This document shows positions 1 to 33,882 of a stretch of 33,882 nt of DNA, in pieces. Under the pieces are notes generated by a model that saw nothing but the letters and a program-made list of their open reading frames with translations, did no database searches and was not told the DNA's origin. The stretch covers positions 1 through 33,882 of the forward strand of contig PLLW01000083.1 in assembly GCA_003141435.1 (NCBI GenBank). The letters run 5' to 3'. Within the stretch, counting starts at the first letter, position 1; the number at the start of each line of letters is the position of its first letter. The DNA comes from Ignavibacteriales bacterium. Its GTDB lineage: Bacteria > Bacteroidota > Ignavibacteria > Ignavibacteriales > Ignavibacteriaceae. The position numbers and the translations under genes were made by a program.

Positions 1-143
1 AGCAAAATATTACGCTTTTTATTAATGTTTTATTTTATTTTGGATAGCTGTGCCGTCATGGTTAATTATTCAATTATGACTTTCATTACCCGTTCTGATT
101 CATTATTTTTATAAAATGTATTCAAAATATTATAATCGTGTAT

Positions 144-1577
144 ATGAAAATATCCTTTATTTGTAACAACCAGGAAATAAATACTGAAATTCATCCGGCA
201 ACAACATTGCTCGATTTCCTCCGTAAAAACCTTTTCCTTACCGGGACAAAAGAGGGATGTCGTGAAGGGGATTGTGGTGCTTGTACTGTCATGGTTGGTG
301 AATTGTCCGGGAATGAAATAAAATATAAAACAGTGAATTCCTGTCTCTTGCCTATCGGCTCTGTCATCGGGAAACATGTAGTATCTATTGAAGGACTTAA
401 TGTTGAAGGCTTGTCCCCGGTTCAGTTGGCTATGGTTGAAGAGGGGAGCACACAATGCGGATTCTGTACCCCCGGTTTTGTTATTTCTCTTTCCGCTTAT
501 TTCCTTAGTAATAAGGATTATATTCCCGATGAGGCAATTGAGTCCCTTGATGGCAATATATGCCGCTGTACGGGTCATATTGCGCTTAAAAGGGCAGCTA
601 TCAGATCAGTTGAATTCTTTAATAAACATAAAGGAGAATCTCTTGTTTCATCTGGATTGCTCCCATCCTATTTCTCTGAAATACCTGCCCGGTTGAAAAA
701 ATTAAAAAGTAAAATTAAATCAAATGGAGACGGCGAAAAGACTAATCAATATCGTATCGGGGGAGGAACCGATCTTTTCGTTCAGAAATGGGAAGACCTC
801 TATAAATCCGATGTCAGCTTTCTCAATAACAATGGACTTGATGAAAAAATATATGTTTCAGGAAATGAATGTTTCGTAAGTGCTTCTGTTACAGTTACCG
901 ACATTATGAACTCTGAAATTTTGCTTAAGTACTTCCCCGATATTAAAAACTATTTTAGTCTCTTTGGTTCTCTTCCTATAAGGAATAGAGCAACTCTGGG
1001 AGGTAATATTGTGAATGCTTCCCCTATCGCAGATATGACAAGCTTCTTCCTTGCACTAAATTCTAAATTATTACTAATTAGTGGTAACACAATTTCATCT
1101 TCGCTTGGAAGTAAACCTAAGGGAAGGGAAGTTCTTCTTAAGGATTTCTTCCTCGGATATAAAACGTTGGATAAAAAACCGGAAGAGATTATTCAGCAAG
1201 TATCATTTGGCTTGCCTTCTGGTAATTCATTATTCTCTTATGAAAAAGTTTCTAGGAGGACTTATCTGGATATAGCAAGTGTTAATACATCTATGTCTGT
1301 TGAATCTAACAATGATATCATTCAAGATATTCATATTTCTGCCGGAGGCGTTGCACCAATTCCTCTCTATCTTGCCAAAGCCAGGGCATTTCTAATGAAT
1401 AATAAAATTGACTCTAAACTTATCGCTGAAGCTGCTCGGATTGCAGTTTCTGAAACATCCCCTATTACAGATGCTCGCGGCTCTGTTCAATATAAGAAAC
1501 TCCTATTAAGACAATTATTATTTGCCCATTTCCTTAAGCTCTTCCCCACTAAGGTTAATTATGAGGAGTTAGTATGA
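144..1577 (+). CDS. xdhA: Xanthine dehydrogenase small subunit, fused [2Fe-2S] + FAD domains
   Basis: Electron-transfer subunit of a molybdenum hydroxylase, passing electrons from the Mo subunit encoded next through two [2Fe-2S] clusters to FAD. Seen: plant-ferredoxin-type cluster cysteines C39, C44, C47 and C67 (GCREGDCGACTV); the second cluster cysteines C105, C108, C140 and C142 (QCGFCTPG and CRCTGH); then FAD-binding motifs GGGTD at about 206-210 and LPIRNRATLGGN at about 277-288, and a CO-dehydrogenase-flavoprotein-type C-terminus. The length of about 477 aa fits bacterial XdhA with fused domains. The start chosen is the ATG at 144; a GTG at 138 is in frame but adds only two residues. 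The stop overlaps the next start by 4 nt, implying translational coupling. The substrate may be xanthine, hypoxanthine or another purine; sequence alone does not settle it. Confidence 0.92.
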   Translation: MKISFICNNQEINTEIHPATTLLDFLRKNLFLTGTKEGCREGDCGACTVMVGELSGNEIKYKTVNSCLLPIGSVIGKHVVSIEGLNVEGLSPVQLAMVEEGSTQCGFCTPGFVISLSAYFLSNKDYIPDEAIESLDGNICRCTGHIALKRAAIRSVEFFNKHKGESLVSSGLLPSYFSEIPARLKKLKSKIKSNGDGEKTNQYRIGGGTDLFVQKWEDLYKSDVSFLNNNGLDEKIYVSGNECFVSASVTVTDIMNSEILLKYFPDIKNYFSLFGSLPIRNRATLGGNIVNASPIADMTSFFLALNSKLLLISGNTISSSLGSKPKGREVLLKDFFLGYKTLDKKPEEIIQQVSFGLPSGNSLFSYEKVSRRTYLDIASVNTSMSVESNNDIIQDIHISAGGVAPIPLYLAKARAFLMNNKIDSKLIAEAARIAVSETSPITDARGSVQYKKLLLRQLLFAHFLKLFPTKVNYEELV

Positions 1578-3844
1578 AAAACTATGATTCAGAAAAACAT
1601 GTAAAAGGGGAATCTCAATTTGTCGACGATCTCCTCACACCGATGGGACTTCTTCACATTATTGTTTTTGCATCTTCTGTAGCTCATGGTAAAATATTAA
1701 AGGTGGATTATTCCGAAGCCCTAAAGTCTAATGGTGTTGCGGGAATAATCACTGCCAAAGATATTCCTGGCGAAAACCAGATAGGTGGAATAATACAGGA
1801 CGAATCACTCCTGGCTGAGGAATATGTCCATTTTATCGGTCAACCTATAGCTCTCGTTGTTGCAGATACTATTCTTCATGCCAAAGATGCATGTGCAAAG
1901 ATTAAGATTGAATTTGAAAAACTACCCGTTATTACTGATCCGCGCGAAGCTTTCAAGAAGGGAGAATTAATAATGCCTCCCAGGGTTTTCGCATGTGGTG
2001 ATGTTGAGAACACATGGAAACAATGTGATTATGTTATAGAGGGAATTGCGGAATCCGGTGGACAGGAACACCTTTACCTCGAAACTCAGGGCGCTTTTGC
2101 CTATCCCTTGGAAACTGGTGGTATTAAAATTATTTCTTCTACTCAGGGACCTACCCAGGTTCAAAGGGCTTCAGCTAAAGTACTTGGACTTCCAATGAAT
2201 AAAGTTGAAGTTGATGTAACTCGTATAGGCGGAGGTTTCGGAGGTAAAGAGGATCAGGCAACTACGTGGGGTTGCGTTGCCGCCCTTGCCGCATGGAAAT
2301 TAAACAAGCCCGTTAAGGTAATCCTATCGCGGCAGGATGATATGAGAATGACCGGCAAACGTCATCCATATTCTTCCGATTTTAAGATCGGTCTCTCTAA
2401 AGAAGGAAAAATACTAGCCTATCAGGTTACTTTTTATCAGAATGCCGGTGCCTCGGCAGATCTTTCCCCTGCAGTGTTGGATAGGACCATGTTCCACGCT
2501 GTAAATAGTTATTACGTTCCTAACGTTAAAGCAACTGCTATTTCCTGCAAAACAAATCTTCCTCCTAACACTGCCTTTAGAGGGTTTGGTGGTCCGCAAG
2601 GTATGTTTGTAATGGAAGCAGCTTTATATAAAGCTGCTGAAGCTATGGGTATGGAATATCGTAAACTTCAGGAATTGAACCTTATGAAGGAAGGGGACGA
2701 ATTCTATTATGGTCAGACAATTGAAAATAGCACCATTCAAAAATGCTGGCAGGAAACTATAAGTAAATATGATGTGGATTCTATTCAGAAAAGAGTGAAT
2801 GAATTTAATAAGAAGAATAAATTATTCAAAAAAGGATTTTCTCTTATGCCTGTCTGTTTTGGCATTTCATTTACCAATACTTTTATGAATCAGGCAAGTG
2901 CGCTGGTGCATGTATATTCTGATGGTAGCATTAGCGTTAGTACTGGTGCAATTGAAATGGGACAGGGGGTAAATATGAAAATAAGACAAACTGTCGCCTC
3001 TGTTTTCAGTGTTAATATTGATCGCGTTAAAATGGAGTCTACAAATACTACCCGTGCTGCAAATACTTCTCCTACTGCTGCTAGTGCAGGTGCCGATATG
3101 AATGGTAAGGCCGCTGAAATTGCAAGCCATAATATTCTTGAGAGATTAATAAAGGTTGCTGCGGAAAAATTGAATGTTAAGGAAACATCTCTAATTGAAT
3201 TCAGGGATGAAACGATATACCTAAGTGGCAAAGCTGAACTTACATGGTTTCAACTTGTCCAGGTTGCCTTTTTGTCAAGAACAAACTTATCATCCCAGGC
3301 ACAATACGCTGTACCAGGCATACATTTTGATAGGACCATTAACAAAGGGAAACCTTTTGCATATTATGCAATTGGCTCTGCTGTTATTGAGGTTACTCTT
3401 GATTGTCTGCGTGGTATATTTGAATTTGACTCCGTAAAGGTTGTCCATGATTATGGTAAAAGTTTCAGTTTCGTTGTCGATAGGGGACAAACTGAAGGCG
3501 CGATTGTTCAAGGTTTGGGTTGGATGACTATTGAAGAAATAATTTATAATAAAGAGGGTAAACTTTTAACCGACGCCCTTTCAACTTATAAAGTACCCGA
3601 TATTCATTTTACTCCAAAAGAGATTGAAATAGAATTTCTTGAAACCATTGAGAATGTAGCAGGGATTAAGGGCTCTAAAGCAATAGGCGAACCTCCCCTT
3701 ATGTATGGCATCGGAGCATTTTTCGCTATCCTTAATGCAATGAAGGCATTTAATCCTGATAAAGAATATAAATTGTCTGCACCTATCACTCCCGAAAGAG
3801 TATTATGTGAATTATATTCCGAGAATGTCTTAGTCTCTGTTTAA
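1574..3844 (+). CDS. xdhB: Xanthine dehydrogenase molybdopterin-binding large subunit
   Basis: Catalytic subunit that hydroxylates a purine-type ring at the Mo centre. Seen: an N-terminal aldehyde-oxidase a/b-hammerhead domain (about 1-130), the molybdopterin contact GGGFGGKE at 219-226, AFRGFGGPQ at 334-342 (the Arg position typical of xanthine oxidoreductases), GAIEMGQG in the second Mo domain, and GSKAIGEPP with the catalytic Glu at about 706. At 756 aa it matches stand-alone XdhB rather than fused eukaryotic enzymes. The start overlaps the stop of xdhA (ATGA), with GAGGAGT just upstream as ribosome binding site. No frameshift or missing catalytic residue. It could use a related purine or aldehyde; the ssnA-like gene downstream favours purines. 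Confidence 0.93.
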   Translation: MKNYDSEKHVKGESQFVDDLLTPMGLLHIIVFASSVAHGKILKVDYSEALKSNGVAGIITAKDIPGENQIGGIIQDESLLAEEYVHFIGQPIALVVADTILHAKDACAKIKIEFEKLPVITDPREAFKKGELIMPPRVFACGDVENTWKQCDYVIEGIAESGGQEHLYLETQGAFAYPLETGGIKIISSTQGPTQVQRASAKVLGLPMNKVEVDVTRIGGGFGGKEDQATTWGCVAALAAWKLNKPVKVILSRQDDMRMTGKRHPYSSDFKIGLSKEGKILAYQVTFYQNAGASADLSPAVLDRTMFHAVNSYYVPNVKATAISCKTNLPPNTAFRGFGGPQGMFVMEAALYKAAEAMGMEYRKLQELNLMKEGDEFYYGQTIENSTIQKCWQETISKYDVDSIQKRVNEFNKKNKLFKKGFSLMPVCFGISFTNTFMNQASALVHVYSDGSISVSTGAIEMGQGVNMKIRQTVASVFSVNIDRVKMESTNTTRAANTSPTAASAGADMNGKAAEIASHNILERLIKVAAEKLNVKETSLIEFRDETIYLSGKAELTWFQLVQVAFLSRTNLSSQAQYAVPGIHFDRTINKGKPFAYYAIGSAVIEVTLDCLRGIFEFDSVKVVHDYGKSFSFVVDRGQTEGAIVQGLGWMTIEEIIYNKEGKLLTDALSTYKVPDIHFTPKEIEIEFLETIENVAGIKGSKAIGEPPLMYGIGAFFAILNAMKAFNPDKEYKLSAPITPERVLCELYSENVLVSV

Positions 3845-3992
3845 TATATTACATCTGCCTGATATAGTATCAATAAATTTATGGTGCTGTTTCTCTATTA
3901 AAAAAGTAATATAAAAATTATGAAATGTATTGATTTTAATAGCAGTTACGAGATAGTTTTTTTATTTTGTAGCTCTAAAAAATAGGAAATGT

Positions 3993-5366
3993 ATGGTTCT
4001 TCTTGAGAATTGTTTTTATGTCGCTTCTTTTGATGAAAGTAAGACTTATTCCTCTAAAGATATTTTGATTAAAGGGAATAGGATTCATTCTATTGGCGAT
4101 AATCTTCGGAAACAAATAAATGAAAAAGAAACTCGGATAATTGACTGCTCTGATTGTGTTGTAATACCTGGATTGGTAAATACTCACCATCATTTCTATC
4201 AAACCCTTACGCGAAATTTATCCGCTGTTCAAAATGCAGAACTCTTCGAATGGCTCATCTATCTTTATGATATCTGGAAGAACATTGATGAGGAAGCTGT
4301 TTATTATTCTTCCTTGCTTGCTATGGGTGAACTTCTTAAAACTGGCTGTACTTTGTCTACAGATCATCATTATGTCTTTCCTCAGAATGTTAGCGGTGAT
4401 TTAATTGGAATTCAGTTCGAAGCAGCTTCTAAACTAGGAATGCGGTTCTCCCCGTCAAGAGGATCTATGTCCCTTAGTAAAAAGAATGGCGGACTTCCTC
4501 CCGATTCTGTTGTCCAGACTGAAGATAAAATTTTGGAAGATAGCATTCGCTTGATACAGAAATTTCATGACCCTTCCGAAGATTCAATGCGTAAGATTGT
4601 GCTTGCTCCATGTTCTCCTTTTTCTGTAACACTGGATAATCTAAAGAATACTGCAAAACTTGCTCGTGAATATGGTGTCCGCCTTCACACCCACCTTGCC
4701 GAAACTAAGGATGAAGAAGAGTTTTGTAGATCAAAAACGGGAAAGACCCCCCTTGCATTAATGGAAGAAGTTGATTTTATTGGAGAAGATGTATTTTATG
4801 CCCATGGTATTCATTTTAACGATGATGAATTGAAAGTCCTTGCTGAAACAAAAACCTCCATAGCTCATTGTCCCTCTTCCAATATGCGTCTCGGTTCAGG
4901 CATTGCAAGAGTTAAAGAAATGAGAGAGATGGGCATAAATGTCGGCATAGGCGTTGATGGATCAGCCTCTAATGATTGTTCCGATATGCTCGGTGAAGTA
5001 AGGAATGCGATGCTTCTCCAGAGGGTTAAATATGGTGCCGGTGCGCTTACTGCTGAAAATGCTTTTGAATTGTGTATAAAAGGTGGCGCTAAAATCCTTA
5101 ATTATAAAAAGATAGGAACAATTAAAGAAGGATATTTAGCCGACCTTGCTTTATTCAATATAAATAAACTTGAATATACTGGCTCTCTTTCTGATCCTCT
5201 TGCAGCTTTGATATTTACTGGTATAAGCCATCAGACCGAATACACAATTGTAAACGGAAAGATAGTTGTTGAGAAAGGAAAGCTCATCGGGGAAGATGAA
5301 GAAGTTATTATTAAAAAGGGGAATGAAATAGCTGCACGACTCTTAAAAAGCTATTCAAAAAGTTAA
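3993..5366 (+). CDS. ssnA: SsnA/8-oxoguanine deaminase-like amidohydrolase
   Basis: Zinc-dependent TIM-barrel amidohydrolase of the AtzA/TrzN/SsnA group, predicted to hydrolyse an amino group from a purine-like ring (8-oxoguanine to urate is the closest known reaction). Seen: the metal motif THHH (H65-H67), HTHLAET at about 232-238, AHGIHF, and GVDGSASND with the metal-binding Asp followed by DMLGEVRNAMLLQR. RGSMSLS and GGLPPDSVVQ are motifs I associate with 8-oxoguanine deaminases. At 457 aa it has the usual length. It lies 148 nt after xdhB and 34 nt before the FAD-subunit gene, the same order as E. coli ssnA-ygfM-xdhD. Generic annotation may call it hydroxyatrazine ethylaminohydrolase; the purine context argues against that. 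Confidence 0.85.
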   Translation: MVLLENCFYVASFDESKTYSSKDILIKGNRIHSIGDNLRKQINEKETRIIDCSDCVVIPGLVNTHHHFYQTLTRNLSAVQNAELFEWLIYLYDIWKNIDEEAVYYSSLLAMGELLKTGCTLSTDHHYVFPQNVSGDLIGIQFEAASKLGMRFSPSRGSMSLSKKNGGLPPDSVVQTEDKILEDSIRLIQKFHDPSEDSMRKIVLAPCSPFSVTLDNLKNTAKLAREYGVRLHTHLAETKDEEEFCRSKTGKTPLALMEEVDFIGEDVFYAHGIHFNDDELKVLAETKTSIAHCPSSNMRLGSGIARVKEMREMGINVGIGVDGSASNDCSDMLGEVRNAMLLQRVKYGAGALTAENAFELCIKGGAKILNYKKIGTIKEGYLADLALFNINKLEYTGSLSDPLAALIFTGISHQTEYTIVNGKIVVEKGKLIGEDEEVIIKKGNEIAARLLKSYSKS

Positions 5367-5400
5367 GATTATTAGTAATTAAAAAGTACAGGAATTTAAT

Positions 5401-6222
5401 ATGATGTCTCATGATCTTCAATGGTATTATCCTGAAAAGATTTCAGAAGCTTTAAAGCTTATAAAAAAAGAAGGGATAATCCTTCATGCCGGTGGAACTA
5501 GGATTCTTAAAACTGAAGCAAGGAATCTGAAAGGACTCGTTGACATTAGTCATCTTCGGTTAAATCATATCCGCAAAGAAGGGAAAAATATTATTATTGG
5601 TGCGGGTTGTACTCTTTCAGATGTTATAAATTATTGTAAAAAAACAAATAGTTTTGCCGGGTTATGTATGGCATTGGCTGAAGCAGCATCCACTCCATTA
5701 AGAAATAGGATTACTGTCGGCGGTTCCTTAAAAGATTTTCCTGTCTGGTCAAGTCTATACTCTCCTCTGATTGCCTTGAATGCTAAATTGGAATTAGCGG
5801 GGATAAAAGAAATATATTCCGTTGAAGACTATGTCAAAAAAAATATTATTAAAACAAAACATATTATAAAACAGATTATTATTAAAGATGATACTGATGT
5901 TATTTGCATTGTCCGGAGATTTAATATCGTAAGATTTGAATATCCTATCTTTAATTTGGCTATTGTATTCAAGGTAAAAAATAAAATCATAATGGATTCA
6001 AGGATTGTAATTACAGGAGTAAAAGGAAGATTCCACAGATTTAAGCTTTCTGAAAAAGCCCTTAATGGAAATGCCCTCACTGAAGAAGTAATAGCAAAAA
6101 GCAATGAATATTTTACGCCTAAATTCCATACCGATTATAAATATTCACCTGAATACCGGGAACATGTTGCCAAAGTTTATTTTAATGATATTGTAAACGA
6201 ATTGAAAGAGGTTATGAAATGA
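5401..6222 (+). CDS. ygfM: Molybdenum hydroxylase FAD-binding subunit (YgfM-like)
   Basis: Stand-alone flavoprotein subunit (CoxM/YgfM type) of the second molybdenum hydroxylase. Seen: an N-terminal stretch with alternating strands and HAGGTRIL, matching the first FAD-binding loop (AGGTDLL in relatives); TPLRNRITVGGSL, the second FAD-binding loop; and a CO-dehydrogenase-flavoprotein C-terminal domain with VRRFN and IVITGVKG. At 273 aa it is a normal length. After the second loop the usual Asn/Ala-rich stretch is replaced by KDFPVWSSLYSPL, a variant I connect with YgfM-type subunits. Its end overlaps the [2Fe-2S] gene by 4 nt. It likely accepts electrons from that subunit; the electron acceptor is unknown. 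Confidence 0.87.
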   Translation: MMSHDLQWYYPEKISEALKLIKKEGIILHAGGTRILKTEARNLKGLVDISHLRLNHIRKEGKNIIIGAGCTLSDVINYCKKTNSFAGLCMALAEAASTPLRNRITVGGSLKDFPVWSSLYSPLIALNAKLELAGIKEIYSVEDYVKKNIIKTKHIIKQIIIKDDTDVICIVRRFNIVRFEYPIFNLAIVFKVKNKIIMDSRIVITGVKGRFHRFKLSEKALNGNALTEEVIAKSNEYFTPKFHTDYKYSPEYREHVAKVYFNDIVNELKEVMK

Positions 6223-6689
6223 GACAAGTATTCAATATTAACTCTGTTGAAAAAGAACTCTTATTGAATCCTGGTGATACACTTTTACAGACATTAAGGG
6301 ACAATGGATATACTGAAGTGAAATGTGGATGCAGTGAAGGGGAATGTGGTGCTTGCCTTGTTCTTCTTGAAGATATGCCTGTAAATTCCTGCCAGGTATT
6401 TGCCCTTAGTGTTAAGGACAAGAAAATTACAACTTTAAAAGGTATAGGAACTATTTATCATCCACATAAAATCCAAAAAGCTTTTGTTGAAGCAGGTGCT
6501 GATCAATGTGGCTTCTGCACTCCGGGCATGGTAATAGCTTCTTATGCATTGCTTAAGAAGAATCCAAAACCCACTAAACAGGAAATAAATGAAGCGCTTG
6601 ATGGAAATCTCTGCCGTTGCACTGGATATGTAAAAATCGTAGAAGCAGTAGAAAAAGCCGCTACTGAAATTGCATCAAAAAATGTATAA
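6219..6689 (+). CDS. Molybdenum hydroxylase [2Fe-2S] subunit (CoxS type)
   Basis: Small iron-sulfur subunit carrying both clusters of the second hydroxylase. Seen: the first cluster C38-x4-C43-x2-C46 plus C58 (CGCSEGECGAC); the second cluster C97, C100, C132 and C134 (QCGFCTPG and CRCTGY). At 156 aa it is the classic CoxS length. It starts inside the FAD-subunit stop (4-nt overlap). In E. coli XdhD this domain is fused to the Mo domain; here it is a separate gene, with a repeat element of about 320 nt before the Mo-subunit gene. An extra Cys (C36) two residues before the first cluster ligand is unusual but not disruptive. Confidence 0.93.
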   Translation: MRQVFNINSVEKELLLNPGDTLLQTLRDNGYTEVKCGCSEGECGACLVLLEDMPVNSCQVFALSVKDKKITTLKGIGTIYHPHKIQKAFVEAGADQCGFCTPGMVIASYALLKKNPKPTKQEINEALDGNLCRCTGYVKIVEAVEKAATEIASKNV

Positions 6690-6710
6690 AGTAATAGTTA
6701 AATGCCTAAT

Positions 6711-6966
6711 GTCTTTATTTGGTTCGTACTTAACGGCATCCAATAATTTGCGTTAAGAAAATTTGTGGAATAGAGTGTCCTTATTTGGCTCATATTTAAC
6801 GGCCTTAAATATTTTGCGTTAAATAAATTCAGCGTAATGGAATGGCAGTGAGGGAAGCTGTTCGAACGTAGTGAGTTCTTCCCGAGCAATGGAATGGAGC
6901 TGAATTTATAGGAAAATATTTGAAGCCATATTTCTTTTGTTACTTTTCTTGTGCCAAGAAAAGTAA
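6711..6966 (+). repeat. Structured dispersed repeat, copy 1
   Basis: Fills the 319-nt gap between the [2Fe-2S] and Mo-subunit genes. The first part is a 66-nt module present twice (starting 6711 and 6777: GTCYTTATTTGG, then TTAACGGC and GCGTTAA). The core then forms nested stems: outer 6824-6833 TAAATTCAGC with 6899-6908 GCTGAATTTA, inner 6852-6857 GGGAAG with 6878-6883 CTTCCC. A terminal hairpin follows: TTACTTTTCTTG (6940-6951), loop TGC, CAAGAAAAGTAA (6955-6966). No coding function is apparent. The other two copies keep these stems with different bases (see findings). Confidence 0.85.
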
Positions 6967-7008
6967 AGCTAAAATATAGTTTTGAAATAAATAGTCTATG
7001 GAGTCCCA

Positions 7009-9330
7009 ATGTTTAAATATGTAAACAAACGTTCAGAAAAAATAGATGGTTTAGCCTTAGCTACCGGCCAGGAAAAATATACTGATGATTATGATGCAAA
7101 AGATGTCCTTCATATATCCATTCTTCATTCCGGGTATGCTCATGCCTTAATTGAAGATATCGACGATTCAGCCGCAAGAAAAATGCACGGAGTAGTTGAA
7201 GTCCTCTCCTGTAAAAATGTTAAGCGAATTCTATATACAACTGCGGGACAGGGGTACCCTGAACCGTCTCCATACGATTCAGCTTTGTTCAACAATGTAA
7301 TGAGGTTTGTCGGTGATAATGTTTGTGCCGTTGCAGCAGAATCCAAAGAAATTGCTGATGAAGCATTAAAGAAAATAAAAGTAAAGTTTAAAGAGCTAAA
7401 ACCAATCCTGGATCTTAGGGAATCGGAGCACTCTAAAGTAAAAATACATGATAATGACGGATCTTTTCCCAAGATACCGGTATTTTATGATGCTGAAAAA
7501 AATATCGCCTCAAAAGTTGAAGCTGAAGTGGGAAATTTCGCGGTTGCCTATAAATCATCACCCAGGAAAATTGAACATGAGTTTTATGCTCCTTACGCAT
7601 CTCATTGTGCAATAGAACCTCATGCCGCATTTTCTTATTATGATTTGAGAGGAAGAATGGTAATTGTAACAACTACCCAGGTTCCTTTTCACGTAAGAAG
7701 AATTGTTGCCGCACTTTTGGAAATCCCGGTTTCACAAATTAGAGTTATAAAACCTAGAATTGGTGGAGGTTTCGGAGGTAAGCAGGAAATATTGCTTGAA
7801 CCAATAGCTGCAATGATGACATTAAGGACAAAACGTCCCTGTAAGCTCGTCTATTCACGAAAAGAAGTATTTAAATCTACAAGAGCAAGACACGAGTATG
7901 TAACTACATTTAAAGTCGGATATGAAGCTGATGGCAAAATAAATGCTTTTCATCTCGATGCTCTTGAAAATTCAGGAGGTTATGGCTCCCATTCATTGAC
8001 TGTTTTGTCTAATGCTGGCTCTAAGACTCTTCCCTTGTTTAATAAAATTGAAAATGTCAAGTTTACTGGAAAAGGGGTATATACTAATCTTCCATGTGGT
8101 GGAGCTTATAGAGGCTATGGTGCAACTGAAGCATATTTTGGATTCGGACAGGTCGTTGACATGATTTGTAATGATACCGGTAATGACATTATAGAGTATT
8201 ATAAAAAGTGGTGCATAAAATCAGGTGAAACTTCTCCCATCTTTCAAGCACTAGGCGAAGGAAAAGAAGGTGTGGCAATGAGCATCGGTTCCTCCGCCCT
8301 GGTTGAATGTATTGATGAGGGTGTAAAACTTTCGGATTGGTATGAAAAAAAGAAGCTGTACTCTACTGAATCAAAAGTTAATAAAGGAAGATTTAAGAAG
8401 GGGATAGGAATGGTTGCTATCATGCAGGGATCCGCTATCCCAGAAATAGATATGGCATCTGCATATATTAAAATGAACGAAGATGGCGCTTTTAATCTTT
8501 CAGTCGGTGCTACTGATCTTGGGACTGGCTCAGATACCGTTCTTGCCCAGATCGCCTCCGAAGTTCTTGATACTCCCGTTGAAAAAATAATAGTCTATTC
8601 TTCTGATACTGACCATACTCCATTTGATGTCGGTGCCTATGCTTCATCTACTACATATTTATCGGGACAGGCTGTAAAGAAAGCTGCCGAAGATGTTAAA
8701 AAGCAGATATTACAGGTTGGAGCTGAAATGCTCGGAGTTGAATTTAACGATGTTGAGATTGATGACAATAAGGTAGTTCTGAAAAATGGCAAGGAAGAAG
8801 TATCATATAGTGAAATTTGTCAGTATAGTATGTACCAAAAAAATCAATTCCAAATACAAGCCACTGCATCACATATGTCCCATAAATCTCCTCCTCCTTT
8901 TGCTGCACACTTTATTGAAATAGAGGTGGATACTTTTACTGGATTAATCAAGGTTCTAAATTATGTTGCAACAGTAGACTGTGGTACTGCCATAAATCCG
9001 AGAACTGCCGAAGGGCAGACAGAAGGAGCTATTGTAAACGGACTTGCCTATGCTTTATTCGAAAATTATTATTTCTCCAAACATGGCAGAATGCTTAATG
9101 ATACCTTCCAAAAGATGGGTATGTATACTTCTTATGATATTCCTCCCATTGTAGTTAAACTAATTAGTTCATATGAAGAAACTGGTCCATTTGGAGCCAA
9201 ATCAATTTCCGAAATAAATATTAACGGTGCATTGCCGGCAATAGGAAATGCATTTTATAATGCAACAGGAAAAAGATTATATAAAGCTCCTTTCCACCCT
9301 GAATATGTTCTGGAAGTATTAAAATCCTAA
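7009..9330 (+). CDS. xdhD: Molybdenum hydroxylase molybdopterin-binding subunit (XdhD-like)
   Basis: Catalytic subunit of the second hydroxylase. Seen: an N-terminal a/b-hammerhead domain (about 1-150), GGGFGGKQ at 252-259, AYRGYGATEAYFGFG from about 366, GATDLGTGSDTVLAQ in the second Mo domain, and GAKSISEININ with the catalytic Glu at about 735. At 773 aa it is normal for a stand-alone Mo subunit. The AYRGYGATE loop differs from AFRGFGxPQ of the first enzyme, so the substrate probably differs. E. coli XdhD fuses an iron-sulfur domain to this one; here that domain is encoded upstream. GGAG lies 9 nt before the ATG. It may belong to the selenium-dependent (labile Se) hydroxylases, but no selD or yqeB is in the window to show this. 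Confidence 0.9.
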   Translation: MFKYVNKRSEKIDGLALATGQEKYTDDYDAKDVLHISILHSGYAHALIEDIDDSAARKMHGVVEVLSCKNVKRILYTTAGQGYPEPSPYDSALFNNVMRFVGDNVCAVAAESKEIADEALKKIKVKFKELKPILDLRESEHSKVKIHDNDGSFPKIPVFYDAEKNIASKVEAEVGNFAVAYKSSPRKIEHEFYAPYASHCAIEPHAAFSYYDLRGRMVIVTTTQVPFHVRRIVAALLEIPVSQIRVIKPRIGGGFGGKQEILLEPIAAMMTLRTKRPCKLVYSRKEVFKSTRARHEYVTTFKVGYEADGKINAFHLDALENSGGYGSHSLTVLSNAGSKTLPLFNKIENVKFTGKGVYTNLPCGGAYRGYGATEAYFGFGQVVDMICNDTGNDIIEYYKKWCIKSGETSPIFQALGEGKEGVAMSIGSSALVECIDEGVKLSDWYEKKKLYSTESKVNKGRFKKGIGMVAIMQGSAIPEIDMASAYIKMNEDGAFNLSVGATDLGTGSDTVLAQIASEVLDTPVEKIIVYSSDTDHTPFDVGAYASSTTYLSGQAVKKAAEDVKKQILQVGAEMLGVEFNDVEIDDNKVVLKNGKEEVSYSEICQYSMYQKNQFQIQATASHMSHKSPPPFAAHFIEIEVDTFTGLIKVLNYVATVDCGTAINPRTAEGQTEGAIVNGLAYALFENYYFSKHGRMLNDTFQKMGMYTSYDIPPIVVKLISSYEETGPFGAKSISEININGALPAIGNAFYNATGKRLYKAPFHPEYVLEVLKS

Positions 9331-9346
9331 TCTATAGATGTCCTTT

Positions 9347-9629
9347 GTCCTTATTTGGTTTTAGCTTGGTTCTTATATTGTATTAGTTTGGATCGTATTT
9401 AAATGGCCTCAATTAAAATACGTTAAATAAATTTACTGTAATGTAGCGCCAGTGGGAAATGCTGTTTGAGTCCGAAGGACGAGTTCATTTACCACAGCGG
9501 AGTGAAAGTAAATTTATAGTATTTTAATTGCAGCCAAAGTTCTTTGGGTACTTTTCTTCTAAAGAAAAGTACGAATAGAAATTTTAAGCCATATTTCTTT
9601 TGGTTCTTTTCTTGTGCCAAGAAAAGAAC
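9347..9629 (+). repeat. Structured dispersed repeat, copy 2 (left island border)
   Basis: Same family and orientation as the copy at 6711-6966. The outer stem is 9428-9437 TAAATTTACT with 9507-9516 AGTAAATTTA. The inner stem is 9452-9461 GTGGGAAATG with 9486-9495 CATTTACCAC (one mismatch). The apical hairpin is GTCC-GAA-GGAC (9470-9480). Two terminal hairpins follow: GTACTTTTCTT-CTA-AAGAAAAGTAC (9548-9572) and GTTCTTTTCTTG-TGC-CAAGAAAAGAAC (9603-9629). It fills the gap between the left-arm Mo subunit and the first island gene, so it marks the island's left edge. The terminal hairpins could act as bidirectional terminators, but there is no clear U tract. Confidence 0.85.
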
Positions 9630-9638
9630 AGTAATAGT

Positions 9639-10490
9639 TTAAAACAAATATGCATTCAATTTATATAAATATCGTATAAATAAATGCACTAATAAATAAC
9701 TTACAATCATAGATGTATACTGTGATGGAAGTTCTTTCTTTAGCTTGTATAATAACCGTCTATACGCGTTATTATACTCTGCCGCACTCATATTACACTC
9801 TTGCATTGTCACACACTTCTTCTTCCCATCCATTTTGCCGTCAAATACCGCTAACAGCTTAGCATCCTTCTCCTTCTGAAGTATTACCATAACCGATCCC
9901 TCAAACTTGCTAAGGTCATTTTGTTCAGTAAAAGATCTCATATCAAACAATCTCTTTTCCTCCTTACCGGGCAGATCCTTTTCAGCCTCATCAATCTCAT
10001 TCTCAGTAAAATGTTCTAAAGTATATAAATCGTTCTTCGGTTTCGCCGTATATAGTGTTACCCCGTCATTAAAGCAATTATCTCCGACCTTCTCATGTCC
10101 CCCCTGGCTTTCCTCATCATACTCCTTATCTTTCACTTTCCCAAACTCCTCTTTTTTCTTACCTTTCGCCAAACCATATTTCGTTTTTAACCTGTCCACT
10201 TCCTTCTTAATAATATTCTGTGCATTGCTGATAAGAAATTGCTTAAACTCTGGATATCTGTCCCTATCCCATTCCTTAACATTAGTGTATATCATTTCCT
10301 TCAGTTCCCCTAACACATCATCCTCTGTGAACGTACATTCATAAGAGGGTATCAAAGTATAGTATACCATCCCCCTAATATCATTTTTTAATTTGGATAA
10401 TTCCGGTTTATCCATAAAGAACTTCTCAAACTCTTCTATTAAATCTGTGTTTGCAATTATTTGTACTTCTTGCTCGGTGATCCCCTCCAT
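9639..10490 (-). CDS. Putative sigma-70-like protein
   Basis: I do not recognise a named gene. The protein (about 283 aa) has a helical segment, EDDVLGELKEMIYTNV followed by EWDRDRYPEFKQFLISNA, that resembles sigma region 2. Near the C-terminus ECNMSAAEYNNAYRRLLYKL resembles the helix-turn-helix of sigma region 4, separated by an acidic, Lys-rich linker. The start chosen is the ATG at 10490: it has GAAGGAAG just upstream and sits 26 nt after the DUF2335 stop. An earlier ATG at 10556 would overlap that gene. The last 20 or so residues are hydrophobic/aromatic and end 10 nt before the border repeat, so the native end may have been replaced at the island junction. Likely last gene of a three-gene - strand operon. 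Confidence 0.6.
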   Translation of the reverse strand: MEGITEQEVQIIANTDLIEEFEKFFMDKPELSKLKNDIRGMVYYTLIPSYECTFTEDDVLGELKEMIYTNVKEWDRDRYPEFKQFLISNAQNIIKKEVDRLKTKYGLAKGKKKEEFGKVKDKEYDEESQGGHEKVGDNCFNDGVTLYTAKPKNDLYTLEHFTENEIDEAEKDLPGKEEKRLFDMRSFTEQNDLSKFEGSVMVILQKEKDAKLLAVFDGKMDGKKKCVTMQECNMSAAEYNNAYRRLLYKLKKELPSQYTSMIVSYLLVHLFIRYLYKLNAYLF

Positions 10491-10515
10491 ATTTCTTCCT
10501 TCTGGATTGTTTGTG

Positions 10516-10920
10516 TTAAGGTTTATTAAGTAATTCGCTGCCCTTATGGTTTCCATTTCTCTTTGACTGGCTTCCGTAAATGAAACTCATTACTAATGTA
10601 ACCAGTGTAGTCGATGATAAAATTATCCCCAATACATTGTACCCCTTAAACGTCAGGTAAAATCCTCCCCCCAATCCGAAAATTCCTATTAAAAATCCTA
10701 ATATAAGCCCTGTAAATGACTTCGCTAAATTACCGTTCAGTGCCCTGATTTCTAAATGTAATCTGGTCTTCGACTGCTGTTCTGCCAGATTCATAATAGT
10801 TTTTGCTATCCCTGGCACTATTTCCTCATACTTCTTTAATATTTCAGGAGGTGGCAGCCTGTCAGCTGATATAATTTCATATTGAGAAAGATTATTACTG
10901 CTCATTTTCTTTGCCGTCAT
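10516..10920 (-). CDS. DUF2335-type membrane protein
   Basis: Small predicted membrane protein of 134 aa. The N-terminal half has the family-like signature LPPPEILKKYEEIVPG followed by an Ala/Gln/Arg-rich amphipathic helix (IMNLAEQQSKTRLHLE). Two membrane segments follow at about residues 69-90 (LILGFLIGIFGLGGGFYL) and 94-113 (VLGIILSSTTLVTLVMSF), then a basic tail. The ATG at 10920 has GGAG about 9 nt upstream; it overlaps the end of the preceding 72-aa gene by 26 nt. DUF2335 proteins are common on phages, plasmids and islands, and their function is unknown to me. Co-transcribed with the sigma-like gene downstream. Confidence 0.75.
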   Translation of the reverse strand: MTAKKMSSNNLSQYEIISADRLPPPEILKKYEEIVPGIAKTIMNLAEQQSKTRLHLEIRALNGNLAKSFTGLILGFLIGIFGLGGGFYLTFKGYNVLGIILSSTTLVTLVMSFIYGSQSKRNGNHKGSELLNKP

Positions 10921-11113
10921 TCCCGCTCTCCTTTACAATTAAAAATGTATAATGAAAATCCTTCATAATAGTATCCCAGTCTTCCCCCAATGCTTCCGCA
11001 TCGCTCTTTGAAGGTACTGTTTCTCCATCCATAATACCTGCAAAATCCAATATCCTGCCCATTCCCTCTATAAAGGGCGACTCCCTCAGGGAAGTAAAAA
11101 ACTTCTTGCGCAT
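10895..11113 (-). CDS. Small hypothetical protein upstream of DUF2335
   Basis: Protein of 72 aa with a basic N-terminus (MRKKFFTS), then RESPFIEGMGRILDFAG and an acidic, Trp-containing second half. It is cytoplasmic with no membrane segment. A strong Shine-Dalgarno (CAGGAGG) lies 5 nt before the ATG at 11113. Its stop lies inside the DUF2335 gene, so the two are probably translationally coupled. I see no known domain. First gene of the - strand operon, downstream of the large inverted repeat at 11148-11230. Confidence 0.65.
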   Translation of the reverse strand: MRKKFFTSLRESPFIEGMGRILDFAGIMDGETVPSKSDAEALGEDWDTIMKDFHYTFLIVKESGNDGKENEQ

Positions 11114-11147
11114 AATGCCTCCTGAATAAATTATTTAACGTCCTAAC

Positions 11148-11230
11148 ATGATTAGGTGGAAAAAACCGAAAATGACGAAAAAAATATTTTAAATATTTTT
11201 CGACATTTTTTAAAAAATCCACCTAATCAT
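11148..11230. repeat. Large near-perfect inverted repeat / hairpin
   Basis: Perfect 13-bp arms ATGATTAGGTGGA (11148-11160) and TCCACCTAATCAT (11218-11230). Inside, AAAATGACGAAAAA and TTTTTCGACATTTT pair with one mismatch around an AT-rich centre, so almost the whole 83 nt can fold back on itself. It lies 35 nt upstream of the 72-aa gene (- strand). It could be an operator, a transposon/MITE remnant, or a processing or origin structure. Confidence 0.75.
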
Positions 11231-11488
11231 AGTAAAGGTCAGTCGATGGTATTGCTCGGGTTGTTGTTAACGAAGGATGAGCGGCTCAGATGCGGATGAG
11301 TTCCAAAACCAATAATTCAGCATAAACTTTAGTCAATAAATATTTGGTTATCAAAAATAAAATAATTTAAAATAAAAAGTCAAATAAAAAATATAAAATC
11401 ATAAAAAATAATTTCCTGCATGCGCAGCAGGATTAAAAAATAAATGGTTAACCATAATAAATCACTAAACAAAAAGGAGTACCAATAA
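11231..11488. other. AT-rich intergenic region between divergent operons
   Basis: No gene is seen. It holds a short inverted repeat CCTGC-ATGCGCA-GCAGG (11415-11431) and a perfect 12-bp palindrome ATGGTTAACCAT (11444-11455), 33 nt before the next start codon and plausible as an operator for the + strand gene. AAAAAGGAG just before 11489 is its ribosome binding site. No confident -35/-10 pair was found. Confidence 0.5.
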
Positions 11489-12172
11489 ATGGCACGCTTA
11501 TTAACTCAGATCCTCGGTGTAATGTCCGGCTCCGTCGGCGATATCGTTTTCCATCGTAGAGGTGGTAAAAGCTATGTATCCGCCAAACCAAGCGGTTATA
11601 CGCCAAGGCTCGATGCAGCATCCGTTGCACGTAAAAAACAGTTCAAGACTGCTGTAGAAATAGCCAAGAACATAAATGATCTACCTATTCTAAAAGCAGT
11701 CTGGCCTGTCGATTCCACAAAACAGCTGTCCAAATTCCAAAAAATGGTCAGTGTTAACTATAAACTCGTAAGCGGAGAGGACCTTACAGGTCAGCCTACT
11801 CTTACACCTGATTTCGGCTTTGAAATGACAACCCCTGCAGTTGCTCTTACCGCCGACTCAGTCACTTTCTCAGCCGGTCAGCTTGGTGTTAATCTCGGCA
11901 TCAATACCTCTATCGAAAAGTTCTATTCCGTAGCTGGTATTCTGGTAATGAAAAATCCCACCGATTTGTTATCAAAAGACATCACCGTCATCAAATTAAT
12001 AACAAATCAAGCTAACCTCGATCTCATAACCGATATCAGTGTTACCATACCACTGTCTGGTATCGATCAGCAGTTCCTTGCAAAATACACAGTTAAAAGA
12101 GCATTCCTTGCTTTCTTAACACTTGACGACAATGGTAACGTTGTCAAACATTCTGCAACCTACGGTTCCTAA
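11489..12172 (+). CDS. DUF6266-like conserved hypothetical protein
   Basis: Protein of 227 aa. Its N-terminus (QILGVMSGSVGDIVFHRRGG, then KSYVSAKPSGYTPR, then ARKKQF) follows the pattern of a Bacteroidota family in which a Gly/Ser-rich 'SGxVGxxV' start is followed by 'GKxYxRxxP' and a basic 'RxxF' helix (DUF6266-like). The rest is beta-rich with no catalytic motif. No signal peptide. AAGGAG lies about 10 nt upstream and a strong intrinsic terminator follows, so it is probably its own transcription unit. The function is unknown; a virion or surface structural role is possible but not shown. Confidence 0.65.
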   Translation: MARLLTQILGVMSGSVGDIVFHRRGGKSYVSAKPSGYTPRLDAASVARKKQFKTAVEIAKNINDLPILKAVWPVDSTKQLSKFQKMVSVNYKLVSGEDLTGQPTLTPDFGFEMTTPAVALTADSVTFSAGQLGVNLGINTSIEKFYSVAGILVMKNPTDLLSKDITVIKLITNQANLDLITDISVTIPLSGIDQQFLAKYTVKRAFLAFLTLDDNGNVVKHSATYGS

Positions 12173-12180
12173 TCCCACCG

Positions 12181-12214
12181 ATAGTCCCTGCCCTCGCAGG
12201 GACTATTCTTTAAA
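12181..12214 (+). terminator. Rho-independent terminator
   Basis: Stem ATAGTCCCTGC (12181-12191), loop CCTC, complementary arm GCAGGGACTAT (12196-12206), followed by a short T-rich stretch TCTTT. The 11-bp GC-containing stem lies 8 nt after the stop of the DUF6266-like gene. Confidence 0.85.
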
Positions 12215-12223
12215 GGTTTCACT

Positions 12224-12763
12224 ATGGCTGAAAATAAATATGACTCTTTGTTTGTGAGATATGGAAATGAATTTCATATCGATCCTTTGCTTTTAAAAGC
12301 GCAAGTAAAACAGGAGAGTAACTTTAATCCCAACGCATTTAATAAAATTTCGGGCGCCAAGGGATTGGCGCAGTTTATGGACAAGACGTGGGAAGAATGG
12401 TGCGATATTACTCCTGGTATTCAAAGGGAAGTAAATAAATATGATCCCTTTAACCCAGCCCAGGCAATACATGCACAATCAGCGTATATGCATTTCCTTG
12501 TCAAACTAATCGATCAAAAACTCGCCCAAACCCTAACCGATAAAGATTACCTCTATCACTGGGCATTAGCCGCATACAACTGGGGGATAGGCAACATCCT
12601 AAAAATGCTGTCATTCTCGCGAAGGCGGGAATCTCATGACCAATATTATAACTATGAATTTGCTGAAAAATATCTTCCTAAAGAAACCGCAAACTATGTT
12701 CAGAAGATAATGAAATACTATTGCGAATATCAGCAAGAGGAATACGAAAATGCAAAAAAATAA
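12224..12763 (+). CDS. Lytic transglycosylase (SLT domain)
   Basis: Soluble lytic transglycosylase domain that cleaves peptidoglycan glycan strands. Seen: the catalytic Glu in VKQESNFNP (about residues 27-36), GAKGLAQFMDKTW (about 44-56), and HWALAAYNWGIGN (about 108-120), the three canonical SLT blocks. At 179 aa it is a minimal SLT domain with no signal peptide or membrane segment, as in phage endolysins. Between AYNWG and the C-terminal helix is SFSRRRES, encoded by a palindromic element (12610-12640) inserted in frame. AAAGG precedes the ATG. The next gene overlaps by 14 nt, suggesting a lysis-like pair or a conjugation/secretion role. Confidence 0.88.
   Translation: MAENKYDSLFVRYGNEFHIDPLLLKAQVKQESNFNPNAFNKISGAKGLAQFMDKTWEEWCDITPGIQREVNKYDPFNPAQAIHAQSAYMHFLVKLIDQKLAQTLTDKDYLYHWALAAYNWGIGNILKMLSFSRRRESHDQYYNYEFAEKYLPKETANYVQKIMKYYCEYQQEEYENAKK
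12610..12640. repeat. In-frame palindromic element 1
   Basis: GTCAT...ATGAC ends enclose the stem ATTCTCGC / GCGGGAAT (one G-T pair) around GAAG. It is a member of the GTCATTCCCGCGAA-type palindromes and lies inside the transglycosylase gene, adding about ten residues (SFSRRRESHD) to a loop after the conserved AYNWG block without breaking the frame. Confidence 0.85.
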
Positions 12764-13304
12764 TATACTTTGGTGGGCAATGGTAATTGCATTACTATTA
12801 GTCGGCTTCGTAACCGGTTGGTATTGTCATTCCCGTTCCTTTTTTAGTCATCCTCGCGAAAGCGGGGATCCCATAACTTTACACGACACTATAAAGTCCT
12901 ATTCAGTCCAATACAAAATTATCCCTGGCACTCAATACAACATCGATTCCCTGATAACCACCATAAACCAATACTGGAAAGATTCCTTAAAAAACATGTA
13001 CGGCAAAGGCTTATTCGAATCTAAGTTCTCAAAATCCGATGACCTCGGTTCTCGAACCTACACCCTTGCCAGCCGAATTCCCCTGGATCCCGAATCCCAA
13101 TTGACAGTCGACGAATCCTTTGTCTTTCCTAAAAAAACAATTGCTCTTGTCGGAAGCCTAGGTTATTCAGCTTCATTCGGATTAAAGTATTACATCCTTG
13201 ATACAAAACACTTTTCCTTTTCTGGTCTATTATCCGGTGATTATTTGTTAGATAAAAAGTTCTGGATTCCTAATGCTCGGTTAGAATTAGAATATAAGTA
13301 TTAA
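12750..13304 (+). CDS. Membrane-anchored hypothetical protein
   Basis: Protein of 184 aa with a short basic N-terminus and one membrane segment (about residues 6-24, LWWAMVIALLLVGFVTGWY), then an extracytoplasmic region rich in Tyr, Ser and beta strands ending NARLELEYKY. The residues just after the membrane segment (CHSRSFFSHPRESGDP) come from palindromic elements inserted in frame. I do not recognise the family. The overlap with the transglycosylase gene and the membrane-anchor layout resemble an Rz-like spanin or a porin-like beta protein; neither is proven. The next gene starts 17 nt later. Confidence 0.65.
   Translation: MQKNNILWWAMVIALLLVGFVTGWYCHSRSFFSHPRESGDPITLHDTIKSYSVQYKIIPGTQYNIDSLITTINQYWKDSLKNMYGKGLFESKFSKSDDLGSRTYTLASRIPLDPESQLTVDESFVFPKKTIALVGSLGYSASFGLKYYILDTKHFSFSGLLSGDYLLDKKFWIPNARLELEYKY
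12826..12877. repeat. In-frame palindromic element 2 (partial + full copy)
   Basis: A partial copy GTCATTCCCG (12826-12835) is followed by a full copy at 12847-12877 (stem ATCCTCGC / GCGGGGAT with one G-T pair around GAAA, then CCCATAAC). It is translated as CHSRSFFSHPRESGDP inside the membrane-anchored protein. Confidence 0.8.
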
Positions 13305-13321
13305 TAATAAAGGTTATAAAT

Positions 13322-14287
13322 ATGGCAGTATATAGGCAAATACAAACAACATATTGGCAGGACGAATTCGTTTTGAATTTAACGCCTGAAGAAAAATATT
13401 TTTACCTCTTTCTACTTACTAACAGTAAAACAAAACAATGTGGAATCTATCAATTGCCTGTGCAAGTTATAGTTTTCGAAACCGGCTACAACCAGGAGAC
13501 GGTGGAAAAACTTCTCAAACGTTTCATTGACTATGGTAAAATAATCTACAGCCTCAAAACCAGGGAAATAGGCATAATTAATTGGCCAAAATATAACCCT
13601 ATGGAATCCCCCAAAACAAAAGCCTGTGTCACCAAAGAGCTAAAAGAAGTAAAAGATAAAACCCTTATCGACAGAATATACCCCATACAAGGGGTATCGC
13701 AAAAAGAACAAGAAGAAGAAAAAGAAAAAGAAAAAACAGCAGCAGAAGAAAAAGAGCCCCCTTCGGCACCTGCTGCTGCTCCTTCTTCCTTTCTTCCAGA
13801 CCAAACCCCCGGTCATTCCCGCGAAACATCTTGTCATTCCTTCGAAAAATCTTGTCATTCCCGCGAAGGCGGGAATCTCATAACCACTGTCGATGAAAAA
13901 GATGACTACGATTACAATTGCCAAAGCATAAATGATCAATCCATTATGCTTTTTACCCGGCTATGGAACAAACCCAACACAAATCCTGAAGAATATCGTC
14001 TTGTTTCAGAATATATAACGGTATATGGATTTAAGGAAGTCGAATTCGCCTTCCGGGAAGCGGTAAAAAATAACATTAAAAAACTTGCATATGTGGAAGC
14101 TATTTGCAAAAGACGCAAAGAAAAAATAGTAATCGAAAAATCAAAAGAAGAAGCCCATCAAAAGAAACTTGAGCAGGATAAACTCCTCTTATCCCAGCGT
14201 GAAGCCTGGTCAAAACTAAACCTCTTCGAACTTGCCTGTTCCAAAACCCCTGACAAATTATCGGTTCAAGAAATAGGCTCAGGTTAA
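13322..14287 (+). CDS. DnaD/phage replication-like protein
   Basis: Protein of 321 aa. The N-terminus (about 1-95) looks like a winged-helix domain: YRQIQTTYWQDEFVLNLTPE, then TKQCGIYQLPVQVIVFETGY, then a helix with LLKRFIDYGKI and IINWPKYN, the layout of phage replisome organisers and DnaD-like initiators. A Glu/Lys-rich and Ala/Pro-rich low-complexity linker follows (about 120-160), then palindrome-encoded repeats (GHSRETSCHSFEKSCHSREG). A C-terminal helical domain (about 205-265, LFTRLWNK through YVEAICKRRKEK) resembles the DnaD C-terminal region. Likely a replication protein of a former phage or plasmid; it may also regulate transcription. 17 nt after the previous gene. Confidence 0.65.
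   Translation: MAVYRQIQTTYWQDEFVLNLTPEEKYFYLFLLTNSKTKQCGIYQLPVQVIVFETGYNQETVEKLLKRFIDYGKIIYSLKTREIGIINWPKYNPMESPKTKACVTKELKEVKDKTLIDRIYPIQGVSQKEQEEEKEKEKTAAEEKEPPSAPAAAPSSFLPDQTPGHSRETSCHSFEKSCHSREGGNLITTVDEKDDYDYNCQSINDQSIMLFTRLWNKPNTNPEEYRLVSEYITVYGFKEVEFAFREAVKNNIKKLAYVEAICKRRKEKIVIEKSKEEAHQKKLEQDKLLLSQREAWSKLNLFELACSKTPDKLSVQEIGSG
13812..13884. repeat. In-frame palindromic element 3, tandem 21-nt array
   Basis: Three GTCATTCC starts at 13812, 13833 and 13854 are spaced exactly 21 nt apart; the last is a full palindrome (ATTCCCGC-GAAG-GCGGGAAT). The 21-nt period keeps the frame and gives three 7-residue repeats (CHSxExx). It lies in the linker of the DnaD-like protein. Confidence 0.85.
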
Positions 14288-14590
14288 ATTATTCCAATTG
14301 TTAATGGAATTATTGAATTCAATTTATTAAGTTAAATTGTAATTTATGCCAATCATTGTATATGGATAAGAAAGACTCTGAAGATGATGATAAAATTGCA
14401 CTCTTTCATAAATCCTTTCCTTGTGGGGGTGTTGAGTCATAGGTTAAAACAATAACAGTTATAATTATTTAAAGATTTTTAGTTTACTTTGATCTAGAAC
14501 GAAATTAATGGACATAGGTAAAATTCGCAAAAGAATAGAAAAACAATTTAGAAATTCACGCAAAAACAAAATCGCTTAAAGGTAGAAGAA
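14288..14590. other. Intergenic region before dynamin operon
   Basis: No convincing gene. A weak stem ATTCCA/TGGAAT (14291-14310) could end the upstream unit. Two tiny open frames exist, 14362-14442 (26 aa, acidic then FPCGG) and 14508-14579 (23 aa, very basic), neither with clear support. A TATAAT box at 14460-14465 could be a -10 for the GTPase operon, but no matching -35 is seen at 16-18 nt. Confidence 0.4.
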
Positions 14591-16465
14591 ATGGGAAAAT
14601 TAGAACAATTTGATCTTCTTAGATCAAAAGCGGTTGCGTTACTAAATGAACTTGCGGACCAGTGTTTAGAAAATGATAATATAACATCCCTCAAAGAAGG
14701 TGTTAATGATGCTGTCACTAAAATTAAGTCTGACAAATTCTTAGTTGCTGTAGTTGGTGTCATTAAGCGAGGTAAGTCCACTCTCTTAAATGCTTTATTG
14801 AAAGCTGATGTTGAAATACTTTCTACACAGGTAACTCCAGAAACAGCCCGACTAGCGTTCTTGTATTATGATGATAAACCCCATGCAATCATATACACTA
14901 AGGACAGCAAACAAATTAACATTGATATTGGTGAGTTATCTGAATATACATCCGCCTATAATACGGTAAGTCCCAAAGGGAAAAAAGCCAAAGTTGAAAA
15001 CACTCTTTATGCTGAGATATTCTATCCGAATGGTATACTCCAAAAAGGATTCTGCATTATTGATACTCCCGGAGTAGAGGACCCAGATCAGGAACGATCT
15101 GATGTTACGCTTAATTTTATTGATCAAGCAGATGCAGTAATATTTTTAATTGATCCTACCGAGGGAGGGCTTAAAGAGAGTGAATTAAAATTTATTAAAA
15201 ACAAAATTTTGACTAACAATGGGACAGAAAAAGGAATTATTTTTGTTGCTAATAAAGTTGGAGCCTTAAGAATTCATCAATTTCCAGAACTTCCAAAATT
15301 ACTGGCCAATAAAAAGGAGGACATAAAGAAAATATTTAATATAGATGTAAAGTTTTATCCAATTGATTCATATTACGAGGTTTGCAGAATTAGAGAAGGG
15401 CACAATAGTAGTCAAGAGAATGATAGGACCTACATTCAGAATATAAATCAAAAATTAGTTAAACTTAATTTGCCACCAGATTATTTTAAAGATTTGTTTG
15501 AGGAATTTAAAAATGACCTTGAATTATATCTGGTAAAAGAAAAAGGCAAATTGTTTTTGAAACGACGGATAAGTACTTTTTTAACTGAACAGTTGAATCC
15601 ATTGATTGATGAATTAAAAGAAAAAAGCAGCTATGAGCCCAAATCTATCGTTGATCTTGAAATAAAAATAAAAGATGCAGAAAAGCAGCTCGAAATTCTA
15701 AAAAGAAAATCGGAACAAATTCTTGACAAATTTAATAACAATAAAAATTCTTTACATACATATATTCAGCAGAAAACTACAACCGAATTTAATAATAACA
15801 TTACAATAAACCCTGGAACCATAGATCACTTGTCGGCGGATACTGTTGAGATAACAAAAAACTTATCAAAGCAGATATCAAAAAAAACACAAAATTTCAT
15901 TAATGAACTTATAGATGTGCTCGAAGAGGAAAATATTAAAATAGAAAGACCAAATTTTGATATCCGGGTGAAAAGTATAGATACCGCAAAATATTTTACA
16001 AAAAAGCAGGAAGTTGTTCAAGGGAACAATGACGGTGATTTTATTGGGGCTGCAATAGGTGGTTTTTTGGGCTTTATTGTGGGCGGTCCTTTGGGGGCTG
16101 CTTCAGGAGCCGCTGCCGGGAGACGGGTCGGTAAAGGATTCAATTCAGATAATAAAATGATTGAGAATGTTACATTTGATGAAATTGGACTAAGAAAAGA
16201 AATAGATAATACCCGACAAATGCTTATACATAATTACCAAGCCTCATTGGACTATTATTACAATTCAGTCGAAGAAACGGTGGATAAAATACTTAACACA
16301 AAAAAGAAGAGCATTACAGATTACTATTCAGCACAGAAAAAAAATCTAAAAAATGAAAAATTTAGCTTCTCACAGTACAGGGATGAAATTAATTCAATTG
16401 TTGATAAACTGAATAAAAATAACAATTTATTTACTCAACTGCTCAATGAGGTAGAAACACTATGA
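14591..16465 (+). CDS. Dynamin-like GTPase 1
   Basis: Large GTPase of the bacterial dynamin-like superfamily, 624 aa. Seen: a helical lead (1-48), P-loop GVIKRGKS (56-63), a conserved Thr region (TQVTPETAR), switch II DTPG (159-162), and NKVG at 222-225 where a canonical NKxD Asp is replaced by Gly. Long coiled-coil-prone helices follow (about 300-475). A glycine-zipper hydrophobic segment at about 480-513 (DFIGAAIGGFLGFIVGG, then AASGAAAG) could insert in or cross a membrane, and a final helical stalk completes it. The arrangement matches two-gene dynamin systems such as LeoA/LeoBC. Its stop overlaps the next GTPase by 4 nt, suggesting equimolar hetero-oligomers at the membrane. Confidence 0.85.
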   Translation: MGKLEQFDLLRSKAVALLNELADQCLENDNITSLKEGVNDAVTKIKSDKFLVAVVGVIKRGKSTLLNALLKADVEILSTQVTPETARLAFLYYDDKPHAIIYTKDSKQINIDIGELSEYTSAYNTVSPKGKKAKVENTLYAEIFYPNGILQKGFCIIDTPGVEDPDQERSDVTLNFIDQADAVIFLIDPTEGGLKESELKFIKNKILTNNGTEKGIIFVANKVGALRIHQFPELPKLLANKKEDIKKIFNIDVKFYPIDSYYEVCRIREGHNSSQENDRTYIQNINQKLVKLNLPPDYFKDLFEEFKNDLELYLVKEKGKLFLKRRISTFLTEQLNPLIDELKEKSSYEPKSIVDLEIKIKDAEKQLEILKRKSEQILDKFNNNKNSLHTYIQQKTTTEFNNNITINPGTIDHLSADTVEITKNLSKQISKKTQNFINELIDVLEEENIKIERPNFDIRVKSIDTAKYFTKKQEVVQGNNDGDFIGAAIGGFLGFIVGGPLGAASGAAAGRRVGKGFNSDNKMIENVTFDEIGLRKEIDNTRQMLIHNYQASLDYYYNSVEETVDKILNTKKKSITDYYSAQKKNLKNEKFSFSQYRDEINSIVDKLNKNNNLFTQLLNEVETL

Positions 16466-18210
16466 ACATTCTCGACATTCGTAAAGAGTTATCCATAAAA
16501 ACCAACAAACTTGAGGGTATTACAAAGAATCTGAATCTACAACTAAATAATTATGATTTTCTAACCAGGGTTATGAACAAGACTACATTTGATATTGCAG
16601 TAGTCGGTGAATTCACATCCGGTAAATCGACTTTAATAAATGCTTTGCTTGGAATAGACCTGCTCCCGACTAAACTTGAACCCACTACGGCTAGAATTAC
16701 TTATATCGCTTATTCAGAAAGTCCTGAGATAATATTAATTATGAAGAATGGTGAAAGAAAAACTCATTCTTTTGAGGTATCATTTTTAAAATCCTTAATT
16801 GCCGAGAACAGAAATCTTTTAAGTGAGATTGAATATATAGAAGTGTTTTTAGACAATCCTTTGTTAAAAAACAGTATTCGAATTATTGATACACCCGGGA
16901 CAAACGATACAGATGAGCAAAGGGTAGCCATTACCTATGGACTTTTACCAGAAGCTGATGCTGTAATCTATGTTACTATTCATCCTGTTACTTCATCTAA
17001 TGTACAGGTATTTAAGGAACATATCCTGGGGAATAAAATAAAAAACATTTTTTTCGTATTGAATAAAATTGATCTGCTTGGTGAAAATACCGAATTGGCT
17101 GTAAAAGATGCTTTAAATTGGTTTAGGGAAAATACAAATGATGAGATAAATTCTTTTTATTCTGTTTCGGCTATTGACTGCCTTGAAGGCACTATAGATG
17201 ACGACAAGGAATTAGTTGATAAAAGTAAATTTAAGATATTTGCTGATGCATTATATAAATTTATAGAAAGTTCGGATAAATATGATAATCTTCAAATTCA
17301 GTACAATGCAGTTTTTCAAAAAATTAAATCACAAATTATAGAGATAATAAGGTTAAAAGCCGGCGGTCTTTCAATTCCTGAGGAGAGTTTTCAACAACGG
17401 AAAAATGATCTGAAAAACGATCTAAAATTATTTAAGGAACAAACCCATGAACTTGAAAATCAGATAGAACAGGAATTTGACTCTCTTATTTATAAAATTG
17501 AAGAATCATTAAATAACTTATTAAATGCATTATTGGAAACAACCAATGAAATAGTTTCGTCCGGGAGGAGTGATGTTAATCTTATGCTAAAAGATCTGGA
17601 GATGGAAATTAAATATAAATATGATGGTTGGCGCAATAATAACGAACCGTTAATTGAAGAATTTCTTAGAACGATACAAGAGGAAATTAGTATCAGGGTC
17701 GCAAAAGCAGTTCAAGATGTGCAATTTGCAGTAACTAAGTTTACCGATATGCGGTTATCAACTCAGATGCACAAACAGAATCAATCTCAGGTAGATACAA
17801 TATTGTCTGATGATTCTAAGTTCGGACTCTCATCAACAGGTGCGGTTGTTACCAGCATGATTGTAATACATTTCGTTGCAGCCGCCTTTGCCCCAATAGC
17901 ATTCTTGCTTTATCCATTATTTAATAATTATCGGAAAAAATGGCAGCAGCACCAAAGGGAACAATTAAAACCACAGATAGTTGCCTCCCTTCATGAAGGG
18001 TTTAGTAGCTTCAGAAAGGAAATCATAAAGAATATCAATTATCAAAAAGATTTAATTGACAAACAAATTGACCAGGCCCTCACCGCTCAAAACGAACAAA
18101 TCAATAAACAAATAGATGAAATTGAAAAAGAAAGACAAGAACAAAAAACCACTATAGAACAAAAAATTAGTGAGTATAACGCAGCTGTAGTGAGTATAGG
18201 AGAAATATAA
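16462..18210 (+). CDS. Dynamin-like GTPase 2
   Basis: Second dynamin-family GTPase, 582 aa. Seen: helical lead, P-loop GEFTSGKS (49-56), TKLEPTTARIT switch I, DTPG (143-146), and a canonical NKID (201-204). A long helical region follows (about 290-440) with Glu/Lys heptads, then a hydrophobic pair at about 455-490 (STGAVVTSMIVIHFVAAAF, then PIAFLLYPLF) like a membrane-binding paddle, and a C-terminal coiled coil (IDKQIDQALTAQNEQINKQI). It overlaps GTPase 1 by 4 nt and ends 1 nt before the J-domain gene. Because its nucleotide-specificity motif is intact while that of GTPase 1 is not, it may be the more conventional GTPase of the pair. Alone, it could be read as a generic dynamin; the tandem context suggests a LeoBC-type partner. 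Confidence 0.87.
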   Translation: MNILDIRKELSIKTNKLEGITKNLNLQLNNYDFLTRVMNKTTFDIAVVGEFTSGKSTLINALLGIDLLPTKLEPTTARITYIAYSESPEIILIMKNGERKTHSFEVSFLKSLIAENRNLLSEIEYIEVFLDNPLLKNSIRIIDTPGTNDTDEQRVAITYGLLPEADAVIYVTIHPVTSSNVQVFKEHILGNKIKNIFFVLNKIDLLGENTELAVKDALNWFRENTNDEINSFYSVSAIDCLEGTIDDDKELVDKSKFKIFADALYKFIESSDKYDNLQIQYNAVFQKIKSQIIEIIRLKAGGLSIPEESFQQRKNDLKNDLKLFKEQTHELENQIEQEFDSLIYKIEESLNNLLNALLETTNEIVSSGRSDVNLMLKDLEMEIKYKYDGWRNNNEPLIEEFLRTIQEEISIRVAKAVQDVQFAVTKFTDMRLSTQMHKQNQSQVDTILSDDSKFGLSSTGAVVTSMIVIHFVAAAFAPIAFLLYPLFNNYRKKWQQHQREQLKPQIVASLHEGFSSFRKEIIKNINYQKDLIDKQIDQALTAQNEQINKQIDEIEKERQEQKTTIEQKISEYNAAVVSIGEI

Positions 18211-18211
18211 A

Positions 18212-19009
18212 ATGGACTCAAAGGATATTATTCTTAACATTTTCGATTCAGCCGATAAAATGCTACTCAATAAACAGCCCCAGAATGCTTTTTTTGAGTA
18301 TGAGCAGGTTTTTCCGCTTCTTTCATCACTTAACCTAAAAGGACGTCGCGCTGATTCACTTGGCAGTTTTGCTGGTTGGACCGCAGGATTTCTTACAGGC
18401 GGGCTTGGTTTAGAAGATTTGATAATTATACCTCTCGTATCCAGAGGAGTTTCTCAGGCACTAGGGAGTAATTCGCAATACATTTATGAAGTACTCTCGA
18501 TGGTTTTATTGCGGCAAATAAATTGTATCCTTGATTCTGAGAGTTTAAGAAAAAATTTAGATAAAGACAGGGTGTTCCAAAAATTCGCATTACTAATTTC
18601 TTCCACAAAGAATAAAACCCTTTTTAAGAAATACTGTAAAAATTTCTTCCCTGATGTCTTTTCTGATAACTCACTTGATAATAGTGATGTGAATTATACT
18701 CCATATTATTTCCTTTTGGAAGAAGCTAATAATATTTCTTATCAAAATTCGGAATTATTCTCTTTGCTCTTTTCATATTTGACTCTAACTAATGATACCT
18801 CGGAATTATTCAGAAAACTTGAAACTAATTTTGGGCGGAAAGATTACCAACAAGACAAAAGAAAAGATAATTCAAAGAACCATCAAACCAATTCTCGGCA
18901 AACTTACAAAGAGAGCCCTAATGATTATTATGAAATTCTCGGAGTGAAAAGAGGAGCGACAAAAGAAGAAATAAAGCAAGCTTATCATGAAAAAATACCA
19001 TCCGGATAA
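18212..19009 (+). CDS. J-domain protein, J domain cut before HPD
   Basis: Protein of 265 aa. The N-terminal 200 residues are helical, with a Gly-rich hydrophobic stretch at about 50-85 (GSFAGWTAGFLTGGLGLEDL, then IIIPLVSRG), and are not a family I recognise. A Lys/Gln/Asn-rich linker follows (about 212-235), then the start of a J domain: NDYYEILGVKRGATKEEIKQ, AYHEK. The frame then ends IPSG-stop, just before the HPD motif, which is present in another frame as MKKYHPDKF (18987 onward). J domains stimulate Hsp70 (DnaK) ATPase and need HPD, so this product alone should not be active. Part of the dynamin operon: 1 nt after GTPase 2. Confidence 0.75.
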   Translation: MDSKDIILNIFDSADKMLLNKQPQNAFFEYEQVFPLLSSLNLKGRRADSLGSFAGWTAGFLTGGLGLEDLIIIPLVSRGVSQALGSNSQYIYEVLSMVLLRQINCILDSESLRKNLDKDRVFQKFALLISSTKNKTLFKKYCKNFFPDVFSDNSLDNSDVNYTPYYFLLEEANNISYQNSELFSLLFSYLTLTNDTSELFRKLETNFGRKDYQQDKRKDNSKNHQTNSRQTYKESPNDYYEILGVKRGATKEEIKQAYHEKIPSG

Positions 19010-19100
19010 ATTCGCTCACCTTTCAAAAGAATTTCAAGATTTAGCGAATAGAAAAGCACAACTTATTAACGAAGCTTATAATTATTTAAATAACGTTTAA
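18987..19100 (+). pseudogene. J-domain C-terminal half in shifted frame
   Basis: A 37-codon frame beginning ATG (18987) inside the previous gene, reading MKKYHPDKFAHLSKEF and ending KAQLINEAYNYLNNV. It contains the HPD motif and helices III-IV of the J domain that is started upstream. A canonical J domain has about six residues between AY and YHPDK; here the upstream frame supplies HEK and this frame MKK, so about 8 nt appear lost between short ATGAAA-like repeats. It is either a disabling deletion, a base-calling error near the A6 run (18990-18995), or a coupled two-piece J domain. 2 nt before the next gene. Confidence 0.7.
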
Positions 19101-19102
19101 TT

Positions 19103-21172
19103 ATGTCAAAAGAGATATTGCTATTAGGAGAATTCAGTACCGGTAAGTCAGCATTTATAAATATGCTTTTGGGGGTATCCATATTACCTGAGAAACTTGA
19201 GTCCACCGACATGCCGGTAATAAAAATTCATGGTGGTAGTCCAGCTGGTTTATGGTTAAGAGAGCCTGAGCAGAAGAATCCAAAAGCTTTGGACAATTTT
19301 TCTGATATACCCAAAGATTGGACTTTGTTTGAATATGCTGAAATTACTATTCCAACACATCCATTATTAAAAGAAGGACTCATATTTTGGGATACTCCAG
19401 GAAGAAATTCTACTAACCCCCATCATCAAAAGCATCTTGAAAATTTTCTTAGTAAGAAAAAGAAATTCCGCTATGTATACTATTTTGTTCACGGAACTAT
19501 AACCGAACCAAGTATTGAGTTTCTAAAAAAATACAGAAATTATTGGGATAATTTAGTAATTCTGGTGAATATAAAAGAAGAAAGACTGGAAGATGAATGC
19601 AGGCTGATGGAGAAAGAAGTTAAAAAAACAGTCAGAGTTCATTTGGGAAATATTCCTGTTGAACTGCTTTATATTGGCGATATGTGCGGGGAGTTTAATA
19701 CTCTGTCAGATCAAATGAAAGCTAACTTATCAGATTGGGAATTGCTAAAAGACTGGGATAAAAGAAGGATAGATTTTAAGAATCTTAAAGAAAAATATAG
19801 ATCGACAATAATTGGGGAAGAAAATATAGAGGTTATAGAACTACTTGGCCAAGAATCAGAGGTAGGATTTTCCCCTGAAGATATCGAATCAGTTATTAAA
19901 GCGGCAGAGTCTGGAAATGCTGAAGCTCAGTATTTGCTTGGGAATGCTTATCAGAAGGGTCAGGGGGTTAAGAAGGATTATAAATTAGCTGTTGAATGGT
20001 ACAATAAGTCAGCCGAGTTAGGAAATGCAAATGCTCAATATGAATTAGGTGATATGTACATAAACGGATTAGGAGTAATAGGAATTAAGCAAGATTATAA
20101 AAGAGCATTAGAATGGTTGACAAAATCAGCGGATCAAGGTAACGCAGAATCTCAACTTGCATTGGGAGTTATGTACCATTCTGGATTGGGAATAAAGCAA
20201 GATTATAAAAAAGCATTAGAGTGGTTTACAGAAGCAGCCGAGCAAGGTAACTCAGATGCTCAATCAGCATTGGGCATGATGTACGAGGATGGGTTAGGAG
20301 TAAGACAGGATTATAAATTAGCTGTTGAGTGGTACACAAAATCAGCCGAACAAGATAATTCAAGTGCTCAATTCTCGTTGGGCTTTATTTACGAAGAAGG
20401 AACAGGAGTAAAGCAAGATTATAAAAAAGCATTAGACTGGTTTACTAAATCTGCCGAAAAAAACGATGCGGCAGCTCAACATTCATTGGGGGCAATGTAC
20501 TATTATGGAGAAGGAGTAAGGCACGATTATAAAAAAGCATTAGAGTGGTTCTCAAAATCAGCCGAACAAGGTGATCCAAATGGCCAATATGGATTAGGGT
20601 TATTGTACGCTAATGGGGAAGGGATAAAACAGGATGACCTGAAAGCGATAGAGTGGTTTACCAAATCAGCCAAGCAAGGTAATTCAAATGCTCCATTACA
20701 ATTAGGGTTTATTTATTGGAATAAAGAAAGTCCACAGAATGATTATCGAAAAGCATTTGAGTGGTTATCTAATCCAGCCGAACAAGGTAACGCAGAAGCT
20801 CAATATGTATTGGGAAATTTGTACGATTATGGGTTAGGAGTTAAGAAGGATTACCAAAAAGCAATAGAATGGTACACTAAATCGGCCGAACAAGGTAATG
20901 CAGATGCCGAATATGCAATGGGGTTTATGTACCGTCTTGGGGAAGGAACACAGAAAGATAATCGGATAGCATTCGAGTGGATAAATAAATCTGCACAGCA
21001 TGAAAATGCAGAAGCCCAAGCTTTGATAGGTTTGTGTTATCAAAAAGGTGTTGGGGTTTCTATCAATGCAAATAAGGCGTTGTATTGGTATGAAAAAGCA
21101 GCGGCTCAAGGAAATGAAGACGCAGTAAAGTTATTAAGTGAGTTCAACAAGCAGCATGAATTAAAAAGGTAA
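19103..21172 (+). CDS. GTPase-Sel1 repeat fusion protein A
   Basis: Protein of 689 aa. Its P-loop lies at the extreme N-terminus (GEFSTGKS, 9-16), followed by ESTDMPVI, switch II WDTPG (96-100) and NIKE at 156-159 where NKxD is expected, so guanine specificity is uncertain. The NTPase region runs to about 250. From about 268 to the end are eleven 36-residue Sel1-like repeats (pattern NAEAQYxLGxxYxxGxGVKQDYKKALEWFTKSAEQG) plus a final half repeat; one repeat has a 3-residue insertion (VIG). Sel1 repeats form a superhelical protein-binding scaffold. No signal peptide, so cytoplasmic. The gene starts 2 nt after the split J domain and is followed by a paralogue. Function inferred as sensor or adaptor for the dynamin pair. 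Confidence 0.85.
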   Translation: MSKEILLLGEFSTGKSAFINMLLGVSILPEKLESTDMPVIKIHGGSPAGLWLREPEQKNPKALDNFSDIPKDWTLFEYAEITIPTHPLLKEGLIFWDTPGRNSTNPHHQKHLENFLSKKKKFRYVYYFVHGTITEPSIEFLKKYRNYWDNLVILVNIKEERLEDECRLMEKEVKKTVRVHLGNIPVELLYIGDMCGEFNTLSDQMKANLSDWELLKDWDKRRIDFKNLKEKYRSTIIGEENIEVIELLGQESEVGFSPEDIESVIKAAESGNAEAQYLLGNAYQKGQGVKKDYKLAVEWYNKSAELGNANAQYELGDMYINGLGVIGIKQDYKRALEWLTKSADQGNAESQLALGVMYHSGLGIKQDYKKALEWFTEAAEQGNSDAQSALGMMYEDGLGVRQDYKLAVEWYTKSAEQDNSSAQFSLGFIYEEGTGVKQDYKKALDWFTKSAEKNDAAAQHSLGAMYYYGEGVRHDYKKALEWFSKSAEQGDPNGQYGLGLLYANGEGIKQDDLKAIEWFTKSAKQGNSNAPLQLGFIYWNKESPQNDYRKAFEWLSNPAEQGNAEAQYVLGNLYDYGLGVKKDYQKAIEWYTKSAEQGNADAEYAMGFMYRLGEGTQKDNRIAFEWINKSAQHENAEAQALIGLCYQKGVGVSINANKALYWYEKAAAQGNEDAVKLLSEFNKQHELKR

Positions 21173-21214
21173 AGAAATATTTCACATTATTTACCTAATA
21201 AAAAAATATAATAA

Positions 21215-21250
21215 TTTAACAAAGCCTATAACGAACTAAGGTATATTTAA
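21215..21250 (+). pseudogene. Vestigial J-domain tail before second fusion gene
   Basis: In frame, FNKAYNELRYI-stop matches the J-domain end INEAYNYLNNV-stop that precedes the first fusion gene, and the DNA TTAACAAAGCCTATAA matches TTAACGAAGCTTATAA. An in-frame stop lies just upstream, so only about 11 codons survive. It ends 3 nt before the next ATG, as the first tail ends 2 nt before its ATG. It shows that the duplicated unit included the J-gene end. Confidence 0.6.
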
Positions 21251-21253
21251 ACT

Positions 21254-23926
21254 ATGTCAAAAGAAATATTACTTTTAGGTGAATTCAGCACAGGTAAGTC
21301 AGCATTTATAAACATGATTCTCGGTGTATCCATATTACCTGAAAGACTTGAATCGACCGATATGCCAATAATAAAAATTCATGGTGGAAGTCCTGCCGGT
21401 GTTTGGTTAAGAGAGCCAAATCAAAAGAATTTAAGAGGATTGGATAAGTTTTCTGAAATACCTAAAGATTGGACTTTGTTTGAATATGCTGAAATTACTA
21501 TTCCAACACATCCGCTATTAAAAGAAGGACTAATATTCTGGGATACACCAGGAATAAATTCTACTAATCCACAACATCAAAAGCATCTTGAAAATTATTT
21601 ACAAAATAACCATCGGAATTTTGCCATAATATATTACTTCCTCCACAGTAATGTAACTGCTACAAGTATAAATTTTCTAAAGAAATTAACTAAATATTTC
21701 AACAAACTAAATATTTTAATAAATATTAAAGAGGTTAAACCGGAGTTAGAGTGCCGGTTAATTGAAAAAGAAGTTAAAAAAGAGATTAAAACTCAAATAA
21801 GCAATATTCCAATTGATCTTCTTTATGTGGGGGATATTAATGAAGAATTTAACACGCTATCTGAAGATCGACGAAAAAACCTAACTGAATGGGAGCTTAT
21901 TAAGGATTGGGATAAAAGAAAAATTGATATTTCAGGATTAAGGAATAGATATAAAAACAACTTGATCGGTGATGAAATATTGGACGTCATAACCGAAATT
22001 GCTAATAAAAAAAATGTTGATGAAAATTATTATTATAAATTAGATATCGAAAATTTAAAAGTGTTAGCTGATAGTGGCGACCCTAAGGCTCAATATGTGT
22101 TATCAATAAGATATTCTTTAGTAGAGGGTTATTTCAATATAGCATTTGATTATCTCAAGTTAGCCGCGAACAATGGATCCGGTGAAGCTCAATATGATCT
22201 GTCTACACATTATAAAACTGGTTTAATATGTGAAACTAATAATGAGCTTTATATACAATATCTCCAGATGGCTGTTATAAATAATGAACCTGAAGCAATT
22301 GCAGAACAATATTTTGAAGGAATAAATACATTAAAAAACCCCGAGGTTGGATTTTCAATATTAAAAAATGCAGTTGATAATGGAAATTACTCTATATATT
22401 CTAGCCTTGCAGAATGCTATAAGGAGGGCAAAGGTATTGAAAAAGATTTAATAAAAGCTGAATATCATTATCGAAGTAGCGTGGAATTTGAAAATCAAAT
22501 ATTTCCAATCTCTTTAATAAGTTTTCTTTTAGAGCACCCAGATAAAATTAAGTTAAATGAAGGTGTAGATTTATTGTTAAAATATTCAAGAGAAAATTTC
22601 TTTTTTGCTAAGTTACTTCTAGCCCTATATTACCGCGATAATCCGGATAATAATAATGTGAATAAAGTCTTTAGCTTATTGTCGCCATTTGAAGGAAGAA
22701 ATTATTGGGCAGATTTTATATTAGCGAACTGTTATGGAGAAGGACAGGGAGTTGCAAAAAACGAAAACAAAAAATTTCAACTATTAAAAAATATTTATGA
22801 TGAAGGTTTCACAATTGGTATAAACGCTTTAGCAGAATGTTACAGTCAAGGCTGCGGCATTAAGAAAAACGATCAAGAGGCTATTCGGCTTTATAAAATA
22901 TCATCAGAAAAAGGGAACTTAGATGCCAAGTATATATTAGCAAGCAAGTTGACAAATTATGAAGGTAGCTTTGAAGAGGGCATGCGTCTTTATAAGGAAC
23001 TGGCAGATTTAAATATTCCAAATGCTCTAATCGATCTTGGAGTTATATTATCGGAATCTAACCCAAAAGAGGCGTTAAAATATTTGTTAAGAGTAGCTGA
23101 CTCAAATAATTCCACAGTCCACTATTTACTCGGTAAGATATATTTAGAAGATGATGAATTAGACACTAATAAACAAAAAGCGTTTGGTCTTCTAACAAAA
23201 GCGGCAAATCAAGGAGTAAGTGATGCTCAACATATGCTAGGACTGTGTTTCTTAAATGGTTGGGGTATAAAAAAAAATCAAGATAAAGCATTTGAATGGA
23301 TTAAAAAAGCAACCGAACAAGATCTCGTAATAGCGCAATGTAGTATGGGTTATTTATATTTGAAAGGTATAGGGACTAAAGAAAATTTATCTGAGTGTAT
23401 CAAATGGTATAAAAAAGCCTCCGAACAAGGTCATCATATTGCTCAGTATTACCTTGCGACATTTTACTTAAACGGAGATGTAGTAAATAAAAATGAGCAA
23501 GAAGCTTTTAGACTTTTCAAACTTAGCGCCGAGCAAGATGATTATGACGCTCAAAACATGTTGGGAAGGTTCTATTCTGAAGGTTGGGGCGTATATAAAG
23601 ATGATAAAGCAGCATTTAAATATTTTGAGTCGGCTGCTGATCACGGAAATATGATTGCACAATTTAATTTAGCCGAAAGATACTTTAATGGCACGGGATG
23701 CTCAAAGGATTTAACTTTAGCATTTAAATATTTTATGGCTTCCGCTGAGCAAGGATATTCTGACTCACAGTATTGCTTGGGATATATTTATGAAAATGGA
23801 TTAGGAGTTATTTCTGATGTCAATCAAGCATGGTTTTGGTATGAAAAAGCCGCAGATCAAGGAAACGAGAATGCTATAAATGCAATAAACGAATTAAACC
23901 GTCAAATTAATGGAGTTAGGAGGTAG
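21254..23926 (+). CDS. GTPase-Sel1 repeat fusion protein B
   Basis: Paralogue of the preceding gene, 890 aa. The N-terminal 115 or so residues are nearly identical (P-loop GEFSTGKS 9-16, ESTDMPII, WDTPG 96-100), again with NIKE instead of NKxD. Similarity falls after about residue 118. The C-terminal two thirds (about 265-890) are degenerate Sel1-like repeats, clearest toward the end (for example SDAQHMLGLCFLNGWGIKKN and HIAQYYLATFYLNGD); the middle repeats are strongly diverged and variable in length. This suggests conserved nucleotide-binding machinery with a diversified recognition scaffold. Cytoplasmic. It ends 2 nt before a strong-SD small gene. Confidence 0.85.
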   Translation: MSKEILLLGEFSTGKSAFINMILGVSILPERLESTDMPIIKIHGGSPAGVWLREPNQKNLRGLDKFSEIPKDWTLFEYAEITIPTHPLLKEGLIFWDTPGINSTNPQHQKHLENYLQNNHRNFAIIYYFLHSNVTATSINFLKKLTKYFNKLNILINIKEVKPELECRLIEKEVKKEIKTQISNIPIDLLYVGDINEEFNTLSEDRRKNLTEWELIKDWDKRKIDISGLRNRYKNNLIGDEILDVITEIANKKNVDENYYYKLDIENLKVLADSGDPKAQYVLSIRYSLVEGYFNIAFDYLKLAANNGSGEAQYDLSTHYKTGLICETNNELYIQYLQMAVINNEPEAIAEQYFEGINTLKNPEVGFSILKNAVDNGNYSIYSSLAECYKEGKGIEKDLIKAEYHYRSSVEFENQIFPISLISFLLEHPDKIKLNEGVDLLLKYSRENFFFAKLLLALYYRDNPDNNNVNKVFSLLSPFEGRNYWADFILANCYGEGQGVAKNENKKFQLLKNIYDEGFTIGINALAECYSQGCGIKKNDQEAIRLYKISSEKGNLDAKYILASKLTNYEGSFEEGMRLYKELADLNIPNALIDLGVILSESNPKEALKYLLRVADSNNSTVHYLLGKIYLEDDELDTNKQKAFGLLTKAANQGVSDAQHMLGLCFLNGWGIKKNQDKAFEWIKKATEQDLVIAQCSMGYLYLKGIGTKENLSECIKWYKKASEQGHHIAQYYLATFYLNGDVVNKNEQEAFRLFKLSAEQDDYDAQNMLGRFYSEGWGVYKDDKAAFKYFESAADHGNMIAQFNLAERYFNGTGCSKDLTLAFKYFMASAEQGYSDSQYCLGYIYENGLGVISDVNQAWFWYEKAADQGNENAINAINELNRQINGVRR

Positions 23927-23928
23927 CT

Positions 23929-24111
23929 ATGCCTTTTTTATTTATTATCATTATTGTTGTAGGGATCATTTGGTTCTTTGCTTCACTTGATAGTGACAGC
24001 AGTAGCAATTCAACACAAGATAAAAGTTACACATGTGGAGAATGTGAAAATCCATTAGAAGGTAATGAGGTTTATTGTCCGAAATGTAAGAAAAAAATTA
24101 ATTGGGGTTAA
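23929..24111 (+). CDS. Small membrane protein with zinc ribbon
   Basis: A 60-aa protein: one N-terminal membrane helix (about residues 2-19, FLFIIIIVVGIIWFFASL), a Ser/Asp/Asn linker, then a C-terminal zinc ribbon with CGEC (about 37-40) and CPKC (about 52-55). A strong Shine-Dalgarno (TAGGAGG) lies just before the ATG, within the end of the upstream gene, so it belongs to the same operon. It may anchor or tether the GTPase-Sel1 proteins at the membrane; this is inference from position. Confidence 0.75.
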   Translation: MPFLFIIIIVVGIIWFFASLDSDSSSNSTQDKSYTCGECENPLEGNEVYCPKCKKKINWG

Positions 24112-24151
24112 AACATTTTTATTGTCTTTTATAATTATAAAGGAGTTATTT

Positions 24152-24505
24152 ATGTCAGATGTGTTTCACGATTTTCAATTCAATCCACATTTTGACCATG
24201 ATGGTCATTTGAGTGGGTATACTCAAAAAGATATGTTTGGAGACAAACACTACTTTGGCAACGAAGGTCATTCCACCGGACATGCGGTGAAAGATCCTTT
24301 TACACATCACAGTGACTATTATGATTCCAACAACAAACATATAGGCCATAATATAAAAGATATTAACGGGCATGATTTTTTGAAATCAGACGGAAGTCTC
24401 GGGCATACGCCAAAAATGTTCGAATTAAAAGATCCCAATTTTCATAATGATGTACATAATCATTTTTCTTCTTATAGAGCACATTTATTAGGGAAAATTG
24501 GATAA
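24152..24505 (+). CDS. His/Gly-rich repeat protein
   Basis: A 117-aa soluble protein with four degenerate repeats of about 20 residues of the form xxxFxxxGHxxGHxxKDxF (for example GNEGHSTGHAVKDPF and NNKHIGHNIKDING). It is unusually rich in His, Gly and Asp, so metal binding is possible. No signal peptide. The start chosen is the ATG at 24152, which has AAAGGAG 9 nt upstream; an upstream extension to 24065 would overlap the zinc-ribbon gene in another frame and lacks support. I do not recognise the family. 40 nt after the zinc-ribbon gene, so probably in the same transcript. Confidence 0.7.
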   Translation: MSDVFHDFQFNPHFDHDGHLSGYTQKDMFGDKHYFGNEGHSTGHAVKDPFTHHSDYYDSNNKHIGHNIKDINGHDFLKSDGSLGHTPKMFELKDPNFHNDVHNHFSSYRAHLLGKIG

Positions 24506-24670
24506 TTATTTGAAGGAAAACTAAGCAATAGACATTTGCATTATTACCCTAATTTATTGAATAGGGAATAAAGAATAAGGATAATTTAATTAATGGAAAA
24601 ATATTAAATAATAGTGATAAATTGAATCAGATATTATCTGTTATCTTACCTTAACTAATTAATAGAGTCT

Positions 24671-25570
24671 ATGATTTGTAGATATATTAAAATATGGTGG
24701 CAAAAAAGAAATATGGTAACTAAAAAAATAATCAATTCTAAAAAAGTCTATATAACTGAAAAACATCACCACAATTTAATACCTTGGGCTCAGTTAAGAC
24801 AGGGGATTAAGAATAATGAATTATTAGTTCTAAGTTTAGATCATCATACCGATATTTACGTACCATTCCAACGTTTTGCAAAAGATAGCCAAGGTAACTA
24901 TGATCCCCAGATAGCAATAGTGGAAATCAATAAAATGGATTTTAATAATATTAAAACTATAGAGAATGCTATACCTAATCTAAGAAATGATGAACATATT
25001 GAAACAGCATTGAGAGCAGACATTATTTATAAGTTTTTTATTATTGCTTATAAATATCAGAATGATCAACCATTATCAAATGAACAAACAAAATATACAG
25101 CGGCTTTCTCCCCACAATTGGGGAATTTCAATACTTCGATTCCAATACCAATTAGACCTTATACATATCCAGATGCTGATATTTATATCCCGGAAAATAA
25201 CTGTTTTGTCGGTTGTCCAGGTCCACATGTTGATAGATGTGTAATTCCACACTTTAATCAATGCATAGAATCAATATTTCTAAACGATCAATTAGACATT
25301 ATGGGACAGATGAGTCCGTCGCTAATTAAGAACGGTAAATTTTCAAACAAATACATTCTGGATATAGATCTCGACTATTTTCACACAACGCAAAGTATTC
25401 ATCCTAAAAACACAGATACATTTTATAGGTTAATTAAAAACGCAGAAATTATAACTATTACCAAAGAGGCTGACTTTATAGCTATGTGGCGCGAGGAACA
25501 TGATAGTTCGCTAAATGTTAATGACCTAGTTGCCGAAATATTAATACATATTAAAAATGCCACAACCTAA
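24671..25570 (+). CDS. UPF0489 family protein
   Basis: Protein of 299 aa (285 if started at the ATG at 24713). Features of UPF0489 (C5orf22-like), whose fold is related to arginase/deacetylase: an early HHH (KHHHNLIPW), VLSLDHHTDIYVPF, and ILDIDLDYFHTTQS, giving clustered Asp/His residues suited to a two-metal site. Also GCPGPHVDRC and a final Leu-rich segment. No signal peptide or membrane segment. The biochemical role of the family is not known to me. It lies 165 nt after the repeat protein with no evident Shine-Dalgarno, so it may be transcribed separately. Whether it is part of the dynamin system is unclear. Confidence 0.7.
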   Translation: MICRYIKIWWQKRNMVTKKIINSKKVYITEKHHHNLIPWAQLRQGIKNNELLVLSLDHHTDIYVPFQRFAKDSQGNYDPQIAIVEINKMDFNNIKTIENAIPNLRNDEHIETALRADIIYKFFIIAYKYQNDQPLSNEQTKYTAAFSPQLGNFNTSIPIPIRPYTYPDADIYIPENNCFVGCPGPHVDRCVIPHFNQCIESIFLNDQLDIMGQMSPSLIKNGKFSNKYILDIDLDYFHTTQSIHPKNTDTFYRLIKNAEIITITKEADFIAMWREEHDSSLNVNDLVAEILIHIKNATT

Positions 25571-25758
25571 TTGGTGCTAAAGAACTGATGGTAGATACCC
25601 TATTCAAAATGGAAATCTCATTGACAGAAATAATTCTTGGGTTATGGCAAATCTATTCCCTGGGAAAAATTCAATAAGAATATAACTCAGGATATTAACA
25701 AAATTATAGACCTCTAAAATTAGACTTGATTGATTTCCAATAGACTTCTTCCTGTCCT
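25571..25758. other. Gene-free decayed DNA
   Basis: All frames are interrupted. A short frame with WVMANLFPGKN is visible but matches nothing I know. Probably remnant coding DNA next to the HsdM fragment. Confidence 0.4.
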
Positions 25759-25885
25759 GAAGAATCCCTCGAAAAAAAACTCTGGTAAACTGCCGATAAA
25801 CTCCGCAAAAATATGGACGCCGCAGAGTACAAGCACTTAGTAAACAAGCCTAACTCTTTGTCGACTATATAGTAAGTAAATGATT
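25759..25885 (+). pseudogene. HsdM (type I DNA methyltransferase) N-terminal remnant
   Basis: Reads EESLEKKLW-stop-TADKLRKNMDAAEYKHLV, the characteristic N-terminal signature of type I modification subunit HsdM, with a TAA at 25786-25788 after the Trp. After about 25842 a frame change gives LFVDYIVS, resembling the expected LIFLKYIS. No methylase motifs follow; the fragment runs into the border repeat. It is a dead fragment of a restriction-modification system. Confidence 0.65.
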
Positions 25886-25890
25886 ATCGT

Positions 25891-26266
25891 TATTATTTGG
25901 TTCGTATTAAACTGAATTAAATATTTTGCATCATATAAAATCAGCGGAATGGAATATCCTTATTTGGTTTTGGCTTGGTTCTTATATTGTATTAGTTTGG
26001 CTCGTATTTACGACCTTAAATAAAATGCGTAAAGAAAATTTATGTAATGGAGTAAATAGCGGGAAATGCTGTTTGTTCTTATTTGGCTCATATTTAACGG
26101 CATCAAATAATTTGCGTTTAGAAAATTTATGTAGCGTAACGTTAAGCGAAGAATTCTGTTTGAGCCGCAGGCGAGTTAATTCTTCGCAGTGGAGCGTAAT
26201 AAATTTTTAGCGGAATTATTTGTAGCCGTGTTTCTTTTGGTACTTTTCTTGCGACAAGAAAAGTAC
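25891..26266 (+). repeat. Structured dispersed repeat, copy 3 (right island border)
   Basis: Same family and orientation as the copies at 6711 and 9347. It is composite: a truncated unit ending GCGGGAAATGCTGTTTG (about 26059-26075) runs directly into a complete one. Complete core: outer stem 26122-26130 AAAATTTAT with 26199-26207 ATAAATTTT; inner stem 26146-26155 GCGAAGAATT with 26178-26187 AATTCTTCGC (perfect); apical GCC-GCA-GGC (26164-26172). Terminal hairpin GTACTTTTCTTG-CGA-CAAGAAAAGTAC (26240-26266). It lies 12 nt before the stop of the - strand ThiF gene and could terminate transcription from both sides. Confidence 0.85.
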
Positions 26267-26278
26267 AGAGTAATATTA

Positions 26279-26914
26279 TTAATAAATCTTACTTATTAAA
26301 TCAACCGCCATATTTGCCTGGTGCCCTGCGGCAATGATAACGCGGGGAGCCATAAGTCCGTTCTTTTCATTCCCCTCATTCTTGTTGTCTCCGCAGATAA
26401 ATATGTTTTTGCTTAACTTATTCGTCTTAATCAGGTTTGAAGACGAATATCCCGCTAATCCTGATGCTGTAATCAGAAACTTATTCTTGAATCTTTTGTC
26501 GCCGAAGGCTTCTACTATCATCGCCTTCTCAGAAACTTTATCAAAGGCTTCAATTATTATTGGACAATCTTTGTAAATATTAAAAATGTTCTTAAGTGAA
26601 AGTTTGAGAACGTGCTTTTCCACTGTAATAAATGGGTTTACTTTGTTTATAAATGACGCAAGTGCATCAGTCTTATTCTTCCCTATATCTGATATAAAAA
26701 ATTGCTGGCGGTTAAGATTGGATGGTTCAACTTTATCAAAGTCAGTTATAACTAATTTCTTTACCCCTATTCTGGCTAATGCTATTGCGGCATTTGATCC
26801 TAATCCTCCGCATCCTGCTATTCCTACAACTGCCTGCTTGATTTTCTCTTTTATATCAGCAGAATTCCTTGCTGTAATCTGATCATAAAAGGAGGAATCA
26901 ATTTTATTCACCAA
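26279..26914 (-). CDS. ThiF/MoeB-like E1 adenylyltransferase
   Basis: Protein of 211 aa that probably adenylates the C-terminal Gly of the ThiS/MoaD-like carrier encoded just upstream. Seen: the Rossmann loop GIAGCGGLGSNAAIAL (about 32-47), ITDFDKVEPSNLNRQQFF with the Asp and Arg used for ATP (about 56-73), and a C-terminal Gly-rich region. It lacks the CxxC zinc motifs and the long C-terminus of MoeB, and I see no clear catalytic Cys, as in short ThiF homologues of anaerobes. It abuts the carrier gene (next base). In this locus it may serve thiamine synthesis, but a role in molybdenum cofactor sulfuration/selenation is an attractive alternative. Confidence 0.8.
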   Translation of the reverse strand: MVNKIDSSFYDQITARNSADIKEKIKQAVVGIAGCGGLGSNAAIALARIGVKKLVITDFDKVEPSNLNRQQFFISDIGKNKTDALASFINKVNPFITVEKHVLKLSLKNIFNIYKDCPIIIEAFDKVSEKAMIVEAFGDKRFKNKFLITASGLAGYSSSNLIKTNKLSKNIFICGDNKNEGNEKNGLMAPRVIIAAGHQANMAVDLISKIY

Positions 26915-27148
26915 CTATCCTCCGCCCGTAGGAAGGAATATTTTAACAGTATCACCGTCATTAACCATCACACTTTTTCGCACTTCCTTGCCGTTTATAA
27001 AAGGAATAATAAATTTCTGGTGATCCTTGAGAATATTTAATTCATTATAAATATCTGAAATTGTGGAATCGTCTTTAACCTCAATGTAATTGTTATTCTT
27101 AAATCCCTTTATATGAAGTAGTCCCAGTAATTCAACCTTTACTTTCAT
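26915..27148 (-). CDS. ThiS/MoaD-like sulfur carrier
   Basis: A 77-aa beta-grasp protein ending VKIFLPTGGG, the exposed Gly-Gly tail needed for adenylation and thiocarboxylate formation. GDTVKIF before it is the usual ThiS/MoaD strand. The start overlaps the end of xdhC by 4 nt; the ThiF-like gene follows with no gap. It is a little longer than ThiS (about 66 aa) and near MoaD (about 80 aa); I cannot choose between the two by eye. Being inside the xdhC operon suggests cofactor maturation. Confidence 0.82.
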   Translation of the reverse strand: MKVKVELLGLLHIKGFKNNNYIEVKDDSTISDIYNELNILKDHQKFIIPFINGKEVRKSVMVNDGDTVKIFLPTGGG

Positions 27149-28032
27149 TTCCCTATTTCAGAATAATTAAGGCGTAAATGTGTTGCCTGCTTATTGTTTA
27201 TTACTGCAAATAGTTCAGCTATTATTGCAAGTGAAATGTCAACAGGAGAATCTCCCCCCAAATCAATTCCTACAGGTGCATATAGATTATCAAAAGAAAT
27301 ATCCTTTCCGTACTTTTCTTTAAGGGATAAAATACATTCTTTGACTTTTAATTTTGAACCTATCATGCCTATATATTTTATATCGGGATAGTTTTTAAGT
27401 AGAAAATCCAGCACAGGAAGATCATGCCTGTGTGATTGTGTAACTATTAAAACAGATCCATTATTATTTAATTGATGACTAAATGGGGCAGGGGGGTATT
27501 CGGTTAAATGTTTTTGAGAATATGAATTTTCAGACAGTGCATCGAGTATATCCTTCCTGTTATCAAATAATTCGACATAAAATCCCTGTCTTATTGCAAG
27601 ATCAGAAACTGCCGCACCAACATGTCCGGCACCGAAAATATATAAAATGTTTTGGTTCCTGTAAATCTCATAAAACAGCTCAACTTCGCCGCCGCACCAT
27701 GCAGGAAGAACTATCTTAGTTGCTCCTGATATAGCAGGTGCATTTTCCTTTTTAAGATTGACCTTTTCTTCTTGCCCTTTATCATTATCAACAAGTTGTA
27801 TGATTTCATTATAATATGTAAACTTACTTTTAATAAGTTCTTTACATTTGTCTATCGCATGAAACTCAACAGCCCCACCCCCTATAGTTCCGGCAATTCT
27901 GCCTTGTTCACCTATTAGGATTTTAAACCCGGTCTTTCCAGGTGTTGCTCCTTTTGTCCTGGTAATGGTAATCAGGATCGAAGGTCTATTCTCTTTAATC
28001 CTTTCAGATAATTGACGGAACAGATCAATCAT
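27145..28032 (-). CDS. xdhC: XdhC/CoxI family Mo-cofactor maturation factor
   Basis: Binds molybdenum cofactor and delivers a sulfurated form to xanthine-dehydrogenase-type enzymes. Seen: the N-terminal XdhC-CoxI domain with TRTKGATPGKTGFK and GTIGGGAVE (about 23-57), and the C-terminal Rossmann domain with IFGAGHVGAAVSDLA (about 132-146), VTQSHRHDLPVL, YIGMIGSK and the terminal GIDLGGDSPVDISLAI block. At 295 aa it is normal. It overlaps the ThiS-like gene by 4 nt and lies 1 nt after the PLP-enzyme gene, so it is co-transcribed. It likely serves both hydroxylases of the left arm. Confidence 0.92.
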   Translation of the reverse strand: MIDLFRQLSERIKENRPSILITITRTKGATPGKTGFKILIGEQGRIAGTIGGGAVEFHAIDKCKELIKSKFTYYNEIIQLVDNDKGQEEKVNLKKENAPAISGATKIVLPAWCGGEVELFYEIYRNQNILYIFGAGHVGAAVSDLAIRQGFYVELFDNRKDILDALSENSYSQKHLTEYPPAPFSHQLNNNGSVLIVTQSHRHDLPVLDFLLKNYPDIKYIGMIGSKLKVKECILSLKEKYGKDISFDNLYAPVGIDLGGDSPVDISLAIIAELFAVINNKQATHLRLNYSEIGK

Positions 28033-28033
28033 A

Positions 28034-29494
28034 TTATTTCAAATCCTTATTAAATTCAGATATAAGTTTATCAATTTCTGGTGCCTGAGCAGCTATCTTA
28101 GTCCAGTATTCTTCATCATACCATTGAGCATTTAATTCAGAAAGATCTTTACCCTGTTGCTCAATCCATGTGAAATACTTCAGGTTATGAATTCTTTTCT
28201 TTGCATAATAATCAAGTTCAAGCATATCTGCTGTGCTAGCTCCCATAATAGATTTGTGGAAAGATTTTACTGCGTTATCGTGTGAATACTTCCCTTGTTT
28301 TTCGTTCTCTTCTGTCAATCGGGAACCGTAAAGATCCATTGAATCAGTAAGTATTGTAAATATCACATTGTTCTCATTTAATTCGTAATATTTCGACATT
28401 TTAATAGCAGCAAGTACATTTGCTATCCCTGAGATGCCGGCAGTATTAAGAGCTGCAACAAATTTTTCATCCAATCCATTGTTATGTAGGTATTTTTTCC
28501 CTTCCTCTTCATTGAATAATCTCATAACTTCTATACAGTCATTATCATCAATATCAATTATCATGTCCGTATTTTTAACATTATGTATCCACGGAATATG
28601 CTTATCGCCGATCCCTTCTATCCTATGTCCGCCGAAACCATTTCGTAATAGTGTGGGGCACTGCAAGGCTTCAGCACCAGCGATTTTACATGATGGATAT
28701 TTCTTCTTAAGATAATCTCCTGCCGCAATTGTTCCAGCAGAACCAGTTGAAGAAACATAACCCTCCATACTTAATTTCTTATTCGAAGTTTTTAATTGTT
28801 CAAAGATCTCTACAATTGCATTGGCAGTAACTTCATAATGCCAGAGGTAATTGCCAAATTCGTCAAACTGGTTGAAGATCATTATATCATTTCTTGTCCG
28901 TCGGAGTTCCCAGCATTTGTCAAATATTTCCTTAACATTACTTTCACATCCTGGAGTAGCAATAACTTCTCCTGCCAACGATTTTAACCATTCAAATCTT
29001 TCTTTACTCATTTCTTCAGGAAGAATGGCTATGGAGTCACATCCTAATAAAGCTGAATTAAAAGCTCCGCCTCTGCAATAATTACCCGTAGATGGCCACA
29101 CTGCCTTTTGTGTAGTTGAATCAAAATTCCCTGTAACTAAAGATGGCACTAAACATCCGAATGTAGCTCCAACCTTGTGCGCTCCGGTCGGAAACCACCT
29201 GCCGGCTATTCCAATTATTCTTGCCTTTACTCCTGTTAGCTCTGACGGGAACTCAATAAAATTTACATTTCCAAATAATCCTCCCTTTTCCTTTGGTTCA
29301 TTCTTCCATGTTATCCTGAATAAGTTCAAAGGATTAATATCCCATAAGCCGACATTCTTCAATTTTTCATTTACTTCGGCAGGAATCTTATTAGGATCTT
29401 TCATCTGTTCCAGGGTTGGAATAACGATCCCTTTTTCTCTGCATCTCTTTAAGTTGTTCTTTCTTGTTTTGTCATTTTTTGTCAGGTTGATCAT
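28034..29494 (-). CDS. Fold-type II PLP-dependent enzyme, possible YgeX counterpart
   Basis: Protein of 486 aa of the tryptophan-synthase-beta/cysteine-synthase superfamily. Seen: the PLP lysine in PTGAHKVGAT (K107), the phosphate/substrate loop STGNYCRGG (about 135-143), and the Gly-rich loop STGSAGTIAAGDYL. E. coli YgeX (diaminopropionate ammonia-lyase, about 400 aa) occupies an equivalent position between ygeW and ygeY, but this protein is longer and I do not see enough to call it YgeX. A lyase that releases ammonia from 2,3-diaminopropionate or a related amino acid is a reasonable guess; cysteine or serine lyase activity is possible. 9 nt after mocA and 1 nt before xdhC. Confidence 0.7.
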   Translation of the reverse strand: MINLTKNDKTRKNNLKRCREKGIVIPTLEQMKDPNKIPAEVNEKLKNVGLWDINPLNLFRITWKNEPKEKGGLFGNVNFIEFPSELTGVKARIIGIAGRWFPTGAHKVGATFGCLVPSLVTGNFDSTTQKAVWPSTGNYCRGGAFNSALLGCDSIAILPEEMSKERFEWLKSLAGEVIATPGCESNVKEIFDKCWELRRTRNDIMIFNQFDEFGNYLWHYEVTANAIVEIFEQLKTSNKKLSMEGYVSSTGSAGTIAAGDYLKKKYPSCKIAGAEALQCPTLLRNGFGGHRIEGIGDKHIPWIHNVKNTDMIIDIDDNDCIEVMRLFNEEEGKKYLHNNGLDEKFVAALNTAGISGIANVLAAIKMSKYYELNENNVIFTILTDSMDLYGSRLTEENEKQGKYSHDNAVKSFHKSIMGASTADMLELDYYAKKRIHNLKYFTWIEQQGKDLSELNAQWYDEEYWTKIAAQAPEIDKLISEFNKDLK

Positions 29495-29503
29495 TTAGGT
29501 TTC

Positions 29504-30151
29504 CTATTTGTTCTTAAGGTATGAATAATAATTTTTTGCTCTCTCATAATCGTCCTCTGTATCAATATCGAAAACTATTCCGGTATCGCTAACTAAGCAC
29601 TCTCTCCCCTCAAACTCTTTTAAGATATCTCTTAATATTACATCTTTGGTTTCTCTAATAATTCTTTCCTTTACTCTCTTTTTAATAAGTATCGGATGTC
29701 CCTTTTTAATTTTATTTGACGCCACTGAATTTATTATTGCCGGATATATCACTTCATCAGATTGTGGTCCACTTTCAGAAAAATCTATCAGTTGCTGGTA
29801 TGTTACCGCTGAAATAAAAGGCATGTCTGCTAACGCAATAAAAACATTATCACTTCTTGTATGTGAAATTCCTGTTTTAACTGAGGAGAACATTCCGGAT
29901 TCATAATTCTTATTTTCAACACAGGTAATATTCGAATGGAAACAGTCCGCATTATCGTTAACCAGCGAAGTCAATTCCCTTATATTATATCCCCCCACAA
30001 CAACTACGTCACTGCAAACATCTGAAATTGTTTTAAGTGAATAAGTTAAAAGAGGCTTATCTTCTAGTATTGCCGCTGGCTTCCATGAACTCATCCTCGA
30101 TGAATTACCCGCTGCAAGCAGAATGCCTGAATATTTTTTATCTGTATTCAA
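29504..30151 (-). CDS. mocA: MocA/YgfJ-like molybdenum cofactor nucleotidyltransferase
   Basis: Protein of 215 aa with the nucleotidyltransferase signature LLAAGNSSRMSSWKPA (about 11-26), VVVGGYN, IALADMPFIS (metal-binding Asp) and KGHPILI, typical of MobA-like MocA proteins that convert molybdopterin to its cytosine dinucleotide. MocA-type enzymes supply the cofactor of bacterial xanthine dehydrogenases and of YgfJ-linked selenium hydroxylases. The usual RMG is RMS here. It starts 1 nt after the threonine-synthase-like gene and fits the maturation role of the operon. Confidence 0.88.
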   Translation of the reverse strand: MNTDKKYSGILLAAGNSSRMSSWKPAAILEDKPLLTYSLKTISDVCSDVVVVGGYNIRELTSLVNDNADCFHSNITCVENKNYESGMFSSVKTGISHTRSDNVFIALADMPFISAVTYQQLIDFSESGPQSDEVIYPAIINSVASNKIKKGHPILIKKRVKERIIRETKDVILRDILKEFEGRECLVSDTGIVFDIDTEDDYERAKNYYSYLKNK

Positions 30152-30152
30152 T

Positions 30153-31373
30153 TTATATCTTCAGTCTTTTCATTATCTGGTTTATATCCGTCTCATATGT
30201 CTCAGGAAAATCTACAATCTTTGATGCAGATTCAATATCCTTTAATCCATGCCCGCTTAGTAGAAGCACAACAGTGCTTTCACGTTGAAGGTAGTCCTTG
30301 GTCTTTAAGAATCCTGCCGCAGCAGCTGCTGAAGATGGTTCGCAGAATATTCCTGTATTCATTGATATATATCTTTGGGCAGATAATATCTCTTCATCAG
30401 TTACCGTGATAATATCTCCGTTTATATTTCTAATGTCATATACTGCGCTGTATCCATTCCGTGCTACATCCACAGAAATCGAATCCGCAATTGTCGTTGC
30501 TTTATAACTTAAATCGAAATTACCGTTCTTGAATGCCTCATATATGAATTTACTCTTATCCGACTGCACTCCTATTATCTTGGGTATCCTCCTGATAAGT
30601 CCAAGATACTTTAGATCATTAAACCCCTTGATTACTCCGCTCAGAACAACACCGTCCCCTACAGGCACAAAAACATAATCTATATGCTTCTTTAACTGTG
30701 CCGTCATTTCAAATGAAGATGTTTTCTTCCCTTCAATTGTCATTGGGTTATAAGCAGTATTTCTGTTCAGGTAACCTGTAATCTCAGAGAATTGTAAAGA
30801 TAAATCAAACGCCTTATCATAATTCCCTTTGATAGGAATCAATGTAGCCCCGTATTGCAAGCACTGTATCAGCTTTGCCCGCGGAGCAGTTGATGGAACA
30901 AATATAAATATTTTTTGTCCTGCCGCTGCCCCTATACCCGCCATCGATGATGCCGCATTTCCTGTGGAAGCAAGTACTATCTCTTCCAATCCGAACTTCT
31001 TTGCAAATGCAGAAACCAGGTATGAAGCACGATCCTTATATGATCCGGTTGGATTTGTACCGTCGAATTTAATATACAACTCTTGGTAACCAATTTTGTT
31101 GTTAAGGTTCTCTGATTTTATCAAAGGTGTGTTCCCGACCGGTATGGAAGGGAAGTACTCTTTCTCGATGGGCAGATAATCATGAATATCAAAATTACCA
31201 AACTCAACTTTCAGATTTCTCAAATAAGAGGGGAGCACTACTTCTAGCACTCCCTTTAATGGTTTGCCTTCAAGACTTTCCTCTTTGCAGTAAGGGCATA
31301 GCATAAGAGTATTATTTATTTCATAAACCTTACCGCAGTCTTTACATTTATATTTGAAACCGGTCTTGGGCAT
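30153..31373 (-). CDS. Threonine-synthase-like PLP enzyme with zinc ribbon
   Basis: Protein of 406 aa. An N-terminal zinc ribbon with C10, C13, C26 and C29 is followed by a fold-type II PLP domain: FDGTNPTGSYKDRAS with the PLP lysine K113, STGNAASS, a Gly-rich loop (PVGDGVVLSG), and EPSSAAAAAG near the C-terminus. This is the layout of archaeal/bacterial threonine synthase homologues, which also include cysteate synthase and diaminopropionate-type lyases. Its place between ygeW and mocA, with no thrA or thrB nearby, argues for a catabolic lyase rather than threonine synthesis. 10 nt after ygeW. Confidence 0.75.
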   Translation of the reverse strand: MPKTGFKYKCKDCGKVYEINNTLMLCPYCKEESLEGKPLKGVLEVVLPSYLRNLKVEFGNFDIHDYLPIEKEYFPSIPVGNTPLIKSENLNNKIGYQELYIKFDGTNPTGSYKDRASYLVSAFAKKFGLEEIVLASTGNAASSMAGIGAAAGQKIFIFVPSTAPRAKLIQCLQYGATLIPIKGNYDKAFDLSLQFSEITGYLNRNTAYNPMTIEGKKTSSFEMTAQLKKHIDYVFVPVGDGVVLSGVIKGFNDLKYLGLIRRIPKIIGVQSDKSKFIYEAFKNGNFDLSYKATTIADSISVDVARNGYSAVYDIRNINGDIITVTDEEILSAQRYISMNTGIFCEPSSAAAAAGFLKTKDYLQRESTVVLLLSGHGLKDIESASKIVDFPETYETDINQIMKRLKI

Positions 31374-31383
31374 TATGCGTCTC

Positions 31384-32394
31384 TTACATTGTTAAGCCCA
31401 TAACTGCTTTAGCAGTATGGAGTCTGTTTTCAGCTTCATCAAACACAATTGAAATATCAGGGTTATCAAGTATCTCATTTGTAACTTCATTTCCTCTGTC
31501 AGCTGGTAATGCATGCATAAGTTTTACTCTCTTATCTGCAAGCTTAATTCTCTTGTCATTACAGATCCAGCTCTTGTATTTACTAAGGTTAGATTTCATT
31601 TCCTTCTTGCATTCGTCTTCATTCTGTAAATAATGGTCTACATCATATGCACCAAAGCCGCCCCAGTTCTTGGGAATTACAATCTGAGCTCCTTCAAAAG
31701 CTTCGTCCATATTATTGGTAAACTTAAGTGATCCACCTCCTTCTTTTGCATTCTTTTGGGCTTTATCAATAATGTTCTTGCTTAATGGAAATTCCTTAGG
31801 ATGTGCAACTGTAACATCAATTCCATATCTTGGGAAAAGTAGAATTTGTGTCTGTGGAACTGATAAAGGCTTGCTGTGTGTATCTGCATATGCCCATGAT
31901 ACTGTTACTTTCAATCCTTTGGGGTTCTTATCGAAGTGCTCAAATATTGTCATAAGATCTGCAAGTCCCTGCATAGGATGATAAATATCATCCTGCAATG
32001 ACATTACCGGAACTGTAGCATTTGCAGCCATCTCTTCTAAGTATTTATTTCCTACACCATAAAAACAATTTCTGCATGCAATTCCATGTCCCATTCTTGA
32101 TAGAATAATTGCAGTATCCTTTGGTGCCTCTCCATGCGAAATCTGCATCTTATCTGCAGTTAGATCATGCGCATGCCCGCCAAGCTGTGTCATTCCCGCT
32201 TCCATCGAGTTACGTGTTCTGGTCGACTGCTCGAAAAAGATCATAAAAAGAGTTTTATCCCTTAATAATCTATGGGGTTCCCCTAATGCAAATTTCTTCT
32301 TAAGATCGAATGCCACTTCGAATACTGTATCAAGTTCCTGCTTTGTCCAGGAATCCTCAGTTATAAAGTTTTTTTTGAAAAGATCAGAAACCAT
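31384..32394 (-). CDS. ygeW: YgeW knotted carbamoyltransferase
   Basis: Aspartate/ornithine-carbamoyltransferase-fold enzyme, 336 aa. Seen: the carbamoyl-phosphate loop STRTR (57-61) in EQSTRTRNSMEAGMTQLG, SHGEAPKDTAIILSRMGHGI, and HALPADRGNEV near the C-terminus, features of the YgeW family. E. coli YgeW has no ornithine or aspartate activity; in purine/urate-use clusters it is proposed to act on ureido compounds derived from ring opening, giving carbamoyl phosphate for ATP synthesis. It starts 79 nt after ygeY and belongs to the same operon. A carbamate kinase (arcC-like) would be expected elsewhere. Confidence 0.92.
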   Translation of the reverse strand: MVSDLFKKNFITEDSWTKQELDTVFEVAFDLKKKFALGEPHRLLRDKTLFMIFFEQSTRTRNSMEAGMTQLGGHAHDLTADKMQISHGEAPKDTAIILSRMGHGIACRNCFYGVGNKYLEEMAANATVPVMSLQDDIYHPMQGLADLMTIFEHFDKNPKGLKVTVSWAYADTHSKPLSVPQTQILLFPRYGIDVTVAHPKEFPLSKNIIDKAQKNAKEGGGSLKFTNNMDEAFEGAQIVIPKNWGGFGAYDVDHYLQNEDECKKEMKSNLSKYKSWICNDKRIKLADKRVKLMHALPADRGNEVTNEILDNPDISIVFDEAENRLHTAKAVMGLTM

Positions 32395-32473
32395 AATTTA
32401 TTCCTTTATATATTTTATTCTTAAATGATTTTGCTAACATTATTCTGCTGTCACAACCGCCGCAGATCAATCA

Positions 32474-33658
32474 TTAAAACGTCTGACAGAACATCGCATA
32501 AAATGCCGACGCTTTAACTAAGTCTTCTACTGGCACCTTTTCATCAGGTGCATGGGCAAGTACTTCATTGCCGGGACCAAATCCAATCACTGGAATTCCA
32601 TAAACACCATTTATAACAACACCATTGGTCGAGAATGTCCATTTATCAACTACCGGCTTAGCTCCGAATAATTGTTTATAACTATCTACTCCCGCTACTA
32701 TCGCAGGATGGTTCTCCTCAAGTTTCCATGTAGGATAATACTTCTCCATACCATATTCTTTTCCGGTAAATCCTTTCTCCTTATAATCAAGAAGTACTAC
32801 TTTAGCATTATAATCTTTTACAATTTCTCTAATCTGGTTCAGCGCAAGCTCCTTATCCTCTTTCCAGGTTAATCTTCTGTCAATATGGATTTTTGCAAAA
32901 TCAGATACTGCGCATAGCGATGGACTCGATGATATAAATTCTGATAAAGCCGCAGATCCTCTCCCTAAAAATTCATCCGTAGCTAAGCGTTCATTAAGCT
33001 TCTCAATTTCAAGGCATGCTCGCGAAGCCATATATATAGCATTCTTTCCACGCTCCGGTGCAGAACCGTGTGCAGACACTCCATAAAAACTTACCTCTAT
33101 CTCCATCCTTCCTCTGTGCCCGCGGTAAATGTTTAAATTCGTTGGCTCAGTAACTACAACACAGTCAGGTTTTATCTTATCTTCTTCAACAATGTATTTC
33201 CAGCAAAGACCATCGCAGTCTTCTTCCATTACTGTGCCTGTAAAATAAACGGTTACATCATTCTGCAGACCTATCTCTTTCAGAATTCTACCAGCGGTTA
33301 TAAATGCAGCGGGACCTCCTTTCTGATCTACCGAACCTCTGCCATGAACAAACCCATCCTTCACTTCTCCTGCAATAGGATCGAAGTGCCAGTTATCCAG
33401 GTTGCCAATATCCACAGTATCAATATGACCGTCTAGAGCAATTACTTTCTTCCCGTTTCCTATTCTTCCTATAACATTGCCTAATCCGTCAATTCTTGCT
33501 TCATCAAAGCCAGCCTCAATCATCATTCCCTTAAGCGCTTCAGCAACACCCTTTTCTTTGGTGCTTAATGATTTCTGCTGGATTAGTTTGGATAAATTCT
33601 GTGCGGTATAATCCTGGTACTTATATGCCAGGTCATATATTGTTTTTGCTAACTGCAT
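32474..33658 (-). CDS. ygeY: YgeY family M20 hydrolase
   Basis: M20-type metallohydrolase of 394 aa. Seen: DGHIDTVDIG (H78 and D80, metal ligands), GRGSVDQKGG with the bridging Asp, MEEDCDG with the catalytic Glu pair, VTEPTNL, and GNEVLAHAPDE with the C-terminal His ligand. It matches the YgeY family linked to selenium-dependent molybdenum hydroxylase loci, and is proposed to hydrolyse a ureido/formyl group from a purine ring-opening product. First gene of the - strand operon, with a consensus-like promoter 35-65 nt upstream. Related M20 enzymes include acetylornithine deacetylase and dipeptidases; the ygeW pairing favours YgeY. Confidence 0.92.
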   Translation of the reverse strand: MQLAKTIYDLAYKYQDYTAQNLSKLIQQKSLSTKEKGVAEALKGMMIEAGFDEARIDGLGNVIGRIGNGKKVIALDGHIDTVDIGNLDNWHFDPIAGEVKDGFVHGRGSVDQKGGPAAFITAGRILKEIGLQNDVTVYFTGTVMEEDCDGLCWKYIVEEDKIKPDCVVVTEPTNLNIYRGHRGRMEIEVSFYGVSAHGSAPERGKNAIYMASRACLEIEKLNERLATDEFLGRGSAALSEFISSSPSLCAVSDFAKIHIDRRLTWKEDKELALNQIREIVKDYNAKVVLLDYKEKGFTGKEYGMEKYYPTWKLEENHPAIVAGVDSYKQLFGAKPVVDKWTFSTNGVVINGVYGIPVIGFGPGNEVLAHAPDEKVPVEDLVKASAFYAMFCQTF

Positions 33659-33686
33659 TCCTGATTCCTATATTGTTATAAATCCT

Positions 33687-33722
33687 GTGTAATAGTATAT
33701 TTTTTGAAAAATCGTTTGTAAA
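33687..33722 (-). promoter_or_regulatory. Sigma70-type promoter of ygeY operon
   Basis: On the - strand, -35 TTTACA (33722-33717), a 17-nt spacer, -10 TATACT (33699-33694); the expected start site is near 33687, about 28 nt before the ygeY ATG. Good agreement with consensus boxes and spacing; no experimental support. Confidence 0.6.
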
Positions 33723-33874
33723 TATAAGAAAAAAATATACGAATTTTCTTATAGAATAGGACAGTATTTTAATATTATTTTTTTTATGTTGTACCTCTTG
33801 ATTTGTCTTATTTATCATGTAGAATATAATTAGCTTTTCTGCCGATTTACATTTTATTTCTAAAGGATTACTTT

Positions 33875-33882
33875 ATGTCAGA
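33875..33882 (+). CDS. Start of a + strand gene cut by the window edge
   Basis: An ATG at 33875 with TAAAGGATTA upstream as a likely ribosome binding site. Only two codons plus two bases are visible, so nothing can be said about the product. It would be divergent from ygeY. Confidence 0.35.

Follow-up and report, generated by a model that had tools for sequence, protein, structure and literature searches.

In-frame REP-type palindromes in three successive phage-type genes of an Ignavibacteriales genome

Three successive phage-type genes of an Ignavibacteriales bacterium each contain one GTCATTCCCGCGAAGGCGGGAATC-type hairpin that is read through in frame (at 12610, 12847 and 13854 of the window, by which we mean the whole stretch of 33,882 nucleotides analysed here; Table 1). 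Its stem and loop make the element a CGTC-1-type REP, although tag and tail deviate. It belongs to a repeat family found at unrelated loci, it is present in frame in genes under purifying selection, and two of the three genes have paralogues that lack it. We consider it very likely (probability roughly 0.85) that CGTC-1-type REP copies entered insertion-tolerant stretches of a phage-derived cassette, where the three palindromes would remain because copies that keep the frame are nearly harmless.

The palindromes and their host genes

All three palindromes lie where the original prediction had placed them, each within one of three consecutive genes and each leaving the frame open. Allowing up to one mismatch, GTCATTCCCGCG occurs five times in the window, where shuffles give an expectation of 0.05, and three of the five fall within 12610-13884; the copy in the membrane-protein gene, two mismatches away from GTCATTCCCGCG, is additional to those five and was found by a wider pattern. 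Every copy in the genome has a stem of 8 pairs, 7 or 8 of them Watson-Crick, closed by a 4-nt loop (8/8).

Table 1. Coordinates of the palindromes, their half-units and the genes that surround them in the window
Feature	Position	Strand	Remarks
Cassette gene upstream of the transglycosylase	11489..12172	+	Also in the C31 cassette (81% identity); matches no family; carries no element
Transglycosylase gene with SLT domain, of phage-endolysin type; carries copy 1	12224..12763	+	Pfam SLT 1.7e-15; PHROG endolysin 1.3e-27
REP copy 1	12610..12641	+	TGTC tag, ATTCTCGC-GAAG-GCGGGAAT, tail CTCATGACC; C31 paralogue without element
Gene for a small membrane-anchored protein; carries copy 2	12750..13304	+	No family match
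Direct left half-unit with spacer	12826..12846	+	21 nt before copy 2; also present at the paralogous C31 site
REP copy 2	12847..12877	+	ATCCTCGC-GAAA-GCGGGGAT; C31 paralogue carries a copy at the same site
Gene for a DnaD-like helicase loader / replisome organizer; carries copy 3	13322..14287	+	PHROG replisome organizer 1.2e-48; DnaD-like helicase loader 9.4e-37
Left half-unit 1 of 21-nt tandem	13812..13832	+	In the DnaD-like gene; repeat family D13
Left half-unit 2 of 21-nt tandem	13833..13853	+	In the DnaD-like gene
REP copy 3	13854..13885	+	Perfect 8-bp stem, tail CTCATAACC; residues missing from the C43 paralogue

Copy 2 directly follows, on the 3' side, the likely transmembrane segment of the membrane protein (a segment read by eye from the sequence), and copy 3 is placed in a low-complexity linker that joins the N- and C-terminal parts of the DnaD-like protein. 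The stretches entered would have been a variable loop of the transglycosylase, the region after a likely transmembrane helix and the linker of a helicase loader. The same gene order recurs on contig C31, which makes this a repeated, phage-derived cassette; the C31 paralogue of the membrane gene (C31:1995-2564) is 82% identical. Scans for the upstream cassette protein in genome contigs and viral contigs, and for the membrane protein in viral contigs, found none.

Several other features of the window were recorded. A 54-nt direct repeat (9348-9401 and 25957-26010, 96% identical) flanks the cassette and the genes after it, and its two copies are possibly the ends of a genomic island. Palindromic repeats of the TTTCTTTTG-CTTTTCTTG-CAAGAAAAG type recur at 6933-6965, 9536-9631 and 26233-26265, and also directly precede a DnaD-like gene at the start of each of the contigs C43 and C58 (L047, L050). 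Within 14591-23926 lie four genes for dynamin-like GTPases, two with fused Sel1 repeats, and between them a DnaJ-domain gene; the closest named organisms for a conserved protein encoded at 31387-32394 (minus strand) are Ignavibacteria (89%).

Distribution and class of the repeat

A search with the 24-nt palindrome at up to 3 mismatches found eight copies in the 3.08-Mb genome and none of the reversed control. The genome-wide count proposed in the original prediction came out even: four copies are genic, in the three window genes and in the C31 paralogue of the membrane gene, and four are intergenic (C4:4647, C8:38228, C9:90495 and C84:4712), as judged by open reading frames and not by annotation; when the membrane site is counted once, three of seven sites are genic. 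The prediction had also depended on the element recurring elsewhere in the genome, and five of the eight copies are indeed outside the three window genes.

With half of the copies residing in two small paralogous cassettes, the elements might have arrived with the cassette from another host and transposed little here, and the one other genome of the genus that was searched has no match at up to 2 mismatches. The other four copies, however, occupy unrelated intergenic sites, and an exact GCGGGAATCTCATAACC tail occurs three times here but is absent from the 163 remaining genomes of the order (164 in all), so that no donor is visible. We regard such an import as unlikely.

Our comparison with published CGTC repeats draws on Di Nocera et al. 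(2013; PMC3733652). The CGTC-1 definition given there, an 8-bp stem starting AT with a 4-nt loop, fits 8/8 copies. The published tag is an unpaired CGTC, often TGTC or CCTC, at one end; here it is NGTC in seven of eight copies (TGTC in 2, AGTC in 2, GGTC in 3) and TGTT in the eighth, with no CGTC. The tail is CTCATAACC or near it and not the CCA of CGTC-1, though in that account most members, not all, fit CCA. Head-to-head dimers are described there as predominant among CGTC REPs and head-to-tail dimers as negligible; none of the eight copies has an inverted partner within 100 nt. The same paper places Neisseria dRS3 and R. conorii RPE-6 in the CGTC-1 family, equates RPE-4 with CGTC-4, records CGTC repeats in five phyla, Chlorobi and Bacteroidetes among them, as well as genic copies in several species, and has no transposase found for CGTC REPs.

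The element therefore shares with CGTC-1/dRS3 the 8-bp stem beginning AT, the 4-nt loop, a GTC before the stem, an identical core in other phyla and copies that in relatives are mainly intergenic, but differs in the first base of its tag (T, A or G), in its tail, in the lack of inverted dimers among its eight copies and in the direct half-units, spaced 20-21 nt, that five of the eight carry. Rickettsia RPE-6 and RPE-4, compared through Di Nocera et al., are likewise short in-frame palindromes within functional-looking genes and belong to the same superfamily, whereas here the copies are few and half of them belong to a single phage-like cassette or to its paralogue. The predicted likeness to Rickettsia palindromic elements is thus right in kind, by class, the CGTC-1 stem and loop being those of RPE-6. 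GTAG REPs and REPINs with RAYT transposases are also small hairpin REPs with an unpaired tag, but here the tag is GTC rather than GTAG and no Y1 transposase lies near the element in the loci examined.

Beyond this genome, the palindrome is present at up to 2 mismatches in 56 of 116 genomes (this one and its relatives; controls 0). One relative, G031, has 199 matches at that threshold; among the matches listed, many are paired in inverted orientation at a distance of some 50 nt, and several stand at contig ends. Identical cores of 24-26 nt occur in Azospirillum, in Sphingobium and in a 2.17-Mb record labelled Neisseria gonorrhoeae in a plasmid collection. A single one of 50,697 phage records matches, and the 32-nt form of this genome has no exact match in viral contigs.

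A REP-associated transposase, which the original prediction had suggested looking for, was not found adjoining the element in the loci examined. Y1_Tnp has two matches in this genome and is present in 104 of the 116 genomes searched, yet none of the 30 Y1_Tnp loci examined (from 43 matches across 10 genomes) had the palindrome in the flanks fetched, which reached up to 1.5 kb on each side; the presence of the family is uninformative, and we do not propose a link on that basis.

Element-free paralogues and encoded peptides

Element-free homologues were available for two of the three genes. The DnaD-like paralogue on contig C43, 84% identical, lacks 32 residues that hold the whole array, and the C31 transglycosylase paralogue, 73% identical, has unrelated residues in place of the element. 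Neither has the peptides, let alone the peptides without the DNA palindrome, a finding that would have spoken against the original prediction. The transglycosylase site was considered as a simple insertion and this was rejected, the paralogue's loop being 6 nt longer than that of the window gene and loop length varying among 8 homologues; from these alignments the site looks replaced and not simply inserted. There was no credible homologue of the membrane protein in the other 163 genomes of the order; its only match outside the genome (G119, E 0.003) runs antisense to an SRP54-type gene, as read by eye, and was set aside as spurious.

Outside the elements, dN/dS is 0.09 for the transglycosylase (against the C31 paralogue, loop masked), 0.17 for the membrane gene (against the C31 paralogue, element masked) and 0.09 for the DnaD-like gene (against C43, insert masked), and the host genes therefore evolve as working proteins. 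The DnaD-like gene is accordingly a gene under selection with an in-frame element that its homologue lacks; the transglycosylase element is also missing from a paralogue, but as a replacement.

It could be argued that the hairpins are kept for a role in the operon mRNA, in stability, pausing or attenuation, and that the peptides are by-products. The four genic copies fold at -12 to -15.6 kcal/mol (z -2.8 to -4.0), and at the membrane site the peptides of the window and C31 copies differ while all 8 pairs are kept, one T-A pair having become C-G by a double change and one pair being G-T. That stem difference could equally reflect two subtypes, however, since the ATCCCCGC type exists at C84, and the C31 transglycosylase and the C43 DnaD-like gene lack the hairpin though both genes are under purifying selection. 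We think an mRNA role improbable.

The transglycosylase copy encodes LSFSRRRESHD, the membrane-protein copy SHPRESGDPIT and the DnaD-like array GHSRETS-CHSFEKS-CHSREGGNLIT. The last bears out the predicted 7-residue tandem from starts 21 nt apart. The prediction that all three genes encode similar peptides held in part: HPRESGDP and CHSREGGNL are read in a common phase, and the transglycosylase copy (SFSRRRES) is read in another. In the DnaD-like array the third sense phase would run into a TAA in the element's own tail. As different phases are used, no particular peptide seems to be needed.

All three phases are used in a relative, G078, in which one 1356-codon gene of the MmeI/Eco57I restriction-modification type (L202 1149-5219; G078:C92) holds three REP copies in three different reading frames. 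Aligned with four plasmid-borne homologues, copies 1 and 2 fall at gaps in 4/4 and copy 3 in a stretch of variable length. The gene is a natural test that the peptides are not selected, and we conclude that the encoded peptides are probably not what is selected. An adaptive role of the peptides, such as that of flexible or basic linkers, by which they would keep the DNA repeat in place is very improbable: the copies do lie in linkers and variable loops and their residues are polar and basic, but the phases give peptides as unrelated as SFSRRRES and CHSREGGN, and the paralogues do without them.

Half-units around genic copies

Direct half-units accompany many copies in this genome (at 20-21 nt in 5/8), although one was looked for upstream of the transglycosylase copy and not found. 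The half-unit and spacer of the DnaD-like array are shared with C9 (shuffle p 0.0005) and those of C31 with C4 (0/2000 shuffles), in 28 pairs compared, and such sharing between unrelated loci suggests that the copied units were longer than the bare palindrome. Genome-wide, half-units at 2 mismatches gave 23 matches against 12 for the control, so that weak half-units cannot be counted on that scale.

For a wider view we took a census of 145 distinct copies (8 from this genome, 137 from relatives), drawn from stretches around the listed places and thus a subset of all matches. A copy was called genic when inside an open frame of 110 codons or more that extended at least 15 codons to either side of it; ten of the 145 qualified (4/8 here, 6/137 in relatives), all in the orientation of the gene, although three of them (L069, L334, L344) are near an ORF start and may fall outside the true gene. 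At one of these (L344 ~1440-1580; G091:C135) three directly oriented hairpins at spacings of 54 and 39 nt, of which the third differs in its stem, were observed near the beginning of a small ORF.

An inverted partner within 60 nt downstream was found for 74 of the 135 other copies versus one of the ten genic copies (Fisher 0.007), and a direct half-unit upstream for 7/10 genic versus 7/135 other copies (Fisher 1.6e-6); with only the seven safer genic copies, the direct half-unit was present in 6/7 versus 8/138. In this genome alone the difference disappears (3/4 genic versus 2/4 intergenic copies, p = 1), and the half-units at two of the four intergenic copies mean that the association may follow the genome and not the coding context. 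The association is therefore weakened, as the sample is small and confounded by genome identity.

Half-unit offsets at genic copies are all multiples of 3 (upstream 21, 21, 21, 42, 30, 33, 42 and 54; downstream 36 and 39), the ten copies being not all independent, since the membrane site contributes two of them and, in the DnaD-like gene, the offset of 42 contains one of 21; at other copies, multiples of 3 account for 4/8 upstream and 2/5 downstream offsets. It is a tentative and rather doubtful idea that genic REPs evolve unlike intergenic ones, forming, in place of inverted dimers, direct in-phase half-unit arrays by frame-constrained duplication and deletion at the hairpin, with the REP as the seed of in-frame linker repeats. 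The in-phase pattern is the one lead that deserves a proper census.

Under our preferred reading, entry into tolerant stretches of the cassette, the copies would have been made by hairpin-dependent single-strand copying, by a trans-acting transposase or by replication slippage. Frame-breaking insertions would have been purged, and once a copy had inserted, in-frame duplication or deletion at its hairpin may have produced the tandem half-units. We also note that GTCATCTCATAACC at C31:2418-2431 (L046), 5 nt after a full copy, corresponds to the ends of the element joined without the hairpin. It is the sole exact copy in the genome (at 2 mismatches there are 19 in total, close to the 13 of the control). 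As a scar of hairpin loss it is a lead only, and an 18-nt tandem duplication is an alternative source.

The phenomenon itself is known, REP palindromes being tolerated in coding genes as in Rickettsia. No account of such genic palindromes in Ignavibacteria appeared among the open-access papers listed by our literature searches, and the present copies widen the range of coding REP palindromes to take in Ignavibacteria as well as phage-derived genes. Should a larger sample confirm the phase pattern of the half-units, hairpin repeats would be one way in which bacterial proteins gain new in-frame linkers.

Follow-up and report, generated by a model that had tools for sequence, protein, structure and literature searches.

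The question raised by this locus is why a J-domain gene in an operon of dynamin-like GTPases appears in two pieces, with its J domain interrupted immediately ahead of the HPD motif. The pieces could be the remains of a single gene, the halves of a protein that is made in two parts, or the product of an error in the sequence. Our analysis of the window, by which we mean the whole stretch of 33,882 nucleotides, favors the first of these. We put the probability at about three in four that 18212-19100 is one ancestral gene, the co-chaperone gene of an operon with a dynamin pair, and that it lost 8 nt by slippage and with them, recently, its function. The split has the look of a recent mutation of an ordinary kind rather than that of a new two-piece protein. 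The parts of the gene are the following:

18212-19009, plus strand: truncated J-protein frame (P0001), with a helical N-terminal domain, J helix I, half of helix II and then IPSG and a stop, where the orthologues continue in frame
18987-19100, plus strand: second half of the J domain (P0002), with HPD and helices III-IV, in frame +1 relative to 18212
18980-18995, plus strand: lesion site, where the AY-to-YHPD interval is 8 nt shorter than in the orthologues, at a direct repeat of period 8

An earlier note on this DNA, made from the letters alone, had described a J domain split right before HPD, with one frame ending in AYHEK-IPSG-stop and the other beginning at ATG 18987, and both frames were confirmed. 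P0001 has a region of about 230 residues ahead of the J domain and ends in ...KEEIKQAYHEKIPSG at a TAA stop (19007-19009) that falls within J-domain helix II. The frame from ATG 18987 reads MKKYHPDKFAHLSKEFQDLANRKAQLINEAYNYLNNV to its stop and carries MKKYHPDK, which holds the HPD motif; it ends at 19100, 2 nt before the start of the GTPase gene. P0001 matches positions 1-24 of the Pfam DnaJ model and P0002 positions 26-55, so the two are complementary pieces of a J domain. The three orthologues described below have a contiguous J domain (PF00226) in which HPD separates helices II and III; the window does not. A search for an RNA element at the junction gave no Rfam match within the window.

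Orthologues were sought in 80 genomes of the family, in 391 genomes of the class drawn from a larger group and in 395 genomes drawn from the phylum. In those searches close orthologues of the J protein were found in only three other genomes, all of the same family: G034, G091 and G074. The G091 contig appears to be that of the Ignavibacterium sp. SKYG120 record, since their coordinates agree. The identity of the J protein to its orthologue is 63% for G034 and 49% for SKYG120. The earlier note had suggested comparing the gene with its orthologues, and in each of these operons (3/3) it is a single open frame that contains the N-terminal domain and the entire J domain, with HPD in an unbroken frame. 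The note's estimate that about 8 nt are missing proved to be exact, as the spacer from AY (or VY) to YHPD is 10 nt in the window and 18 nt in all three orthologues. The AY-YHPD interval holds six residues in 60 of the 60 intact J-like stretches found by a pattern match in the fetched loci. An indel of 8 nt is not divisible by three, and with intact orthologues on the other side of the comparison this is one mark of a frameshift pseudogene. The 37 residues of the second piece are 81-89% identical to the same segment of the three orthologues (tblastn E 1e-17 to 1e-18), and the piece is therefore not a chance open frame.

The sequence around the lesion suggests how the 8 nt may have been lost. 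The window has one ATGAAAAA unit at this site, and the intact gene of G034 has two head-to-tail 8-nt copies at the same codons, which differ by 1 base (7/8 match). Because the deficit equals the period of this direct repeat, slipped-strand deletion of one period is the simplest cause, and a comparable repeat may be inferred from the relatives for the ancestor of the window. In the sequence of events that we propose, the product of an ancestral gene would have had a helical domain at its N-terminus and a J domain at its C-terminus. Short direct repeats within helix II would then have slipped against each other, which removed 8 nt and put the HPD half out of frame. The resulting product would be a truncated protein without HPD, which should not stimulate DnaK. 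The A6 run that the earlier note had placed beside the break is indeed present, but its value as a marker of the lesion is not borne out: the intact G034 gene has the same A6, so the run by itself neither causes nor marks the lesion.

An 8-nt loss that equals one repeat period could also suggest a contingency locus, in which the J gene is switched reversibly on and off by repeat slippage. At most two units ever existed, however, and one is left; no longer array is found in the orthologues. Slippage is rare in arrays of this length, and they re-expand even more rarely. We give reversible switching almost no credence. The A6 run at the junction and the +1 position of the downstream frame relative to the upstream frame might instead suggest recoding, with +1 ribosomal frameshifting or slippage of RNA polymerase on A6 joining the two frames. 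The joined product would nevertheless be 2-3 residues short in helix II, where the 60 J-like stretches all have six residues, and an A6 that is shared with an intact gene is not a specific signal. Recoding is thus highly improbable as well.

The earlier note had also raised the possibility that coupled reinitiation yields a J domain in two pieces. In this proposal ribosomes terminating at 19009 would step back and begin again at ATG 18987, and a working J domain would form from the truncated protein and the peptide of 37 residues. It has some appeal, since almost no position of the J-domain model is missing between the pieces, the second half is conserved and its stop lies just ahead of the GTPase start. 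The overlap between start and stop is -23 nt, however. According to a 2025 review (PMC12548453), coupling works best when the spacing is -4 to +3 nt, overlap weakens it more sharply than separation does, and one study covered by that review saw none at -25 nt. The 25 nt before ATG 18987 contain no Shine-Dalgarno sequence, in contrast to the ...ggag... ahead of 18212. The junction consequently has neither the spacing nor the ribosome-binding site that would mark a translationally coupled pair. ATG 18987 is, moreover, an inherited internal Met of helix II that aligns with M in G034 and in SKYG120, so that it did not arise as a start codon. None of the three orthologues is split. On these grounds the proposal is not supported, and we regard it as very improbable; it is slightly less probable again that both halves are made and reassemble, with the recruitment of DnaK to the dynamin complex controlled by translation reinitiation.

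The state of the second half bears on the age of the break. Over its 37 codons, comparison with the three orthologues gives pN of 0.06-0.12 and pS of 0.66-0.90. Among the four sequences the window has 3 private residues, 1 of them in the first 34 positions, and each intact copy has 4 or 5. On the assumption that the segment has evolved neutrally after the break, nonsynonymous changes have a 95% upper bound of about 0.06-0.09 per site. For the divergence from G034 the dS per branch is 0.8 or more, a minimum because the value is near saturation. With that dS the break would fall within roughly the last 7-11% of a neutral branch at most, which is a weak test on a short segment. That the second half has hardly decayed means a recent break, continuing selection on the segment, or an error in the sequence. 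Near-perfect conservation of the second half fits continued selection too, which counts against recent inactivation. Of the three options raised in the earlier note, recent inactivation is nevertheless the best supported, with three of three orthologues intact and a second half that has barely decayed.

The remaining option is that the gene is intact in the cell and that one repeat period collapsed in the draft assembly. The genome is a draft of 123 contigs, the second half looks fully functional from its sequence, and collapses do occur at short direct repeats. A tandem repeat of 8 nt is, however, far shorter than a read or the usual k-mer, so its collapse would be unexpected and an unusual assembler fault. 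The other genes of the window that have a comparator all align in one frame, and no second convincing frame break is found among the comparator-covered genes. As a background, we compared this genome with a sister species of the same genus (G001) over the fetched stretches (about 49 kb, 48.7 kb aligned), and 1 of the 42 ORFs with a partner was flagged as frame-broken. The flagged ORF is probably not a true frame break: it looks like an antisense ORF, with a 1-nt gap beyond an apparent gene on the opposite strand. Judged by these alignments the assembly is not generally indel-ridden. We consider a collapsed repeat unlikely, while giving it appreciable weight. The broken allele is known from one genome only.

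A recent inactivation of the J gene raises the matter of what the gene does in its relatives, and here the content of the operon is informative. The other members, all in the same orientation, are as follows:

14591-16465, plus strand: dynamin-like GTPase 1, LeoBC-like, 624 aa (Pfam Dynamin_N E 4.6e-21; PADLOC LeoBC 8.9e-14), with full-length orthologues in loci L167, L034 and L168
16462-18210, plus strand: dynamin-like GTPase 2, LeoA-like, 582 aa (Pfam Dynamin_N 2.9e-26; PADLOC LeoA 9.6e-25), with a 73% identical full-length orthologue in L167
19103-21172, plus strand: GTPase with C-terminal Sel1 repeats, 689 aa (Pfam Dynamin_N 2.1e-12; ten Sel1 stretches)
21254-23926, plus strand: paralogous GTPase with Sel1 repeats, 890 aa (Pfam), 54% identical over its full length to the single GTPase-Sel1 gene of L167
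24065-24505, plus strand: small protein, probable last operon member, with an ORF of 65% identity in the corresponding position of L167 (G034)

The small protein at 24065-24505 has no Pfam, PADLOC or NCBIfam match. The order dynamin 1, dynamin 2, J protein, GTPase is common to the window, G034, SKYG120 and G074. The J protein beside dynamins that the earlier note had remarked on is accordingly a conserved arrangement in four genomes. The GTPase copies vary, with two GTPase-Sel1 paralogues in the window, one in G034 and, in G074, two with other C-termini. The GTPase domains of the tandem paralogues at 19103-21172 and 21254-23926 are 70% identical, and their Sel1 repeat content differs. Two further genomes, G186 and G418, have divergent GTPase relatives; no dynamin or J gene lies in the stretches fetched from them, which makes them uninformative on the lesion. 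A related protein with the N-terminal domain and a J domain is also present in G008 and G010, of the same family (L007:1465-2379 and L009:1294-2325), with no dynamin gene apparent in the approximately 3.7 kb fetched around it. The J-protein family therefore extends beyond the dynamin operon. The N-terminal region is mostly helical in a low-confidence AlphaFold2 model of the SKYG120 orthologue (two sequences, mean pLDDT 55.6). A search of solved structures with the orthologue profile matched the J domain and not the N-terminal domain.

The operon lies within 9318-26270, an interval of about 17 kb between xanthine-dehydrogenase genes and thiF/xdhC. Since these flanking genes are only about 1.5 kb apart in the sister species G001, the dynamin operon is on a species-variable island. 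This location is only suggestive as a hint of a putative role in phage defence. A phage or plasmid origin found no backing, as P0001 has no relatives in viral contigs or plasmids and the GTPase domain has none in plasmids. Copies of a dispersed intergenic repeat occur at 6685-6993, 9348-9650 and 25866-26280, and are found at both ends of the island; across the genome, 49 pieces match the stretch 25957-26275. A short repeat (12601-12642 and 13845-13886, 90% over 42 bases) lies in two predicted island genes, one of them lytic-transglycosylase-like.

The lesion itself is ordinary, and what it points to is a small conserved operon, so far poorly described, of two dynamins, a J protein and GTPases that end in Sel1 repeats or in C-terminal regions of another kind. 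In the relatives an intact J protein would recruit DnaK to the dynamin/GTPase complexes, which could then be remodelled or disassembled. Going by gene linkage alone, the J protein probably brings DnaK to a dynamin/GTPase assembly in those genomes, and an action of DnaK on dynamins is plausible. The host genome (3.08 Mb) has a DnaK gene and, according to a whole-genome DnaJ search, two complete DnaJ-type genes besides this locus. With HPD out of frame, the DnaK step at the dynamins is probably lost in this genome. The GTPase gene, whose start now lies 93 nt from the new stop, may have become uncoupled too. As the J protein is a standing member of the operon, DnaK remodelling of bacterial dynamin assemblies can be tested with the intact relatives, and the window allele would be a natural knock-out of the co-chaperone step.

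A precedent of a general kind is the uncoating of clathrin by auxilin and Hsc70, in which a J protein recruits Hsp70 to a membrane-remodelling assembly. The suggestion of an auxilin-like J protein beside the dynamins seems reasonable as an analogy, and we claim no homology outside the J domain. Literature searches that paired Eleos with LeoA and dynamin, or dynamin with the DnaJ domain and BDLP, gave no hits. A closer likeness is found in Nostoc punctiforme, where the gene beside BDLP1 (UniProt B2IZD2) ties a C-terminal DnaJ-like domain to a paired bacterial dynamin, and DnaK binding or assembly has been suggested (PMC6104087). In B2IZD2 the J domain is fused to the dynamin, whereas the window has a separate J protein with its own helical N-terminal domain. 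Campylobacter Cj-DLP1/DLP2 is likewise a functional pair encoded by neighbouring dynamin genes, but its operon contains a putative HcpA-like beta-lactamase gene and no J protein (PMC6104087). The tandem dynamin-like GTPases recall LeoABC/Eleos (PMC4159319), with PADLOC matches of 1e-24 to LeoA and 9e-14 to LeoBC. On sequence the dynamins appear only remotely akin to Leo/Eleos and membership is not proven, the NCBIfam LeoA subfamily model giving 18.3 bits, far below its cut-off of 325. The LeoABC system also has a split gene, LeoC/LeoB, which was confirmed by resequencing (PMC4159319), but there the split is in a dynamin and not in a J domain. The operon of the window differs from LeoABC, its remote kin, in the additional J protein and the GTPase-Sel1 genes.
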